From Nioella sediminis (GTDB taxonomy: Bacteria; Pseudomonadota; Alphaproteobacteria; Rhodobacterales; Rhodobacteraceae): DNA of 64,000 bases. The DNA lies in contig NZ_MNBL01000041.1 of assembly GCF_001879695.1 (NCBI RefSeq), positions 124,001 to 188,000 on the forward strand. Direction: 5' to 3'. The notes below the pieces were generated by a model. It was not told the origin of the DNA. It did not search any database and worked only from the letters and a program-made list of their open reading frames with translations. Made by a program: the position numbers and the translations under genes. The stretch's first letter is position 1; each line of letters starts with the position of its first letter. Below are positions 1-64,000 of the stretch, piece by piece.

Positions 1-20
1 GGTGACGAGGCGCGTTCGCG

Positions 21-46
21 GGTCGACGCGCGATGCGCGGCGAAAC
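21..46 (+). repeat. 26-bp palindrome-rich intergenic block (copy 1)
   Basis: Lies just past the stop codon of the secretion adaptor gene (on the minus strand). All 26 bases match 9561-9586 in inverted orientation. Confidence 0.85.
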
Positions 47-49
47 CCC

Positions 50-1360
50 TTACCCCTCGCGGAAGGCCCGATTGAAGTAATCCGAGAGCGGTCGCAGGAG
101 GTAGGCCATTGGCGTGCGGTCCTCGGTGCGAATGAAGGCCTCGACCGGCATCCCCGGCAGCAGCGTCTCGTCCTCAAGCCGCGTGGCCTCACCCTCGTTC
201 AGAACGATCTCGGCCGCGTAGTAGCTGACGCCCGTATTCTCATCCACGAAGGCATCCGCAGACACCTGCCGCACCTGACCGAACAGTTCGGGCGTGGTGC
301 GCGCATTGAAGGCGGGGAACCGCAGGACAACCTCCTGCCCGACAAAGACCTCGTCGACATTCGTCGGCGCGATCCGGGTCGAAATGATCAGTGGCCGGTC
401 CTGCGGCACGAGGAAGAGCACCGGCTGTGCCGCCTGCACCACTGACCGGGCACCGAACACGGCCAGCCCGTAGACCACCCCGTCAACCGGAGCGCGGATC
501 TCCGTCTGTGCCAGTTGCCGGCTCAGGGCGCGTGCCCGCTCGGCCAGTTCCGCCTGTTCCACCCGCACTTCGCGCAGTTGCGCGATGGCTTCCTCCCGGC
601 GTTCGGTTTCGAGTTGCAGGATCTGCAGGTCGATCTCTGTGATCCGGCCCGCCGCTTCCGCCGCGCTGGCCTCCAGCTCCCCGATCGTGCCAAGCAGGCG
701 CGCGCTTTCCCGGCGCAGGGCCAACCCGCGAGAGGCCTCGGCCAGCCCCCGGTCGATCAGGTCCTGCACGCTGACCAGTTCCAGCTCGACCAGCTCGCGC
801 TGATCGGTCAGGGCGGCCCTCTGGGCCGCGATGCCGTCCAGCTGCGCACCGATCTGCTCGGCGCGCCGGTTCAGCTGGTCGGTGGACTGGGTCAGGGTTT
901 CAACGCGCGCGGCAAAGAGGTTGCGCTGGCCTTCCAGAAGCTCCGCCAGATCCGCGTTCTCGGCAGCGGCCTCCAGCAGGTCGGGCGGAAAGGTGATCTC
1001 GGTCGCGAGATCGCGCTCCGCTTCCAGCCGGGCCTGCCTGGCACGCCATTCGTTCAGTTGCGCATTGGCCACGGACAGGCCCGATTGCAGATCGGACGGA
1101 TCGAGACGCAACAACACATCGCCTTCCGCCACGCGTTGCCCCTCGATCACGTCGAGTGTCAGAACCACGCCGCCGTCGGGATGCTGCACCGCCTGCCGGT
1201 TTCGATCGACCTCGATCTGGCCCGAGGCAACGACAGCCCCCGCGATGTTCGACAGGGCCGCCCAGGCCCCGAAGCCACCGACCAGGGCGACAAGCGCCAG
1301 CATACCCAAGGCGATCGGCCCCCTGACGGACCAAGCCTTGCTTGCCGTATCGTCGGACAT
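50..1360 (-). CDS. HlyD-family type I secretion periplasmic adaptor subunit
   Basis: 436 residues, usual length for PrtE/HlyD membrane-fusion proteins. It would bridge the inner-membrane ABC exporter to a TolC-like outer-membrane channel. An N-terminal membrane segment (about residues 14-36, rich in L/A/V) is followed by a lipoyl-like half ([18 protein letters not shown]), a long coiled coil rich in A/E/L/R (about 110-280), the second lipoyl half ([13 protein letters not shown]) and a C-terminal beta domain. The reading frame stays open further upstream, but I chose the ATG at 1360 because it overlaps the ABC gene's stop codon (ATGA) and the extension would only shadow that gene. It forms an operon with the ABC protein. 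No RTX-type substrate gene lies in the window. Confidence 0.9.
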
Positions 1361-3108
1361 CAGCTGATCCCCCCCTGCACAACCGGCATTTTCGCGGCCC
1401 CAAGCACCTGATCGGCGTTGCGCAGCACCTTCTGAAGGATCTCGTCGCGCGGACCGAAGGCCCGTGCGCCGCCATTGTCCAGAACCAGCAACATGTCGCA
1501 TTCGCGGATGGCGGCCGGGCGGTGCGCCATGATCAGAACGCCGTTTCCTGCCGCCTTCATCGCCTTGATCGCCCGGTTCAGCGCCTCTGCCCCGTCATTG
1601 TCGAGGTTGGAATTGGGTTCATCCAGCACCATCAGCACCGGGTCGCCATAGAGCGCCCGCGCCAGCCCGATCCGCTGGATCTGTCCGCCCGACAACCGGT
1701 TGGCACCGCTGATCATCCGCGTGTCGTAGCCTTCGCTCTGGCGTCGGATCAGCGCATCGGCATCCGCGCGCCTGGCCGCCTCCACCACCTTGGCGGGGTC
1801 CGGCTCCGCCTCCAGCCTTGCGATGTTTTCCGCCAGCGTGCCGTCAAACAGTGTCACCGTTTGCGGCAGGTAGCCGATCAGCTGGCCGAGCGTGTCAGGG
1901 TCGTACTGGTCTAGCGTCGCGCCATCCAGGCGGATCTGTCCGCCCGCCGGTTTCCAGACACCGGTCAGGGCCTTTGCGAGCGTTGATTTTCCTGCCCCCG
2001 AAGGCCCGATGATCCCGACGGCCTGTCCCGGCTCCACCTTGAAGGTCACGCCGCGCAGCGTCGCCTGCGCATGCCCCGGTGGCACGACCGAAAGCTGGTT
2101 GACCTCAAGCAGGGCCTTGGGCCGTGGCAGTGGCAGGCGCACGGGGTCCGGCCGTTCCTCGGTCAGCAATTCCTGTAGGCGCTGACGCCCCTCGCGGGCT
2201 CGGGCGATGACCTGCCATTGGCCAATGACCAGTTCAATCGGGGCCAAGGCCCGGCCCATCAGGATCGAGCCCGCAATCATCGCCCCTGCGGTCAGTTCCT
2301 CCTGCAGCACCAGATAGGCCCCAAGCCCCAGCATGGCCGATTGCAGGAACAGGCGCAGGGTCTTGGTCAGGGTGGCAAACCCCCCCACCTTGTCAGAGGC
2401 AGACATCCCTTGCCCAAGCGCCTGTTCACGCACAATCTTCCAGCGCGCCAAAGCCCGCCCCTGCATGCCGAGGCTGCGCACAAGCTCTGACTCGGTCTGC
2501 AACTGCCCGGCCATCCGGTCCGCCATCAGCGATGCCCCTCCGGCCTGGCTGAGAGGCCCCGATGACCGCGCCTTGTTGAGAAGCGTGATCAGCACAAGCG
2601 TCGCCCCACCCGCCAGGGCCAACCAGCCAAGCCACGGGTGAAACACGAAAATCGCCAGCACGAAAAGCGGAGTCCACGGCATGTCGAACACCGCCAGGAA
2701 CACGGGCGAGGACAAGAACCGCTGGATCGCCTCCAGATCAGTCAGGCCGGTATGCTGCTGTCCTGTGCGCCCGGCCCGCGCCAGCGTGGCCCTGAACACA
2801 CGTTCATCCAGCCGATCCTGCAACCGCGCGCCAACGCGCGCCGCGACCCGGCCACGGGCGTAGTCGAGAATACCCATGATCAGGAACAGGAACGTCACCA
2901 GAATGGACAGCGCCAGCAGGGTTTCCTCTGACCGGCTGCCAAGGACGCGGTCATAGACCTGCAGCATGTAAAGCGGGCCGGTCAGCATCAGCACATTGGT
3001 GAACATGCTGAACAGGAAGACCGCCCCTATCAGCCGCCCATTGCCGCCACTGGCGAGCCGCAGCTCATCCGCAGAGGCGTTTCGGCTGGAATGTGCCTGT
3101 CTCGTCAT
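1360..3108 (-). CDS. type I secretion system permease/ATPase (PrtD-like ABC exporter)
   Basis: 582 residues, typical of PrtD/AprD exporters that lack the C39 peptidase domain. The first half has about six membrane segments (from residue 25, [20 protein letters not shown]). The nucleotide-binding half has a Walker A ([17 protein letters not shown]), an ABC signature ([15 protein letters not shown]) and Walker B ([13 protein letters not shown]). It would energise one-step export of an unprocessed protein, usually one with a C-terminal signal. It is translationally coupled to the adaptor by a 1-base overlap. The substrate and the outer-membrane channel must be encoded elsewhere. Its promoter should lie in the AT-richer 3109-3261 gap shared with the divergent mlaA. 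Confidence 0.92.
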
Positions 3109-3261
3109 CTTGGTGTCTGCCTCGCTGGTGAATCCGCTTTTCCGGTTCCACTAATTGTTGACTGCCTTGCCACATAATCCATCAAAAACGGGAAATCTGC
3201 CATTGCCCTCTGGCCCCCACCTTTGTTTTGAGGTGAGAGACCTTATTATCATGTATAGCCT

Positions 3262-4080
3262 ATGAAAGCCTTGACGAGAATCCCATTGACTGCTGCCGCA
3301 TCCACATCCCGACTTCGCGCCGCCCTGTGCGCAGTTCCACTGCTTGCCATGATGGCCTGCGGGCCAGCGGTGCTGCCCGGCGCGTCCGAAATCAACGACC
3401 CGACCGAGGCATCGAATCGGGCGATGCACGACCTGAACGTTGCGGTCGACCGGGCCGTGCTGCGCCCCGTGGCGCTTGGCTATGGCACCGCCGTCCCGGA
3501 ACCGGTGCGCAACGGGCTTGGCAATTTCTCGTCCAATCTCAATCAGCCGCTCTATGTCGTGAACGACATCCTGCAACTGCGTCTGGACGATGCCCTTCGC
3601 AACACGTTCCGCTTCCTGATGAACAGCACGATCGGCCTGGGCGGCCTGCTGGACCCGGCGTCTGAAGGCGGGCTTTACGCGGATGAAACCGATTTCGGTG
3701 AAACCCTGCATGTCTGGGGCGTGTCGGAAGGGGCTTACGTGGTGCTGCCGCTGCTTGGCCCCTCGACCAGCCGCGATACCGCCGGGCTGATCGTCGACAG
3801 CGTCATGAACCCCACCCGGCTGGCCTTCGCCCGGCCCGAAAGCGACTACATCACCGGGGCCAATGTGGCGGACGCGCTGAACACCCGGTACGAACTGGGG
3901 GATGAGATCGACCGGCTCTATTACGAAAGTGCCGATGGCTATGCGCAGGCGCGGCTGATCTACCTGCAAAACCGCCGCTACGAATTGCGAGGCAATCAGC
4001 CGACGGATTACGCGGACCCGTATGCCGATCCCTATGATGATTCCTATTTTGACCCCTATGAGGATCCATATGCCCAGTAA
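3262..4080 (+). CDS. mlaA: MlaA (VacJ) family outer-membrane lipoprotein
   Basis: 272 residues. A lipoprotein signal ends in the lipobox LLAMMAC, with the lipidated Cys near residue 33. The MlaA body follows (NRAMHDLNVAVDRAVLRPVA, NFSSNLNQPLYVVNDILQL, FRFLMNSTIGLGGLLDPAS, DFGETLHVWGVSEGAYVVLP). MlaA works with MlaC to remove phospholipids from the outer leaflet of the outer membrane. The C-terminus is unusual: the last 25 or so residues are an acidic Asp/Pro/Tyr repeat (DPY-type units). The next gene, mlaC, starts inside this repeat, overlapping by 11 bases. The Mla inner-membrane ABC genes are not in the window. Confidence 0.93.
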   Translation: MKALTRIPLTAAASTSRLRAALCAVPLLAMMACGPAVLPGASEINDPTEASNRAMHDLNVAVDRAVLRPVALGYGTAVPEPVRNGLGNFSSNLNQPLYVVNDILQLRLDDALRNTFRFLMNSTIGLGGLLDPASEGGLYADETDFGETLHVWGVSEGAYVVLPLLGPSTSRDTAGLIVDSVMNPTRLAFARPESDYITGANVADALNTRYELGDEIDRLYYESADGYAQARLIYLQNRRYELRGNQPTDYADPYADPYDDSYFDPYEDPYAQ

Positions 4081-4681
4081 GTTCAGCCTCACCCGGCGGG
4101 CCTTCCTTGGACTGACCGGCGCCAGCGCCGCCGCCCTTGCCCTGCCCGAACGTGCCTTGGCGCTGACCGTCGGGGCCGCTCAGACGCTGGTCGAGCGTTT
4201 GGTAAGCGACCTCTACGACGCCATCAATTCCGGCGGCAGCGAAGCGCGCATGTTCAGCGATTTCGCGGGCTTGCTGGACCGCTATGCGGATATGCCGATC
4301 ATCGCGCAATCGGTTCTGGGCGTCGATTGGCGGCGCGCATCGAATGCGCAGCGCAGCGCATTCGTGGATGCCTTCAGCGGGTATATCTCGCGCAAATATG
4401 GCAGCCGCTTCCGAGAGTTGATCGGCGGACAGATCGAAGTGACAGGCGCACGTGCGATCCGCAATTTCTTCGAGGTGACATCGGTCGCGCGCCTGCGCGG
4501 CGAAGCGCCCTTCGACGTGATCTGGCTGGTCTCGGATGGCTCCGGCCAGGCGCGGGTGTTCAACCTGATCATTCAGGGCATCAACCTGCGCACCACCGAA
4601 GCGGAAGAGGTCGGCGCGATGCTGGACCGAAACCGTGGCGACCTTGACGCGATGATCGCCGATCTGCGCAACGCAAGCTGA
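4070..4681 (+). CDS. mlaC: MlaC/Ttg2D family phospholipid-binding protein, Tat-type signal
   Basis: About 203 residues from the ATG at 4070. An earlier in-frame ATG (4022) would put the signal peptide behind 16 extra residues, so the later start is preferred. The N-terminus carries SLTRRAFLGLTG followed by an Ala/Leu-rich stretch, which looks like a twin-arginine signal. The mature part matches the MlaC/Tol_Tol_Ttg2 family (RYADMPIIAQSVLGVDWRRA, FVDAFSGYISRKYG, VFNLIIQGINL). It would carry phospholipid across the periplasm between MlaA and the inner-membrane Mla complex. It overlaps mlaA and ends just before a hairpin shared with the convergent PBP gene. Confidence 0.9.
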   Translation: MPSKFSLTRRAFLGLTGASAAALALPERALALTVGAAQTLVERLVSDLYDAINSGGSEARMFSDFAGLLDRYADMPIIAQSVLGVDWRRASNAQRSAFVDAFSGYISRKYGSRFRELIGGQIEVTGARAIRNFFEVTSVARLRGEAPFDVIWLVSDGSGQARVFNLIIQGINLRTTEAEEVGAMLDRNRGDLDAMIADLRNAS

Positions 4682-4690
4682 TCGAAAACC

Positions 4691-4716
4691 GGGGCTGCCA
4701 TTTGGGCGGCAACCCC
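4691..4716. terminator. bidirectional terminator-like hairpin between mlaC and the PBP gene
   Basis: A 9-bp stem with one mismatch and a short loop sits between two convergent stop codons. It lacks a long T-run, so Rho-independent action is plausible but not certain. Confidence 0.5.
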
Positions 4717-4727
4717 GTTCAGGTCGG

Positions 4728-6908
4728 TCAGTTCCGGTTCGCGCCTAGCAACCCCAGAACCTCCATCAGGATCTGTTCCGCAATATCCGGTCTGCGACCC
4801 GGTGCCTCCTCGATCGGTTCGGGACGCGCCTCTTCCGCCGGGTCGATCATCGGCAAGGGGCGGGGCGGGATGCCGTCATGAATGGCTTCCATCGTCTGCC
4901 GCCAGATCTCGGCTGGCAAGCCGCCGCCCGTCACCCCCGACATGGGTGAGTTGTCGTCATAGCCCATCCAGACCCCGGCCACGTAATCCGCCGTGAAGCC
5001 GATGAACCACGCGTCGCGTGCCGATGTGGTGGTGCCGGTCTTGCCTGCGACGGGCCGGTCGGGCAGTTGCGCCCGCTGGCCGGTGCCGTTGGCGACAACC
5101 TGCGCCATCATGTAAGTCAGCTGCCGCGCCGCGAATTCCGAGATCACCCGTTCGCGGATACCGCCGCCCTGCCCCATCATCGGTTCCGTGTCCCCCACCA
5201 ACCGCAGATCGACAAGGCCATAGGGCGTCACGGCAGAGCCGCCGTTCAGAATGCCCGCATAGGCGCCAGTCATCTCTATGAGTGTGCTTTCGGACGCGCC
5301 AAGCGCCAAGGCCGGGCCAAGCGCCAGATCGCTTTCGATGCCGAACTCGGCGGCCACGGTGCGCACCAGATCGCGGCCCACCTCTTCTGACAATCGCACG
5401 GCGGGCGTGTTCAGCGAGGCCCGGAGCGCCTCGGTCAGCGTCACCGTGCCGTAGAACTCTCCGGTATAGTTGCGGGGGGAATAGGGCCCCGACCCCGGCA
5501 CGTTGATCGTCAGTGGCGCATCCTCGACCAGATCGTCGAAACGCCAACCCAGATCGAGCGCGGTAGCATAGACAAAGGGCTTGAAGGCGGACCCCGTCTG
5601 CCGCATCGCCATCGTGGCACGGTTGAACAGGCCGGTGCCCTCCTGCCGGCCGCCCACCATGGCACGCACGGCCCCATCCGCCGACATGACGATGATCGCG
5701 GCCTCGGCCTCGGACCCTTCGCGCACCTGGTTTTCGAACACATCCACCAAGGCGGCCTCTGCAGCCTCCTGCATGCGCGGGTCAAACGTGGTGCGGATGA
5801 TCACGTCTTCTGTCGTTTCCCGCAGCAGGAAATCCGGGCCTTGCGTCATCACCCAATCGGCGAAATAGCCACCGGCGCGCGCCTCTGCCGCCTCTGACAG
5901 GGTCGCGGGGTTGGCGCGGGCTTCGGCAGCCTCGGCGGCGGTCAGGTATCCCTGCTCTTCCATCAGCCCCAGCACCACGGCCGCCCGGTCCTGCGAGCGT
6001 TGCAGGCTGGATGTCGGCGCATAGCGCGAGGGGGCGGTCAACAGACCGGCAATAATGGCGCTTTCCTGCGGATTGAGCTCAGCCGCGGAATGCCCGAAAT
6101 AGCGCTGAGAGGCCGCTTCGACCCCGAAGGCGCCAGCGCCCATATAGGCGCGGTTCAAATAGATCGTCAGGATTTCCTGCTTGGTGTAGCGCAGCTCCAT
6201 CGCCAGAGAGAACGGCAGTTCCTGGATCTTGCGCCACAGGCTGCCGCGTCGGCAATCGGCCTCGTATTCCGCTTCGGTTTCCCATTCATCGGGATCGAAG
6301 GCCACCCCAAGGCATAGCAGCTTGGCCACCTGCTGCGTGATGGTGGACCCGCCATGGCCCTCCAGCGGGCCGCGCCCTTCGCGCAGGTTGATACGGATGG
6401 CCGAAGCGATACCGCGCGGGGAAATCCCCCAGTGGCGGAAAAAGCGCCGGTCTTCTGTCGCCACGATGGCGTTGACCACATGTTCCGACACCGTTTCCGT
6501 GTCGATCAGCCCGCCATATTGCTCGCCCCGCCACGCAAAGACATTGCCGTCCCGGTCAAGCATCGTCACCGATCCGCGCGCGCGTCCGTCCACAAGTTCG
6601 GTCATTGGCGGCAGGGTGGAGTAGATATAAGCGGTCGCGCCCGCAAGGATCAGCACAAGAGCCAGCGTCGCGCGCCAGACGATCCCGAAAACGATGCGCC
6701 AGATGAACCGGAAGAAGGCCCCGATGGCGCCCCGTATCCCGCCCCGTCGCCGGTGCGGCGTGCGGCGGCGCGATCTGCCTGATTTTCGACCAGATCCGCC
6801 GGAGCCAGACGACCGTGAAGATTTCGCAGGTGCAGCATTCCTGCGCTCCGCGACAAGCCTGCGGCCCGAACGGGCGTTCCGCCCGCCTCTGTTTCCTGAT
6901 GCGCTCAT
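4728..6908 (-). CDS. class A penicillin-binding protein (transglycosylase/transpeptidase)
   Basis: 726 residues from the ATG at 6908. The longer open frame runs back into glnK and is rejected. A very basic Arg/Ser/Gly-rich cytoplasmic tail (about 1-65) precedes one membrane helix (about 75-97). The GT51 transglycosylase domain contains VATEDRRFFRHWG with the catalytic Glu, then STITQQVAKL. The transpeptidase domain has SAFK (SxxK), SLN and KTGTTTSARD. A Cys-containing acidic insert (about 210-230) interrupts the GT51 domain. The protein polymerises and cross-links peptidoglycan at the inner membrane. It is PBP1A-like in size; I cannot separate PBP1A from other class A types by eye. Confidence 0.93.
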   Translation of the reverse strand: MSASGNRGGRNARSGRRLVAERRNAAPAKSSRSSGSGGSGRKSGRSRRRTPHRRRGGIRGAIGAFFRFIWRIVFGIVWRATLALVLILAGATAYIYSTLPPMTELVDGRARGSVTMLDRDGNVFAWRGEQYGGLIDTETVSEHVVNAIVATEDRRFFRHWGISPRGIASAIRINLREGRGPLEGHGGSTITQQVAKLLCLGVAFDPDEWETEAEYEADCRRGSLWRKIQELPFSLAMELRYTKQEILTIYLNRAYMGAGAFGVEAASQRYFGHSAAELNPQESAIIAGLLTAPSRYAPTSSLQRSQDRAAVVLGLMEEQGYLTAAEAAEARANPATLSEAAEARAGGYFADWVMTQGPDFLLRETTEDVIIRTTFDPRMQEAAEAALVDVFENQVREGSEAEAAIIVMSADGAVRAMVGGRQEGTGLFNRATMAMRQTGSAFKPFVYATALDLGWRFDDLVEDAPLTINVPGSGPYSPRNYTGEFYGTVTLTEALRASLNTPAVRLSEEVGRDLVRTVAAEFGIESDLALGPALALGASESTLIEMTGAYAGILNGGSAVTPYGLVDLRLVGDTEPMMGQGGGIRERVISEFAARQLTYMMAQVVANGTGQRAQLPDRPVAGKTGTTTSARDAWFIGFTADYVAGVWMGYDDNSPMSGVTGGGLPAEIWRQTMEAIHDGIPPRPLPMIDPAEEARPEPIEEAPGRRPDIAEQILMEVLGLLGANRN

Positions 6909-7152
6909 GCCTGATCCTGCTCTTTTGATCGCAACATAGGGGATTTCGAGTCGTTTGTGGAGGGTTCTCGCCGCACTGCCGAAATTCCATTGCGCCCAAT
7001 TATTAACCGTTTGCCCGATTTCATGCAAAAATTTTGCGACCCCCCTCGAATGCGGCCCTCCAACTCCCCTCCCTTCGTTGCTCTTCCCGCCTGTGGGGTC
7101 TGCATTGGCAACGTCCGGGTCGCAGAACCCAAAACGACGGAAGGGTAAAACC

Positions 7153-7491
7153 GTGAAACTCATCATTGCAGCAATCAAGCCGTTCAAGCTGGAGGAGGTC
7201 CGCGAAGCTCTGACCTCTATCGGCGTGCGGGGCATGATGGTGACCGAGATCAAGGGCTTCGGCTCTCAGTCCGGGCACACCGAAATCTATCGCGGCGCGG
7301 AATATGCCGTGAACTTCGTTCCCAAAGTCAAGCTGGAGATCGTGGTGGCCGATGCCATGGCCGATCAGGTTGTCGAAACCATCCAGACCACAGCCAAGAC
7401 CGACAAGATCGGTGACGGCAAGATCTTCGTCCTCGACGTCTCTGCTGCCGTGCGCGTCCGCACCGGCGAGACCAATGACGACGCCCTCTAA
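7153..7491 (+). CDS. glnK: nitrogen regulatory protein P-II (GlnK)
   Basis: 112 residues from a GTG at 7153, the normal PII length; the upstream extension shadows the divergent PBP gene. It begins MKLIIAAIKPFKLEEVREAL. The T-loop carries Tyr51 (IYRGAEYAV), the site uridylylated by GlnD. Trimeric PII senses 2-oxoglutarate and ATP/ADP, and GlnK reversibly blocks AmtB. amtB starts 28 bases downstream, so this is the classic glnK-amtB pair. Expression is normally under nitrogen control (NtrC); I could not find a correctly spaced sigma-54 site upstream. Confidence 0.95.
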   Translation: MKLIIAAIKPFKLEEVREALTSIGVRGMMVTEIKGFGSQSGHTEIYRGAEYAVNFVPKVKLEIVVADAMADQVVETIQTTAKTDKIGDGKIFVLDVSAAVRVRTGETNDDAL

Positions 7492-7519
7492 GCAACTGTC
7501 AGAACCAGGGATAAATACC

Positions 7520-8884
7520 ATGCAAGTCAGAAAGTTTCTTCCGGCAGTTGCCCTAGCGGCAGTCCTGCTGCCCACCATGGGCCTCGCCCAAGAGGCCGAA
7601 GCCGTGCCGACCTTTGACGAGATCGGCCCCTATATCATGACCACCCTGCTGTTCTGCATGGCGGGGTTCCTTGTCTTCTTCATGGCGGCTGGCTTTGCCA
7701 TGCTGGAAGGCGGTCTGGTGCGGTCCAAGAACGTCACCATGCAGATGACCAAGAACATCGCGCTGTTTTCCATCGCCGCCATCATGTACTGGCTGATGGG
7801 CTTCAACCTGATGTACCCTGGGGCCTTTGACGAGGCCACTGGCGCATACCCCGATGGCTGGATCATCGCGGGATATGTCGGCGGCTTCTTCAACACGACG
7901 GTGCTTGATCCCGTCGGCGTCGCCGCAGCCGATGCAGCGCTCGACTACGCGTCGGTCGGGTCGGACTTCTTCTTCCAGCTGGTCTTCGTTGCCGCCACCG
8001 CCTCGATCGTTTCGGGTGCCCTGGCGGAGCGGATCAAGCTGTGGCCGTTCCTGGCCTTCGTCGTGGTCCTGACCGGTGTCATGTACCCGATCTCCGGCTC
8101 CTGGCAGTGGGGCACCGGGTGGCTGGCACAGGCTGGGTTCTCCGACTTCGCCGGGTCGACCATCGTGCACTCCGTGGGTGGCTGGGCCGCTCTGGCCGGT
8201 GCCCTGATCCTCGGGCCGCGCCTTGGCAAATACGGCAAGGATGGCCGCGTGAACCCGATCCCCGGGTCCAACCTGGCCCTTGCCACGCTCGGCACGTTCA
8301 TCCTGTGGCTCGGCTGGTTCGGCTTCAATGGCGGTTCGCAGCTGGCCATGGGCACCGTCGGCGACATCTCTGACGTCAGCCGCATCTTCGCCAACACCAA
8401 TATGGCCGCTGCAGCGGGTGCCGTTGCCGCAATGATCCTGACGCAGGTGATGTTCGGCAAGGTCGACCTGACCATGGTGCTGAACGGCGCCCTGGCTGGC
8501 CTCGTGTCGATCACCGCAGAGCCTCTCGCCCCCACCCTGTTCGGCGCACTCTGGATCGGTGCCGTGGGCGGTGTCATCGTGGTCTTCGCGGTACCCTTCC
8601 TCGACAAGCTCAAGATCGACGACGTGGTCGGCGCCATCCCGGTGCACCTCTTCGCCGGGATCTGGGGCACGATCGCCGTGGTCTTCTACAATGAGGGTGC
8701 AAGCCTTGCGACGCAGCTGACGGGCATTGCCGCCTATGGTGTGTTCACCTTCGTCGGCAGCGCGGTCATCTGGTACGTTCTGAAAATGACCGTTGGCATC
8801 CGTGTCAGTGAAGAGGACGAGATGATGGGCCTCGACATGTCGGAACTGGGGATGGAAGCCTACCCGGAATTCTCCAAGGGCTGA
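7520..8884 (+). CDS. amtB: ammonium transporter AmtB
   Basis: 454 residues from the ATG at 7520. A cleavable signal peptide (MQVRKFLPAVALAAVLLPTM, cut near GLAQ) precedes the 11-helix Amt channel. Family hallmarks are GFLVFFMAAGFAMLEGGLVR, TIVHSVGGWAAL with the first pore His, and VHLFAGIWGTIAV with the second pore His. It imports ammonium across the inner membrane and is gated by GlnK from the gene just upstream. A strong hairpin terminator follows. Confidence 0.96.
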   Translation: MQVRKFLPAVALAAVLLPTMGLAQEAEAVPTFDEIGPYIMTTLLFCMAGFLVFFMAAGFAMLEGGLVRSKNVTMQMTKNIALFSIAAIMYWLMGFNLMYPGAFDEATGAYPDGWIIAGYVGGFFNTTVLDPVGVAAADAALDYASVGSDFFFQLVFVAATASIVSGALAERIKLWPFLAFVVVLTGVMYPISGSWQWGTGWLAQAGFSDFAGSTIVHSVGGWAALAGALILGPRLGKYGKDGRVNPIPGSNLALATLGTFILWLGWFGFNGGSQLAMGTVGDISDVSRIFANTNMAAAAGAVAAMILTQVMFGKVDLTMVLNGALAGLVSITAEPLAPTLFGALWIGAVGGVIVVFAVPFLDKLKIDDVVGAIPVHLFAGIWGTIAVVFYNEGASLATQLTGIAAYGVFTFVGSAVIWYVLKMTVGIRVSEEDEMMGLDMSELGMEAYPEFSKG

Positions 8885-8937
8885 ACCGGTAACATGGCTG
8901 ATCCGGGCTCTCCCTATTTCCCGGATTGGCAGAGCGG

Positions 8938-8967
8938 AAAGCGGCGTCCCATCCGGGCGCCGCTTTT
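8938..8967 (+). terminator. Rho-independent terminator after amtB
   Basis: A perfect 9-bp stem (AAAGCGGCG / CGCCGCTTT) with an 11-base loop, ending in four T residues, lies 54 bases past the amtB stop. Confidence 0.75.
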
Positions 8968-9045
8968 CCTGTAAGGTCCTATCAGCACACAAATAACCGC
9001 GCCGCGCCTGGGCGTGGCAGGGTTGTTTGGAAAACCGGAAAGCGC

Positions 9046-9366
9046 TTAGATTTCGCCTTCGATCCAGCTTTGCAGGGCGGCTTTCGGGGCTGCGCCGATC
9101 TTGTTCGACACAACTTCACCACCCTTGAAGAGAAACAGGGCGGGAATCCCTCTCACACCCAGTTGCATGGGGGAATTCGGGTTCTCGTCTACGTTGATCT
9201 TGACGATTTTCACCTTGCCGGCCATCTCTTCCGAGATCTCTTCCAGCGCGGGACCGATCTGGCGGCAAGGGCCGCACCATTCGGCCCAGAAATCCACCAC
9301 GACGGGGATATCGGATTGTTTGACTTCAGCGTCAAATGTTGCGTCGGTGACGGCGGTGGTGGCCAT
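9046..9366 (-). CDS. trxA: thioredoxin 1
   Basis: 106 residues, a complete cytosolic thioredoxin. It has the active site [15 protein letters not shown] and the cis-proline loop [14 protein letters not shown]. It reduces disulfides in ribonucleotide reductase and other targets, using electrons from thioredoxin reductase. It lies downstream of addA on the same strand but across a repeat-rich gap of about 410 bases, so it probably has its own promoter. Confidence 0.97.
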
Positions 9367-9503
9367 ATCTAGCCCTCCTGGAGAGAATTTTCACGAGTCA
9401 GGGGCGAAACGTATGGGCGGCGATGGACAAGGTCAAGCGACTGAAACACCCAAGCGCAATCATGTGATCGGCGCGGCACATTTCGCCCGGGATTGAGGGG
9501 GGC

Positions 9504-9549
9504 GCCCCCCCGTACACCCCCTGTACACCCCCCGTACACCGGGCGTGCA
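9504..9549. repeat. GTAC array with 11-bp period (copy 1)
   Basis: Three GTAC tetramers and one GTGC start at 9512, 9523, 9534 and 9545, exactly 11 bp apart, separated by mostly C-rich spacers (ACCCCCC type). A second array with the same unit lies at 30631-30667. Confidence 0.85.
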
Positions 9550-9560
9550 TATGAATCGCG

Positions 9561-9586
9561 GTTTCGCCGCGCATCGCGCGTCGACC
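9561..9586 (-). repeat. 26-bp palindrome-rich intergenic block (copy 2)
   Basis: The reverse complement of these 26 bases is identical to positions 21-46 of the window. The block contains CGCGCGATGCGCG and GTCGAC. A diverged relative sits at 59245-59269. Confidence 0.85.
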
Positions 9587-9706
9587 GGGGAGCGGCCCTC
9601 CTCAACCCCCCGCTTACGCGGGAGGCCTCGTCGGTCCGCGTTGCCACGGGATATCGGAGAGGACTGTGAGCCGGACCGAGCGGATCTCTGGTCGAGAGTG
9701 CGGGAT

Positions 9707-9743
9707 GCCTCCGGCGGAGGTATTTTTTGCCAAGATGAAAGGG
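9707..9743 (+). repeat. hairpin plus T-run intergenic element (copy 1)
   Basis: GCCTCCGGCGGAGG forms a 5-bp stem, followed by TATTTTTT and GCCAAGATGAAAG. Related copies lie at 57925-57958 (minus) and 59292-59323 (plus). Copy 1 sits downstream of addA but is oriented against addA transcription. Confidence 0.8.
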
Positions 9744-9779
9744 GCGTTGTGCGGGAGCGATAAGTGCGCTTGGCCTGTG

Positions 9780-12700
9780 TCACTTCAGATCGTCGCGGGC
9801 GCGGATCAGCGCCGGGGTGGTGAGCTCGGCGGGGAGCGGCATGAGTAGCGCGGGACGGGTCCAGAGGATGGCGGTGTCGATGCGTTTGTCGGGGTAGATG
9901 GCGGCGAGCATTTCGGCATAGGCGCCCATCTGGCGGAGGATGCCGTCAGGTGTGTCCTCGGGCCGGTCGGGCGCGGTGGCGTTGGATTTGAAATCGACGG
10001 CAAGCACGTGATCCGGGGCGAGGATCAGCCGGTCGATCTGGCCCAGGAGGGTGCGGTTCAGGGTCGGGCTGGGAGCGGTCAGGGTGACCTCGGCCAGCGC
10101 GTCGGGGGTGAAGAGCGCCGCGAGCGCCGGGGTGGTGAGACAGGTTGTGGCCTCCTCAAAGAGTTCTGCGAGGTCGGCATCGGGGAGCTCCCCCTCCACC
10201 GCCAGAATGCCGGGCGCGGCGGCGTACCAGCCCGATTGGGGAAGGTCCGGCAGATGCTCCAGCAGCAGGTGCAGGCGGCGGCCGCGCAGTTTGGCGGCGT
10301 CTTCGTCCAGCCCCGCGCCATCGCCGGGCAGCACCTTGGCCCCGCCAAGGTCAGACGGCGACAGGGGTTTCGTGTCGCGCGGGCGGGTCGCCGGGCGGGT
10401 GGCGATCCAGTCGGGCAGCGCGGAGGGCGCGCGCGCGGGCTGCGTGCTGTGGTCCATCGCCGTCCAGTCGCCGGTTTCCAGTCGCCAGCCCTGCCCGGTG
10501 GGCGTTGCGAAGGGCGCGGCGTTGCAGGCCTGCGCGGCGGTAAGGATATGGGGATACCAACCTTCGTTTTCGCCCTTGGCGATGTCGCCTGCCGCCGCCA
10601 CGATCAGCCAGCTTTCGGCGCGGGTCATGGCGACGTAGAGCAGACGGTTACGCTCCTCTACCTCGCGCGCGGCGGCCTCATCGAAGAGGTCGCGCATCAC
10701 CTCGGGGCTGTCATCCTTGCGACCGGCCCAACAGACCGGGCCGCTTTCGGGCGCGAAAAGCTTGGGCGCGCTGTGGTTGCTTTGCCGATAGGCGGTGTCG
10801 GGCAGGATGACGACGGGGGCCTCCAGCCCCTTTGCCCCATGGACCGACATCACGCGGATCTGGTCGCCGGCGCTGCCGGGGTCGCGCTTGATCTGCACAT
10901 CATCGGCCTGAAGCCAGCCGGTGAAGCCGGTGAGGCTGGGCACCTCCATCCGTTCATAGGCCAGCGCCTGCGCCAGCATCGCGTCGATGCCGTCCTCGGC
11001 TTCGTTCCCCATCCGGGCCAGCAGGTTGCGGCGACCGTGATGGCGGATCAGGATGCGTTCGAGCAGGTCATAGGGGCGGAGGAAATCGGCGTGATTGCGC
11101 AGATCCTCCAGCATCACAACGGTGTCGGGGTCCATGTCGCGGCGCTGTTGCAGGGCGCGCCAGAGGAAGGTTTTGCCGCGCCCATGAGCCAGATCATGCA
11201 GGGCCGGTTCCGACCAGCCGCAAAGGGGCGAGCGCAGGACGGCGGCGAGCGACAGGTCATCCTCTGGCGTGGCGAGAAAGGACAGAAGCGCCGTCAGATC
11301 CTTGACCGCGAGTTCAGCGGCCAGCCGCATCCGGTCGGCACCGGCAATGGGCAGGCCCTGTTCCTTGATCGCGGCGATGAGTTCGTGAAACAGGTCAGAC
11401 CGGCGCTGCACGAGGATCAGGATATCGCCCGCCGTGACGGGGCGGCGCTGGCCCTCGACGGTGACGGGCGTGCCGGTCTGTATCATGCGCTTGATCTCGC
11501 CCGCTATGGCGCGGGCTAGCACCACCGAATGATGGTGATCGGCGCGTTGATCGACGGGATCGTCCCAATCGGGTTTTTCTTCGCTATCCGCCTTTTCGAC
11601 GACGGGCCAGATATCGACGCGCCCCGGCAGGTCCTGCTTGAAGGCGATATGGGTGACGTCCTGCCCGACGCCCGCACTGGCCGCCCCTTTGAAGACCTCG
11701 TCCACGAGGCGCAGGATCGGCGGGGCGGAGCGGAAGGAATGGGCCAGCACGCGGGACTGGAACAGCGCCTCGGCATCGTGCAGGCGCGCGGCGAAATGCT
11801 CTCGCATCCGGTCGAACCCGTCGGGGTCGGCGCCCTGGAAGGAATAGATCGACTGTTTCTTGTCACCAACGACGAAGATCGTCCGGTCCACATCAGCCCG
11901 CGCCCCGGACCCGGCGGCGAATTCCTCGGCCAGTTGCGCGACGATATCCCATTGGGCGGGCGAGGTATCCTGCGCTTCGTCCACGAGGATGTGGTCGATA
12001 CCGCCATCGAGGCGGAAGAGCACCCATTGCGCGACACCGCTATTGGCCAGAAGGCGGCGGGTGGCGAGGATCAGGTCGTCGAAATCGAGCCAGCCGAGCG
12101 CGGATTTGGCCTTGTCATAGGCGGGAAGGAAGCCTTGGGCGAAGCGGTGCAGCGCGCGGGTTTTTTCCGCGGCGACAAGGGCGCGGCGGATCGGGCGGGC
12201 CTCTGCCAGGCGCAGCATCAGCGCCTCCAGCGGTTCATGGATCGCGGACATTTGCGCCCAGATGGGTTTCGTCGGGAAACTGCCGATCTTGGGGCTGTCG
12301 GGGGTCTTGGTTTTGGAGCCGGTGAGGAAGACCTCTTCCAGCGTTGCGATATCGTTCAGCCCCGGATCGTCCCAGTTGATCGCTGACAGCCGCCGGTGAT
12401 TGGTGCCCTGATTGCGGTTGTCAGGGTCGAGATTCTGGCGGACGATCTGGCAGATGTCGCGTTCATCGCCGTGGAAGACATGGGCGATCAGGTCGGTGGC
12501 GGAATAGCCTGCGGGCAGGTCGAACCAGGCCATGATATCGGCGTCGGGCCAGTCCTGTTCGAATGCCAGCCGCTTGCCCAGAAGCGCACGGATGAGCGGC
12601 ATGGGGTCGTCGCCAGAGACATGGGCGGCCAGCGCATCGACAGCACCCTGCCCCGCGCCCTCTGCCAGACCGTCCAGCACATCGGCACAAAGCATCGCCT

Positions 12701-13163
12701 GTGCGCGTTCGTCCATTTCGGTGAAGTTGGGGGCGACCCCGGCCTCTAGCGGGAAGCGGCGCAGGACGGCGGAGCAGAAGGAGTGGATGGTCTGGATTTT
12801 CAACCCGCCGGGTGTCTCGATCGCGCGGGCAAAGAGCGTGCGGGCATGGGACAGGAGCGCGGGGGTCAGGGTGCCTGCGTTCATGCCAAGCTTCAACAGG
12901 TCGTCGCGCAAGTCGGCATCGGGCTTCATTGCCCACTCGCCAAGCCGCTTGAACAGGCGGTTCTGCATCTCGGACGCGGCGGCCTTGGTATAGGTCAGGC
13001 AGAGAATGCGTTCGGGCGGCACATCTTGTAGAAGAAGTCGCGCAACGCGGTCGGTCAGCACCCGTGTCTTGCCGCTGCCCGCATTGGCCGACAGCCAGGT
13101 GGAGGCCGACGGATTGGCGGCGGTGATCTGGGCGGTGGTGGCCTCGTCGAACTGGATGCTCAT
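9780..13163 (-). CDS. addA: double-strand break repair helicase-nuclease AddA
   Basis: 1127 residues, full length for alphaproteobacterial AddA. The UvrD-type helicase begins with Walker A (SANAGSGKTRVL) near residue 27. Walker B follows (HILVDEAQDTSPAQW), then the motif region VVGDKKQSIYSFQGAD. The C-terminal RecB-like nuclease has the D-x-K core AVDFKSN. With AddB it resects double-strand ends up to Chi-like sites and loads RecA. The start overlaps the addB stop, so the two are translationally coupled and made in matched amounts. Confidence 0.96.
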   Translation of the reverse strand: MSIQFDEATTAQITAANPSASTWLSANAGSGKTRVLTDRVARLLLQDVPPERILCLTYTKAAASEMQNRLFKRLGEWAMKPDADLRDDLLKLGMNAGTLTPALLSHARTLFARAIETPGGLKIQTIHSFCSAVLRRFPLEAGVAPNFTEMDERAQAMLCADVLDGLAEGAGQGAVDALAAHVSGDDPMPLIRALLGKRLAFEQDWPDADIMAWFDLPAGYSATDLIAHVFHGDERDICQIVRQNLDPDNRNQGTNHRRLSAINWDDPGLNDIATLEEVFLTGSKTKTPDSPKIGSFPTKPIWAQMSAIHEPLEALMLRLAEARPIRRALVAAEKTRALHRFAQGFLPAYDKAKSALGWLDFDDLILATRRLLANSGVAQWVLFRLDGGIDHILVDEAQDTSPAQWDIVAQLAEEFAAGSGARADVDRTIFVVGDKKQSIYSFQGADPDGFDRMREHFAARLHDAEALFQSRVLAHSFRSAPPILRLVDEVFKGAASAGVGQDVTHIAFKQDLPGRVDIWPVVEKADSEEKPDWDDPVDQRADHHHSVVLARAIAGEIKRMIQTGTPVTVEGQRRPVTAGDILILVQRRSDLFHELIAAIKEQGLPIAGADRMRLAAELAVKDLTALLSFLATPEDDLSLAAVLRSPLCGWSEPALHDLAHGRGKTFLWRALQQRRDMDPDTVVMLEDLRNHADFLRPYDLLERILIRHHGRRNLLARMGNEAEDGIDAMLAQALAYERMEVPSLTGFTGWLQADDVQIKRDPGSAGDQIRVMSVHGAKGLEAPVVILPDTAYRQSNHSAPKLFAPESGPVCWAGRKDDSPEVMRDLFDEAAAREVEERNRLLYVAMTRAESWLIVAAAGDIAKGENEGWYPHILTAAQACNAAPFATPTGQGWRLETGDWTAMDHSTQPARAPSALPDWIATRPATRPRDTKPLSPSDLGGAKVLPGDGAGLDEDAAKLRGRRLHLLLEHLPDLPQSGWYAAAPGILAVEGELPDADLAELFEEATTCLTTPALAALFTPDALAEVTLTAPSPTLNRTLLGQIDRLILAPDHVLAVDFKSNATAPDRPEDTPDGILRQMGAYAEMLAAIYPDKRIDTAILWTRPALLMPLPAELTTPALIRARDDLK

Positions 13164-16114
13164 TGCCCCACCTTCACGGTTTCGGCAGCCATGGTTTCAT
13201 CCCATTCGCCGAAGCGGGCGAGGTGATCATAGTCGCCTTCGAACAACACTTTCTCCATCGCGCGACGGGAGGTGAAGCCGTTGCTTTCATTCAGATAATG
13301 GTCGAGCAGCTTGCCAAAGCCTTCGGTAATCTCGGCAACCTCTGCTTGCGTCACGGGGTGATCCCGCACATCGCCCCCGGACCCAAGCGCCACATAGGCG
13401 ATGAGGGCGGTGTCCATCGGCTCTCCGAATGCGCCTTTCGCGGCCATCGCGGCCTCTAGCCAGAGCTGTTTGTTGAACGCTTTTTCCTGATCCTTCGACG
13501 GCGCACTACCGGTCTTGTAATCATATATAAGAATGCGCCCGTCCGGGGCCTTGTCGATCCGGTCGGCGGTGCCGGTCAGGGTGAAACCGGGCGCGCCAAG
13601 CTCCGCCTTGCCTTCAGCCTCCAGCCGCCACGGGGCGCCCAGGGCGCGGCGCTCCCGCTCGGTTGCAATGAACCAAGGGGCGATCTTCTCGATCCGGGCA
13701 CGCCAGAGGCGGCGGGCGGCGGGCCAGGGGGCGGCGTCCTCCAGCACCTCGTCGGCAATCCTCAACAGCAGCGCCTCGGGCTGGTCGGGCAGACCGTCCC
13801 ATGTGGCCTCGATGAAATCGTGCAGCACGTCATGCAGAATGGTGCCGCGCAGGGGCGCGTCCGGCGATTGGCGCAGCGGTTCGAGCGGCCGTAGGTCCAG
13901 CACCTTGCGGGCATAGACCCAGTAGGGATCGCGGATCAGCTTTTCGACCTGCGTGACCGACAGGCTGTTGGGGCGTTGTTCGGCGGGGGGCGCGGGCGCG
14001 GGGCGCTTGGCAGGGGCAACGCGGGCGGCGGGGTCGTCCAGCCGTTCAGCCAGTGCAAGCCAGTCGCGGCCGCGCGCGGTCATCGCCTCTAGCGCCGCCG
14101 CGCTTTCCGCGCTTGCGCCCTTCATCAGGTTCACGATCCGGTTGAGCCAGCGCGAGGGCACGGTTTCGGTTTCCGCATCGCGTTTGGCACGGCAGAGCCA
14201 GACCTCCGCCCCCGTCACCGATTGCTGAAAGTCATGCGCCGAGAGGCCGATCACCCGGTCGGGCAGCCGCAGCCCCGCCTTGGCGCGCATCCAGCGATTG
14301 AGCCACGGATCGGCGCCGGGCGCAGACGGCCAGGAACCTTCGTTGAGCCCTGCCAGAATGACCAGATCGGCGCCCTGAACCCGCGCCTCCAGCGTGCCCC
14401 AGATCATGATGTCGGGATGCGGGGCCAGCGGGTCGCGCGCCTCTTCCTCGCGCAGCACGGCCCCCACGAAATCACGATATTCGGCGGCGGTCATGGTGCC
14501 GCCCGCGTCGGCCTCCCGCTCCAGCGCCTGCATCTGGGCAAGGGCCTTTTCGCCCTCATCCTTCTGCCAAAGCGCCCCTGTGCCCTCCGCCCCCGGCCCT
14601 GTGGCCAGAAGCTGAGTGGCCGCCAGATGCCGCGCGACGTGATCGGCCAGCGGTTGCGGCCCCGGCGCGTGCAGGCTCAGCGCCGCATCGGCGACCCAGG
14701 CGGCCCACTCCATCGCGCCCGGATCGGTCTCGCGCTTTGCCGCCCAGTCCACCAGATCGGCACGGGTCGGGAAGGGCAGCTTGCCGCGCAGGTTTTGCAG
14801 TTCCAGATCGCGGGTGCGGCGCAGGTGATCACCCCGGTCGTCGCTGTCCGAATGGGTCAGGGGGTGCTTCAGCAGAACCAGCAGATCCTCTGCCGTCATC
14901 CGCTCGGCCAGACCGCCCGCGACGTGTAGCAGCAGCCGCCCCGGCGCGGTCTGCGACAGGGGTTCACCGGCGGAATCATCCGGCTCGATCCGCCAGCGGT
15001 CCAGCGCCGCGGTAACCTGCCGGGTCAGCACCCGGTCGGGGCTGATCAGCGCGGCGCGCTTGCCCTCGTCGATGGCACGGCGCAGGCGCAGGGCGATGAC
15101 GGCGGCCTCCAGCTGCGGGCTGGCGGCCTCGATGAGGGTGAGCTGTTCGGCGGCTTGCGTGACCTCGGTCAGCCTCGGCCCCTCTTCCAGCCATTGATCG
15201 GTGACCGGCGCGGGACGCATGGCCAGTGAAATCAGCCGGTTGCGGGCGGGATTCGCGGGCGCATCGCTGCCCCAGACCTGCACATCACAGGGGTGCATCC
15301 CCACCCGCGCGGCGAAGCTGGCGAAGCGGAACTGAGGGTGATCCTCGCCACCGCTGAGGCTGTCGCCCATCTGATCGGTCAACCGGTCCCAGACCGCGCG
15401 GGGCTGGTCGAAATCGAAGCCCGGCAGGATCACCGCGCCTTGCGGCAGCCCTGCGATCAGTTCCATGAACCGCGCCGTTGGCCCGCGAGACCCGGTGGAG
15501 CCCGCGACGATGATCGGGTGATCGGGCGGGGCCACGGACCACAGCGACACCAACCGGGCGACCACGGCGGCCTGCCGCGCCTCGACCGACATGTGATCCT
15601 CGCTGCCCGCGAAATAGGGCGCGACGATGCCGAGAAACTTTTGCGAGCGCTGCCAATGGGCGGAATGGTTGCCGACGTCGAGCCTCGCGACCGTATCCGG
15701 CGTGACCATCTCCTCCTGCATCTCGCCCATGAGATCGGCGAGGCTGTCGGACAGGCCATAGAGCGAGGATCGCGGCGCAAGGTCCGGTTCGCGGTCCAGC
15801 AGCGCCGAGACGGTCTGTGACAATTGCAGCCGCAACCGCAAGGGAGAGATCGCGGGCGGCAGGCCGGTCATGTCGGGGCGGCGGGCGAGGTCCGTCACCA
15901 GCTTGATCCGCGGCAGGAAGCCCGCGCCCTTTTCCGCATAGATCGCGCGCAGGCGGCGTTGCGTGCGGGCGGTGTTGACGTAGATCTCCACTCGCGCCAG
16001 GGCATGGGGCGGCTGGCCCTCCAGACGCTCGGCCACGCCTTTGACCAGCGCGGCGGTGAAATCGACGCCCAAGGGCGTGGCGAAGACGCGGGGGGTGGGG
16101 GGGGCTTCAAACAT
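13160..16114 (-). CDS. addB: double-strand break repair protein AddB
   Basis: 984 residues. The inactivated-helicase half lacks a clear Walker A, as expected for AddB of alphaproteobacteria. It contains LVILAGLNEGSWPSAPGADP, a conserved AddB stretch. The C-terminal nuclease has the catalytic core ILIYDYKTGSAPSKDQ. It partners AddA in end resection. It is sandwiched between murU (8-base overlap) and addA (4-base overlap) in one polycistronic unit. Confidence 0.95.
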   Translation of the reverse strand: MFEAPPTPRVFATPLGVDFTAALVKGVAERLEGQPPHALARVEIYVNTARTQRRLRAIYAEKGAGFLPRIKLVTDLARRPDMTGLPPAISPLRLRLQLSQTVSALLDREPDLAPRSSLYGLSDSLADLMGEMQEEMVTPDTVARLDVGNHSAHWQRSQKFLGIVAPYFAGSEDHMSVEARQAAVVARLVSLWSVAPPDHPIIVAGSTGSRGPTARFMELIAGLPQGAVILPGFDFDQPRAVWDRLTDQMGDSLSGGEDHPQFRFASFAARVGMHPCDVQVWGSDAPANPARNRLISLAMRPAPVTDQWLEEGPRLTEVTQAAEQLTLIEAASPQLEAAVIALRLRRAIDEGKRAALISPDRVLTRQVTAALDRWRIEPDDSAGEPLSQTAPGRLLLHVAGGLAERMTAEDLLVLLKHPLTHSDSDDRGDHLRRTRDLELQNLRGKLPFPTRADLVDWAAKRETDPGAMEWAAWVADAALSLHAPGPQPLADHVARHLAATQLLATGPGAEGTGALWQKDEGEKALAQMQALEREADAGGTMTAAEYRDFVGAVLREEEARDPLAPHPDIMIWGTLEARVQGADLVILAGLNEGSWPSAPGADPWLNRWMRAKAGLRLPDRVIGLSAHDFQQSVTGAEVWLCRAKRDAETETVPSRWLNRIVNLMKGASAESAAALEAMTARGRDWLALAERLDDPAARVAPAKRPAPAPPAEQRPNSLSVTQVEKLIRDPYWVYARKVLDLRPLEPLRQSPDAPLRGTILHDVLHDFIEATWDGLPDQPEALLLRIADEVLEDAAPWPAARRLWRARIEKIAPWFIATERERRALGAPWRLEAEGKAELGAPGFTLTGTADRIDKAPDGRILIYDYKTGSAPSKDQEKAFNKQLWLEAAMAAKGAFGEPMDTALIAYVALGSGGDVRDHPVTQAEVAEITEGFGKLLDHYLNESNGFTSRRAMEKVLFEGDYDHLARFGEWDETMAAETVKVGQ

Positions 16115-16793
16115 GGGTCACCATTTCCTCGGCCAGTCCGATCCCGTCCGGGTGGCCCACATCGGCCCAATGCCCCTTATAGGGCGTGCCGAACATCCGG
16201 CCCTGCGCCATCGCCGCGCGCCAGACGTCATGCAGCGAAAATGGCCCCTCGGGATAGCCGTCCAGAAGCCCCGCTTTCAGAATCTGCGCGCCGGTATAGA
16301 CCTCTCCCGCCTTGTCCCAGCCAAGCCTGCCCTGCGTATCACGGGCGAAATCGCCGCCCCCCTGCCGCCCCACGGCGCGCGATTGCGGGACCATCAGGGC
16401 CAGTACGTCCATCCGCTCCGGGTCCCATGCGGCGGCCAGCGTTGCCAGAGCATTGGGGCCGGACCAGACCGCATCGGCGTTGAGGGTGAAGATCGTGTCA
16501 GCCGCCAGCAGCGGCAGGGCGTGGCGGATGCCCCCGGCACTGTCGAGAATGACCGGCTGTTCCTCGGAAAACGCCACATCCGCCATGCCGTGCAGATGGG
16601 CGCGCATCTGATCGGCGTGGTGGTGGCCATTGACCACGATCCGCCCCACACCCGCACCGCGCGCCTGCGCCAGGGCGTGGTCGATCAGGGGCCGCCCCGC
16701 GACCGGGATCAGTGGCTTGGGGCGGGTCTGCGTCAGGGCGCCCATGCGGGTGCCGAACCCGGCGGCGAGGATCATGCAGGCGGTCGGCATCAT
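16107..16793 (-). CDS. murU: MurU-type N-acetylmuramate-1-phosphate uridylyltransferase
   Basis: 228 residues. A nucleotidyltransferase fold opens with ILAAGFGTRMGAL and then TRPKPLIPVAGRPLIDHAL, with the metal/substrate region TLNADAVWSG. MurU turns MurNAc-1-phosphate and UTP into UDP-MurNAc in the anomeric recycling route that bypasses MurA (the fosfomycin target). The assignment rests on the gene immediately upstream being AmgK-like. A generic sugar-1-phosphate nucleotidyltransferase is the alternative. It overlaps amgK by 4 bases. Confidence 0.88.
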   Translation of the reverse strand: MMPTACMILAAGFGTRMGALTQTRPKPLIPVAGRPLIDHALAQARGAGVGRIVVNGHHHADQMRAHLHGMADVAFSEEQPVILDSAGGIRHALPLLAADTIFTLNADAVWSGPNALATLAAAWDPERMDVLALMVPQSRAVGRQGGGDFARDTQGRLGWDKAGEVYTGAQILKAGLLDGYPEGPFSLHDVWRAAMAQGRMFGTPYKGHWADVGHPDGIGLAEEMVTHV

Positions 16794-17713
16794 GACCTCA
16801 GCCCCGGCAAAAGCGGCCCCATCGCCCCGGCAAGATCGCTAAACGCCGGGTGCGCCAGCGCGTCGGCGACATGGGCAAAAACGCGCGGCAGGTGGCTCAG
16901 GTACTCGGGTTTGCCCCGGTCCCGCGCCAGACGGCGGAAGACGCCATGAATGCGCAGGTTTCTCTGGAAGCTGAGCAGCGCGCATTGCTCGGCAAAACCA
17001 TCTTCGTCGATAGCCAGCGCGTCCGTGTACCGGACAGTCATGGCAGAGGCGATATCGTCAGGGATATCGCGGCGCGCGTCCTTGATGAAGGACACGAGAT
17101 CATAGCCCGGCGGGGCCAGCACCGCGTCCTGGAAATCGAGCAGGCCAACGCGGGTCAGCCCCAGCCTGTCTGGCAGCCACAGCAGGTTTTCCGCATGAAC
17201 GTCTCGCAGGGCAGGCACCAGCGGCGCGGTGAAGACGCGGGCGAACTGCGCCTGCATTTCCGAAAGCGCCGCGTCCGCATCGGTGCCATCCGGCAGCGCG
17301 ATCCGGGTCATCTCGGCCATCACATGCGGGGTCAGGGCGGGCAGGCTCCACCCCTCCGGGTGGCGGGCCAGATGGATCAGCACATCCGCAGCGGCAAGGC
17401 CCGCTTCCATCAGATCCGGCCCCAGGGTGGCAAAGCTTCGGTCGCCAAAATCTTCCAGCAACATCAGGCCCCTGTCCTTGTCGGACCCGATGATCAGCGG
17501 CGTGGACAGCGCCATGGCCCGCAGCTTGGCAGCAATGCTGAGGAACGCGTCAAAGGCGGCACGGTCCTCGGGGGGGGCCAGCATCAGCACCGCGCGCGCA
17601 TCGCCCAGGGTCAGGCGTTCATAGCGCCGGGCCGATGCATCACCCGCCAGCGGCACGCGTGTCGCGTTGCCCCAGCCATTGGTGTCGAGAAACTCCTGCA
17701 CAAGGGCACTCAT
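16790..17713 (-). CDS. amgK: AmgK-type N-acetylmuramate/N-acetylglucosamine anomeric kinase
   Basis: 307 residues from the ATG at 17713, which overlaps the tsaE stop; longer starts fall inside tsaE. It has an aminoglycoside-phosphotransferase fold with the catalytic loop (DVHAENLLWL) and metal-binding Asp (LLDFQDAVLAPPGYDL). It would phosphorylate MurNAc at C1 to feed MurU. Co-transcription of amgK and murU with tsaE is the standard arrangement in peptidoglycan recyclers of this type. Confidence 0.88.
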   Translation of the reverse strand: MSALVQEFLDTNGWGNATRVPLAGDASARRYERLTLGDARAVLMLAPPEDRAAFDAFLSIAAKLRAMALSTPLIIGSDKDRGLMLLEDFGDRSFATLGPDLMEAGLAAADVLIHLARHPEGWSLPALTPHVMAEMTRIALPDGTDADAALSEMQAQFARVFTAPLVPALRDVHAENLLWLPDRLGLTRVGLLDFQDAVLAPPGYDLVSFIKDARRDIPDDIASAMTVRYTDALAIDEDGFAEQCALLSFQRNLRIHGVFRRLARDRGKPEYLSHLPRVFAHVADALAHPAFSDLAGAMGPLLPGLRS

Positions 17714-18213
17714 GCGGGCACCACCAGGCTGAGCCGGTCGGCCCAAAGATCGGGGCGGGCGGAGGAGATCGTCAGCGCCCGCGCATCGTCTTGCCCCGGC
17801 ACCATCCGCAGCGATAGCCAAAGGGCGCGGGCAGGCATTTCATCGCCCAACCGGTCGGGCCATTCCACAAGGCAGATGGCCGTGTCAAAGGCGTCGGTCA
17901 GGCCCAGTTCATCGACCTCTTGCGGATCGCTCAGGCGATACAGGTCGGCATGCCAGATCTCGTGGCCACCAGCCTCGTAAGTCTGGACCAGCGTGAAGCT
18001 GGGCGACGGCACGTCCTCCACCCGGCCCTCGGCCGCTTGCAGGTGCTGGATCAGCGACCGGGCAAAATGGGTCTTCCCGGCCCCGAGATCACCATCGAGA
18101 CAAAGGATATCCCCCGGCGCAAGCCGGTCCGCCAGATGCAGAGCCAGCCGCGACGTGGCCTCTGGCGAGGGCAGCGTGGTTTCGGCAAGAACGGGGCGGA
18201 CGGGGTTCGGCAT
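17710..18213 (-). CDS. tsaE: tRNA threonylcarbamoyladenosine biosynthesis ATPase TsaE
   Basis: 167 residues. Walker A is DGDLGAGKTHFAR, and the family block PSPSFTLVQTYE and HADLYRL are present. TsaE is the ATPase that drives the TsaBD complex making t6A37 in ANN-decoding tRNAs. It heads the tsaE-amgK-murU-addB-addA operon. Its promoter would lie in the short gap 18214-18262 or upstream of the PAS gene. Confidence 0.95.
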   Translation of the reverse strand: MPNPVRPVLAETTLPSPEATSRLALHLADRLAPGDILCLDGDLGAGKTHFARSLIQHLQAAEGRVEDVPSPSFTLVQTYEAGGHEIWHADLYRLSDPQEVDELGLTDAFDTAICLVEWPDRLGDEMPARALWLSLRMVPGQDDARALTISSARPDLWADRLSLVVPA

Positions 18214-18262
18214 GGGCGCGAGTTTATCAAGGCCCCGCCGGGCCGCAACCGCGCCCGCGCGC

Positions 18263-19834
18263 TCAGCCCGACGAAATCAGCACCGTCTCTGTTTCGGCCT
18301 CCGGGTCCGGGCCGGGCAAAGGCAACGGCGCGGCGCCTGTCTGGAAGGCCACAAGGCTCGCCCCGCCTTTCAACGGGGCCAACCGGCAGACAAGGCATCC
18401 GCCATCCTTCAGCACCACCCGTTCGGTCCAGGCGCTGCGGTCGGCATAACCGCCGACGAAGTCGCGAATCTCGCCCCATAGGGGCGTGGGCGCGCAGGCC
18501 GCCTGCCAATGGCCCGTTGCCTCCGATACTGTTGCGGGTTCACCCTGCCATAGCGCCCGATAGGCACGGTTTCCCATGACAAAGCGGCCATCGCGGGAAA
18601 ACACCGCCATCGCCTCGGCACTGTCGTCGATGACCGATTGGTAGAGGTCCAGATCGCCGCGGAACTTGCGGGTCAGGGTCATTTCCTGGCTGATATCCTC
18701 GAAAAGGAAGGCCACCGCCCCATCCGCGTGGGGCCGCCCGATGACCCGGAAGGTCTGGCCGTTGGGCAGGTTCCACATCTCCTGGTAGGTGCCATCGCGC
18801 GCGGCCTGTTCCAATTCTCCCAGCCCGGCGCGCCAGGCCTGGTAGTTCTTCGGCTCCGGCATCCTCTGCTTTTCGCGCAGCTTGTCGAGGAAGGCGAACA
18901 GATCGGGCCGGGCCGACAGCCAGTCCACGGGCAGCGTCGACAGCGATACGAGCGCCGGGTTGAACAGCACCAGCTGCCGCTGCTTGTCGAAAATCGCCAG
19001 CCCGATGGGCAGATGGGCAAAGGTGCGCGACAGGGTCTGCACGAAGTCGCGCAGCGCGATTTCAGCGGCCACGACCCGGTCGATGGGTTGCGCCGAAAAG
19101 AGCTTACCATTGCGATAGCCGCGGCATGTCAGGTCGAACCAGAGCAGATCGTCCGCGTCCAGCGACATCCGCCGGGTCTGGCCTTCGGTCAGAGGATCGT
19201 CCGGGTCGAACAGGTTGCGAATCGGCCAGACCAGCCCCCCATCGCTGCCTTCGACCCGTTGCAGCATGTCGAAATACGCTTTGTTGGCCCAGATGTTCTG
19301 GCCCGCCGAATCCTGTTGCCATAGCAGCATCTGTCCGGCGTCCAGACCGTGGCGCAACAGGTCCAGTTCCGATTCCAGCGCGTCCAGCCCGGCCTGGTCG
19401 ATCATCTTGCGGTCCTGCCCCGGCTCCAGCGAGGCGACGGTGATCAGGCATCGCCCCTCGGAAACGCGGCCACTGATCGACAGCTCATCCCCGCCGATCC
19501 GGCCAATCAGCACGAACCCGTCACCCCGGTCGCGCAGCGCCTCCATCTTCGCGGCCACATCGGGGTTCAGCGCCGACAGGCTTTCGCGCAGCTCCGTCCA
19601 GGCGCCCACCCGGTCGCTCGGGTCGGTCAGCATCGCGTCGGTGTCGTCGAGATCCGACAGCAGATAGCCATCACGGAAGGCATAGCTTCGGGGCAGATCC
19701 AGCCCGCGCAGCATGACGTGGCGAAACCCGCCCCCGCCGCGAGTCAGCGACATGCCCAGGACGGCGGAAAATCCACCCGCGGCCAGGCTTATCCCCACCA
19801 GAAACAGAATCGTCGTCGGATCGGTCAATGTCAT
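18263..19834 (-). CDS. membrane-anchored PAS-domain protein without a kinase domain
   Basis: 523 residues. An N-terminal membrane segment (about 7-28, FLVGISLAAGGFSAVLGMSL) is followed by a region with PAS-like folds. A clear PAS_7-type unit is about 270-390 (HLPIGLAIFDKQRQLVLFN, GRPHADGAVAFLFEDIS), and another PAS is about 405-500 (SAEAMAVFSRDGRFVMGN). No HisKA or HATPase motif follows; the protein stops after a Pro/Glu tail. It resembles the sensor half of DivL-like alphaproteobacterial proteins. A full CtrA box and a perfect DnaA box lie upstream, which points to cell-cycle control. Its actual partner is unknown. Confidence 0.8.
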   Translation of the reverse strand: MTLTDPTTILFLVGISLAAGGFSAVLGMSLTRGGGGFRHVMLRGLDLPRSYAFRDGYLLSDLDDTDAMLTDPSDRVGAWTELRESLSALNPDVAAKMEALRDRGDGFVLIGRIGGDELSISGRVSEGRCLITVASLEPGQDRKMIDQAGLDALESELDLLRHGLDAGQMLLWQQDSAGQNIWANKAYFDMLQRVEGSDGGLVWPIRNLFDPDDPLTEGQTRRMSLDADDLLWFDLTCRGYRNGKLFSAQPIDRVVAAEIALRDFVQTLSRTFAHLPIGLAIFDKQRQLVLFNPALVSLSTLPVDWLSARPDLFAFLDKLREKQRMPEPKNYQAWRAGLGELEQAARDGTYQEMWNLPNGQTFRVIGRPHADGAVAFLFEDISQEMTLTRKFRGDLDLYQSVIDDSAEAMAVFSRDGRFVMGNRAYRALWQGEPATVSEATGHWQAACAPTPLWGEIRDFVGGYADRSAWTERVVLKDGGCLVCRLAPLKGGASLVAFQTGAAPLPLPGPDPEAETETVLISSG

Positions 19835-19857
19835 TTCGTCCCCAACACCGCATGGCT

Positions 19858-19866
19858 TGTGGATAA
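19858..19866 (+). promoter_or_regulatory. consensus DnaA box upstream of the PAS gene
   Basis: TGTGGATAA matches the DnaA 9-mer consensus perfectly (TTATCCACA on the other strand). It lies 24 bases upstream of the PAS gene start and next to a CtrA box. A single box suggests regulation, not an origin. Confidence 0.55.
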
Positions 19867-19880
19867 CAACAGATGAATGG

Positions 19881-19895
19881 TTAAGACGGGGTTAA
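19881..19895 (-). promoter_or_regulatory. CtrA-type box (TTAA-N7-TTAA)
   Basis: On the minus strand the site reads TTAACCCCGTCTTAACCAT, an exact TTAA-N7-TTAA followed by CCAT, the form of a full CtrA site. It lies 47-61 bases upstream of the PAS gene start and overlaps the regB stop codon. Confidence 0.65.
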
Positions 19896-21298
19896 GCCTG
19901 AATCGGACGGTTCTCGCCCAGCGGCGCGTGGGCCACGCCCTCGGCCAGTTGGATCGCTGCGGCGGGCCAGGTCACCTCGACCATCGCGCCGCGCCTCTCT
20001 CCGCTTTCCTCGGCCAGCAGGAACGGATCGGTGGCGTTGCGGAAAGCGACACGGGCACCGGACCGCTCCAGTAGCGTCTTGGCGATGAACAGCCCCAGAC
20101 CCATGCCCTCATATCCCGGCCGCTGTTGCTCATCGCGCGGCGATTTGCGCCGCCTCAGAAACGGGTCACCCAGCCGCCCGATCAGATCCGGGGGAAAGCC
20201 TGCCCCGTCATCGGTCAGCCGCAGATAGATGTTGTGCCCGTCCCAAAGCCCATCGACCCAGACATCGTCATTGGCGAAATCCACCGCGTTCTGCACAAGA
20301 TTGCGGATGCCATGGATAATCTCGGGGCGACGATAGATCGCCGGTTGAGCCTCATCGGCTCCGGGCATCGGGGCGAACTCGAAATGCACCTCGACACCGC
20401 GATCCACATGCGGTTCCGCCGCTTCGCGCACCACGGCCCCGAACGGGGCGGAATGCATATGCAGGTCATCCTTCCCGGCGCGTCCCATATCGCGCATGAT
20501 ATCGCGGCAACGGTCGGCCTGTTCTCGGATCAGGCGGGCATCCGCGGCCAGATCGGGGTTGTCCTCCAGCTCTTCCGCCAATTCGGTAGACACCAGCTTG
20601 ATCGTGGCCAGAGGCGTGCCCAGCTCATGCGCGGCAGCGGCCACCACGCCCCCCAGATCGGTCAGCTTCTGTTCGCGCGCCAGCGCCTCCTGCGTGGCCA
20701 GCAGCGCCTGGCTCATGGAATGGATCTCCAACGTCACGCGGCGGGCATAGCCCGACAGGAAGACGATGCCGATGACGATGGCCGCCCAAAACCCGGCCAA
20801 AAACAAGGCGGGCAGTTCGATCACTTCGCCCGCGCGCGTCGTCAGTGGCACATGATAGAACGCCACAAGCGTGATCAGCACGATGGCCGCCAGCCCCAGG
20901 ATCACCGTCGACCGCATGGTCAGGGCCGTGGCCGAGATCGTCACCGGCGCAAGGATCAGCAGCGCGAAGGGATTGTTCAGGCCTCCAGTCAGAAACAGCA
21001 GAAAAGACAACTGCGTCAAATCGAACAGCAGCGTCAGCATTGCATCCCAATCCGCCAGCCGCTGGTTCGGCGGAAACACCGTCATCGCGATCATGTTGGA
21101 CAGGACCGACGTTCCGATGGCCAGGAAACACAGGCCAAGTTCCACCCTGAGGCCCAGAAACAGGCTGGCCACCACAACCGTCGCGGTCTGGCCCAGCACC
21201 GCCAACCAGCGCAGCACCAGCAACGTCCGCAGACGTACCCAGCCGCTGCGCAAGTCGCGCGTCAACAAGGTGCGGGTCGGGTCGGTCGTCTGGGCCAT
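19892..21298 (-). CDS. regB: redox sensor histidine kinase RegB/PrrB/ActS
   Basis: 468 residues from the ATG at 21298; an ATG at 21307 is equally possible. About six membrane helices occupy residues 25-190. The quinone-binding motif (LTGGLNNPF) lies between helices. The phosphoacceptor H-box is AAAHELGTPLATIKL, and a Cys in REQADRCRDIM matches the redox-active Cys region of RegB. The HATPase domain has HGIRNLVQNAVDFA (N-box) and GMGLGLFIAKTLLERSG (G-box). It phosphorylates RegA when the respiratory chain is reduced. It is divergent from senC-regA, the classical reg locus layout. Confidence 0.94.
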   Translation of the reverse strand: MAQTTDPTRTLLTRDLRSGWVRLRTLLVLRWLAVLGQTATVVVASLFLGLRVELGLCFLAIGTSVLSNMIAMTVFPPNQRLADWDAMLTLLFDLTQLSFLLFLTGGLNNPFALLILAPVTISATALTMRSTVILGLAAIVLITLVAFYHVPLTTRAGEVIELPALFLAGFWAAIVIGIVFLSGYARRVTLEIHSMSQALLATQEALAREQKLTDLGGVVAAAAHELGTPLATIKLVSTELAEELEDNPDLAADARLIREQADRCRDIMRDMGRAGKDDLHMHSAPFGAVVREAAEPHVDRGVEVHFEFAPMPGADEAQPAIYRRPEIIHGIRNLVQNAVDFANDDVWVDGLWDGHNIYLRLTDDGAGFPPDLIGRLGDPFLRRRKSPRDEQQRPGYEGMGLGLFIAKTLLERSGARVAFRNATDPFLLAEESGERRGAMVEVTWPAAAIQLAEGVAHAPLGENRPIQA

Positions 21299-21407
21299 GC
21301 GGGGCATCCTGTTCCGGCGGGGGCGTTCTGTCACAGTTGCGCAGACGTGAATTGATAGACAGGTCGTTTTCAACGATCAACGCTGCACAGCATTCGAGGA
21401 CCTTGCC

Positions 21408-22043
21408 ATGAACCGCATCTATGCCGCCAGCGCCCTTGCCCTGACCGCCGCCCTTCTGGGTGGCATCGGCCTGTCGATCCTCTGGGGCCGCGCCAATCAG
21501 GACGAAGATATCTTCGCCCAATGCCGCGCCACGCGGGTGGCGGGCGGCCCCGGCGATATCGGCGGCCCGTTCGAACTGGTGTCGGAAACCGGCGACACCG
21601 TGACCGATGCAGATGTCATCACCGGCCCGACGCTGATCTATTTCGGCTATACCTTCTGCCCCGATGTCTGCCCGCTGGACAACGCGCGCAACGCCATCGC
21701 GGTGGAGATCCTGGAGGAAGAGGGCCGCATGGTCACGCCGGTCTTCATCTCGATCGACCCGGACCGCGACACGCCCGAGATCCTCGCCGATTTCACCGAC
21801 AACATGCACCCGCGCATGATCGGGCTGACCGGCTCGCTGGCCCAGACCACGGCGGCATCAGAGGCCTACCGCACCTATTTCAACCATCAGGAGGCGGGCG
21901 AAGACGGGTTCTACCTCGTCGATCACTCGACCTTCACCTATCTGGTCTTCCCCGAGCATGGATTCGTGGAGTTCTTCCGCCGCGACGACACGCCCGAGGA
22001 AATGGCCACGCGCGTCTCCTGTTTCATGGACGCCGCGTCCTGA
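21408..22043 (+). CDS. senC: SCO1/SenC/PrrC family copper protein
   Basis: 211 residues. An N-terminal membrane anchor (about 5-27) is followed by a thioredoxin-like domain. The copper/redox site is TFCPDVCPLDNA (CxxxC), with the distal His in LVDHSTFTYLV. The protein delivers copper to cytochrome oxidase and, in photosynthetic relatives, transmits the oxidase signal to RegB. It sits between divergent regB and downstream regA, as in Rhodobacter. Confidence 0.93.
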   Translation: MNRIYAASALALTAALLGGIGLSILWGRANQDEDIFAQCRATRVAGGPGDIGGPFELVSETGDTVTDADVITGPTLIYFGYTFCPDVCPLDNARNAIAVEILEEEGRMVTPVFISIDPDRDTPEILADFTDNMHPRMIGLTGSLAQTTAASEAYRTYFNHQEAGEDGFYLVDHSTFTYLVFPEHGFVEFFRRDDTPEEMATRVSCFMDAAS

Positions 22044-22112
22044 CCCCGATCTGTTTGACCATTGCGCAGATTTCCTCATATATGAAAGAAACTTGCGAAG
22101 AGGATTGCTTGA

Positions 22113-22670
22113 ATGGCCACGGAACGCTCGTTGCGCGATATCGGACCGGATAAATCCCTGCTGCTCGTCGATGATGACGAACCGTTCCTGAGGCGCCTGC
22201 AACGGGCCATGGAAAAGCGCGGATTCGAGGTCGAGGCCGCCGATTCCGTAGCGGGTGGCAAGGCCATCGCAACCGCCCGCCCCCCCGCCTATGCCGTGGT
22301 CGATCTGCGGCTGGAGGATGGCAACGGGCTCGACGTCGTGGAACTGCTGCGCGAAAAGCGCCCCGATGCCCGCATCGTCGTGCTGACCGGCTACGGCGCG
22401 ATTGCCACCGCCGTTGCTGCCGTCAAGATCGGGGCCACCGACTATCTGTCGAAACCCGCCGACGCCAATGACATCACCGCAGCCCTCTTGGCCGAGGAAG
22501 ATGACATGCCGCCGCCGCCGGAAAACCCGATGAGCGCCGATCGCGTCCGGTGGGAACATATCCAGCGCGTCTATGAGCTGTGTGACCGCAACGTCAGCGA
22601 AACCGCGCGTCGCCTGAACATGCACCGCCGCACGCTGCAACGCATCCTCGCCAAGCGCAGCCCGCGTTAA
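22113..22670 (+). CDS. regA: response regulator RegA/PrrA/ActR
   Basis: 185 residues. The receiver domain has the acidic pair in LLVDDDEPFLRR, the phosphoacceptor Asp64 in VVDLRLEDGNG, Thr in VVLTGYGA and the Lys in YLSKPADA. A proline linker (MPPPPENP) precedes a Fis-type helix-turn-helix (NVSETARRLNMHRRTLQRIL). It is nearly invariant across alphaproteobacteria and controls respiration, nitrogen and carbon genes in response to redox. The next gene starts 4 bases after its stop. Confidence 0.96.
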   Translation: MATERSLRDIGPDKSLLLVDDDEPFLRRLQRAMEKRGFEVEAADSVAGGKAIATARPPAYAVVDLRLEDGNGLDVVELLREKRPDARIVVLTGYGAIATAVAAVKIGATDYLSKPADANDITAALLAEEDDMPPPPENPMSADRVRWEHIQRVYELCDRNVSETARRLNMHRRTLQRILAKRSPR

Positions 22671-22674
22671 GCCT

Positions 22675-23163
22675 ATGCGCGCCGCTGCTCTTCTTCTCGC
22701 GCTTGGTCTGACGGCCTGCATGCCCATGGTCGAGATGCCGACCGTGCCGACCAGTTTCGACCGTGTCACCGCCGATGCCGAGGGCCTGCAACCGGTGGGC
22801 AGCGACCTGCGCATCGACTTCGGCCGCGCGCAGGAGGGCGTGATCGAGACCGTTTCGCGCCTTCTGGGCTCGGACCCGACCGATATCACCACCAGCCCCG
22901 ATTGCGGCGATGTGACCGCCGCCTATTGGCGCGCCGGGCTGACGCTGAACTTCGTCGAGGGCGACTTCCGGGGCTGGGTTCTGACCGAACCGGGCCTGAC
23001 GGCGGCAGGCGGGCTGACCGTGGGCGACACACCTCCGCCGGTCACAATGGCCACCACCACCCTCGGGCGCGAATTCGAGATCGACGGGGTCTGGGCACTG
23101 GTCGAGGACACCGGCCCCGAGATCACAACCATCTGGTCCGGCAGAACCTGCTTCTTCCGCTAA
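22675..23163 (+). CDS. small lipoprotein, function unknown
   Basis: 162 residues. A short signal ends in a lipobox (LLALGLTAC) with Cys at residue 15. The mature part contains a Cys in SPDCGDVTAAYW and another near the C-terminus (GRTCFFR), which might form a disulfide in the periplasm. I do not recognise the family. It begins 4 bases after regA and is probably co-transcribed with it, a position that makes a link to redox control worth testing. It converges on the LysR gene with a 4-base overlap. Confidence 0.75.
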   Translation: MRAAALLLALGLTACMPMVEMPTVPTSFDRVTADAEGLQPVGSDLRIDFGRAQEGVIETVSRLLGSDPTDITTSPDCGDVTAAYWRAGLTLNFVEGDFRGWVLTEPGLTAAGGLTVGDTPPPVTMATTTLGREFEIDGVWALVEDTGPEITTIWSGRTCFFR

Positions 23164-24050
23164 GCTGCCCTGTGCAGCCATGTCAGGAACACCCGCGCCT
23201 GCGGGCTGATCGTGGCCGGGTTGTGGACGCTGTAATAGGCGATCTCCGATTCCGGTTCCTCCAGCAGCGCCACCAGCCGCCCGTCATCCAGATCGCGCTG
23301 CACCACCGCCAGCGGCTGGCGCGTGATCCCGGCCCCTGACCGGACAGCGGCCAGAACCAGCCCGTTGGCCTCCAGCCGGGTGATCTGCATCGTCTCCGGG
23401 TCCGCGCCCAGCGCCCGCAGCCAGGTGAACATCTCCATATCCGTGGGCTCCGGCAGCCAGGCGAAGTCCGTCAGCGCGTGGATCGCGTCAGGCGAGGTGG
23501 CGGAGTATTCCACCGGCAGTCGCGCAGCTACATCCGGGTGCGCCACAACGATCCGGTGCGCACGGGTCAAGAGCCGCGCCTCCAGCCCCGGCCATCTGCC
23601 CTGCCCATAGCGGATCGCCAGATCGAACCCGTCGCGGCGCAGGTCCACCACCGCATTGTCGGGCGCGATGGTCACCGGCAGATCGGGATGCGCCTTCCAG
23701 AACCCGGCCAGCCGCGGGGCCAGCCAGTTCTCCGCGAAATTGAGCGTCGTTGTGACCGCGACGGGCCGATCCGCCCGCGCCTGTGACAGCGTCCTGACCC
23801 CCGCCGCGATGATCCCGAACCCCTCGCCCAGATCCTGCGCCAGCCTGCGGCCCGCCGCCGTGGTCGCCATCTTGCGGCCCGACCGTTCCATCAGCGCTTG
23901 CCCGAACTGATCCTCCAGCGCCCGCACATGCTGCGCAATCGCGGCATGGGTCACGTTCAGCTCTCGCGCGGCGGCGGAAAAGCTGTTCAGCCGGGCAGCC
24001 GCTTCAAACGCCCGCAAAGCGGACAGCGAGGGAATATCGCGCCAATCCAT
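23160..24050 (-). CDS. LysR-family transcriptional regulator (GcvA-like)
   Basis: 296 residues from the ATG at 24050; a GTG five codons earlier is less likely. The N-terminal winged helix is typical: LSALRAFEAAARLNSFSAAA, then VTHAAIAQHVRALEDQFG. A substrate-binding domain follows. The motif arrangement resembles GcvA/AmpR-type regulators. It is divergent from a 55-codon gene, and a symmetrical site (TCCAC-N6-GTGGA) lies in the shared gap, consistent with autoregulation and control of the small gene. The effector is unknown. Confidence 0.9.
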   Translation of the reverse strand: MDWRDIPSLSALRAFEAAARLNSFSAAARELNVTHAAIAQHVRALEDQFGQALMERSGRKMATTAAGRRLAQDLGEGFGIIAAGVRTLSQARADRPVAVTTTLNFAENWLAPRLAGFWKAHPDLPVTIAPDNAVVDLRRDGFDLAIRYGQGRWPGLEARLLTRAHRIVVAHPDVAARLPVEYSATSPDAIHALTDFAWLPEPTDMEMFTWLRALGADPETMQITRLEANGLVLAAVRSGAGITRQPLAVVQRDLDDGRLVALLEEPESEIAYYSVHNPATISPQARVFLTWLHRAA

Positions 24051-24060
24051 ATCTGTAAGC

Positions 24061-24076
24061 TCCACTTACATGTGGA
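24061..24076. promoter_or_regulatory. inverted repeat, candidate LysR-type operator
   Basis: A perfect TCCAC-N6-GTGGA dyad lies 11 bases upstream of the LysR start and 72 bases upstream of the divergent small gene. Binding by this LysR protein is inferred from position. Confidence 0.45.
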
Positions 24077-24147
24077 AGATATTGCTGATTCGATCCCGCA
24101 TCGCAAGCCCGCTATATCTGGACCATCAGCAAACAGGAGCTTTCCCG

Positions 24148-24315
24148 ATGATCTCTCTCCTCTCCCGCACTCTCAAAACCGCAACGCGCCTTGATACATG
24201 GGATGCGCCCGACCATTGGCGCGCCCAGCATGAAGACTATCGCACCCGCCGTCACCGCGCGGATGCCGAACGGGCGCGGATGCGCCGTGCCATTCGCCAA
24301 ACTGGCCTTGAGTAA
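24148..24315 (+). CDS. small basic protein of 55 residues, function unknown
   Basis: Starts MISLLSRTLKTATRLDTWDA and ends in a run of Arg-rich, probably helical sequence (RTRRHRADAERARMRRAIRQ). GGAG precedes the ATG at a suitable distance, which supports this start over one at 24070. It is divergent from the LysR gene and is a plausible target of it. It loosely resembles short Arg-rich alphaproteobacterial proteins such as DUF1127, but the match is not good enough to assign. Confidence 0.6.
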   Translation: MISLLSRTLKTATRLDTWDAPDHWRAQHEDYRTRRHRADAERARMRRAIRQTGLE

Positions 24316-24369
24316 GTCAGGGTAACAGTAGAACCAGCCAATCCGGGCGGTGGCACCCCATTGCCCGGA

Positions 24370-24861
24370 TCACGCCGAGCCGCGCAGATCCAGCAGCTTC
24401 GTCACCCGATCCACCGGCGTGCCATCGCTCAGCGGAACGCCCGGCGTCACATGATGATCGACGAACCCCATCCGCCCGTAATAGCGCAGCCCGCCGGTGT
24501 TATCCGCCCGGATCGTCGCGTCGATATCGCGAAAGCCGAAGCGGGTCGCCGCCGCTTTCGTCGCCCCGAACAACGCCGCGCCAATGCCCCGCTGCGTGCT
24601 GCCCAGCCTGGCGAATGTCGCGATCGTGGCCCGGTCCTCTGGCCCATCCTTCAGCGGAAAGATGTACTGAAACCCCAGCAGCTCTCCATCCTGCTCCGCC
24701 ACATGACAGACGCCACGCGGCGTGGATCCGTCCAGAACGGAGGCCAGGAAATCCGCCGGAACTTCGCCCTGAAAGGCGGTCGTGCCGCCCTTGTCCACGA
24801 TGGCCTGCAAGATCGACACGATGCCCGGGGCATCCTCCGGGGTGGCCTGTCTGACGATCAT
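24370..24861 (-). CDS. GNAT-family N-acetyltransferase
   Basis: 163 residues. The acetyl-CoA loop is in STQRGIGAALFGATK, and the late motif NTGGLRYYGRMGF is typical of phosphinothricin-type GNAT enzymes. Substrate cannot be read from the sequence. It starts inside the last codons of the HD gene (4-base overlap), so the two are translated together. Confidence 0.88.
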   Translation of the reverse strand: MIVRQATPEDAPGIVSILQAIVDKGGTTAFQGEVPADFLASVLDGSTPRGVCHVAEQDGELLGFQYIFPLKDGPEDRATIATFARLGSTQRGIGAALFGATKAAATRFGFRDIDATIRADNTGGLRYYGRMGFVDHHVTPGVPLSDGTPVDRVTKLLDLRGSA

Positions 24862-25454
24862 AACTGCTCCAACAACGCATGATGCCGGGCGGTGAAATCC
24901 GCCCGCACCTCCGCCGGGGGCCGCAGATGCAGGTGCAGCCCCTCGGTCAGGGCAGGCGTCGGGCGGCCAAAGAACCGGTCCGCCTCAGCCTCGGAAAACC
25001 CGGCCAGCTGCACCGCCTCCAGCCAAGCGGAGACCTTGTCGGCCCGCTTGATCCGCGCCTTCACCGTCTTGGGGATCGCCGCGGGCAGCCCGAACCGCAG
25101 ATGGATCGCCGCCGCCAGCCGGTCGTCCAGCGCGCCATATCCCGGCCCCACCGCCGCCTTGACAGGGCTGATCATGTCCCCAATCACATATTCCGGCGCA
25201 TCATGCAGCAGCGCCGCCAGCCGCCATTTCACCGGGGCCTTGGGGTCGATCCGGGCAAAGATCTGCTCCACCAGAAGAGAATGCTCTGCGACCGAATAGG
25301 CGTAATCCCCGCGCGTCTGCCCGTTCCAGCGCGCGACAAAGGCCAGCCCATGGGCGATATCCTCGATCTCGATATCCACCGGGGTCGGGTCCAGCAGGTC
25401 CAGCCTGCGCCCCGACAGCATCCTTTGCCATGCTCGTGCGGTTGATTTTGCCAT
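24858..25454 (-). CDS. HD-domain phosphohydrolase (YfbR-like)
   Basis: 198 residues. The metal site is made of VAEHSLLVEQIF (first His), LLHDAPEYVIGDM (HD pair plus Glu) and a later Asp in RADKVSAWLEA, as in YfbR-type 5'-nucleotidases and related HD enzymes. It probably removes phosphate from deoxynucleoside monophosphates in the cytosol; this is inferred from the family. A GGAGAGAG stretch precedes the ATG. It leads an operon with the GNAT gene. Confidence 0.85.
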   Translation of the reverse strand: MAKSTARAWQRMLSGRRLDLLDPTPVDIEIEDIAHGLAFVARWNGQTRGDYAYSVAEHSLLVEQIFARIDPKAPVKWRLAALLHDAPEYVIGDMISPVKAAVGPGYGALDDRLAAAIHLRFGLPAAIPKTVKARIKRADKVSAWLEAVQLAGFSEAEADRFFGRPTPALTEGLHLHLRPPAEVRADFTARHHALLEQL

Positions 25455-25646
25455 CTCTCTCCGCCCTATCGCGCCCCTTTGGCCCGGACCCTCTAGAAAC
25501 CAAGACCCGGCCCGAAATTCAACGCCTGCCTGCCCCGGGGGGCCTACATTTTATCGCCCGGATGGAACCGGTTTCAGATTCCCCTTGGTGAAAAGGCCCT
25601 TCGGCGCGTAGGCTCTTGGCGTTAACCTATTTTGGAGGACCCGATT

Positions 25647-25799
25647 ATGACCAAAGAAGACACCCCCGAGAACGCCCCCGCCCGCAAGGACCAGAGCGCC
25701 AAGGGCCCCGCGGCCCAGCAGGGCAGCATGTCCGACAAGGGCGGCAGCGCGTCGGGTTCGTCGCAAAGCGGCGTGGCCCCCAAAGGCGGCAGCAAGTAA
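25647..25799 (+). CDS. 50-residue low-complexity hydrophilic protein
   Basis: Begins MTKEDTPENAPARKDQSAKG and continues as Gly/Ser/Ala/Gln/Lys with no hydrophobic core, ending KGGSK. It should be intrinsically disordered. A strong GGAGG ribosome-binding site lies 6-10 bases before the ATG, and a perfect 11-bp hairpin terminator follows 26 bases after the stop, so it is a complete free-standing transcription unit. I do not recognise a family. Confidence 0.65.
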   Translation: MTKEDTPENAPARKDQSAKGPAAQQGSMSDKGGSASGSSQSGVAPKGGSK

Positions 25800-25825
25800 C
25801 CGCTTGCTCTTTTCATCACGATCAG

Positions 25826-25856
25826 AACGGGGCCGCACCGCTCGCGGCCCCGTTTT
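25826..25856 (+). terminator. Rho-independent terminator after the 50-residue gene
   Basis: A perfect 11-bp stem (AACGGGGCCGC / GCGGCCCCGTT) with a 7-base loop ends in TTTT. Confidence 0.85.
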
Positions 25857-25946
25857 CCATTTGCGGCGATCCGCGCCCATTGCCCCGCTCGACCCCTCCT
25901 GCTATGTCGCGCCAAACCCGTTTGACGCCCTCTCAGGAGCCCCGAC

Positions 25947-27338
25947 ATGACCGACTATATCGTCAAGGATATCGCGCTGGCCGATTTTGGCCGCAAGGAA
26001 CTCGACATCGCCGAAACCGAGATGCCCGGCCTGATGGCCCTGCGCGAGGAATATGGCGACAGCAAACCCCTGAAGGGCGCGCGCATCGCGGGCAGCCTCC
26101 ACATGACGATCCAGACCGCCGTGCTGATCGAAACCCTCGTGCATCTGGGGGCAGAGGTCCGCTGGGCGTCGTGCAACATCTTCTCCACCCAGGACCACGC
26201 CGCTGCCGCCATCGCCGCCGCAGGCATCCCGGTCTTCGCCATCAAGGGCGAAACGCTGGAGGAATACTGGGACTACGCCGACCGCATCTTCATGTTCGAG
26301 GAAGGCGGCTGCAACATGATCCTCGACGATGGCGGCGACGCCACGCTCTACATCCTCCTTGGCGCCCGCGTCGAGGAAGGCGAAACCGATCTGATCGAAA
26401 TGCCGACCAGTGAGGAAGAAGTCGCCCTCTTCGCCCAGATCAAGAAGCGCATGGCCCAATCCCCCGGCTGGTTCGTGAAACAGCGCCACATGATCCAGGG
26501 CGTGACCGAGGAAACCACGACGGGCGTCCACCGCCTCTACCAGATGATGGAAAAAGGCCATCTGCCCTTCCCCGCCATCAACGTGAACGACTCCGTCACC
26601 AAGTCGAAATTCGACAACAAGTACGGCTGTAAAGAGAGCCTCGTCGACGGCATCCGCCGCGCCACCGACACCATGATGGCCGGCAAGGTCGCCGTGGTCT
26701 GCGGCTATGGCGACGTGGGCAAGGGCTCTGCCGCGTCCCTGCGCGGCGCGGGCGCCCGCGTGAAAGTGACGGAAGTGGACCCGATCTGCGCGCTTCAGGC
26801 CGCCATGGACGGCTACGAAGTCACCACGCTGGAAGATGAGGTCGCCTCCGCCGACATCTTCATCACCACCACCGGCAACAAGGACGTGATCCGCATCGAG
26901 CATATGCGCGAGATGAAAGACATGGCCATCGTCGGCAATATCGGCCATTTCGACAACGAAATTCAGGTCGCGGCGCTCAAGAACCACAAATGGACCAACA
27001 TCAAGGACCAGGTGGATATGATCGAGATGCCCTCGGGCAGCCGCCTGATCCTGCTCTCCGAAGGCCGCCTGCTGAACCTCGGCAACGCCACCGGGCACCC
27101 GTCCTTCGTGATGTCCGCGTCCTTCACCAACCAGACGCTGGCGCAGATCGAGCTCTGGACGCGCGGCGACCAGTACCAGAACAAGGTCTACGTGCTGCCC
27201 AAACAGCTGGACGAGAAAGTCGCCCGCCTGCACCTCGCCAAGATCGGCGCCAAGCTGTCGGTTCTGGCGAAAGAGCAGGCCGATTATATCGGCGTGTCGC
27301 AGGACGGCCCGTTCAAACCGGAACATTACCGCTACTGA
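25947..27338 (+). CDS. ahcY: adenosylhomocysteinase
   Basis: 463 residues, full length, starting [20 protein letters not shown]. The NAD-binding loop is [17 protein letters not shown], and it ends with the family's KPEHYRY. It reversibly splits S-adenosylhomocysteine into adenosine and homocysteine, so relieving inhibition of methyltransferases. A GGAG ribosome site precedes the ATG and a strong terminator follows. I saw no SAH or SAM riboswitch fold in the upstream gap. Confidence 0.98.
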
Positions 27339-27364
27339 GGGCGGTTCGACTTACGAATTTGGAG

Positions 27365-27396
27365 CACCGGCCAGCGCGCGTTGGCCGGTGTTTTTT
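27365..27396 (+). terminator. Rho-independent terminator after ahcY
   Basis: A perfect 9-bp stem (CACCGGCCA / TGGCCGGTG) with an 8-base loop is followed by TTTTTT. It also marks the left edge of the lower-GC accessory patch. Confidence 0.92.
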
Positions 27397-27535
27397 GTTT
27401 TGTTGGGGGGAGTGCAGACCTTCGGCGTGGACGCGAAACTGCCGTCCACGCCCATTCGTAGCGGACATCTGTTTGCCTGATGACAGACAAGGGGACGAAC
27501 TCAACCGCGAGTGCAATGATGCTCTCACGAATTCA

Positions 27536-28288
27536 TCACGAATCCTTATCGAGGGCACCGCCATGAAGGGCTAGTATCTCACTCTCAAGATCAGGCTCCA
27601 TTTCCATTCCGGTCATGCACTTATTAAGCCATCCAGTGTCGCGGATGCGTGCGATTGCTGCGCCGTAGGCTTTTCGCGCGGTATCCCCGTAGGCGCCTTC
27701 GGCGATATCCCACGCTTCGTCAGGGATCGGTCCCCAACGTGAGATCATCATCGACAAATCGAGAATGTCGCGGTTGAGAACCGCTTTGTCTGCCCAGCGA
27801 TCGGCATTTGCGAGCAGTTTCTCTGCATACATGTAATCCCGCGTCAAAACAGGGACGCCGAAGCGGTCATCCATTACACCGGCAAGCTGGATTCGTGCCT
27901 CGCGGACGATCTCAAACTTGATTGTTACATCCGCCGCGCCGATCAGAGTGCGGATGCCGTATTGATCAGTTCTAACATCGCGCAATGTTTGTAGTTCCGC
28001 GCCTGGGAGCAGGAGGCCGGTGAGGTCAGACTTGCCCCAAAGAGCTTGGCGAATCTTGCGGTATCCCTCCTTAGAGGCGCAGAGGAAGTCGATGTCCACG
28101 CTTTCACGATACTCACCAAGGTTCAAAACAATCGCCGTGCCACCGCCGAAATAGCATTCGGCATCGAGGAGCAAATCTCCATCGAGGCATCTGAGAACGC
28201 CAAGGATATCGTTATGATGTTTACGCTTGAACAAGGCCGCACCCTGCGGCTCAGTATTCAAGCGGCCAGAAAGTGCCCGTTGCCGCAC
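27536..28288 (-). CDS. AbiEii/AbiGii-type nucleotidyltransferase (toxin-like)
   Basis: 250 residues. The nucleotidyltransferase core is visible: YFGGGTAIVLNLGEYRESVD, then the metal pair in VDIDFLCAS, with a later RDYMYAEKLLANADR helix and RDILDLSMMI. This is the COG2253/AbiEii-like fold used by toxins that modify tRNA or other nucleic acids. The usual partner AbiEi is absent. Instead a 68-residue gene lies immediately upstream and overlaps it by 31 bases. Base use is more AT-rich than the flanks, suggesting transfer. It could be a toxin-antitoxin or abortive-infection pair. Confidence 0.85.
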   Translation of the reverse strand: MRQRALSGRLNTEPQGAALFKRKHHNDILGVLRCLDGDLLLDAECYFGGGTAIVLNLGEYRESVDIDFLCASKEGYRKIRQALWGKSDLTGLLLPGAELQTLRDVRTDQYGIRTLIGAADVTIKFEIVREARIQLAGVMDDRFGVPVLTRDYMYAEKLLANADRWADKAVLNRDILDLSMMISRWGPIPDEAWDIAEGAYGDTARKAYGAAIARIRDTGWLNKCMTGMEMEPDLESEILALHGGALDKDS

Positions 28289-28464
28289 TCAGCAACAAGG
28301 CGATCCAGAAGCTTCTGTTCGCGTGGTGTGATCGCATCTTGATCGACAAAACGCCAGTTGCGCTCATAGAGAGCGAGCGCAGTTTCGCCGTCCACAACTG
28401 CATCGTCGGGACGGTTCCAGCATAGCTGGCGTAGCTGCGGGTATGTGTTCACTCTGACGTTCAT
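28258..28464 (-). CDS. 68-residue partner of the AbiEii-like nucleotidyltransferase
   Basis: From the ATG at 28464, preceded by GAGG. It reads MNVRVNTYPQLRQLCWNRPD and later ALALYERNWRFVDQ, and ends HFLAA. It is small, mildly acidic and has no clear DNA-binding motif. It overlaps the toxin-like gene by 31 bases, the arrangement of an antitoxin translated first. I do not recognise it as AbiEi or any named antitoxin. The longer open frame starting at 28563 lacks a good ribosome site. Confidence 0.65.
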   Translation of the reverse strand: MNVRVNTYPQLRQLCWNRPDDAVVDGETALALYERNWRFVDQDAITPREQKLLDRLVAECGNGHFLAA

Positions 28465-28947
28465 AGCATCCTCGGGTATCGCATGATCACCCACACCAGT
28501 TAAATATAGGTAACTTTGCGGGAGTTGCAAAGATTCTCCGAGGGTAAGGTCAACGACAAGCACCGAACCCGATGCTCAACACTAAGGCAGGCCAATGAAA
28601 AACTCGCGCCGAGTAACACGGGCAACTCTGTACATACAGGATTGCATAACATAATTCCACACGCGCACAGCCGACTTAGCTCCGAAGGTAGCGGTACATG
28701 TTGCGACGAATAGCGGCTTCGACAAGCCGCGCTGCAGCATCCTGAGCTGCGGTCGAACGTCCGAAAAGGGTTGTTTCCCCCTCAAAAAGCCACGCCCTCG
28801 CCGACCCGCGGGGGCGGTGAGGCAGAACCGTCGCGCCAGTGGCGCGGCGTAAGCCTACCGAACGCGATCGCGCGGCACCTGCGGTGCTATTCGGGCGGGG
28901 TGGCGCGGTGATCTTGGGGCAAGCAATCGCAGGCTGGCACCACCCTG
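28465..28947. other. intergenic region upstream of the toxin-like pair
   Basis: 483 bases without a convincing gene. The part nearest 28500 is AT-rich (ATATAGG), where the promoter of the pair probably lies. The part from 28798 carries a GC-rich block, also found at 29951, and short palindromes. The open frame 28582-28785 (minus) has no ribosome site and an odd composition, so I do not call it a gene. Confidence 0.5.
28798..28815 (+). repeat. 18-bp near-identical repeat, left copy
   Basis: CTCGCCGACCCGCGGGGG matches 29951-29968 with one substitution in 18 bases, same orientation. The two copies flank the Hint gene. Confidence 0.7.
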
Positions 28948-29829
28948 TCAGGCCACCGCCTTCCCGGTGAGCTTCGCCTTGATCCGTTCCGGTACCTGCC
29001 GGGTGCTCATCGCGCGGGGATAAGGCAGTTCCTCCATCTCGGGCACGTCCCCATAGAGCGCCTCGAACTCGGCAAAGTTGTCGAAGACCCGGCGGGACAC
29101 GTTGTCGATGAACGTCTCAGCAGGCGCACCATTGGCGAGGATAATCTCATGTTCCTCGGTTTCGATGTGGTAGACCGTGTAGGTCTCGCCCATGTCAGCA
29201 AGCGGCACACGGGTGATGGTGGTGCCGTTCACCAGCGCGCCCGCATGACAGATCACCCCACCGACCAGCATCCCGTGATCCGCCGTGACCGTCAGGTCAG
29301 AGTGCGGAACCCCCTCACCCAGAGACCCGGCAGCAAACCGCACGAGCATCAGCCGGTCTGCGGGACCGAAGCGGGTGGAGACGGTTTGGCGTCCGATCCA
29401 TTTGACCGTTACTTCCTCCCCGCTCTTCGAACGAAGTCGCTCGCCGATCCGCAGATCTTCAATCAGCTTGTTGCCACCGACAGCTGCAATCTCTGTCCGG
29501 GCAAGAAAGCAAAGTGCTAACGGCGCTGACAGGCTTGGCGGTGGCGAAACATTCGAGGGGTACCCGCTGGAGGTAGACGGAGCCGTCGGCGAATATATCT
29601 TCCTGATAGGACCGCCAAAGCCATCCGAAAAGGCAAGAAACAGGTGCCCATCTGCCTGGTAGCTGCCCGCAAAAACCAGCGGATGACTATCTACGAGCTG
29701 ATCTCCTACGTTCCAGAACCCGTCATCCGTGTCGAGACCACCCAAGGTGCCGCTGGTATCAAACGCGAGCCCCTTATTGCCACCAGAATCGTAGCTAACC
29801 TCGGAAGAATACCCATAGTCCCTAGCCAT
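28948..29829 (-). CDS. stand-alone Hint-domain protein
   Basis: 293 residues from the ATG at 29829, which is preceded by GGGGGG; an earlier start at 29871 is less likely. An N-terminal Gly/Ser/Asp-rich region (1-100) has no signal peptide that I can see. A Hint (Hedgehog/intein) domain starts at Cys107 (LCFLARTEIAAVGGNKLIED), with the TxxH motif in LTVTADHGMLVGG and ETEEHEIILANGAPAETF. Hint domains self-cleave by N-to-S acyl shift. The usual Gly after Cys-Phe-x-Ala is Arg here. Roseobacters carry many such proteins of unknown role. The gene lies in lower-GC DNA and is flanked by direct repeats. Confidence 0.85.
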   Translation of the reverse strand: MARDYGYSSEVSYDSGGNKGLAFDTSGTLGGLDTDDGFWNVGDQLVDSHPLVFAGSYQADGHLFLAFSDGFGGPIRKIYSPTAPSTSSGYPSNVSPPPSLSAPLALCFLARTEIAAVGGNKLIEDLRIGERLRSKSGEEVTVKWIGRQTVSTRFGPADRLMLVRFAAGSLGEGVPHSDLTVTADHGMLVGGVICHAGALVNGTTITRVPLADMGETYTVYHIETEEHEIILANGAPAETFIDNVSRRVFDNFAEFEALYGDVPEMEELPYPRAMSTRQVPERIKAKLTGKAVA

Positions 29830-29950
29830 AATCCCCCCAAGCGCTTGATCAAAATAGAAAATTGGCAGCAAGTTAGCATGCTGTCATCAATTCAACAAGT
29901 TTAGTGAAGTCGATTGGCAGTCCTGCTAAATACCCCCACCAAAACCGAGC

Positions 29951-29968
29951 GCTCACCGACCCGCGGGG
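29951..29968 (+). repeat. 18-bp near-identical repeat, right copy
   Basis: CTCACCGACCCGCGGGGG, one mismatch from 28798-28815. The core CCCGCGGG is itself palindromic, so either a cassette boundary or a common intergenic motif is possible. Confidence 0.7.
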
Positions 29969-30125
29969 GGACGACTGACCTCTGAGTGGCGCGCATTATC
30001 TCTCCGCCCCAAACGCCCTCAATGCTGCACGAGACCTCACCAATCGCCTCCCCGGGGGGCGGGTCGGCGATCGCGCGGCGGCTTCGCCTTTATTCCGCGC
30101 GAGGGCATGACCAACCGCCTCCCCA

Positions 30126-30551
30126 TTACTCTTCTCCCCGTCGCGTTTTGAGCCACGCGTCGCCTTCCTCCATCATCCGGTCCGTCCAGCCCCATTTCGG
30201 TCGCTTATGCGGCCCGCTCTTCTCCTGTTCCTTGAACTGGTCGATGGTCTCATCCCCGTGCAGCAGCCCCATCAGCCGCGCCCGCATGAAGGCCTTCAGC
30301 ACGTCATTCATCCGGGGGCCGTAGTCCGGCCCCATGGAGCGGAAGAATTTCAGCACGTCCTCATCCACCCGGATCGTCACCCGCTTCTTAGCAGAACTGG
30401 GTGAGGTCGCGATCCGCACCCAGTCATGCGGCACGCGGCGGTGGATCATGATCCGGTTGTGCAGGTCGTAGTCGATGCGCGCCATCGCGTCGATCAGGTA
30501 GTGGTGATGTTCCCGCTGCTTCGCGGTCAGCGGTTTGCCATCCAGGTTCAT
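30126..30551 (-). CDS. BrnA-family antitoxin-like protein (orphan)
   Basis: 141 residues. The central part matches BrnA: KKRVTIRVDEDVLKFFRSMG then YGPRMNDVLKAFMRARL, a ribbon-helix-helix-like DNA-binding fold. A 55-residue N-terminal extension and an acidic/Trp-rich C-terminus (KWGWTDRMMEEGD) are not part of ordinary BrnA. No BrnT toxin gene is next to it. It may be a solitary regulator or a relic of a lost TA pair. Confidence 0.8.
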   Translation of the reverse strand: MNLDGKPLTAKQREHHHYLIDAMARIDYDLHNRIMIHRRVPHDWVRIATSPSSAKKRVTIRVDEDVLKFFRSMGPDYGPRMNDVLKAFMRARLMGLLHGDETIDQFKEQEKSGPHKRPKWGWTDRMMEEGDAWLKTRRGEE

Positions 30552-30630
30552 GGCCGGTCCTCGATTTGGGAATGTGCCGGGTAGTCTGGCAGGATTTTCC
30601 TAAAATCCCGTCAATGGCGCGGTTTTGTCT

Positions 30631-30667
30631 GCACGGGGGGTGTACGGGGGGTGTACGCCCGGTGCAC
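30631..30667. repeat. GTAC array with 11-bp period (copy 2)
   Basis: GCAC, GTAC, GTAC and GCAC start at 30631, 30642, 30653 and 30664, each 11 bp apart, with G-rich spacers complementary to those of the 9504 array. It lies 74-110 bases upstream of mutL. Confidence 0.85.
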
Positions 30668-30740
30668 GGGTGGCGACAGGCCGCCTGCGCCCGCCTTGGG
30701 GCGTTTCCGAATCGAGCGGGGGCGTGCTATCCCTTGTGGC

Positions 30741-32591
30741 ATGGCTTTTCCCGACCCCAAGATAGGCGGCTCTGCGCGCCCTGTGATCCGTCAGCTGGAT
30801 GAAACAGTCGTGAACCGCATCGCGGCGGGCGAGGTGGTGGAACGCCCCGCCTCCGCCGTCAAGGAACTGGTTGAAAACGCAATAGATTCCGGCGCCGACC
30901 GGATCACCGTCGAGGTCGCCAATGGCGGCAAATCCCTGATCCGCGTCACCGACAACGGCTGCGGAATGACCCCTGAAGACCTCCCCCTCGCCCTCGCCCG
31001 CCACGCGACGTCCAAGATCGACGGGAAAGATCTGTTGAATATCAACAGCTTCGGCTTTCGCGGCGAGGCATTGCCGTCGCTCGGATCGGTCGGGCGGCTG
31101 GTGATCACGAGCCGGTCCGAGACCGGAGGAGATGCCCATACCATCGCTGTAACCGGCGGAAGACATTCGGTTATTCGCCCTGCGGCCCTGTCGGGCGGCA
31201 CCGTGGTAGAGCTGCGGGATCTGTTCTTCGCCACCCCCGCGCGGCTCAAGTTCCTGCGCACGGATCGGGCCGAGATGCAGGCCATCGGCGACGTGGTCAA
31301 ACGGCTGGCCATGGCAGAGCCCGCCGTGGGCTTCACCCTGCGCGACATGACCGATGGGCAGAACCGGGTGATCTTCCGCGCCGACCCCGAACAAGGGGAT
31401 CTTTTCAATGCGTTAGGGGCCAGGCTCGGGCAGGTGATGGGGCGCGATTTCATCGAGAACGCGCTGCCGATAGAGGCCGAGCGCGAAGGCGTCCGCCTGG
31501 TGGGCTATGCCGCCCTTCCGACCTATTCACGCGGCTCCGCGACTGCGCAGTATCTGTTTGTTAACGGTCGTCCGGTAAAAGACAGGCTGTTGGTCGGGGC
31601 CCTGCGCGGGGCCTATGCGGATTTCCTCAGCCGGGACCGGCATCCTGCGGTGGCGCTTTTCGTCGACTGCCCGCCGGAGCGGGTCGATGTGAATGTGCAC
31701 CCGGCCAAGGCCGAGGTCAGGTTTCGCGAACCGGGCGTCGTGCGTGGTCTGATCGTGTCGGCCCTGCGCCATGCGCTGGCCGAGGCCGGGCATCGGGCCT
31801 CCTCGACCGTGGCCGAGGCGACGCTTGGCGCCTTCCGCCCTGAACAGCAGGGACCTGCGCGGGTCTATCAGATGGACCGGCCCTCTCAGGGGTCGCTCCG
31901 CGCCGCACGCGACTGGCAGGCCCCAGCCATGGGCTTTGCCGAGGAACCTGCGGATTTCACCTCCACCTCTGCCCGTGTGGAACCGGTGATCGAGACGCCG
32001 GAGGCCACGCAACATCCGCTCGGCGCGGCCCGCGCGCAGGTGCATGAAAACTACATCATCGCCCAGACCGAAACCGGCATGGTGATCGTCGACCAACACG
32101 CCGCCCATGAGCGTCTGGTCTATGAAAAACTGAAACGCCAGATGGCGGAGAACGGGGTCGCCTCGCAGGCACTGTTGATCCCCGAGATCGTGACGCTCGG
32201 CGAGAACGACGCGGGCACGCTGCTCGACCTTGCCGATGATCTGTCGAAACTCGGCCTCGTGCTGGAGCCTTTCGGACCGGGCACCGTCGCGGTGCAGGCC
32301 ACGCCCGCAATCCTTGGGCCGGTAAACGCCGAGGCGATGTTGCGTGATATTCTGGATGAGTTGGACGATTTGGGCGAAAGCCTGTCCGTGAAGGCGCGGA
32401 TCGAGGCGATCCTGTCGCGCGTTGCTTGCCATGGGTCGATCCGATCCGGTCGGCAGATGCGGGCCGAGGAAATGAACGCCCTGCTGCGCGAGATGGAGGC
32501 GACCCCCCATTCCGGCCAGTGCAACCATGGCCGGCCCACCTATGTGGAACTGAAGCTATCCGACATTGAAAGGCTGTTTGGCCGCGCATGA
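30741..32591 (+). CDS. mutL: DNA mismatch repair protein MutL (endonuclease type)
   Basis: 616 residues from the ATG at 30741. The GHKL ATPase has [31 protein letters not shown] and [14 protein letters not shown]. The C-terminal dimer domain carries [12 protein letters not shown], the DQHA-x2-E-x4-E endonuclease motif, plus CHGSIRSGR and GQCNHGRPT, so this MutL nicks DNA itself. It acts with MutS in mismatch repair. rmuC starts in its last codons (4-base overlap). Confidence 0.96.
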
Positions 32592-33754
32592 TCCAGCTTG
32601 GTGAGACCCAGATCGACCTGTCAGACCCGCTGACCATGCTGGCGCTTGTCGGTGTGGCGGCGGTTGTGTTGCTGCTGATCCTCGTGATGCGCTCGATCGC
32701 AGCGGCGAACCGGACCGCGCGGGCGATGGAACCGCTGGCGCAGCAAATGGGGGCACTGGGCAACCGGGTGCAGTCGCTGTCGGACGGGCAACACCAGCTA
32801 TCGGGCGGCATCACCCATGTGAGCGAATTGCAGGCGCGCAGCCAGGCGCAGATGCTGGAGGTGATGGAACGGCGGCTGGAAGAGGTGCAGCGCAGCATGG
32901 GCGAGACCCTGCACGGCACCTCCACCCGGACCGCGCGCAGCCTTGGGGAGTTGCAGCAGCGGCTGGAACAGATCGACAAGGCGCAGGCCAAGATCGAGAA
33001 GCTGTCTGGCGATGTTCTGGGCTTGCAGGATATCCTGTCCAACAAGCAGACGCGCGGAGCATTCGGGGAAATTCAGCTAAACGACATCGTGCACAAGGCG
33101 CTGCCGCCCGACAGCTATGCCTTTCAGGCGACGCTGTCGAATGGGCGGCGGGCCGATTGCCTGATCCACCTGCCGAAACCTCCCGGTCCCATCGTGATCG
33201 ACAGCAAGTTCCCGCTGGAACCCTATGAGGCGCTGCGCCGGGCAAAGACGCAACGCGATACGGATGAGGCCGCGCGCGCCCTGCGCACCGCCGTGCGCGG
33301 GCATATCAAGGCGATCTCGGAGCGTTACATTCTCGAGGGCGAAACCGCCGACGGGGCGCTGATGTTCCTGCCGTCCGAGGCGGTCTATGCGGAGCTGCAT
33401 GCAAACTTCCCCGAACTGGTGCGCGAAGGTTTCGCCGCGCGGGTCTGGATCGTGTCCCCCACCACCTGCATGGCGACGTTGAACACCATGCGCGCGGTGC
33501 TGAAGGATGCGCGGATGCGCGAACAGGCGGGTGCGATCCGCAAGCAGCTGGCGATGCTGCACCGGGATGTGGAACTGGTGGTGGAACGCGTGGGCAAGCT
33601 GACCACCCATTTCGGGCAGGCCCGCAAGGATCTGGACGACATCACCACCGCCGCCGAGCGCGCAGGAAAACGGGCGACACGACTGGACAGTTTCGATTTC
33701 GAGGAACTGGGCGGCAAGGACGAGGCCGAGGTTGTGCCACTTCCTCATCGCTAG
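32588..33754 (+). CDS. rmuC: DNA recombination protein RmuC
   Basis: 388 residues. One N-terminal membrane helix (about 13-37) precedes a coiled coil of about 100 residues (Gln/Glu/Arg-rich). The RmuC domain follows, with a nuclease-like motif ([17 protein letters not shown]), [20 protein letters not shown] and FVSPTT-like core ([16 protein letters not shown]). RmuC limits inversion recombination at short inverted repeats. It is coupled to mutL. Confidence 0.95.
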
Positions 33755-33838
33755 CTGTGAGCTTTCAACAGGTTGTCCATTCGATCCTGACCGAGTTGGT
33801 TGGAGTTACCAAGCTTCAACACTGTTCGAAGGGATCGA

Positions 33839-34036
33839 ATGAAGGTGCATCAGAATGCCAGACTGACGCCTTTGGGTCGAGAGCGGCTTGTTGGGATGAT
33901 CGCAGCCGGGATGGCCTTTTCGCAAGCCGGGGCCGTCTGCCCCTGTTCTGCGAAGACCGCTACGAAGTGGTGGCGACGATATGAGCAGGAGGGCCGAGCC
34001 GGTTTGCAGGACCGCCGGTCGCCCTTGGCGGGTTGA
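33839..34036 (+). pseudogene. N-terminal fragment of an IS481-family transposase
   Basis: 66 codons that read MKVHQNARLTPLGRERLVGM, then SAKTATKWWRRYEQEGRAGL and LQDRRS, the helix-turn-helix start of IS481 transposases. The protein then stops; no DDE catalytic core follows. TGT at 33756 could be the remains of the left end. This is a decayed insertion between rmuC and the DUF2256 gene, and the only insertion-sequence trace in the window. Confidence 0.8.
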
Positions 34037-34098
34037 AGGTGACGCTGTGGCGAACGGGGCCTCTGGTTTGAACGCCTGCCCGCCCTATCTTCACGGCC

Positions 34099-34248
34099 AT
34101 GGCCCACAAGAAACCTAACCTACCGACAAAGACCTGCGCCACCTGCGGGCGCCCGTTTTCGTGGCGGAAGAAATGGGCGAAGGTCTGGGAAGAGGTGCGC
34201 TATTGCTCGGATCGGTGCCGGCGGGAAAAGACCGTCAGGCGAGCGTGA
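34099..34248 (+). CDS. DUF2256-type small zinc-ribbon protein
   Basis: 49 residues. It begins [20 protein letters not shown] and later has RYCSDRCRR: two Cys pairs (CxxC and CxxxC) spaced like a treble-clef zinc ribbon, with the SWRKKW block characteristic of DUF2256. Its function is unknown. Its last 14 bases overlap the end of the convergent pncA gene. Confidence 0.85.
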
Positions 34249-34825
34249 CGCCTGCCCCGGCCATCCCCTCCAGCGCCGCAGTCAGTGACCCGTCGAAATC
34301 AATCGCGCGGCAGAGGTCCTGGCGAACGGTGACGGTGAACCCCAACCGGGCCGCGTCAACAGCGGAATAGTTCACGCAGAAATCGGTGGCGAGGCCGACC
34401 ATGGTGAGCGTGTCGATGCCGCGTGTGCGCAGGTAGCCTTCCAGCCCCGTGGGCGTGGTCTTGTCGTTCTCGAAGAAGGCCGAATAGCTGTCGATCGCGG
34501 GGTTATAGCCCTTGCGGATAATGAGGTCCGCCCGGTCGGTCATCAGGTCTTTGTGGAAGGCCGCGCCGGGGGTTCCCTGCACGCAATGGTCGGGCCACAG
34601 CACCTGCGGGCCGTAGGGCAACTCGGTCAGCGTCATGGGTTCGGCCCCGTGGTGCGAGGCGAAGGAGGAATGGCCCGCCGGGTGCCAGTCCTGCGTCAGG
34701 ATCACGGCGTCGAAATCCCCCATCAGGGCGTTGATGCCGGGGACAATTGTATCGCCTTCGGGCACGGCCAGCGCGCCGCCGGGGCAGAAATCGTTCTGGA
34801 CGTCGATGACGATGAGGGCATGCAT
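34235..34825 (-). CDS. pncA: nicotinamidase / isochorismatase-family amidohydrolase
   Basis: 196 residues. Opens with [19 protein letters not shown] (catalytic Asp). Metal ligands are in [13 protein letters not shown], and the nucleophilic Cys is in [19 protein letters not shown]. The length and cis-peptide region match bacterial PncA, which hydrolyses nicotinamide to nicotinate for NAD salvage. It converges on the DUF2256 gene and is divergent from the CDGSH fusion gene. Confidence 0.93.
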
Positions 34826-34990
34826 GGGCGGGCTCCTTTCCGGGTTCCTTCAAGGGGTAGTCAGGCAGGCGCTGCCCGTCAATGCACGTGCGGGGCTGCA
34901 CCGGGGTGAACAGCGGCTGTGCGCGGGTGCGTCTATGTCGGGGAAGGGGGCCGCCATAGGCTGACGAGCAGACGCACGCAGGAGGACCCC

Positions 34991-36520
34991 ATGACCGAAA
35001 CACCCATCATCGCCGCGAAAAGCCCGGCCAAGGTCGAACTGACCGAAGGCGAGAGCTATACATGGTGCCGCTGCGGGCGGTCCCGGAACCAGCCCTTTTG
35101 CGACGGATCGCATCGCGGCACGGGGATCACTCCCGTATCGTTCAAGGCCGAGGAAACTGGCGCGGCGTTTCTGTGCCGCTGCAAGGCCACAGGAAACGCG
35201 CCGTTCTGCGACGGGACCCATTCCAGGCTGGAGGGGCTGGAGCCCGGCGACGCCTCGCCACCGCCGAAAGGCGATGTGCCCAAGGCGGAACCCACACCAG
35301 AGGAGCCGACCGTGGCGCGTATCCACGCGCTGGCGCGCGATGGTCTCAGCCAACTTGGGCATCACGGCGAGATGGGGGCCATGGGCGTTCCGCGAAAGGA
35401 GCTGCCCCATTGGGATGACCTGCAGATCCTGCCTGCGCAGATGGCGCGCAAGCCGCTGCTGGATGACGCGCCCGTATCGACCAAAGTGGTGATCGGCCCC
35501 CGCGCCGCGAAGCCGCTGGAGCTGGATATTCCGCTCTTCGTGTCCGACATGAGCTTTGGCGCGCTGTCGCTGGAGGCCAAGGTTGCCCTGTCGCGCGGGG
35601 CGGAACTGGCGGGGACCGGGATATGTTCGGGCGAGGGCGGGATGCTGCCAGAGGAGCAGGCGGAGAATTCGCGTTATTTCTATGAGCTGGCCTCAGCCCG
35701 CTTCGGCTGGCGGCCGGAATTGGCAGAGCGGGTGCAGGCCTTCCACTTCAAGGGCGGTCAGGGGGCCAAGACCGGCACCGGCGGGCATCTGCCGGGCAAC
35801 AAGGTGACCGACAAGATTGCCGAGGTGCGGGGGCTGGAGAAGGGGCAGGATGCGATTTCACCCGCGACCTTCCCCGATCTGACCACGCCTGCCGATTTCG
35901 CAAAGCTGGCCGATGAGGTGCGGGAACGATCCGGGGGCATTCCCATCGGTTTCAAACTGTCCGCCAACCATATCGAGGCCGATATCGACTTCGCGTTGGA
36001 GGCGGGGGCCGATTACATCATCCTCGACGGACGGGGCGGGGGAACCGGGGCCGCGCCTTTGATCTTCCGCGACCATATCTCGGTTCCAACCATCCCGGCG
36101 CTGGCCCGTGCCCGGCGGCATCTGGATGCGCGCACGGGGCGCGAGGTGACGCTGGTCATCACCGGCGGGCTGCGCGTGGCCGAGGATTTCGCCAAGGCAA
36201 TGGCGCTCGGGGCCGATGCGGTGGCGGTGTCGAATTCGGCCATTCAGGCCGTTGGCTGCGTGGCCGCGCGCATGTGCAACACCAACAACTGCCCCGCCGG
36301 GATCGCCACGCAAAAGCCGGAACTGCGTCGGCGTCTGGACGTGCAGGTCAGCGCCGAGCGGCTGGCGCGGTTCTTCGGGGCCTCGGTGGAGCTGATGCAG
36401 GTGCTGGCGCGGGCCTGCGGGCATAACAGCCTGTCGGGGTTCCGTGAGGATGACCTGACCAGCTGGAAGAAAGAGATGGCGGAGCTGAGCGGCGTGCGCT
36501 TTGCGGGCGTGAGCGTGTAA
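34991..36520 (+). CDS. double-CDGSH / glutamate synthase FMN-domain fusion protein
   Basis: 509 residues from the ATG at 34991. Two mitoNEET-type CDGSH motifs come first: [16 protein letters not shown] (ligands C26, C28, C37, H41) and [16 protein letters not shown] (C62, C64, C73, H77), each binding a [2Fe-2S] cluster. A linker follows, then a GltB-like FMN domain ([46 protein letters not shown]). The [3Fe-4S] motif is [12 protein letters not shown] (C423, C429, C434). There is no glutaminase domain. The predicted role is an electron-transfer flavoenzyme, perhaps an ammonia-using glutamate synthase relative. The substrate is not established. Confidence 0.85.
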
Positions 36521-36577
36521 CGGCGATTGACCCACGGCGCGCGGGCGTGTTCGGTGTCGGGCAGAGAGGTGCCCGAC

Positions 36578-37870
36578 ATGATCGCCAATGAACGCCCCGT
36601 GATCGCCGACAGCCTGTGGTCCGCCACGGCGAACGCCGCGCCCGACTGCCCGCCTCTGGTGGGCGAGGTGAAGGCGGATGTCGCCATCGTCGGGGGCGGG
36701 TTCACCGGTTTGTCGGCTGCGCTCCATGCCGCCGAGGCGGGGCTCAGCGCCGTGGTGCTGGAGGCCGAAAGCCCCGGATGGGGCGCATCGGGGCGCAATG
36801 GCGGTCAGGTCGATCCGGGGCTTTATGTCGACCCGGATGAGGTCGAGGCGCGGTTCGGCCCCGACATTGGCGCGCGGATGGTGGACTACATGGGGCGGTC
36901 GGCCCGGATGGTCTTCGACCTGATCGAGCGGCACGGCATCCAATGCGATGCCCGGCCCGTGGGTTGGATCAGGGCGGCGCATAACGCGGCAACGCTGAGG
37001 GATATTCACGGCAAGGTGGACCAGTGGCAAAGGCGCGGGGCCGATCTGCGGTTTCTGGACCGGGACGCGCTGGCCAGGATGCTGGGGACCGGAGTCTATG
37101 CTGGCGGGCTGATCGACATGCGGGGCGGTAATCTGCATCCGCTCAATTACACGATCGGGCTGGCCGAGGCGGCCATTCGGGCCGGCGCTGCGGTGCATGG
37201 GCAGTCACGTGTTGTCATTGCCGGGCAGGAGGGCGCCACTCATGTGCTGCGCACATCGCGTGGCGCTGTCCGGGCTGGCAGGGTTTTGCTTTGCACCAAC
37301 GGCTATACGGACGGGCTGGCCCCACCCTTGGCGCAGGAGGTCGTGCCGGTTCGCTCGGTTCAGGTGGCGACCGACCCATTGCCGCCAGAGGTGGCGGCGA
37401 GCATCCTTCCGGGTCGGCAGGCGCCATCGGACCTGAGGCGCCTGTTGCTCTATTTCCGCATGGATGCGGCGGGGCGGTTCATCATGGGTGGGCGCGGGGG
37501 CTATGGCGACCGGGTGACACGGGCGCGGATGGAGGCGCTGCGTCGGGTCAGCGTGAAAATGTACCCGCAATTGGCCCCCTTTGGCTGGCGGCATGCATGG
37601 GGCGGGTTCGTTGCCGTGACACCGGACCATTACCCGCGTCTGGTACGGATGGGGCCGGGGATGATGGCGGGGCTTGGTTATAACGGGCGCGGCGTGGCGC
37701 AGGCGACGGCCATGGGAAAGCTGATGGCGGAGTGGGCGGCAGGACGGCCAGAGGCGGAGCTGGATTTCCCCGTGACCGATCCACAGCCCATTCCGTTTCA
37801 CGGGCTGCGGCGGCTTGGGGTGGCGGCGACGGTGCTGAAGTACCGAATGCTCGATGGCTTGGGCCTGTAA
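36578..37870 (+). CDS. FAD-dependent oxidoreductase (PuuB/OrdL-like)
   Basis: 430 residues from the ATG at 36578. The dinucleotide-binding loop is VAIVGGGFTGLSAALHAAEA, followed by SPGWGASGRNGGQVDPGL and near the C-terminus MAGLGYNGRGVAQATAMGK. This is the DAO fold of gamma-glutamylputrescine oxidase-like enzymes that oxidise secondary amines to an aldehyde, ammonia and H2O2. It lies 57 bases after the fusion gene and may be co-transcribed. The substrate cannot be fixed without relatives. Confidence 0.85.
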   Translation: MIANERPVIADSLWSATANAAPDCPPLVGEVKADVAIVGGGFTGLSAALHAAEAGLSAVVLEAESPGWGASGRNGGQVDPGLYVDPDEVEARFGPDIGARMVDYMGRSARMVFDLIERHGIQCDARPVGWIRAAHNAATLRDIHGKVDQWQRRGADLRFLDRDALARMLGTGVYAGGLIDMRGGNLHPLNYTIGLAEAAIRAGAAVHGQSRVVIAGQEGATHVLRTSRGAVRAGRVLLCTNGYTDGLAPPLAQEVVPVRSVQVATDPLPPEVAASILPGRQAPSDLRRLLLYFRMDAAGRFIMGGRGGYGDRVTRARMEALRRVSVKMYPQLAPFGWRHAWGGFVAVTPDHYPRLVRMGPGMMAGLGYNGRGVAQATAMGKLMAEWAAGRPEAELDFPVTDPQPIPFHGLRRLGVAATVLKYRMLDGLGL

Positions 37871-37944
37871 CCACTCCATCGGGCTATTTCCTTGCTAAAT
37901 CGCGGGAACTCCTCAATTCTTCAAGGAAGGAGATTGAGTCACCC

Positions 37945-39141
37945 ATGCGATTTGAATTCGCCGATTGCCTGCTGGATACCGAGAGCTTCAAGCTCTTTCG
38001 CACTGGCGATGTACAGCCGGTTGAACCGCAGGTGTTCGACCTTCTGCGGGTGCTTGTCGTGAATGCAGGCAAGCTGGTGTCTCGGGATCAGCTGATCGAG
38101 GAGGTCTGGGGCGGGCGTATCGTGTCGGAGGCGACGATCAGCGCCCGGATCAATGCGGCCCGCACAGCGGTCGGCGATGATGGCAAGACGCAGGCGGTGA
38201 TCCGTACCGTGCCGCGCCGGGGGATCGAGCTGGTGGTGCCGGTCAGCCATGTCGGACAGGCAGAGGAACACATTCCGGCGCCGGCTCCCCCCGCTAGCCA
38301 GACGATCCGCTACACCACATCTGCCGATGGCACGCAGCTGGCCTATGCGATCTCGGGGAAAGCCGACGCGCCACCCCTTCTGAGGGCCTCGCACCACGTG
38401 ACTCATCTGGAGATGGATTGGGCCAGCCCGTTCTGGCGGCCGTTCTTCGACGCGCTTGGGGGGCAACACCGGCTGATCCGCTATGACATGCGCGGCACCG
38501 GGCTGTCGGACGGGGCCGGGACCGACCACGACATGGCCCGGCATGTAGAGGATCTGGCCGCGGTGGCCGATGCGGCGGGGCTGGACCGGTTTCCGATCCT
38601 GGCCAATCTGAACAGTGCCGCGGTTGCCATCCGCTATGCCGCCGAGAACCCCGACCGGGTCAGCCGGCTGATCATCCAGCAAGGCTATGCGCGCGGGCGG
38701 GCCTTGCGGGGCGGCGCGTCCGAGCCGTCCGAGAATGACCCGTTCGTCAATCTGCTGCGTGGCGATGGCTGGGGCGATCCGCAAAACGGGTATATGCGGG
38801 CCTGGATGTCGATGACAGCGCCCACTCTGACCTATAACGAGGCCACTGCAATGATCGGGCTGATCGCTGCGGCGTCCTCGATCAGCGACGTGCTGGCCAG
38901 CCGCCAGACCATCGACCGCTTTGACGCGCGGCCCTATCTTGAGCGGGTGAAGGCCCCGACGCTGGTCATCCATGCCCGTAGTGACATCGTGCATCCGCTG
39001 GCCGAGGGACGTGTGATCGCCGCGGGTATCCCCGATGCGGAGTTCCGTGTTGTCGAAAGCGCCAATACCCTTTGCGTGCCGTCCGATCCGACCTGGGGCG
39101 AGCAGACCGAGGCGATCCTGGAATTTCTCGCTCGCGACTAA
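37945..39141 (+). CDS. winged-helix regulator with degenerate alpha/beta-hydrolase domain
   Basis: 398 residues from the ATG at 37945. An OmpR/CadC-type winged helix occupies about 1-100 ([47 protein letters not shown]). An alpha/beta-hydrolase-like domain follows ([29 protein letters not shown]). The nucleophile elbow, normally G-x-S-x-G, reads ANLNSAA near 220-226, and no His occurs after the acid-loop region HARSDIVHP. The catalytic triad therefore looks lost. It is probably a ligand-sensing transcription factor. Its target could be the upstream oxidoreductase. Confidence 0.85.
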
Positions 39142-39214
39142 GCGCCTTCATGGCCGTAGCCCGATCAAGCGTGCCGTCTTGAACGCCCCCGCGCGGCGGG
39201 TGTATGGGAAACGC

Positions 39215-40126
39215 ATGTACACCATTGCCGCGCTCTATCACTTCACCCGGTTCGAGGACCCTGACGCCTTGCGAGCGCCGCTGCGCGATCTGTGCGAGGC
39301 TGAGGATGTGCGCGGCTCGCTGCTGATCGCGTCGGAGGGGATCAACGGCACCATCGCAGGGCCGCGCGCGGGCATCGACGCCGTGCTGGCCCATATCCGC
39401 GCCCTGCCCGGCTGCGCCGATCTGGAGTGGAAGGAAAGCGCCGCGACCGATGCGCCCTTCGCCCGAATGAAAGTGCGCCTGAAGAAAGAGATCGTCACCA
39501 TGGGCGTGCCCGGCGTCGATCCCAAGGCAAAGGTGGGCCATTACGTGCGGCCCGCCGACTGGAACGCGCTGATTTCCGCACCGGATGTGGCGGTGATCGA
39601 CACCCGCAACGACTACGAGATTGCGATTGGCACCTTCGAGGGCGCGGTGGACCCGGAAACCGCGACGTTCCGGGAATTTCCTGCCTGGTGGGCAAAGAAC
39701 AAGGACCGCTTTCACAACAAGCGGATCGCCATGTTCTGCACCGGTGGCATCCGCTGCGAGAAATCCACCAACTACCTGATCGAACAGGGGGTGGAGGAGG
39801 TCTATCACCTCAAGGGTGGCATCCTGCAATATCTGGAGGATGTGCCGGAGGATGAGAGCCTCTGGCACGGGGAATGCTTCGTCTTCGACGAGCGGGTATC
39901 CGTGGGGCATGGGCTGAAAGAGGGGCCGCATCTGCTGTGCCGGGCCTGCCGTCGTCCGCTGCTGCCCGAGGACAAGACGCGCGCCGAGTATGAACATGGC
40001 GTGTCCTGCCATCAGTGTCTGTCTGAACACACGGACGCAGATCGCGCCCGGTTCCGCGAGCGACAGAAGCAGATCGAGCTGGCGAAGGCACGCGGTGAAC
40101 GCCACCTAGCCGGTGGCCCGGTGTGA
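39215..40126 (+). CDS. trhO: tRNA uridine(34) hydroxylase TrhO (YceA-type rhodanese)
   Basis: 303 residues from the ATG at 39215. An N-terminal ferredoxin-like domain ([19 protein letters not shown]) leads to a rhodanese domain with the active Cys in [17 protein letters not shown]. The C-terminal Cys cluster ([13 protein letters not shown]) looks metal-binding. TrhO makes 5-hydroxyuridine at position 34 of some tRNAs in an oxygen-dependent reaction. The next gene begins at a GTG overlapping its stop. Confidence 0.92.
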
Positions 40127-41187
40127 GTTCCGACGCGACCCTGTTTCAAACGACATCCGCGCGCACCGCGCTTGCCCTGCTGATTGGTATCGGATCGGGC
40201 GTCTTCGCCTATTTGATCGGCATGCCGCTGCCCTGGATGCTGGGGCCGATGATCGGCAACACCATCGCCGCGATCCTGCATGCCCCGATCGCGCCGCCCG
40301 CCCGGCTGCGCCCTATCGTGATCCCCATTATCGGGGTCATGCTCGGGTCTGGCATCACACCGGAGGTATTGGACGCGCTTGGTGATTGGGCGATCAGTTT
40401 TCTCGTGCTGCCGCCCTTTCTGATCGTGGCCGCCGGAGCGTCGTTTCTGTTTTACAGGCTGATCGGAAAGTACGACCCCGTCACCGCCTATTTCAGCGCC
40501 ATGCCCGGCGGGCTGAACGAGATGTTGATCCTCGGGGCAGAACAGGGCGGCGATGAAAAGCGCATCGCGCTGGCCCATGCCAGCCGTATCCTGCTGGTCA
40601 TCGGCTTCGTGGCGCTGTTCTTCGGCTTGATCCTCGGCGTGACGTCTGGCGGGCAAGGTGGGGCCGTCTGGGTCGGGCTATGGGAACTGGACCTGACCGA
40701 CTACGCGGTGCTTGCGGCCTGCGCGGTTGCGGGGGTGTATCTGGGCAAGGTGCTGCGCCTGCCTGCAGCGGCGGTTCTGGGGCCGATGCTGCTGTCGGGC
40801 ATCGCGCATTTCTTCCACATCGTCGAAGTGCCGCCGCCCACGGTGCTGGTGATCGCGGCGCAGGTCGTCATGGGCACAGTCATCGGCTGCCGATTCATCG
40901 GGGCGAGTGTGCGCGAGGTGGGACATGACCTGTTCCTGGGCTTCTTTTCGACCGTCGGGATGCTGATCACAGGGGTGGGCTTTGCCGCCGTGGTCGCGGC
41001 GCTGACAGACACTGACCTGAGCCAGGCCTTTCTGGCCTATTCTCCCGGTGGCCTGACCGAGATGAGCCTGCTGGCCTTCGCAATGGGCGGCGACATCGCC
41101 TATGTCTCGCTGACCCATATCGTTCGGATCGTGATCGTGATCTTTTCCGCCCCGCTGGTCTTTCGGTGGCTCGGGCGCGGTGGCTGA
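40123..41187 (+). CDS. AbrB-family integral membrane protein
   Basis: 354 residues from a GTG at 40123. About ten membrane helices are arranged as two repeats of the AbrB unit. Diagnostic segments are [37 protein letters not shown] and later [19 protein letters not shown]. The family was once annotated 'ammonia monooxygenase', which is not supported. It is likely a transporter or regulator of unknown substrate. Translation is coupled to trhO. Confidence 0.85.
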
Positions 41188-41271
41188 GGCCTTTTCCATT
41201 TCCTGAGTTTTCCAAAAACGACATTAACGGCGTCGCTTTTTTCCTTATTTTCAAGGGCGATGAAAAAACCT

Positions 41272-41320
41272 TTGACAATTTCACGGGCGCATTGTGAATG
41301 TTTCAAGCGAAATTTCACGG
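41272..41320 (+). promoter_or_regulatory. promoter region with direct repeats upstream of the XRE-cupin operon
   Basis: A perfect -35 hexamer TTGACA lies at 41272-41277 with a weak -10. The decamer AATTTCACGG occurs at 41277 and again at 41311, 34 bp apart (about three helical turns). The surrounding DNA is distinctly AT-rich. The repeats could be operators for the XRE protein encoded just downstream. Confidence 0.5.
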
Positions 41321-41334
41321 ACGTCGACTGAACC

Positions 41335-41889
41335 ATGCAACACCCCTCCCTCGGCGCTGACCTCAGATCCCTGCGCAAGCTGCGCGGGTTGACACTGGAG
41401 GATCTGGCCGCACGGTTGGGCAAATCGGTCGGCTGGATCAGCCAGGTGGAACGCGACATCTCCACCCCCCGTGTCAGCGACCTGCGCGAGATCGCCAGCA
41501 TCTACGAGGTGCCCCTGTCGCTGTTCTTCGGCAAGGCCACCGGCCCGGAAAACGAGATGGGCCGCGTGGTGCGCGCCGCCAATCGCCGGAAGGTGGGCGA
41601 GCAGGATGGCGGGCTGGTCGAGGCGCTGCTGTCGCCGGACCTCACCGATTCCTTCGAGGTGGTGCATTCGACCTTTCAACCCGGTTCCAGCCGGATGGAA
41701 CGGACATCCCGCCCCACACAGGAACTGGCCTTCGTCATGTCGGGCAAGCTGGATATCTGGCTCGATGACGATGCTTTCACAATCCGCGCGGGCGACAGTT
41801 TTCGCGTGCGCGACCAGTCTTACCGTTGGGCCAATCCCTATGAGGAGCCCGCCGTCGCAATCTGGGTGATCTCACCCCCCGTCTACTGA
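41335..41889 (+). CDS. XRE-family regulator with C-terminal cupin sensor
   Basis: 184 residues. The helix-turn-helix is LRSLRKLRGLTLEDLAARLG then SVGWISQVERDISTPRVSDL. The cupin (about 110-182) includes ELAFVMSGKLDIWLDDDAFT and GDSFRVRDQSYRWANP, with few metal-type histidines. PuuR-like regulators of this design respond to small amines or osmolytes. It is the first gene of a tight six-gene operon, so it probably controls its own operon. Confidence 0.92.
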   Translation: MQHPSLGADLRSLRKLRGLTLEDLAARLGKSVGWISQVERDISTPRVSDLREIASIYEVPLSLFFGKATGPENEMGRVVRAANRRKVGEQDGGLVEALLSPDLTDSFEVVHSTFQPGSSRMERTSRPTQELAFVMSGKLDIWLDDDAFTIRAGDSFRVRDQSYRWANPYEEPAVAIWVISPPVY

Positions 41890-41900
41890 AAGGATCCGCC

Positions 41901-44348
41901 ATGGCTGATTTCCCCACATCCGCAAAGGTCGTCATCATCGGGGGCGGTGCCGTTGGAGCATCCAGCCTCTATCACCTGGCCAAGAAGGGCTGGACGGACT
42001 GCGTGCTGCTGGAAAAGAACGAGCTGACCGCGGGATCAACCTGGCATGCGGCGGGCAATGTTCCGACCTTTTCGACCTCTTGGGCCGTCATGAACATGCA
42101 GCGCTATTCGACCGAGCTTTATGCGCGCTTGGGCGAAGAGGTGGATTACCCGATGAACTACCACCAGACCGGGTCGATCCGGCTGGCCCATTCGAAAGAG
42201 CGGATGCAGGAGTTCGAACGCGCCAAGGGGATGGGCCTGCAACAGGGCATGAACCTTGAGATTCTGACGCCCGAGGAGGTGAAGGAGCGCTACCCCTTCA
42301 TCGAAACGCATGACATCAAGGGCGCGCTCTATGACCCAAACGACGGCGATATCGACCCCGCGCAGCTGACGCAGGCGCTGGCCAAGGGCGCGCGCGACAT
42401 GGGGGCCAAGATCCTCCGTTTTTGCCCCGCGACGGGCGTGACGCAGAAAGAGGATGGCAGCTGGATCGTCCATACGGACAAGGGCGATATCGCCTGTGAC
42501 TACGTGGTGAACGCTGCCGGATACTATGCGCAGCAGGTCGGGGAATGGTTCAAACCCTATGGCGGGCGCACCGTGCCGATGATGGTGATGAGCCATCAGT
42601 ATGTGCTGACCGAAGAAATCCCCGAGATCGAGGCATGGAGCAAGGAAAACGGCCGCAAGCTGCCGCTTCTGCGTGACGTGGATGTGTCTTACTACTTCCG
42701 GCAGGAGAAGCACGGGTTCAACATCGGCCCCTATGAGCCGAATTGTAAGGCGGAATGGGCGAGCTCGCCCGACGAGGTGCCGAACGATTTCAGCTTCCAG
42801 CTTTGGACGGATGATCTGGAACGCATCGAGGACATCGTGGCCGATTCGATGGAGCGCGTACCGCTGGCCGCAACAGCCGGGATCAGCCGCATCATCAACG
42901 GACCGATCCCCTATGCGCCGGACGGGATGCCGCTGCTCGGGCCGATGCCCGGCGTGACAAACGCGTTCGAGGCCTGCGTGTTTACCTTCGGGATCGCGCA
43001 GGGTGGCGGCGCTGGCAAGGTGCTGGCCGAGTGGATCGTCGATGGCGCGACCGAATGGGACATGTGGGCCTGCGACCCGCGCCGTTACACCGACTACACC
43101 GACCACGACTACTGCGTCGCCAAGGGGATGGAGGTCTACGGCAACGAATATGCCATGCACTTCCCCTGGCACCGCTGGCCCGCCGCGCCGGACCGCAAGC
43201 TGTCGCCGGTGCATGAGAAGGTGAAAGCGCTTGGCGGCGTGATGGGTGACTATAACGGGTGGGAGAGGGCCAACTGGTTCGCACAGCCCGGCGACGATAC
43301 CAGCGAGGAGAGCACACACACCTGGGGCCGGTCCGGTCCGTGGGAGAGCCGGATCAAGGAAGAATGCGAAGCGGTGCGCGATGCCTGCGGAGTTCTCGAC
43401 CTGCCCGGCTTTTCGCGCTTCTGGGTGAAGGGCGAAGGCGCGGACGAATGGCTGCGCGGCTTCTGCACCGGGGGGATTCCCAAGGTGGGGCGTATCGGCC
43501 TGATCTATGTCTCTGACCACCGGGGCCGCATTCTGACCGAGATGAGCTGTATCCGGCTGGAGGAAAACAGCTTCGTCCTGATCACGGCGGCAACGGCCCA
43601 GTGGCATGACGGAGAGTTGGTGAAACGGTCGGTGCCTGCGGGCGTGACCGTGTCCGAGACCACCCGCGACCGGGACTGTCTGATCGTGGCTGGCCCCACA
43701 TCACGCGATGTGCTGGCGGGGCTGACCGATGCGGATCTGACGCAAGGCTGGCTGACCCATCAGCACGCGATCGTTGCCGGCAAGCCCGCTTTCCTGATCC
43801 GGGTGTCATTCACCGGCGAACTGGGGTGGGAGGTGCATGCCCAGAACGAGGATATGCCCGCGATTTACGAGGCGATCATCGCCGCAGGCGCCAAGCCCTT
43901 CGGCATGTGGGCGCTGAACAGCCTGCGGATCGAGAAAGGCTATCGCGCGTGGAAGGGTGATCTTTCGACCGACTACACGCTGTTCGAAGGCGGGCTGGAT
44001 CGGTTCGTGAAGCTCGACAAGCCGCAGGAGTTCACTGGCAAGGCGGCGCTAATGTCCGAGAAACAGCAAGGCTCGAAGAAGCGCTTCGTCACGCTGATCG
44101 TGGAGGCGGGCGATTGCGACGCGCCCTACATGTCATGCCTCTGGCATGACGGGCAGATCGTGGGCGAAACGACTTCTGGCGCCTGGGGCTACCGAGTTGG
44201 GGCGTCGGTCGCGCTTGGCATGGTGCGGGCCGATCTGGCCGTGCCGGGTACGGAACTGGAGGTGGAGATCTATGGCGAAAGGTTCCGCGCGGTGGTGCAG
44301 GAAGACCAACCGCTATGGGATCCGGAAAACGAAAGGTTGCGGGCGTGA
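41901..44348 (+). CDS. dimethylglycine dehydrogenase-like / GcvT fusion flavoprotein 1
   Basis: 815 residues. The FAD domain starts KVVIIGGGAVGASSLYHLAK. His49 in AGSTWHAAG matches the covalent flavin attachment site of dimethylglycine dehydrogenase and sarcosine dehydrogenase. A middle FAO domain is about 370-430. GcvT-type folate-binding domains fill 430-805 (IKEECEAVRDACGVLDLPGF, SFTGELGWEVHAQNEDMP). It would oxidatively remove an N-methyl group and pass it to tetrahydrofolate. A paralogue lies two genes downstream. It overlaps the next gene by 4 bases. Confidence 0.9.
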   Translation: MADFPTSAKVVIIGGGAVGASSLYHLAKKGWTDCVLLEKNELTAGSTWHAAGNVPTFSTSWAVMNMQRYSTELYARLGEEVDYPMNYHQTGSIRLAHSKERMQEFERAKGMGLQQGMNLEILTPEEVKERYPFIETHDIKGALYDPNDGDIDPAQLTQALAKGARDMGAKILRFCPATGVTQKEDGSWIVHTDKGDIACDYVVNAAGYYAQQVGEWFKPYGGRTVPMMVMSHQYVLTEEIPEIEAWSKENGRKLPLLRDVDVSYYFRQEKHGFNIGPYEPNCKAEWASSPDEVPNDFSFQLWTDDLERIEDIVADSMERVPLAATAGISRIINGPIPYAPDGMPLLGPMPGVTNAFEACVFTFGIAQGGGAGKVLAEWIVDGATEWDMWACDPRRYTDYTDHDYCVAKGMEVYGNEYAMHFPWHRWPAAPDRKLSPVHEKVKALGGVMGDYNGWERANWFAQPGDDTSEESTHTWGRSGPWESRIKEECEAVRDACGVLDLPGFSRFWVKGEGADEWLRGFCTGGIPKVGRIGLIYVSDHRGRILTEMSCIRLEENSFVLITAATAQWHDGELVKRSVPAGVTVSETTRDRDCLIVAGPTSRDVLAGLTDADLTQGWLTHQHAIVAGKPAFLIRVSFTGELGWEVHAQNEDMPAIYEAIIAAGAKPFGMWALNSLRIEKGYRAWKGDLSTDYTLFEGGLDRFVKLDKPQEFTGKAALMSEKQQGSKKRFVTLIVEAGDCDAPYMSCLWHDGQIVGETTSGAWGYRVGASVALGMVRADLAVPGTELEVEIYGERFRAVVQEDQPLWDPENERLRA

Positions 44349-45241
44349 CCAAGATCACCCTTCTGGACGGGTCTATCGGGCAGGAACTGGTGCATCGCGC
44401 CGGGACCCGCCCGACGCCGCTATGGTCCACATCTGTGATGCTCGACCGGCCAGAGCTGGTGCGCGCTGTTCATGGCGACTACTTCGACGTCGGCGCGACC
44501 ATTGCCACCACCAACACTTATTCAGTGTTGCGCGACCGGCTGCGCCCCGAAGGTCTGGAAGATCGCTTTGCCGATCTGATCGAAACGGCTCTGGCCGAGG
44601 CGGAAGCGGCGCGCGATGCCCATGGCGGTGGCCGGATTGCCGGGTCGCTTGGGCCGCTGCGCGCCTCCTACCGACCGGATCTCTGCCCGCCAGAGGACGA
44701 GGCTGCGACCGCTTATGCGGAACTGGTACGCCTGATGGAAGGGCGGGTTGACCTGTTCCTGATCGAAACCGTGTCCTCGATCCTGCAGGCGCGCGGTGCA
44801 CTGGCGGGCTGCGCCGGGACCAAGCTGCCGGTCTGGCTATCGGTGTCGGTCGATGATGAGAACGGCACGCGGCTGCGGTCGGGCGAGGGGCTGAGCAGCC
44901 TTGCCCCGGTGGTGGATGAATTCCGGCTCGACGCACTTCTGGTCAACTGCTCCCGCCCCGAAGCCATCACCACCGCCCTGACGATCCTGAAGCCGCTTGG
45001 CCTGCCCATTGGGGCCTATGCCAACGGGTTCACGCGGATATCCGACGGCTTCCTTCAGGACCGCCCAACCGTGGATGCACTAAGCGCTCGCAAGGATCTC
45101 GGCCCTTCAGAATACGCCGATTTTGCCATGGGCTGGGTCGATGCCGGGGCCACGATTGTCGGGGGCTGCTGCGAGGTTGGCCCCGCCCATATTGCTGAAC
45201 TTGCCCGACGGCTGACCGCCGCGGGCCATATGATCGTCTGA
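44345..45241 (+). CDS. homocysteine S-methyltransferase family protein (zinc type)
   Basis: 298 residues from a GTG at 44345 overlapping the previous stop. TIM-barrel methyltransferase with LLDGSIGQELVHR at the start. The zinc ligands are Cys202 (LLVNCSRPEAI) and Cys275-Cys276 (GGCCEVGPAHI), the signature shared with betaine-homocysteine methyltransferase and MmuM. It would move a methyl group to homocysteine, making methionine. The methyl donor could be a betaine-like or S-methyl compound processed by this operon. Confidence 0.88.
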   Translation: MTKITLLDGSIGQELVHRAGTRPTPLWSTSVMLDRPELVRAVHGDYFDVGATIATTNTYSVLRDRLRPEGLEDRFADLIETALAEAEAARDAHGGGRIAGSLGPLRASYRPDLCPPEDEAATAYAELVRLMEGRVDLFLIETVSSILQARGALAGCAGTKLPVWLSVSVDDENGTRLRSGEGLSSLAPVVDEFRLDALLVNCSRPEAITTALTILKPLGLPIGAYANGFTRISDGFLQDRPTVDALSARKDLGPSEYADFAMGWVDAGATIVGGCCEVGPAHIAELARRLTAAGHMIV

Positions 45242-45252
45242 GGAACAAGTAG

Positions 45253-47697
45253 ATGTCCAAGATCCCCTCCCACGCACGTGTTGTCATCATCGGTGGCGGC
45301 GTGTCTGGCTGTTCGGTCGCCTATCATCTGGCGAAACTGGGCTGGAAAGACATTGTGCTGCTGGAACGCAAGGTTCTGACCTGCGGAACAACCTGGCACG
45401 CGGCGGGCCTGATCGGTCAGCTGCGCGGTAGCCAGAACGCCACTCGTCTGGCGAAGTATTCCGCAGACCTATACGTGAAGCTGGAGGAAGAAACCGGCGT
45501 CGCGACAGGGATGCGCCAGAACGGCTCGATCACCGTCGCGCTGACCGAGCACCGGCACGAAGAAATTCTGAGGCAGGCCACTCTGGCACGCGCCTTTGAC
45601 GTGGATGTGGCCGAGATCTCGCCCGAGCAGGTGAAGGAGATGTATCCGCATCTTAACGTCTCTGACATCGTGGGCGCGGTGCATCTGCCGCTCGATGGTC
45701 AGTGTGATCCCGCGAATATCGCCATGGCCCTGGCCAAGGGCGCCCGGATGCGCGGTGCGCATGTGATTGAGGGCGTAAAGGTCACCGGCGTGACTCAGGC
45801 AAACGGCGCGGTCACGGGCGTCGATTGGGAAAGCGGTGGCGATTCCGGGCATATCACCGCTGATCTGGTGGTGAATTGCGGCGGTATGTGGGGGCGTGAT
45901 CTGGCGGCCCACTCCGGCGTGACCCTGCCCTTGCATGCCTGTGAACACTTCTACCTCGTGACCGAAGCCATTGAGGGACTGAACCGCCTGCCGGTGCTGC
46001 GGGTGCCGGACGAATGCGCATACTACAAGGAAGACGCAGGCAAGATGATGCTTGGCGCGTTCGAACCCAAGGCCAAGCCGTGGGGGATGAACGGCATTCC
46101 CGAGGATTTCGAGTTCGATTCTCTCCCTGAGGATTTCGACCATTTCGAGCCCATCCTTGGCATGGCGATGAACCGGATGCCGATGTTTGAAACGGCGGGG
46201 ATTCACACCTTCTTCAACGGGCCGGAAAGCTTTACTCCCGATGACCGCTACTACCTGGGCGAAGCGCCGGAGCTGAAAGGCTACTGGATCGCGGCAGGGT
46301 ATAACTCCATCGGTATCGTATCCTCGGGCGGCGCGGGCATGGCGCTGGCCCAGTGGATGGAGGATGGCGAGCCGCCCTTCGACCTGTGGGAATCCGACAT
46401 CCGCCGGGCGCAGCCGTTCCAGAAGAACCGCAAGTACCTGAAGGAACGGGTCAGCGAAACGCTCGGCCTGCTCTATGCCGATCACTATCCTTACCTGCAG
46501 GTCACGACCTCGCGCGGGGTGCGCCGGTCGCCCTTGCATGAGCACCTTAAAGCGCGCGGTGCGGTGTTCGGGGAAATGGCCGGGTGGGAACGGGCCAACT
46601 GGTTCGCCTTCGACGGTCAGGAACGTGAATATCGATACGACTGGAAAGGCCAGAACTGGTTCGAAAACCACAAGGCCGAACATATGGCGGTGCGCGAGGG
46701 CGTGGGTCTTTTTGACATGACCAGCTTCGGCAAGATCCGGGTTGAGGGCCGCGATGCTCTGGCCTTCCTTCAGCGGCTTTGCGCGGCTGACATGGATGTG
46801 GAACCGGGCAAGATCGTCTACACCCAGATGCTGAACAATCGCGGCGGCATCGAATGCGATCTGACCGTAACGCGGCTGTCTGAGACCGCGTTTTTCCTCG
46901 TGGTTCCGGGGGCGACCCTGCAGCGGGATCTGGCCTGGCTGCGGCGGCATCTGTCTGATGAGTTCGTCGTCATCACCGATGTGACCGCGGCTGAGGCGGT
47001 GCTATGCGTCATGGGGCCGAAATCGCGCGAGTTGATGCAGGCGGTCAGCCCCGATGACTTCTCGAATGAGGCGCATCCCTTCGGAATGGCGCGCGAGATC
47101 GAGATTGGCATGGGATTGGCCCGTGCGCATCGCGTGACTTACGTGGGGGAGCTTGGGTGGGAGATTTACGTCTCCTCCGACATGGCCTGCCACGTGTTCG
47201 AGGCACTGGAAGAGGCGGGCGCCGATCTGGGCCTGAAGCTCTGCGGGCTGCACACGCTGGACAGCTGCCGGACCGAGAAAGCCTTCCGCCATTTCGGCCA
47301 TGACATTACCGATGAGGATCACGTGTTGGAGGCGGGGCTTGGCTTTGCGGTCAAGACCGACAAGGGCGATTTCATCGGCCGTGATGCGGTCTTGAAGAAG
47401 CGCGAGGACGGTCTTCAGCGGCGGCTGGTGCAGTTCCGTCTGGAAGACCCCGAACCGATGCTCTTCCATAACGAGGCGGTGATCCGTGATGGCAAGATGG
47501 TCAGCTATCTGACCTCTGGCAATTACGGCCACTATCTGGGCGCGGCTGTGGGTCTTGGCTATGTGCCCTGCGAAGGCGAAAGCGCGGCAGATGTGCTGGC
47601 ATCGTCCTACGAGATCGAGATCGCGGGTAAGCGGCACAAGGCGATTGCCAGCCTGAAGCCGATGTATGACCCCAAGGCCGAACGGGTGAAGGCATGA
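45253..47697 (+). CDS. dimethylglycine dehydrogenase-like / GcvT fusion flavoprotein 2
   Basis: 814 residues, a paralogue of the gene at 41901 with the same domain order and size. FAD loop VVIIGGGVSGCSVAYHLAKL, covalent-flavin His49 in CGTTWHAAGLIGQLRGSQNA, GcvT domains after about 430 (REGVGLFDMTSFGKIRVEGR, VTYVGELGWEIYVSSDM). The region near the active site differs clearly from copy 1, so the two probably take successive substrates (such as dimethyl and monomethyl forms). It overlaps the next gene by 4 bases. Confidence 0.92.
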   Translation: MSKIPSHARVVIIGGGVSGCSVAYHLAKLGWKDIVLLERKVLTCGTTWHAAGLIGQLRGSQNATRLAKYSADLYVKLEEETGVATGMRQNGSITVALTEHRHEEILRQATLARAFDVDVAEISPEQVKEMYPHLNVSDIVGAVHLPLDGQCDPANIAMALAKGARMRGAHVIEGVKVTGVTQANGAVTGVDWESGGDSGHITADLVVNCGGMWGRDLAAHSGVTLPLHACEHFYLVTEAIEGLNRLPVLRVPDECAYYKEDAGKMMLGAFEPKAKPWGMNGIPEDFEFDSLPEDFDHFEPILGMAMNRMPMFETAGIHTFFNGPESFTPDDRYYLGEAPELKGYWIAAGYNSIGIVSSGGAGMALAQWMEDGEPPFDLWESDIRRAQPFQKNRKYLKERVSETLGLLYADHYPYLQVTTSRGVRRSPLHEHLKARGAVFGEMAGWERANWFAFDGQEREYRYDWKGQNWFENHKAEHMAVREGVGLFDMTSFGKIRVEGRDALAFLQRLCAADMDVEPGKIVYTQMLNNRGGIECDLTVTRLSETAFFLVVPGATLQRDLAWLRRHLSDEFVVITDVTAAEAVLCVMGPKSRELMQAVSPDDFSNEAHPFGMAREIEIGMGLARAHRVTYVGELGWEIYVSSDMACHVFEALEEAGADLGLKLCGLHTLDSCRTEKAFRHFGHDITDEDHVLEAGLGFAVKTDKGDFIGRDAVLKKREDGLQRRLVQFRLEDPEPMLFHNEAVIRDGKMVSYLTSGNYGHYLGAAVGLGYVPCEGESAADVLASSYEIEIAGKRHKAIASLKPMYDPKAERVKA

Positions 47698-48527
47698 CAC
47701 TGGCTGCCCGCCACGACCGGTTTGCAGAGCTGCACGGCGCGGGCTGTTTCGTGATCCCGAACCCGTGGGATATGGGCTCGGCGCGGATGATGGCGGCCAT
47801 GGGCGCGCAGGCGCTGGCCACCTCCTCGGCGGCGCAGGCCTTTACGCTCGGGCGGCCCGATATGGGCACGATCACGCGGGACGAGGCGCTGGCCCATGCG
47901 GAAGATATCGTCGCGGCGACCGGCCTGCCGGTGTCGGGCGATTTCGAGAACGGCTTTGCCGATGACCCAGACGGCGTGGCCGAGACCATCCGGTTGGCGG
48001 CGGAGGTGGGGCTTTCGGGCTGCGGGATCGAAGATACGCAGATGGTGGCGGGCAACCCGGCCTATGCGTTCGATCTGGCGGTGGAACGCATCCGGGCAGC
48101 CGTTGCCGCGGCCCGCGCCCTTGGTCGGCCCTTCGTGCTGGTGGCCCGCGCCGATGGCGTGATGAACGGCAGTTACGACCTGGCCGAAGGCATCCGCCGC
48201 TTGCAGGCGTTTGAAGCGGCGGGGGCCGATTGCCTCTACCTGCCGGTGCCACCGGGCAAGGCGGAACTGGTGCAGGTGCTGGCCGCTGTATCTGCCCCGG
48301 TCAACGCACTGGCCGCTGGTCCATTGCAAGACATGACGGTGGCCGAGCTGGCCGCCATGGGCGTGCGCCGGATTTCGACCGGCAGCCAGATCGCCCGCGT
48401 GACCCATGCCGCGATCCGCGATTGCATGGGCGCGATGCTGAACGACGGTCATTTCGAGCCGCTGAAACAAGCGGCCTCGGGTGACGATATCGACATTCTG
48501 CTGAATGGAGGAGAGGCAGATGACTGA
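47694..48527 (+). CDS. isocitrate lyase / PEP mutase family enzyme
   Basis: 277 residues. The active-site loop is VSGDFENGFADDPDGVAETI, with GIEDTQ after it, in the DxDxG style of the PEP mutase/oxaloacetate decarboxylase subfamily. The conserved barrel opening ATSSAAQAFTLGRPD is present. The isocitrate lyase KKCGH loop is missing. The reaction would be C-C or C-P bond breakage on a small carboxylate, but the substrate is unknown. It is embedded in the demethylation operon and may handle the carbon skeleton left after demethylation. Confidence 0.85.
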   Translation: MTLAARHDRFAELHGAGCFVIPNPWDMGSARMMAAMGAQALATSSAAQAFTLGRPDMGTITRDEALAHAEDIVAATGLPVSGDFENGFADDPDGVAETIRLAAEVGLSGCGIEDTQMVAGNPAYAFDLAVERIRAAVAAARALGRPFVLVARADGVMNGSYDLAEGIRRLQAFEAAGADCLYLPVPPGKAELVQVLAAVSAPVNALAAGPLQDMTVAELAAMGVRRISTGSQIARVTHAAIRDCMGAMLNDGHFEPLKQAASGDDIDILLNGGEADD

Positions 48528-50064
48528 GGCAATAGAACCCCAAGCGCGTAGCCGCCGATCCGGTGGCCGCGCCGCCCGCAAGGCCCTGCGCTCGGCACCG
48601 CCCGCGGAACACGCCCGGTCCATTCGGCCCGGTATGCCCGGCGGCAATTTGAAACCCCTGACGGATGCGAGTATCGAGCGCATCCACAAGGCCGCCCTTC
48701 AGGCGCTGGAAACCATCGGCCTGTCGGGCGCGCCGGAGTCTGGCATCGAGATCCTGACCGGGGCCGGGGCGATCCTTGGCGAGGACGGGCGTATCCGGTT
48801 CCCCGCTGCTCTGGTTGAAGACACGCTGGCCATGGCGGCGCGCGACATCACCCTGTTTGGGCGCGATCCGCGTTATGACATGCAGCTGTCCGGCACCAAC
48901 ACCCATTTCGGAACCGCCGGGGCGGCGGTGCATCTGGTCGACGTGGAAACCAATAGCTACCGCGAGTCCACCGCGCAGGATCTGCATGATGCCGCCCGGA
49001 TCACGCAGGCGCTGGACAATATCCATTTCTTCCAGCGGCCCATGGTGTGTCGGGACATTCCCGATAACCTCGATATGGATCTGAACACCATCTACGGCGC
49101 GGTTGCGGGCACCACCAAGCATATCGGCACCTCTTTTTCCGATCCCTCCCATGTCGAGAAGTGTTTTGAGCTGATCTACATGCTGGCGGGCGGCGAGGCG
49201 GCCTACCGCGAGCGGCCCTTCATCTCGAACTCCAACTGCTTTGTCGTGCCGCCCATGACCTTTGCAACAGAAAGCTGCGAAACGATGGAGGCCTGCATTC
49301 GCGGCGGAATGCCGATCCTGCTGCTGTCTGCAGGCATGGCAGGGGCCACGGCGCCCTCGACAATCGCGGGGGCAATCACGCAGGGCGTGGCGGAATGCCT
49401 TGCGGGTCTTGTCTATGTGAACGCCATCGCACCGGGGCATCCGGCGATCATGGGCACCTGGCCCTTCGGGCTGGACCTGCGCACCGGGGCCATGTCGATC
49501 GGGTCAGGGGAACAGGCGCTGCTGACAGCGGGCTGTGCCCAGATGCACCAGTTCTACGGCCTGCCCGGCGGCGCGGCTGCCGGGGCGTCGGACAGCAAGC
49601 TGCCGGACATGCAGGCGGGATGGGAACAGATGTGTTCCAACGTCATGGCCGGGCTGTCGGGTGTGAACATGGTCTATGAGGCGGCGGGGATGCATGCCTC
49701 TCTGCTCGGGTTCTGCCATGAGTCCCTGATCCTGGGCGATGACCTGATCGGCCAGGTCCTGCGTTGCGTGCGCGGGATCGAGGTGGATGACGAGACGCTG
49801 GCGCTCGACCAGATGGCCGAGGTCTGCCTGGGTGGGCCGGGCCACTACCTAGGCACCGACCGGACGCTGGCGCGGATGGAATCGGATTTCGTCTACCCGA
49901 AATACGGCAACCGGATGAGCCCCAAGGAATGGGCAGAGGCCGGCAAACCGATGCTGCTGGACGCCGCGACGGCCAGGAAACAGGCGATCCTTGCCAGCGC
50001 ACCGAACCTGATCTCGCCCGAGATCGACGTCGCGGTGCGGGCGAAATTCAATATCGTGATCTGA
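48520..50064 (+). CDS. MttB superfamily (trimethylamine methyltransferase-like), non-pyrrolysine
   Basis: 514 residues from the ATG at 48520, preceded by GGAGGAGAGG. A basic N-terminal tail (QARSRRSGGRAARKALRS) is followed by the MttB barrel (RIHKAALQALETIGLSGAPE, THFGTAGAAVHLVDVE, LNTIYGAVAGTTKHIGTSF). There is no in-frame TAG, so it is not the pyrrolysine enzyme. MtgB-like relatives demethylate glycine betaine and other quaternary amines to a corrinoid protein. No such corrinoid protein is encoded here. It overlaps the preceding gene by 8 bases and ends the operon. Confidence 0.9.
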   Translation: MTEAIEPQARSRRSGGRAARKALRSAPPAEHARSIRPGMPGGNLKPLTDASIERIHKAALQALETIGLSGAPESGIEILTGAGAILGEDGRIRFPAALVEDTLAMAARDITLFGRDPRYDMQLSGTNTHFGTAGAAVHLVDVETNSYRESTAQDLHDAARITQALDNIHFFQRPMVCRDIPDNLDMDLNTIYGAVAGTTKHIGTSFSDPSHVEKCFELIYMLAGGEAAYRERPFISNSNCFVVPPMTFATESCETMEACIRGGMPILLLSAGMAGATAPSTIAGAITQGVAECLAGLVYVNAIAPGHPAIMGTWPFGLDLRTGAMSIGSGEQALLTAGCAQMHQFYGLPGGAAAGASDSKLPDMQAGWEQMCSNVMAGLSGVNMVYEAAGMHASLLGFCHESLILGDDLIGQVLRCVRGIEVDDETLALDQMAEVCLGGPGHYLGTDRTLARMESDFVYPKYGNRMSPKEWAEAGKPMLLDAATARKQAILASAPNLISPEIDVAVRAKFNIVI

Positions 50065-50072
50065 TCGATGGT

Positions 50073-50098
50073 GCGGCCTGTCAGGGATGATAGGCCGC
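50073..50098. terminator. hairpin between the MttB-like gene and the rhodanese gene
   Basis: A perfect 7-bp stem (GCGGCCT / AGGCCGC) with a 12-base loop lies between convergent genes. There is no strong T-run on either side. Confidence 0.5.
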
Positions 50099-50506
50099 GT
50101 CCTGCAACCAGCCTTCAAAACCCGATTGCATGACCACCACATTGGTGCGGCCAGCCACGCGCAGGGCGAATGTGGCCTGAGAGGATCGCGCGCCGGTGTT
50201 GCAGAACAGAATGGTCATCCGGGTTTCGGGGATCTCGTCGATCCTGTCCAGAACCTCGCGCCATTCGATATGGACCGCGCCGGGAATGGTCGCTTCGGAA
50301 TGCTGCGCGGCGCTTCGGGTATCGACGAAGAGCGCGGCATCGAACACCGTCTGGTCGATCTGCTGCGGCAGGATGATACCCGCGGTTTCCTCGGCGAACA
50401 TCATGTAGTCCTGCATCGCCTCTATCGCCGCGTCCTGCTGGGCGAGGATCGGAGAGGCCATTGTGATCGCCAGGCCAAGCGCCAGGATGCCCTGTGGTAT
50501 CTGCAT
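50081..50506 (-). CDS. exported single-domain rhodanese-like protein
   Basis: 141 residues from the ATG at 50506. A cleavable signal peptide (GILALGLAITMASPILAQQD) is followed by a rhodanese fold. The active-site loop is ILFCNTGARSSQATFALR (catalytic Cys). It also has FVDTRSAAQHSEATIPGAVH. It would act in the periplasm, possibly as a sulfur carrier or redox protein. It converges on the MttB-like gene. Confidence 0.85.
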   Translation of the reverse strand: MQIPQGILALGLAITMASPILAQQDAAIEAMQDYMMFAEETAGIILPQQIDQTVFDAALFVDTRSAAQHSEATIPGAVHIEWREVLDRIDEIPETRMTILFCNTGARSSQATFALRVAGRTNVVVMQSGFEGWLQDAAYHP

Positions 50507-50609
50507 GTGTTCGGTCCTCCAGCAGTCGTGTCCAGAGTATCTTACGCCGGAGTAGGGTGCGGGCCAAATTCCTTGCAAGATTATTAGCGCCTCCCTCCCG
50601 CCGGGATGA

Positions 50610-51203
50610 TCAATTCGCAGGGGTCGCCGTAAACAGGACCTGCCCGCGCGGCAACAGCGTTTCGCTTCGCGCGATATGCCAGCCGGTCCCGACCGCCACA
50701 TCCTGAATGTCTTCCGCCAGCAGGTGATAAGGCGCCTTGCCCCCATGTGTGACAACCCCGTCACGTTGGCGAAAGGGTAGGGCGGCGAAGATCAGATCGG
50801 GCGCGAGGAACACGGTGAACAACAGTTTCTCCAACGCCGGGAAACTGCGAAGATTGGTCAGGGCAGTCTGAAGCCGGGCAAGTCGCAGATGTGGAAACAC
50901 CGCAAAGGCGATGGCATGTGTGATCACCGGGGGCACTCCGGGAAAGCTGAAGTCGCGGTCGAGGATCAGGTGATCTGGGTTCAGTCGCGCGGGGTCGGAC
51001 AGCTCTGCCGCATGACCTGCCAGCATGATCTCACGCGAGGCATCGGTGGCCCAGTAATGGCCCGGTTCCAGATAGTCCACCGCCTTGCAGCCGAGCCTGA
51101 GCGACCCGGCCCCGATATCCAGCAACTGGTGATGGGGCTTCAACCCCGTCTCCAGCAGCACGGCCATCTGCGCGCTACCGGTTTCATCCCACCGGCCGCC
51201 CAC
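50610..51203 (-). CDS. class I SAM-dependent methyltransferase, start uncertain
   Basis: 197 residues from the GTG at 51203. The SAM motif I is HHQLLDIGAGSLRLGCKAVD, then YWATDASREIML. The frame upstream stays open as far as a stop inside the gyrB end and contains plausible coding sequence (residues FYDKAISAGRHRDIVGG) with no ATG, GTG or TTG start. The GTG start would cut off part of what looks like a conserved N-terminus, so a non-standard start (for example CTG at 51293) or a sequence error is possible. Substrate unknown. Confidence 0.75.
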   Translation of the reverse strand: MGGRWDETGSAQMAVLLETGLKPHHQLLDIGAGSLRLGCKAVDYLEPGHYWATDASREIMLAGHAAELSDPARLNPDHLILDRDFSFPGVPPVITHAIAFAVFPHLRLARLQTALTNLRSFPALEKLLFTVFLAPDLIFAALPFRQRDGVVTHGGKAPYHLLAEDIQDVAVGTGWHIARSETLLPRGQVLFTATPAN

Positions 51204-51303
51204 GATGTCTCGGTGACGCCCGGCAGAAATGGCCTTGTCATAGAACCCGGCTGCCTCGTAAGGCGATTCAGGGCCGGGGAATGTGGGGGGCAGAGAACCC
51301 GGA

Positions 51304-53781
<2,478 letters not shown>

Positions 53782-53840
53782 TCAGACACAATATTTAGGG
53801 GGTGCGGGTGATGTTGCGACAGAGGCGCCGATGCTCTATA

Positions 53841-53854
53841 CCGACATGTGTCGG
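53841..53854. promoter_or_regulatory. inverted repeat, candidate TetR operator
   Basis: CCGACA-TG-TGTCGG has perfect 6-bp arms with a 2-base centre, 20 bases upstream of the TetR gene start and just after a TATA-like stretch (CTCTATA). Autorepression is the natural reading. Confidence 0.55.
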
Positions 53855-53874
53855 TAGAATCACGGAGACCCGCC

Positions 53875-54465
53875 ATGCGCGTTCGTAAAACGTCTAAAGA
53901 CAGGGTTGACCAGATTCTGGATGTGGCGCTGAAGCTGTTTCTCAAACATGGCTATGCCGAGGTTCAGATAGAGCATATTCGCGCCGAAACGGGCCTGTCG
54001 CGCGGCGGATTCTATCATCATTTCGGATCGAAATCGGCGGTCATGCAGGCTTTGGTGGAGCGTGAACAGAATGCCCTTGCCCAGGCTGCCGGACCGGATC
54101 TCTGTGCCCTTCTGACCAAGGGGTCTTCCTATCTGGACGCGACTGCCGGCGTTGAGCATAGCCTGAGCGCACCGGACGATATCACGCTCTATCTTGGCTA
54201 TCTGGAAAAGGCACAGGACCAGTTTCTCGCACCTTTGATTGAAGAGGCCCTGTCTCAAACCGGCAATCTGCCGATGCCCGCAGAGCACGCCGTGCAGATC
54301 ATCCTGTCCGTCAATCACCGCATTACCCGGCAGGTTCTGACCGGGCATTGGGCGCAGGACGCGGCGGTATCCTTTACCCGCAGCGCCCTGATCGGATGTG
54401 AAGCCATGCTCGACAAGCCCGGACTGTTCGCCCCGGTCCTGACGGCGTTGGACGATACGGCATGA
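53875..54465 (+). CDS. TetR/AcrR-family transcriptional regulator
   Basis: 196 residues from the ATG at 53875, preceded by GGAG; the longer GTG start would overlap the operator. The DNA-binding head is ILDVALKLFLKHGYAEVQIE then GLSRGGFYHHFGSKSAVMQAL. The C-terminal ligand domain is not assignable. It overlaps the CPBP protease gene by 4 bases, so the two form an operon with an operator-like dyad in front. Confidence 0.92.
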   Translation: MRVRKTSKDRVDQILDVALKLFLKHGYAEVQIEHIRAETGLSRGGFYHHFGSKSAVMQALVEREQNALAQAAGPDLCALLTKGSSYLDATAGVEHSLSAPDDITLYLGYLEKAQDQFLAPLIEEALSQTGNLPMPAEHAVQIILSVNHRITRQVLTGHWAQDAAVSFTRSALIGCEAMLDKPGLFAPVLTALDDTA

Positions 54466-55208
54466 TGGCGCTGGCCCCGTTCATCCTGCTGACCTTCCTG
54501 ATCTCGCTTGTCGCCTTCGCGGGTATCTACTGGGTTCCGGGTGCGCAGTCGCCAGAGTCCGCGCGGGGTCTGCCGGTCTGGCTGCTCGCGGTCTGGGGAC
54601 CGTCCCTTGCCGCGATCATTCTTGCAGCCCCATCCGGAGAGGTTGCAGGGCTCTTGCAGCGGGCAGTTATGCTGAGAGATGTGCCGCTGCCAGTCTGGAT
54701 CATGGCCCTGACGCCGATCATGGCGCTGCTGATCGCCGCCTACCGACATGGAGGCCTGCCCGACGCGCATCTGCTGACAATCGCAATGGCCACCAAGCTG
54801 GTGCTGTTCAACCTGATCCTCGGCCCATTGGGCGAGGAACTGGGCTGGCGTGGCGTGATGCAGCCCATGCTGGCGGGACAAATTGGGTGGTTCGCGGCCT
54901 CGCTGGTCGTGGGGGCGGTCTGGTTCATGTGGCACTTGCCGCTATGGCTGGTGGAGTCTCCCCAATCAGAACTGCCCATCCCGCTTTTCGCGGCCCATGT
55001 AATGGCCTACGCGGTGATCCTGGGGGGCATGACGCATCTCAGCCCCTCCATCGCGCCTGCGATCCTGTTCCATCTTGCCGTGAACGTCACGGCCGGGGTC
55101 GCGCTGATTGGCGGTCTCGGCGACTCCGTCAGTTACTTCCGCGCGACGCTGCTACCCTATTGGGCGATCGCACTGGCCGTCACCGGGTGGGTGACGATCC
55201 GCGCCTAG
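54462..55208 (+). CDS. CPBP-family intramembrane glutamic protease
   Basis: 248 residues with about eight membrane helices. The active-site motif is GPLGEELGWRGVMQPM (EExxxR). Further conserved segments are WFMWHLPLWLV (His) and ILFHLAVN (His). Family members include Rce1-type prenyl proteases and bacteriocin-processing or immunity proteins. The substrate is unknown. It is controlled with the TetR gene and overlaps the LysE gene end to end. Confidence 0.88.
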   Translation: MMALAPFILLTFLISLVAFAGIYWVPGAQSPESARGLPVWLLAVWGPSLAAIILAAPSGEVAGLLQRAVMLRDVPLPVWIMALTPIMALLIAAYRHGGLPDAHLLTIAMATKLVLFNLILGPLGEELGWRGVMQPMLAGQIGWFAASLVVGAVWFMWHLPLWLVESPQSELPIPLFAAHVMAYAVILGGMTHLSPSIAPAILFHLAVNVTAGVALIGGLGDSVSYFRATLLPYWAIALAVTGWVTIRA

Positions 55209-55825
55209 GTCAGCGCGATCACGACCGCCACGCAGATCAGCAGGCCGCCCGCGATCTGGTTGGTCCGCTTCAACGCGCCGGGTGAGGTGATCAGCCGCCG
55301 CGCCCGGTCCACGAAACTGGCGAACATCAGATTGCCCATCACCGGTACACACATGGAAATGGCGGCGATGATCGCGATGTCGATCCGGGTCAGTTGAGAG
55401 ATATCAAAGAACCCCGGCAACATCCCCATGTAGAACAGGATTGCCTTGGGATTGGCCAGAATGGCTGCCAGCCCCGCGATGAAACCGGCCCAGGCCCCCT
55501 TGCGGTTCAGGCGGCTGTTGGCCTCGATCCCCTGGTCCGCATGCCGGATGATCAACAGCCCCATCAGCGCAAAGACCCCAACGGCCAGCCAGCGCAGCAG
55601 CACCATGATGCCCGTGTAGGTCTGCACGACCCAGCTCAGGCCCAGAATGGCCACAAGGCTCCACGCAACATCGCCAAGGGCAACACCCAGAATCAGCGGC
55701 ACCGCCGCGCCGACCCCATGCGCCAGGGTACGCGCGGCCAGCGCCAGCCAGACCGGTCCCGGTGTCAGGAACAGTACGAACAGCGCCCCGGCGTAGAGCG
55801 CCATGTCAAACGCGGTGATGGTCAT
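55205..55825 (-). CDS. LysE-family amino-acid exporter
   Basis: 206 residues with six predicted helices. It starts MTITAFDMALYAGALFVLFL and has the family block TPGPVWLALAARTLAHGVGA near 22-41. LysE/RhtB proteins export amino acids or homoserine lactones by proton antiport. It lies last in a minus-strand run recF-VOC-GNAT-LysE with gaps of less than 10 bases. Confidence 0.9.
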   Translation of the reverse strand: MTITAFDMALYAGALFVLFLTPGPVWLALAARTLAHGVGAAVPLILGVALGDVAWSLVAILGLSWVVQTYTGIMVLLRWLAVGVFALMGLLIIRHADQGIEANSRLNRKGAWAGFIAGLAAILANPKAILFYMGMLPGFFDISQLTRIDIAIIAAISMCVPVMGNLMFASFVDRARRLITSPGALKRTNQIAGGLLICVAVVIALT

Positions 55826-55834
55826 CAGGCGCCC

Positions 55835-56368
55835 CTAGAAACTGGGGCCAAGCAGGTCGATCACGGCCGCGTCATCCCATTCGATGTCCCCGAGTTGAAG
55901 AACCTTCAATTTGGTGTCTCTCCCCTCAAGAATACCGGTGCTGTGATCATTTTCGATTCCCATGTGGCGCACGGTGTTGTCCTTCGCGGCGAATCCCGTT
56001 CCCTCGTATAGCGGGCGCACGCCGAACAGCACGAGAAAATCGGCAAGAGTGGCGCTGGCACGCTCTTTGGTGGCTGTCATCAAAGCCGAGGCAATGCCCT
56101 TTCCCCGATGGTCGGGATCGGTGGCCACCTCGCCAATGCCGACGATCTGCACGCGTTCATCGCCCATCCGTATCCACCGATATGCAAGCGCAAAGTGGCC
56201 CACCAGCACCCCGTCGATCCGCGCCAGAAGCCGCAAGTGGTGCCTCTGGTTGTAGAAGGACATGGAGCCATATCCGGCCTCATCGCCAAAAGCACGGGTG
56301 AGCAGCGCGGCAATCTCCGCGTCCTGCCCGCGTGTCAGGTCGATCTCGTGGATGGCTTCAATCTGCAT
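55835..56368 (-). CDS. GNAT-family N-acetyltransferase
   Basis: 177 residues. The acetyl-CoA loop is in PDHRGKGIASALMTATKERA, preceded by the beta strand VQIVGIGEVAT. The substrate is unknown. Its start overlaps the VOC gene by 11 bases, indicating translational coupling. Confidence 0.87.
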   Translation of the reverse strand: MQIEAIHEIDLTRGQDAEIAALLTRAFGDEAGYGSMSFYNQRHHLRLLARIDGVLVGHFALAYRWIRMGDERVQIVGIGEVATDPDHRGKGIASALMTATKERASATLADFLVLFGVRPLYEGTGFAAKDNTVRHMGIENDHSTGILEGRDTKLKVLQLGDIEWDDAAVIDLLGPSF

Positions 56369-56801
56369 CGCTTGGCCCCGGCAAGGTCAGGCTGCCGTCG
56401 TCATTCAGCGGCCAGAACGGATTCATCACCAGTTCCCACACATGCCCGTCGGGGTCCGCGAAATAGCCCGAATAGCCGCCCCAGAAGACTTTCTCCGGCG
56501 CTTTCAGCGGCGCGGCCCCTGCGGCCAGCGCGCAGGCATAGGCCGCATCTACCTCGGCCTCGGTCGCGAAGTTCTGGGCAAGTGTCGTGGCCCCGGTACC
56601 AAGCGCTGCACCGGGCCGTCCCTGATCCTTCGCCAGATCCTCCAGCCCGAACAGCCCGAAGGCAAACCCGTTGGCCTGATAGAACGTCACCGCCTCCTGG
56701 CTTTCGGGGTGCCTTTCCCAGCCAAGCGCTTCGTAGAATGCGCGGGCGCGCGCCATATCGGCAACGCCAAGGGTAACGAGGGTGATGCGTTGCGGTGTCA
56801 T
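56358..56801 (-). CDS. VOC-family (glyoxalase/bleomycin-resistance-like) protein
   Basis: 147 residues from the ATG at 56801, which overlaps the recF stop. Two beta-alpha-beta-beta-beta modules: the first opens RITLVTLGVADMARARAFYE and the second contains YSGYFADPDGHVWELVMNPF, with the conserved metal-type Glu. Possible roles are a dioxygenase, lyase or antibiotic-binding protein; nothing in the context decides. Confidence 0.85.
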   Translation of the reverse strand: MTPQRITLVTLGVADMARARAFYEALGWERHPESQEAVTFYQANGFAFGLFGLEDLAKDQGRPGAALGTGATTLAQNFATEAEVDAAYACALAAGAAPLKAPEKVFWGGYSGYFADPDGHVWELVMNPFWPLNDDGSLTLPGPSDAD

Positions 56802-57916
56802 GTCGGTCTCTCCCATTCCCGAACGGCGGATTGCCCGTCCGCTTCCGTGATCTCAAACGCCTGCGCCCGGTCGCCCAGTTCCGCGAACAGTTCCGGCCCG
56901 GTGCCGGTCATCCAGGCCTGTCCGCCAAGCGCGCAGATCTCATCGAACAGCGCCGCGCGCCTGCCAGCGTCCAGATGCGCCGCCACCTCGTCGAGCAAGA
57001 CGAGCGGCGCAACACCGGTCTCGGCCTTCAATGCGCGGGCATTGGCAAGGATCAGCGAAATGAGCAGCGCCTTCTGCTCCCCCGTCGAACACAGCCGCGC
57101 CTCGGTCTGTTTCACGGCATAGACCGCGCCAAGATCGCTGCGATGCGGGCCAATCAGGCTGCGCCCGGCGGCCATGTCGCGGGGGCGGGACTGCATATGC
57201 GCGGTGGCGAAGTCGTCGGCAGTCACCAGCCCCTCGCTGCCCTCGCCCTCGATCAGGGACAGCTCTGCCACCGGAAAGGCCGTTTCGGCGCCTTCCTGCG
57301 CCTCGGTCAGCCGTGCAACAGCCCCTGCCCTATACCGCGTGATTCGCTCCGCGGCGTCCGACATCTGCGCCTCGACCGCCTCGTACCACATAGCATCGCG
57401 CACCATGTCCTTGAGCATCCGGTTGCGTTCGCGCATGGCCTTCTCATGGGTCAGAACCGCCTCGCCATGATCGGGGAAAAAGCTCATGGTCATCCGGTCG
57501 AGAAACCGCCGCCGCCCCTCGGCCCCTTCGATCCAGAGGCGGTCCTGCGCCGGGATCAGCCAGACGATCCGCGCGAGGCCCGCCAACGCCAGTTGCGGCT
57601 CGGGCTTGCCGTCGATCTTGAGGCTACGCGATTGCCCCGCCTCGGCGCCTATCTCCAGCTCATGAAAGCGTCCGCCGGTGACCAGCTCGGCCCTGATCTT
57701 CCAGCCAAGCGCCTCGGGCCGCCGTGCCATTTCCTCCGCCGCCGCACGGCGCAGCCCGCGACCGGGGGACAAGAGCGACACCGCCTCGAGGATATTGGTC
57801 TTGCCCGCCCCATTGGGACCAAACAGAGCCACGGGCCGCCCATCCAGCACCATCGCCGCCCGCTTATGCGACCGGAAATGCGAGAGGCTCAGCGCCCGCA
57901 CGTAAGTGCCCGCCAT
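56798..57916 (-). CDS. recF: DNA replication and repair protein RecF
   Basis: 372 residues, full length. Walker A is ALFGPNGAGKTNILEAVSL, the signature-like segment is around STGEQKALLISLILANARAL and Walker B is PLVLLDEVAAHLDAGRR. RecF helps RecO and RecR load RecA at gaps. It follows dnaN in the standard dnaA-dnaN-recF order. The VOC gene starts in its last codons. Confidence 0.95.
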   Translation of the reverse strand: MAGTYVRALSLSHFRSHKRAAMVLDGRPVALFGPNGAGKTNILEAVSLLSPGRGLRRAAAEEMARRPEALGWKIRAELVTGGRFHELEIGAEAGQSRSLKIDGKPEPQLALAGLARIVWLIPAQDRLWIEGAEGRRRFLDRMTMSFFPDHGEAVLTHEKAMRERNRMLKDMVRDAMWYEAVEAQMSDAAERITRYRAGAVARLTEAQEGAETAFPVAELSLIEGEGSEGLVTADDFATAHMQSRPRDMAAGRSLIGPHRSDLGAVYAVKQTEARLCSTGEQKALLISLILANARALKAETGVAPLVLLDEVAAHLDAGRRAALFDEICALGGQAWMTGTGPELFAELGDRAQAFEITEADGQSAVREWERPT

Positions 57917-57924
57917 GCCCCTCT

Positions 57925-57958
57925 CCTTCTTCTTGGGTCAAATACTCCCGCCGGAGGC
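57925..57958 (-). repeat. hairpin plus T-run intergenic element (copy 2)
   Basis: On the minus strand it reads GCCTCCGGCGGGAGTATTTG and then ACCCAAGAAGAAGG, close to copy 1 (9707) and copy 3 (59292). Just downstream of dnaN an AT-rich perfect hairpin (57959-57978, 8-bp arms ACGATTTT) adjoins it. In this orientation the element could terminate dnaN transcription. Confidence 0.75.
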
Positions 57959-57984
57959 ACGATTTTTACAAAAATCGTTCTACC

Positions 57985-59103
57985 TCACACGCGCATCGGC
58001 ATCACGACATAGACCGCGCTTGTGTCATTGCCCTCGCGCATCAGCGTCGGGTCTCCGGAGGAGTTAAACAAGAACACCGCGTTTTCCCGGTCCACCTGGC
58101 TGGCGATCTCCAGCAGGTATTTCGCGTTGAACCCGATCTCCAGCTTCTCGTCGCCATAGGCCACGGCCAGTTCTTCCTCTGCCGCGCCGCTGTCGGGGGC
58201 GTTGACGGACAGGATCAGCCGGTCTTCGTCGAGCGACAGTTTCACCGCGCGCGAGCGTTCCGAAGACACCGTTGCCACCCGGTCCACGGCCTTGGCGAAC
58301 TCACTGGCATCGACCTCCATCCGGCGGGTGTTCCCCATGGGAATCACGCGCGTGTAGTCGGGGAAGGTGCCGTCGATGACCTTAGAGGTCAGAGTGATAT
58401 CCGGTGTGGCGAAGCGCACCTTGGTTTCAGAGACCGAGACCGCGATTGTCATCTCGTCATCATCCAGCAGCTTGCGCAGCTCGCCCACTGTCTTGCGGGG
58501 CACGATCACGCCGGGCATGTTTTCCGCGCCCTGCGGCAGCGGCATGTCCACGCGCGCCAGCCGATGACCGTCGGTCGCCACGCAGCGCAGGGCCGGTCCG
58601 TCTTCGCCCTGGGCCACATGCATGTAGACGCCGTTAAGGTAATAGCGCGTCTCCTCGGTCGAGATCGCGAATTTCGACTTGTCGAAAAGCCTGCGCAGAT
58701 CGGGCGCCTTGGCCGAGAAATTGGCGCTGTATTCCGAGGAGGTCATCACCGGGAAATCTTCGCGCGGCAGGGTCGCCAGCTGGAAGGAGGAGCGGCCCGC
58801 ATTGACCTCCAGCCGACCAGAGGTGCCATCGTCGGAGAGCTGCACAAGCGCGCCGTCGGGCAGCTTGCGCACGATTTCATGCAGGGTCACGGCGGAAACG
58901 GTTGTCGCGCCGGGGCGTTCCACCACGGCGGCGGTCTTGTCCACCACTTCGATATCGAGGTCGGTCGCGCGGAAGCTGGCGGTGTCGCCCTCGGCCTCGA
59001 TCAGCACATTGGCCAGGATCGGAATGGTGTTGCGGCGTTCCACAACGGACTGGGCCTGCGATACGGCCTTAAGCAATGCCGCGCGTTCGATACTGATTTT
59101 CAT
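57985..59103 (-). CDS. dnaN: DNA polymerase III beta sliding clamp
   Basis: 372 residues from the ATG at 59103; the longer open frame is through dnaA-side intergenic DNA. Starts MKISIERAALLKAVSQAQSV, has RNTIPILANVLIEAEG, and ends with the clamp C-terminus VMPMRV. The ring-shaped dimer tethers Pol III to DNA. It is flanked on both sides by copies of the same intergenic element in inverted orientation. Confidence 0.97.
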   Translation of the reverse strand: MKISIERAALLKAVSQAQSVVERRNTIPILANVLIEAEGDTASFRATDLDIEVVDKTAAVVERPGATTVSAVTLHEIVRKLPDGALVQLSDDGTSGRLEVNAGRSSFQLATLPREDFPVMTSSEYSANFSAKAPDLRRLFDKSKFAISTEETRYYLNGVYMHVAQGEDGPALRCVATDGHRLARVDMPLPQGAENMPGVIVPRKTVGELRKLLDDDEMTIAVSVSETKVRFATPDITLTSKVIDGTFPDYTRVIPMGNTRRMEVDASEFAKAVDRVATVSSERSRAVKLSLDEDRLILSVNAPDSGAAEEELAVAYGDEKLEIGFNAKYLLEIASQVDRENAVFLFNSSGDPTLMREGNDTSAVYVVMPMRV

Positions 59104-59326
59104 GTCCCTGGCTCCGACGATATGCGGGGCGGCGAGGGTAGCCTCTCCGCCCGCAAGCACAAGTGTTTTTTCGAGTGTCCCCAATGCCGGGCCAAGGTCA
59201 ATGGGGCGGGTGGAAAAAACCGGGGAAATGAGGCGAGATGCCGGGTTTCGCCGCCTTACGGCGTCGACCCGGGCGGGGGCGCTGCCCCCGCACCCCCGGA
59301 GTATTTTCGCCAAGAAGAAGGAGCGA
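59104..59326. repeat. dnaA-dnaN intergenic region with two repeat blocks
   Basis: Holds a diverged copy (59245-59269) of the 26-bp block seen at 21-46 and 9561-9586, with a CGCCG/CGGCG hairpin. It also holds copy 3 of the hairpin-plus-T-run element (59292-59323), directly after the dnaA stop. No gene is visible. Confidence 0.7.
59292..59323 (+). repeat. hairpin plus T-run intergenic element (copy 3)
   Basis: ACCCCCGGAGTATTTTCGCC followed by AAGAAGAAGGA, a variant that keeps the GGAGTATTT and CAAGAAGAAGG parts but has lost most of the GC stem. Copies 1 and 2 are at 9707 and 57925. Confidence 0.7.
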
Positions 59327-60715
59327 TCAGGCTTCCAGCATCCGCCGCAGCAGTTCCGCGTCCTCGGCAATCTGGCTGTCGACCGAGATCAGTTCTTCGA
59401 TCTTGCGCACGCCGTGCAGGATCGTGGTGTGATCGCGCCCGCCGAATTTGCGCCCGATCTCGGGCAGGCTACGGGTGGTCAGCTTCTTGCACAGATACAT
59501 GGCCATCTGCCGGGGCCGCGCGATATTGCGGGCGCGGGATGGGCTCATCAGGTCGGACTGACGCAGGTGGTAATGTTCGCAGGTCTTCTTGATGATCTCG
59601 TCCATGGTGACCTTGCGGTCAGACGCGCGCAGGATGTCGGACAGGCATTCTTGCGTCAGGTCCATGGTGATCTCGCAGCCGATCAGGTCGGCAAAGGCGA
59701 AGAGCCGTGTCAGCGCGCCCTCCAGAACCCGGACATTGGAGGAAATGCGATGCGCGATAAACTCCAACACGCCGGACGCGATCTTGAGATCGGGGGTACG
59801 TTCGCGCTGCGCCTCGACCTTCTGCTGCAGGATGCCGAGCCGCAATTCGTAGTCCGTGGGGTGCAGGTCGACGACAAGGCCGCATTGCAGGCGAGAAGCG
59901 ATGCGATTGTCCAGCTCTTCCATATCCACGGGCGCGCGGTCGCCGGAAATGATGATCTGTTTGCCCAGTTCCACCAGTGCGTTGAAGGTGTGGAAGAATT
60001 CCTCCTGCGTGGAGTTCTTGCCCGCGATGAACTGCACGTCATCGACCATCAGTACGTCGATCGAGCGGAAGACCTCCTTGAAGGACAGCGTGTCCTGGTC
60101 GCGCAGCGCGCGGATGAAGCGGTACATGAACTGTTCCGCAGACAGGTAGATGACCTTGAGATCGGGCTTGTTGTTGCGCAGTTCCCACGCGATGGCGTGC
60201 ATCAGGTGGGTCTTGCCGAGACCGACCCCGCCATAAAGAAACAGCGGATTGAACGAGACCGGGCCGCCCTCTGCCACGCGGCGCGCGGCGGCATGGGCCA
60301 ATTCATTGGGCTTGCCGACGACGAAATCGGCGAATGTGAAGTTGGCGTTCAGGGTCGATTCCGGCAGCTCCTGCGCAGGGGTGGTGGCAGGCGCGGAACG
60401 CGTGCCATTCGCGGCGGGCTTGGGTGCCGTCTTGGCCACGGGCTCGACCTGGGTCGCGCCATTGGCCCTGCCTTGCGCATCGACGGAAAACTCGATCCGG
60501 TCCACCTCGGCCCCGGCAGACATCATGTGCCGCAGGATCACGTCGCCGAAATGCTGGGACACCCAGGTGCCGATGAAACTGGTGGGCACGACGAGCTGTG
60601 CAGTGCGGCCTTCGATCCCTTCAAAGGTTATCGGATCAATCCAGGCCGAAAAATTGTTCTTTCCAACCGATTTCAGCAGTTCGCCCCGAACGTGCCCCCA
60701 TTCGTCTTGTGTCAT
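59327..60715 (-). CDS. dnaA: chromosomal replication initiator DnaA
   Basis: 462 residues. Domain I starts MTQDEWGHVRGELLKSVGKN. A Pro/Ala-rich linker (about 90-120) precedes the AAA+ domain (LFLYGGVGLGKTHLMHAIAW, VLMVDDVQFIAGKNSTQEEF). The DNA-binding signature GGRDHTTILHGVRKIEEL lies at the C-terminus. It begins chromosome replication by binding DnaA boxes at oriC. It is followed by dnaN and recF; upstream is a 630-base gap to rpsT. Confidence 0.98.
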   Translation of the reverse strand: MTQDEWGHVRGELLKSVGKNNFSAWIDPITFEGIEGRTAQLVVPTSFIGTWVSQHFGDVILRHMMSAGAEVDRIEFSVDAQGRANGATQVEPVAKTAPKPAANGTRSAPATTPAQELPESTLNANFTFADFVVGKPNELAHAAARRVAEGGPVSFNPLFLYGGVGLGKTHLMHAIAWELRNNKPDLKVIYLSAEQFMYRFIRALRDQDTLSFKEVFRSIDVLMVDDVQFIAGKNSTQEEFFHTFNALVELGKQIIISGDRAPVDMEELDNRIASRLQCGLVVDLHPTDYELRLGILQQKVEAQRERTPDLKIASGVLEFIAHRISSNVRVLEGALTRLFAFADLIGCEITMDLTQECLSDILRASDRKVTMDEIIKKTCEHYHLRQSDLMSPSRARNIARPRQMAMYLCKKLTTRSLPEIGRKFGGRDHTTILHGVRKIEELISVDSQIAEDAELLRRMLEA

Positions 60716-61348
60716 CCTGTTCCCGTCATTCTTCTGACACGGTCCTTTGCGGACCTGTGCGGGCGATCCGTTTGCCGCCCTAACCCTTTGCCTTCACGGT
60801 CCCCGCAGTCCGTGTCACCCTGCGCATGACTGATGCGGAACCCGCACCTTGCCCCGCCATGCGCAAGAAAGGGAAACGACCGAACCCGGCCGATCAGATA
60901 CCCCGATCCTGACAAACACGCACTGTCACCCGGCTCTGACGGCCGTGTGGTGATTCGTGCGAATATTCCCAGGTTGGAGGTCTCCGGACATGCGCTTAGG
61001 CGTCGGTTTGGTCCCGACTGGCCACAGACGCACCCTGAAAATCATGATACAGTGCCAACTGAACCAGATCTTCAGGCCTCAGGCGCGGCGATAGGGTAAA
61101 TCCGTCCCCAAGAGAGTTTCCCCTCAGCACTATCCGCGCCCGATGTCCCCCCAGACTATGTGAATCGCTGAAACCTAAGCTAGCGGGACTCACGCGATCC
61201 TTTCAACGAAACTTCGCGCTTGACTCTGAGCTATCTGGAAACGAATCCGCCGGGCCCATTCTAAGGGTGCCGAGAACAAGGAAATTTCGCCAAACAAAAA
61301 AGGCGCCCCCAATGGGACGCCTTGTTTTCAAGGTGTTGCAGCCTTGCC
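60716..61348. promoter_or_regulatory. dnaA-rpsT intergenic region
   Basis: 633 bases. I found no perfect TTATCCACA box on either strand. A palindrome GGTCC-TTTGC-GGACC (60741-60755) and a related repeat starting CACGGTCC about 58 bases away lie just upstream of dnaA and may be regulatory. The open frame 60996-61193 (minus) lacks a good start and resembles nothing I know. The end near rpsT has its terminator. Whether oriC lies here is undecided. Confidence 0.55.
61295..61323 (-). terminator. Rho-independent terminator after rpsT
   Basis: On the minus strand AAGGCGTCCC and GGGGGCGCCTT pair with one mismatched position around a 3-base loop, followed by a T-run of four or more. It lies 26 bases past the rpsT stop. 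Confidence 0.85.
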
Positions 61349-61615
61349 TCAGGCGCCGAGCGCTTTCACGCGGGCCGACAGGCGAGACATCTTGCGGGCA
61401 ACGGTGTTCTTGTGCAGGACGCCTTTGGTGACGCCGCGCATCAGCTCGGGCTGAGCTTCGCGCAGGGCAGCGGCAGCGGCGGTCTGATCGCCGGAGGCGA
61501 TGGCTTCTTCCACTTTGCGCAGGTAGGTGCGGATGCGCGAACGGCGGGCTTTGTTGACGGCGTAGCGGCGCTCGTTCTGGCGGGCGCGTTTCTTGGCTTG
61601 GGGCGAATTTGCCAT
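61349..61615 (-). CDS. rpsT: 30S ribosomal protein S20
   Basis: 88 residues, highly basic and Ala/Arg-rich, starting [20 protein letters not shown] and containing [20 protein letters not shown]20 binds 16S rRNA early in 30S assembly. It lies upstream of dnaA on the same strand and has its own terminator. Confidence 0.98.
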
Positions 61616-61816
61616 GTGTCGGGTCCCTTCGTGGGTTCGATTGAAATTTCAAATGCGCATCAAGCCCACGACCCGGGTTCCGTAACCGGCTCTCTGGCCA
61701 AAGCGGGCCTCACACGCATGTCTGGCGGCGCTATTAGGCCAAACCTGTCGGAAAGGGAAGACCTAAAGCGGTCAAGCCCGCTAGGGTGGCACAAGTTAAC
61801 CAGCCGAGGGGATACC

Positions 61817-62869
61817 GTGCAGCATCTTTCCAATCCGTTCCGTGGCCAGGGCCTGACAAATCTCTCCGGTGCCCCGGCGCCGTCCACCGATGCAGAGGCG
61901 GTGGCAAAACTGTTGGCCCAATGCCCGGCCCATGCAACCACGCCGCTTACGTCTGCCCCGGCTCTGGCGGCGCGGGCCGGGGTCGGCGCGCTTTGGGTCA
62001 AGGATGAACGGGGCCGGATGGGGCTTGGCAGTTTCAAGGCGCTTGGCGCGGCCTATGTCATTGCCTGCGATGCGGTTGCAACGGGGGCAGAGGATCTGTC
62101 GACCGCATTGGCAGGCCGCACCTACATCACCGCAAGCGCGGGCAATCACGGCATGTCCGTGGCCGCAGGGGCGCGGATCTTCGGGGCGCGGGCGATTGTT
62201 CATATCGCCGACACCGTACCGGAAAGCTTTGCCGAACGGCTGCGCGACAAGGGGGCCGAGGTGGTTCGCGCCGGTGCGGAATATGAGGCGTCCATGGCAC
62301 TGGCGGCCGAATCGGCTGAAACGAACGGCCACATCCTGCTGTCGGACAGTTCCTGGCCCGGCTACATGGACCGCCCGCACCGGCTGATGGAGGGCTATCT
62401 GCAGATGGCTGCCGAGGCGCTGGATGACTGCCCCGAGCCGCCCACCCATGTCTTCCTTCAAGCGGGCGTTGGCGGACTTGCGGGCGCGGTCGCGGCCTTG
62501 GTGCGCAAGCGTTTGGGCGACGCCCCGCGTATCGTGGTAGTGGAACCGGACGCCGCGCCTGCAATCTTCAATTCGATAAAAGCGGGGGGCTTTGTCACCA
62601 CGAGCGGGCCGGTCTCGGCCATGGGGCGGCTCGACTGCAAGGAGGCCTCGCTGATCGCGCTGACGGGTCTGTCACGGGATGCCGATGACTTTCTGCTGAT
62701 CACGGAAGAGGAAGCCGCAGACGCCTTGGGGCCGATGGCCGCGGAAGGGCTGGAAGGCTCCGAATCCGGGGTCGCGGGCGTTGCGGGTGTATTGGCTGCG
62801 GACGCGGCGTCGCTTGGCCTTGGCCCGGACTCTCGCGTGCTGTGTTTCCTATCGGAGGGGCCTGCATGA
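61817..62869 (+). CDS. PLP-dependent ammonia-lyase (diaminopropionate ammonia-lyase/threonine dehydratase type)
   Basis: 350 residues from a GTG at 61817; the frame is open further upstream but runs back over rpsT. The fold-type II PLP-binding Lys is in GLGSFKALGAAYV. Also ASAGNHGMSVAAGARIFGA and AGVGGLAGAVAALVRKRLG, typical of diaminopropionate ammonia-lyase-like enzymes, which release ammonia to give pyruvate. The exact substrate is uncertain. The M24 gene begins in its last codons (4-base overlap). Confidence 0.85.
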   Translation: MQHLSNPFRGQGLTNLSGAPAPSTDAEAVAKLLAQCPAHATTPLTSAPALAARAGVGALWVKDERGRMGLGSFKALGAAYVIACDAVATGAEDLSTALAGRTYITASAGNHGMSVAAGARIFGARAIVHIADTVPESFAERLRDKGAEVVRAGAEYEASMALAAESAETNGHILLSDSSWPGYMDRPHRLMEGYLQMAAEALDDCPEPPTHVFLQAGVGGLAGAVAALVRKRLGDAPRIVVVEPDAAPAIFNSIKAGGFVTTSGPVSAMGRLDCKEASLIALTGLSRDADDFLLITEEEAADALGPMAAEGLEGSESGVAGVAGVLAADAASLGLGPDSRVLCFLSEGPA

Positions 62870-64000
62870 CGCGCGGTTTCCCCGAGGCGGAGTTCGCGGC
62901 CCGCGTCGCCCGCGCGCAGGCTTTGATGGCCGACCATGGCCTGGCGGCGCTGCTGCTGACGACGGAACCGGAGGTGCGGTATTTCACCGGCTACATCACC
63001 CGGTTCTGGGAAAGCCCGACGCGGCCCTGGTTCGTGGTGCTGCCCGCAAGCGGAAAACCCATTGCGGTGATCCCTGCCATCGGCGCGCCCGTGATGGCCC
63101 GCACCTGGGTCGAGGACATCCGCACCTGGCGCGCGCCCGATCTGAGCGACGATGGCGTCAGCCTGCTGGCGGACACGCTGCGCGAGGTTGCGGGCGACGG
63201 GCCGGTTGGGCTGCCCATGGGGCATGAGACCCATTTGCGGATGCCGCTTGCGGACTACGCGCGGCTTGGGGAATCGGTAAATCTGGTGTCCGACCAAGGG
63301 ATTATGCGGTCCCTGCGGCTGGTGAAATCCGAAGCGGAGATCGACAAGATCCGCACCGCCTGCGCGGTGGCGGGCCGGGCCTTTGACCGGGTGGGAGAGA
63401 TCGCTGCGGCGGGCGTGCCGCTGTCGCAGGTATTTCGCCGGTTCCAGATGCTGTGTCTGGAGGAAGGCGCGGATTGGGTGCCTTACCTCGCGGGCGGCGC
63501 GGGGCCTTTGGGATATGACGATGTGATCTCGCCTGCCTCTGACACGCCCTTGGCTGTGGGGGATGTGCTGATGCTGGATACCGGGCTGGTCGTGGACGGG
63601 TATTTCTGCGACTACGACCGGAATTTCGGGATCGGGGCAGTCGATCCGCGTTGCCTTGACGGGCACCGGAAACTGATCGAAGCCGTTGATCGCGCAATGG
63701 AAATCGCACGTCCCGGTGCCACGGCAGCAGATCTGTTTCACGCGATGGACACGGTTCTGACCGGCAGCGCGGGCGGGTCAGAGGCAGGGCGTTATGGCCA
63801 TGGGTTGGGGATGCAACTGACGGAATGGCCCTCTCTCATTCCCGATGACCACACGGTTCTGCAGCCCGGAATGGTGCTGACGCTGGAGCCGGGGGTGGAG
63901 ATTGCGGACGGTCAAGTCCTTGTTCACGAAGAGAATATTGTCATCCGAGAGGCAGGGCCGGAGCGGCTTTCCCCCTTCTCGGCCCCAGAGTTGAGGATCC
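62866..64000 (+). CDS. M24-family Xaa-Pro peptidase-like protein (cut by window edge)
   Basis: At least 378 residues, continuing past the window end, starting MTRGFPEAEFAARVARAQAL. A creatinase-type N-domain (to about 150) precedes the pita-bread catalytic domain. Metal ligands are visible: Asp in LMLDTGLVVDGYF, Asp in CDYDRNFGIG, His in YGHGLGMQLTEWPS, Glu in LTLEPGVE and Glu in VHEENIV. It hydrolyses Xaa-Pro peptides or a related amide such as ectoine or creatine-type compounds; the context with a PLP lyase fits amino-acid breakdown. Confidence 0.88.
   Translation, partial: MTRGFPEAEFAARVARAQALMADHGLAALLLTTEPEVRYFTGYITRFWESPTRPWFVVLPASGKPIAVIPAIGAPVMARTWVEDIRTWRAPDLSDDGVSLLADTLREVAGDGPVGLPMGHETHLRMPLADYARLGESVNLVSDQGIMRSLRLVKSEAEIDKIRTACAVAGRAFDRVGEIAAAGVPLSQVFRRFQMLCLEEGADWVPYLAGGAGPLGYDDVISPASDTPLAVGDVLMLDTGLVVDGYFCDYDRNFGIGAVDPRCLDGHRKLIEAVDRAMEIARPGATAADLFHAMDTVLTGSAGGSEAGRYGHGLGMQLTEWPSLIPDDHTVLQPGMVLTLEPGVEIADGQVLVHEENIVIREAGPERLSPFSAPELRI

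Follow-up and report, generated by a model that had tools for sequence, protein, structure and literature searches.

A predicted glycine betaine N-demethylation operon in Nioella sediminis with its likely corrinoid partner encoded elsewhere

What does an operon demethylate, and where does the methyl group go, when it encodes an MttB homologue and no corrinoid protein? The question is raised by six open reading frames at positions 41335–50064 of the window, the whole 64-kb stretch of DNA from the marine bacterium Nioella sediminis that was analysed (Table 1). In the ORF listing of the window, all six lie on the plus strand at the positions initially annotated, and they are separated in gene order by a gap of 11 bases, an overlap of 34, a gap of 11, and overlaps of 4 and 23. 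Pfam and NCBIfam confirmed the domain make-up of the six proteins and found no B12-binding domain in any of them. Coordinates, spacings and domains agree with the initial annotation of six tightly packed genes that include an MttB homologue and no corrinoid gene. Scans for sigma-70 promoters and terminators between 41000 and 50400 gave no excess over shuffled sequences. We consider it probable (roughly 0.7) that the operon is a compact glycine betaine N-demethylation cassette of Rhodobacteraceae, with MtgC and MtgD acting in trans.

Table 1. Genes of the operon and candidate operator sites, with positions in the window
Feature	Position	Strand	Evidence
XRE-cupin transcription regulator	41335..41889	+	Pfam HTH_31/HTH_3 + Cupin_2; 58% identity to the regulator of Ruegeria locus L228
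DMG1, FAD oxidoreductase/GcvT fusion, predicted dimethylglycine dehydrogenase, predicted SPO3400 counterpart	41901..44348	+	DAO, FAO_M, GCV_T, GCV_T_C
HMT, zinc-type homocysteine S-methyltransferase, SPO3398 counterpart	44315..45241	+	PF02574, 210 bits
DMG2, second FAD/GcvT fusion, predicted sarcosine dehydrogenase, predicted SPO3396 counterpart	45253..47697	+	DAO, FAO_M, GCV_T, GCV_T_C
PEPM, putative accessory protein of the PEP-mutase/isocitrate-lyase superfamily that lacks the lyase cysteine loop	47694..48527	+	PF13714, 240 bits
MttB, non-pyrrolysine quaternary-amine methyltransferase, probable MtgB2, probable SPO2134 counterpart	48505..50064	+	PF06253, 371 bits
Candidate operator site 1 of the XRE-cupin regulator (palindrome TGAAA-N13-TTTCA)	41257..41287		PWM 27.0
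Candidate operator site 2, the weaker of the two, 34 bp downstream of site 1	41291..41321		PWM 16.1; exact core not matched

MttB is a full-length family member (371 bits against PF06253 at a cut-off of 25, model positions 1–485 of 500). Its frame of 519 amino acids is uninterrupted and free of in-frame UAG, and Ala361 aligns with Pyl334 of 7xcl, so its designation as non-pyrrolysine holds. An SD[SA]K pattern beside the pyrrolysine position, present in only 19 of 28 MttB proteins, was dropped as evidence. The nearest solved structure by sequence is MtgB of Desulfitobacterium hafniense (PDB 2QNE and 9YCE; 210 bits, a modest match), which belongs to the same non-pyrrolysine superfamily but is distant; the substrate of the window protein is predicted. 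When Ruegeria proteins were compared with this genome, MttB showed 75% identity to the window protein and 43% to the next best (all nine MttB loci), DMG1 79% and 40%, DMG2 69% and 40% (all 11 DMGDH-like loci), HMT 66% without a further match (all three PF02574 loci), and the XRE-cupin regulator 58% (loci examined only).

The MttB orthologue lies 26.9–28.9 kb from mtgC in five of five Ruegeria genomes. As the ORF caller, trained on the codons of the window, missed too many genes for an exact count of those in between, only the distance was used. The window MttB is probably the counterpart of SPO2134 (MtgB) of R. pomeroyi, a species outside the genomes examined, since this distance fits the 26 tags between SPO2134 and SPO2160. 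SPO2134 is one of two MttB-family proteins, the other being SPO2108, that were increased in N-osmolyte-grown R. pomeroyi cells. Such an increase is not equivalent to activity, which counts against the explanation favoured here.

DMG1 and DMG2 each carry a FAD oxidoreductase and a GcvT folate domain in one chain, and match dimethylglycine dehydrogenase (PDB 4PAB, 5L46) over their full length with 571–586 bits for DMG1 (best 4pab, 586) and 448–455 bits for DMG2 (best 5l46, 455); the activity of both is predicted. The TWHAAG motif, which carries the flavin-linked histidine, was present in 45/45 DMG1 and 41/41 DMG2 orthologues from 45 hand-picked loci. As many of these loci were chosen for MttB-DMG1 adjacency, arrangement counts among them are not frequencies. 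In five Ruegeria genomes (L228, L268–L271) the gene order is XRE-LysE-GFA-DMG1-QOR-HMT-GbdR-like-DMG2, which agrees with four R. pomeroyi tags: SPO3402 (LysE) and SPO3398 (homocysteine S-methyltransferase; PMC4809877), SPO3400 (predicted dimethylglycine dehydrogenase) and SPO3396 (predicted sarcosine dehydrogenase; PMC4744692). Judged by this order, DMG1 and DMG2 are the predicted counterparts of SPO3400 and SPO3396, R. pomeroyi again lying outside the genomes examined. Its SPO3396–SPO3403 cluster would hold orthologous XRE, DMG1, HMT and DMG2 genes in the same order, the remaining tags being read from the Ruegeria order; a literature search for the tags returned only these two papers and the others cited here. 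The five Ruegeria clusters differ from the Nioella operon in additional LysE, GFA, Zn-alcohol-dehydrogenase-like and GbdR-like genes, and over the 19 kb read they lack both MttB and PEPM. A GbdR-like protein linked in relatives (locus L222) is of the same wider family as GbdR but not its equivalog (118 bits against NF052371, cut-off 480). In the Rhodobacteraceae covered by PMC7574528, the sarcosine step is assigned to soxBDAG, a point against the glycine betaine cassette as read here.

DMG1 and MttB also occur together. Among 198 family genomes (197 genera; counts ignore kinship), both were present in 107, MttB alone in 7, DMG1 alone in 15 and neither in 69, with cut-offs of E <= 1e-150 for MttB and E <= 1e-240 for DMG1. 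The two genes lie within 10 kb of each other in 35 of the 107. In 63 of the 87 genomes with both genes, no more than 4 kb separates HMT from DMG1; at the cut-off used, 35 of 122 DMG1 genomes lack HMT, and 15 have HMT without DMG1. The enzymes grouped here in one operon sit at two separate places in many relatives. The contig scan of relatives retained the best 80 of 495. Strain HTCC2255 (2.3 Mb, three MttB genes) keeps this MttB and an XRE-DMG1-HMT-DMG2 locus. Parts of the neighbourhood recur across the family, while among the loci examined the complete six-gene set recurs only at two other Nioella loci (L042 and L096). These recurrences argue that the operon is not a chance assembly, and its exact form has a narrow distribution. 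At another two Nioella loci (L043, L044), DMG1-DMG2-MttB is accompanied by a LysR gene, and XRE, HMT and PEPM are absent. We infer that the operon and the split loci, newly related here, are differently arranged versions of a single module, of which an aminotransferase is also part.

The match of DMG1, HMT and DMG2 to the SPO cluster, the probable identity of MttB with SPO2134, the co-occurrence in 107 genomes and an MtgC-like protein in the genome make glycine betaine, a common osmolyte, the most likely substrate. MttB, of the MtgB2 type, would take the first methyl group off glycine betaine and load it onto the corrinoid of MtgC, whose gene lies elsewhere; MtgD would pass it on to tetrahydrofolate, or MtgC and MtgE would use it for methionine. 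DMG1 would then demethylate dimethylglycine oxidatively and DMG2 sarcosine, each yielding 5,10-methylene-tetrahydrofolate, with glycine as the end product. HMT and PEPM would be accessory, and the XRE-cupin protein may control the operon through two copies of a palindrome that precede the regulator gene. The serial N-demethylation proposed at the outset is supported; the accompanying statement that this is not plain glycine betaine breakdown runs against the gene-order match and the probable SPO2134 identity.

The strongest competitor is that another N-trimethylated amino acid, such as homoserine, alanine or beta-alanine betaine, is demethylated with MtgC and MtgD in trans, after which the linked class-I aminotransferase would transaminate the freed amino acid and PEPM would act on the 2-oxo acid. 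An aminotransferase gene lies upstream of MttB in the same orientation at 35 of 80 loci and between DMG1 and DMG2 at three (L236, L247, L250), and PEPM is near MttB at 13 of the 80. Relatives also carry a LysE/RhtB-type exporter in the cluster (93 bits, below the homoserine-efflux cut-off of 209), and in some of them aldehyde dehydrogenase and beta-hydroxyacid dehydrogenase genes adjoin MttB. Glycine betaine breakdown requires none of these. We nevertheless regard this alternative as unlikely: DMG1 and DMG2 are syntenic with predicted dimethylglycine and sarcosine dehydrogenases, MttB is probably the MtgB that increases on N-osmolytes, and co-occurrence in 107 of 198 genomes fits a very common substrate. 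It is similarly doubtful that a conserved module of XRE-cupin regulator, DMG1, HMT, DMG2, aminotransferase, PEP-mutase-like enzyme and MttB takes a non-glycine trimethylated amino acid to a 2-oxo acid via a shared MtgC hub, with XRE-cupin control through a doubled TGAAA-N13-TTTCA operator. Plain glycine betaine breakdown has no need of HMT, PEPM or the linked aminotransferase, and this counts against the cassette as the best explanation, as do the DMG1 genomes without HMT and the HMT genomes without DMG1.

The nearest solved structure to PEPM is 4lsb, a 'lyase/mutase' (208 bits). K[KR]CGH, the catalytic loop of isocitrate and methylisocitrate lyases, was found in none of 10 PEPM orthologues checked, and PEPM scores 73.5 bits against the prpB model (cut-off 354), so cleavage of the carbon skeleton is not supported. 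The initial label of C-C lyase went beyond the evidence on PEPM.

Where, then, is the corrinoid partner? A gene next door was rejected as a candidate: no corrinoid gene adjoins the operon or its relatives at any of 123 loci, and of the 99 genomes for which both positions are listed, 32 of them with both on one contig, just 1 has MtgC within 10 kb of MttB. The Nioella genome holds nine MttB genes and one free MtgC-like B12-binding protein (contig C63, 14394–15086), in line with the early suggestion that the partner may lie elsewhere. In NCBIfam it matches best to both MtgC models and to related corrinoid proteins (MtgC 166–191 bits, below the exception cut-offs of 310–370), which marks it as an MtgC-type corrinoid protein such as MtgBCD systems use; the other two B12 proteins of the genome are acyl-CoA mutases. 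An MtgE-type methionine-synthase subunit lies 1.5 kb from the MtgC-like gene, and an MtgD-type methyl-H4F:corrinoid methyltransferase is encoded on contig C175 (PF00809 at 541–1230; NF005719 412 bits, cut-off 259). According to PMC12478193, R. pomeroyi DSS-3 has the same arrangement of a trans-encoded MtgC with an MtgE-type homocysteine subunit (a split methionine synthase), together with a Pfam06253 methyltransferase, a pterin-type MtgD and several MttB per genome; it differs in that its mtgB, mtgC and dehydrogenase tags are far apart, whereas the Nioella MttB shares an operon with DMG1, HMT, DMG2, PEPM and the XRE-cupin gene. MtgC and MtgD are reported to be essential for growth of R. pomeroyi on glycine betaine. 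MtgC is present in 109 of 114 genomes with this MttB and also in 76 of 84 family genomes without it, so its presence says little about this MttB. Of the 185 family genomes that have it, six show more than one copy and the rest a single one, and seven other genomes carry 3 to 12 MttB copies.

A corrinoid-free mechanism was also raised initially; in one form of it, MttB or HMT would work without a corrinoid protein and the methyl group would move from betaine straight to homocysteine via HMT, much as in BHMT. HMT is in the operon and often close to DMG1, and five of the 114 MttB genomes show no MtgC, three of the five being incomplete assemblies (76–86%). The route is nevertheless very improbable. 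The other 109 genomes do have MtgC, Gly139 and Tyr391 align with active-site Gly110 and Tyr364 of corrinoid-dependent MttB, and HMT reaches 70 bits against the betaine–homocysteine S-methyltransferase model NF005718 (cut-off 338), which another protein, on C63, matches with 596 bits; we found no evidence for such a mechanism. HMT also stays below the cut-off of the MmuM-type model NF007020 (128 bits against 215). Its Cys212 and GGCC Cys285/286 presumably have a zinc role, and GGCC is present in 22/22 orthologues. Least probable is degradation of homarine or trigonelline, which was dropped: such N-methylated compounds are marine substrates and there is a report of a conserved homarine pathway, but Pfam and NCBIfam found no ring-opening oxygenase or hydrolase among the six proteins, and a sentence citing that report ties homarine to Mgd and not to MttB or DMGDH genes.

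For the glycine betaine cassette, a candidate regulatory site was also found. A palindromic motif, CGTGAAAAAA-n7-TTTTTTCACG, precedes the XRE-cupin gene at 33 of 34 loci and is doubled at 23 of the 33; the 34 upstream regions include three from Nioella and several from Ruegeria and are not independent. Site 1 is one of just two PWM matches >12 in the window. Among the 23 loci that have two core sites the commonest spacing is 39 bp, seen at 17 of them; in the Nioella operon it is 34 bp. We propose this motif, new here, as the putative target to which the XRE-cupin protein would bind; the literature searched returned nothing on an XRE-cupin regulator for a glycine betaine demethylation pathway. 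The motif is not general in front of standalone MttB genes (PWM >10 in 3 of 72, versus 1 of 1267 control windows), so in most genomes the split MttB locus is probably outside XRE control. It was found before none of 35 aminotransferase genes, and none of 17 LysR-type DMG1 loci scored >12 (top score 9.2).

In Rhodobacteraceae, MttB genes usually have no corrinoid gene beside them, and a single MtgC for many MttB per genome shows how widely one corrinoid protein may be shared. Through orthology, synteny and co-occurrence, the module ties together roseobacter gene sets known piecemeal, namely the MtgB candidate, the predicted SPO3400/SPO3396 dehydrogenases and the homocysteine methyltransferase, and supplies a candidate operator for its regulator.

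The operon in Nioella sediminis is best read as a rearranged set of the roseobacter genes for demethylation of glycine betaine, the predicted substrate, with the corrinoid partner probably supplied in trans; this is largely explained by published work. The six open reading frames and their tight spacing, as claimed in the initial annotation, matched exactly in position, and Pfam and NCBIfam agree on the types. The first gene encodes an XRE-cupin regulator (XRE); the second and fourth encode FAD/GcvT fusions of dimethylglycine dehydrogenase type (DMG1 and DMG2), with a homocysteine S-methyltransferase (HMT) between them; a PEP-mutase-type protein (PEPM) and MttB come last. Alignment to the solved pyrrolysine MttB 7xcl places an alanine at the pyrrolysine position, which bears out the non-pyrrolysine assignment. 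The HMT frame opens inside DMG1 at an ATG, and translation may really begin 30 bases further on, at the codon where the Ruegeria protein begins to align. HMT carries a zinc-cysteine pattern and scores under the cut-offs of both the BHMT and MmuM models (NCBIfam). An FAD-dependent oxidoreductase 3.5 kb upstream of the operon has its best model match in L-pipecolate oxidase AmaA, whose cut-off of 600 bits it does not reach (330 bits).

Features with coordinates in the window and at other loci
Feature	Sequence	Position	Strand	Content
Operon	window	41335-50064	+	XRE, DMG1, HMT, DMG2, PEPM, MttB
HMT start	window	44315-44350		ATG inside DMG1, 34-base overlap
Ruegeria HMT alignment start	window	44345		GTG
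Oxidoreductase	window	36575-37867		AmaA-like
L127	G000 (window's genome) C181:12000-31000	8593-18933		second MttB with two DMGDH/GcvT fusions
L128	G000 C188	2280-6244	minus	DMGDH/GcvT fusion immediately upstream of a further MttB
L048	relative	1-928		HutC-type repressor

The complete six-gene neighbourhood was found in two relatives, both Nioella (L042 and L096), and the other loci examined hold parts only. L042, from Nioella sp. MMSF_3534, is the closest named locus among the best 80 of 495 relatives (MttB 98% identical). At L043 and L044, also Nioella, a LysR gene accompanies DMG1-DMG2-MttB, and XRE, HMT and PEPM are absent from the locus; a second group of relatives carries a divergent LysR gene in place of XRE. 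The operon is real and conserved in its parts.

Among 198 Rhodobacteraceae genomes, DMG1 (E <= 1e-240) occurs in 122, MttB (E <= 1e-150) in 114 and HMT (E <= 1e-60) in 102. MttB and DMG1 occur together in 107, MttB alone in 7, DMG1 alone in 15 and neither in 69 (odds ratio 70, Fisher p ~6e-30, relatedness of genomes ignored), and in 35 genomes the two are no more than 10 kb apart. Of the 87 genomes that have both HMT and DMG1, 63 carry them within 4 kb (HMT alone in 15, DMG1 alone in 35). All three fall inside 10 kb in nine genomes, the window's own included. For the best 80 of 495 relatives, DMG1 was absent from the fetched stretch at 72 MttB loci, and at 35 a class-I aminotransferase, oriented like MttB, lies 179 to 2303 bases upstream of it. 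At L247 and L250 the order is XRE-DMG1-aminotransferase-DMG2-PEPM-MttB, adjoined by ORFs that we take to be cimA- and cysS-like; standalone aminotransferase-MttB pairs in many other genomes have neighbours of the same kind. Split loci and operons would be rearrangements of one module, with the Nioella form probably a compact version.

In five Ruegeria genomes (L228, L268-L271; L228 taken from G043, coordinates identical to G198) the DMG1 cluster reads XRE-LysE-GFA-DMG1-QOR-HMT-GbdR-like-DMG2, the GFA and QOR domains being established in related loci. This order agrees with the R. pomeroyi DSS-3 tags: SPO3402 is annotated as LysE and SPO3398 as homocysteine S-methyltransferase (PMC4809877), and a predicted choline/glycine betaine pathway lists SPO3400 as dimethylglycine dehydrogenase and SPO3396 as sarcosine dehydrogenase (PMC4744692). 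For the Ruegeria proteins, the window genes are clear best counterparts among their own genome's 11 DMGDH-like, nine MttB and three HMT-type loci. DMG1, HMT and DMG2 fit this gene order, with DMG1 and DMG2 at the tags predicted for the glycine betaine pathway, and the earlier view that this is not plain glycine betaine breakdown is not supported. The module may nevertheless have another substrate, for which the linked aminotransferase and PEPM leave room. The cleavage of the carbon skeleton by a C-C lyase that had been proposed is not supported, since the lyase loop looked for in PEPM is absent; its nearest solved structure, 4lsb, is titled only 'lyase/mutase'.

In each of the five Ruegeria genomes, 26.9 to 28.9 kb separate mtgC from the MttB orthologue. 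In PMC12478193, SPO2134 is MtgB2, increased in N-osmolyte-grown cells, and SPO2160 is mtgC. These are 26 locus tags apart, so that SPO2134 is likely the counterpart of the window MttB, judged from five Ruegeria genomes other than R. pomeroyi; SPO2108 is the alternative.

The glycine betaine reading places the corrinoid partner elsewhere, one of two options initially considered. The window's genome (197 contigs) encodes nine PF06253 proteins versus three B12-binding proteins. Two of the latter are acyl-CoA mutases; the third is MtgC-like, a free corrinoid protein on contig C63. Its gene lies 1.5 kb from that of an MtgE-kind homocysteine methyltransferase, and a radical-SAM gene separates the two. 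C175 encodes a pterin protein of the MtgD type. No corrinoid gene stands consistently beside the operon in relatives: MtgC was found in 0/123 loci examined. It lies within 10 kb of MttB in 1/99 genomes with both positions listed (both on one contig in 32/99). MtgC (E <= 1e-30) is present in 185/198 family genomes, in two or three copies in six and one in the rest, and was not found in five of the 114 that carry this MttB. One MtgC stands against 3 to 12 MttB (E <= 1e-60) in seven genomes that were reached from named loci. As MtgC is near-universal in the family, its presence is a necessary condition rather than a co-occurrence signal.

In total the window's genome encodes 11 DMGDH-like proteins. 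At L127 a class-III aminotransferase and a gamma-glutamyltranspeptidase follow the second MttB; this set may be a betaine pathway running in parallel, on a different substrate. At L124 (C164) and L126 (C128) an FMN enzyme (PF00724 plus Pyr_redox_2 type) comes after MttB, on C164 together with a DMGDH fusion. In one group of relatives (L048, L237, L245, L249, L251, L252) the LysR-type DMG1-DMG2-MttB cluster stands beside a HutC-type repressor (at L048, TIGR02018 247 bits, over cut-off) and ORFs that presumably encode histidine ammonia-lyase or HutF, then aldehyde and/or beta-hydroxyacid dehydrogenase genes.

The dyad TGAAA-N13-TTTCA was found in the 220 bases upstream of XRE at 33/34 loci; in 30 base shuffles no dyad of any kind reached more than two of the 34 regions. 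There are 56 sites in total, with two at 23 loci, 39 bp apart in 17 of these (consensus CGTGAAAAAA-n7-TTTTTTCACG). With a weight matrix, only two sites in the 64-kb window exceed 12 bits, and the two stand immediately ahead of the XRE start. None of 17 LysR-type loci scored above 12, and standalone MttB genes mostly lack the site (3/72 above 10). The XRE-cupin protein would bind these sites. What is new here is the module-level link between the gene sets, together with the proposed operator.
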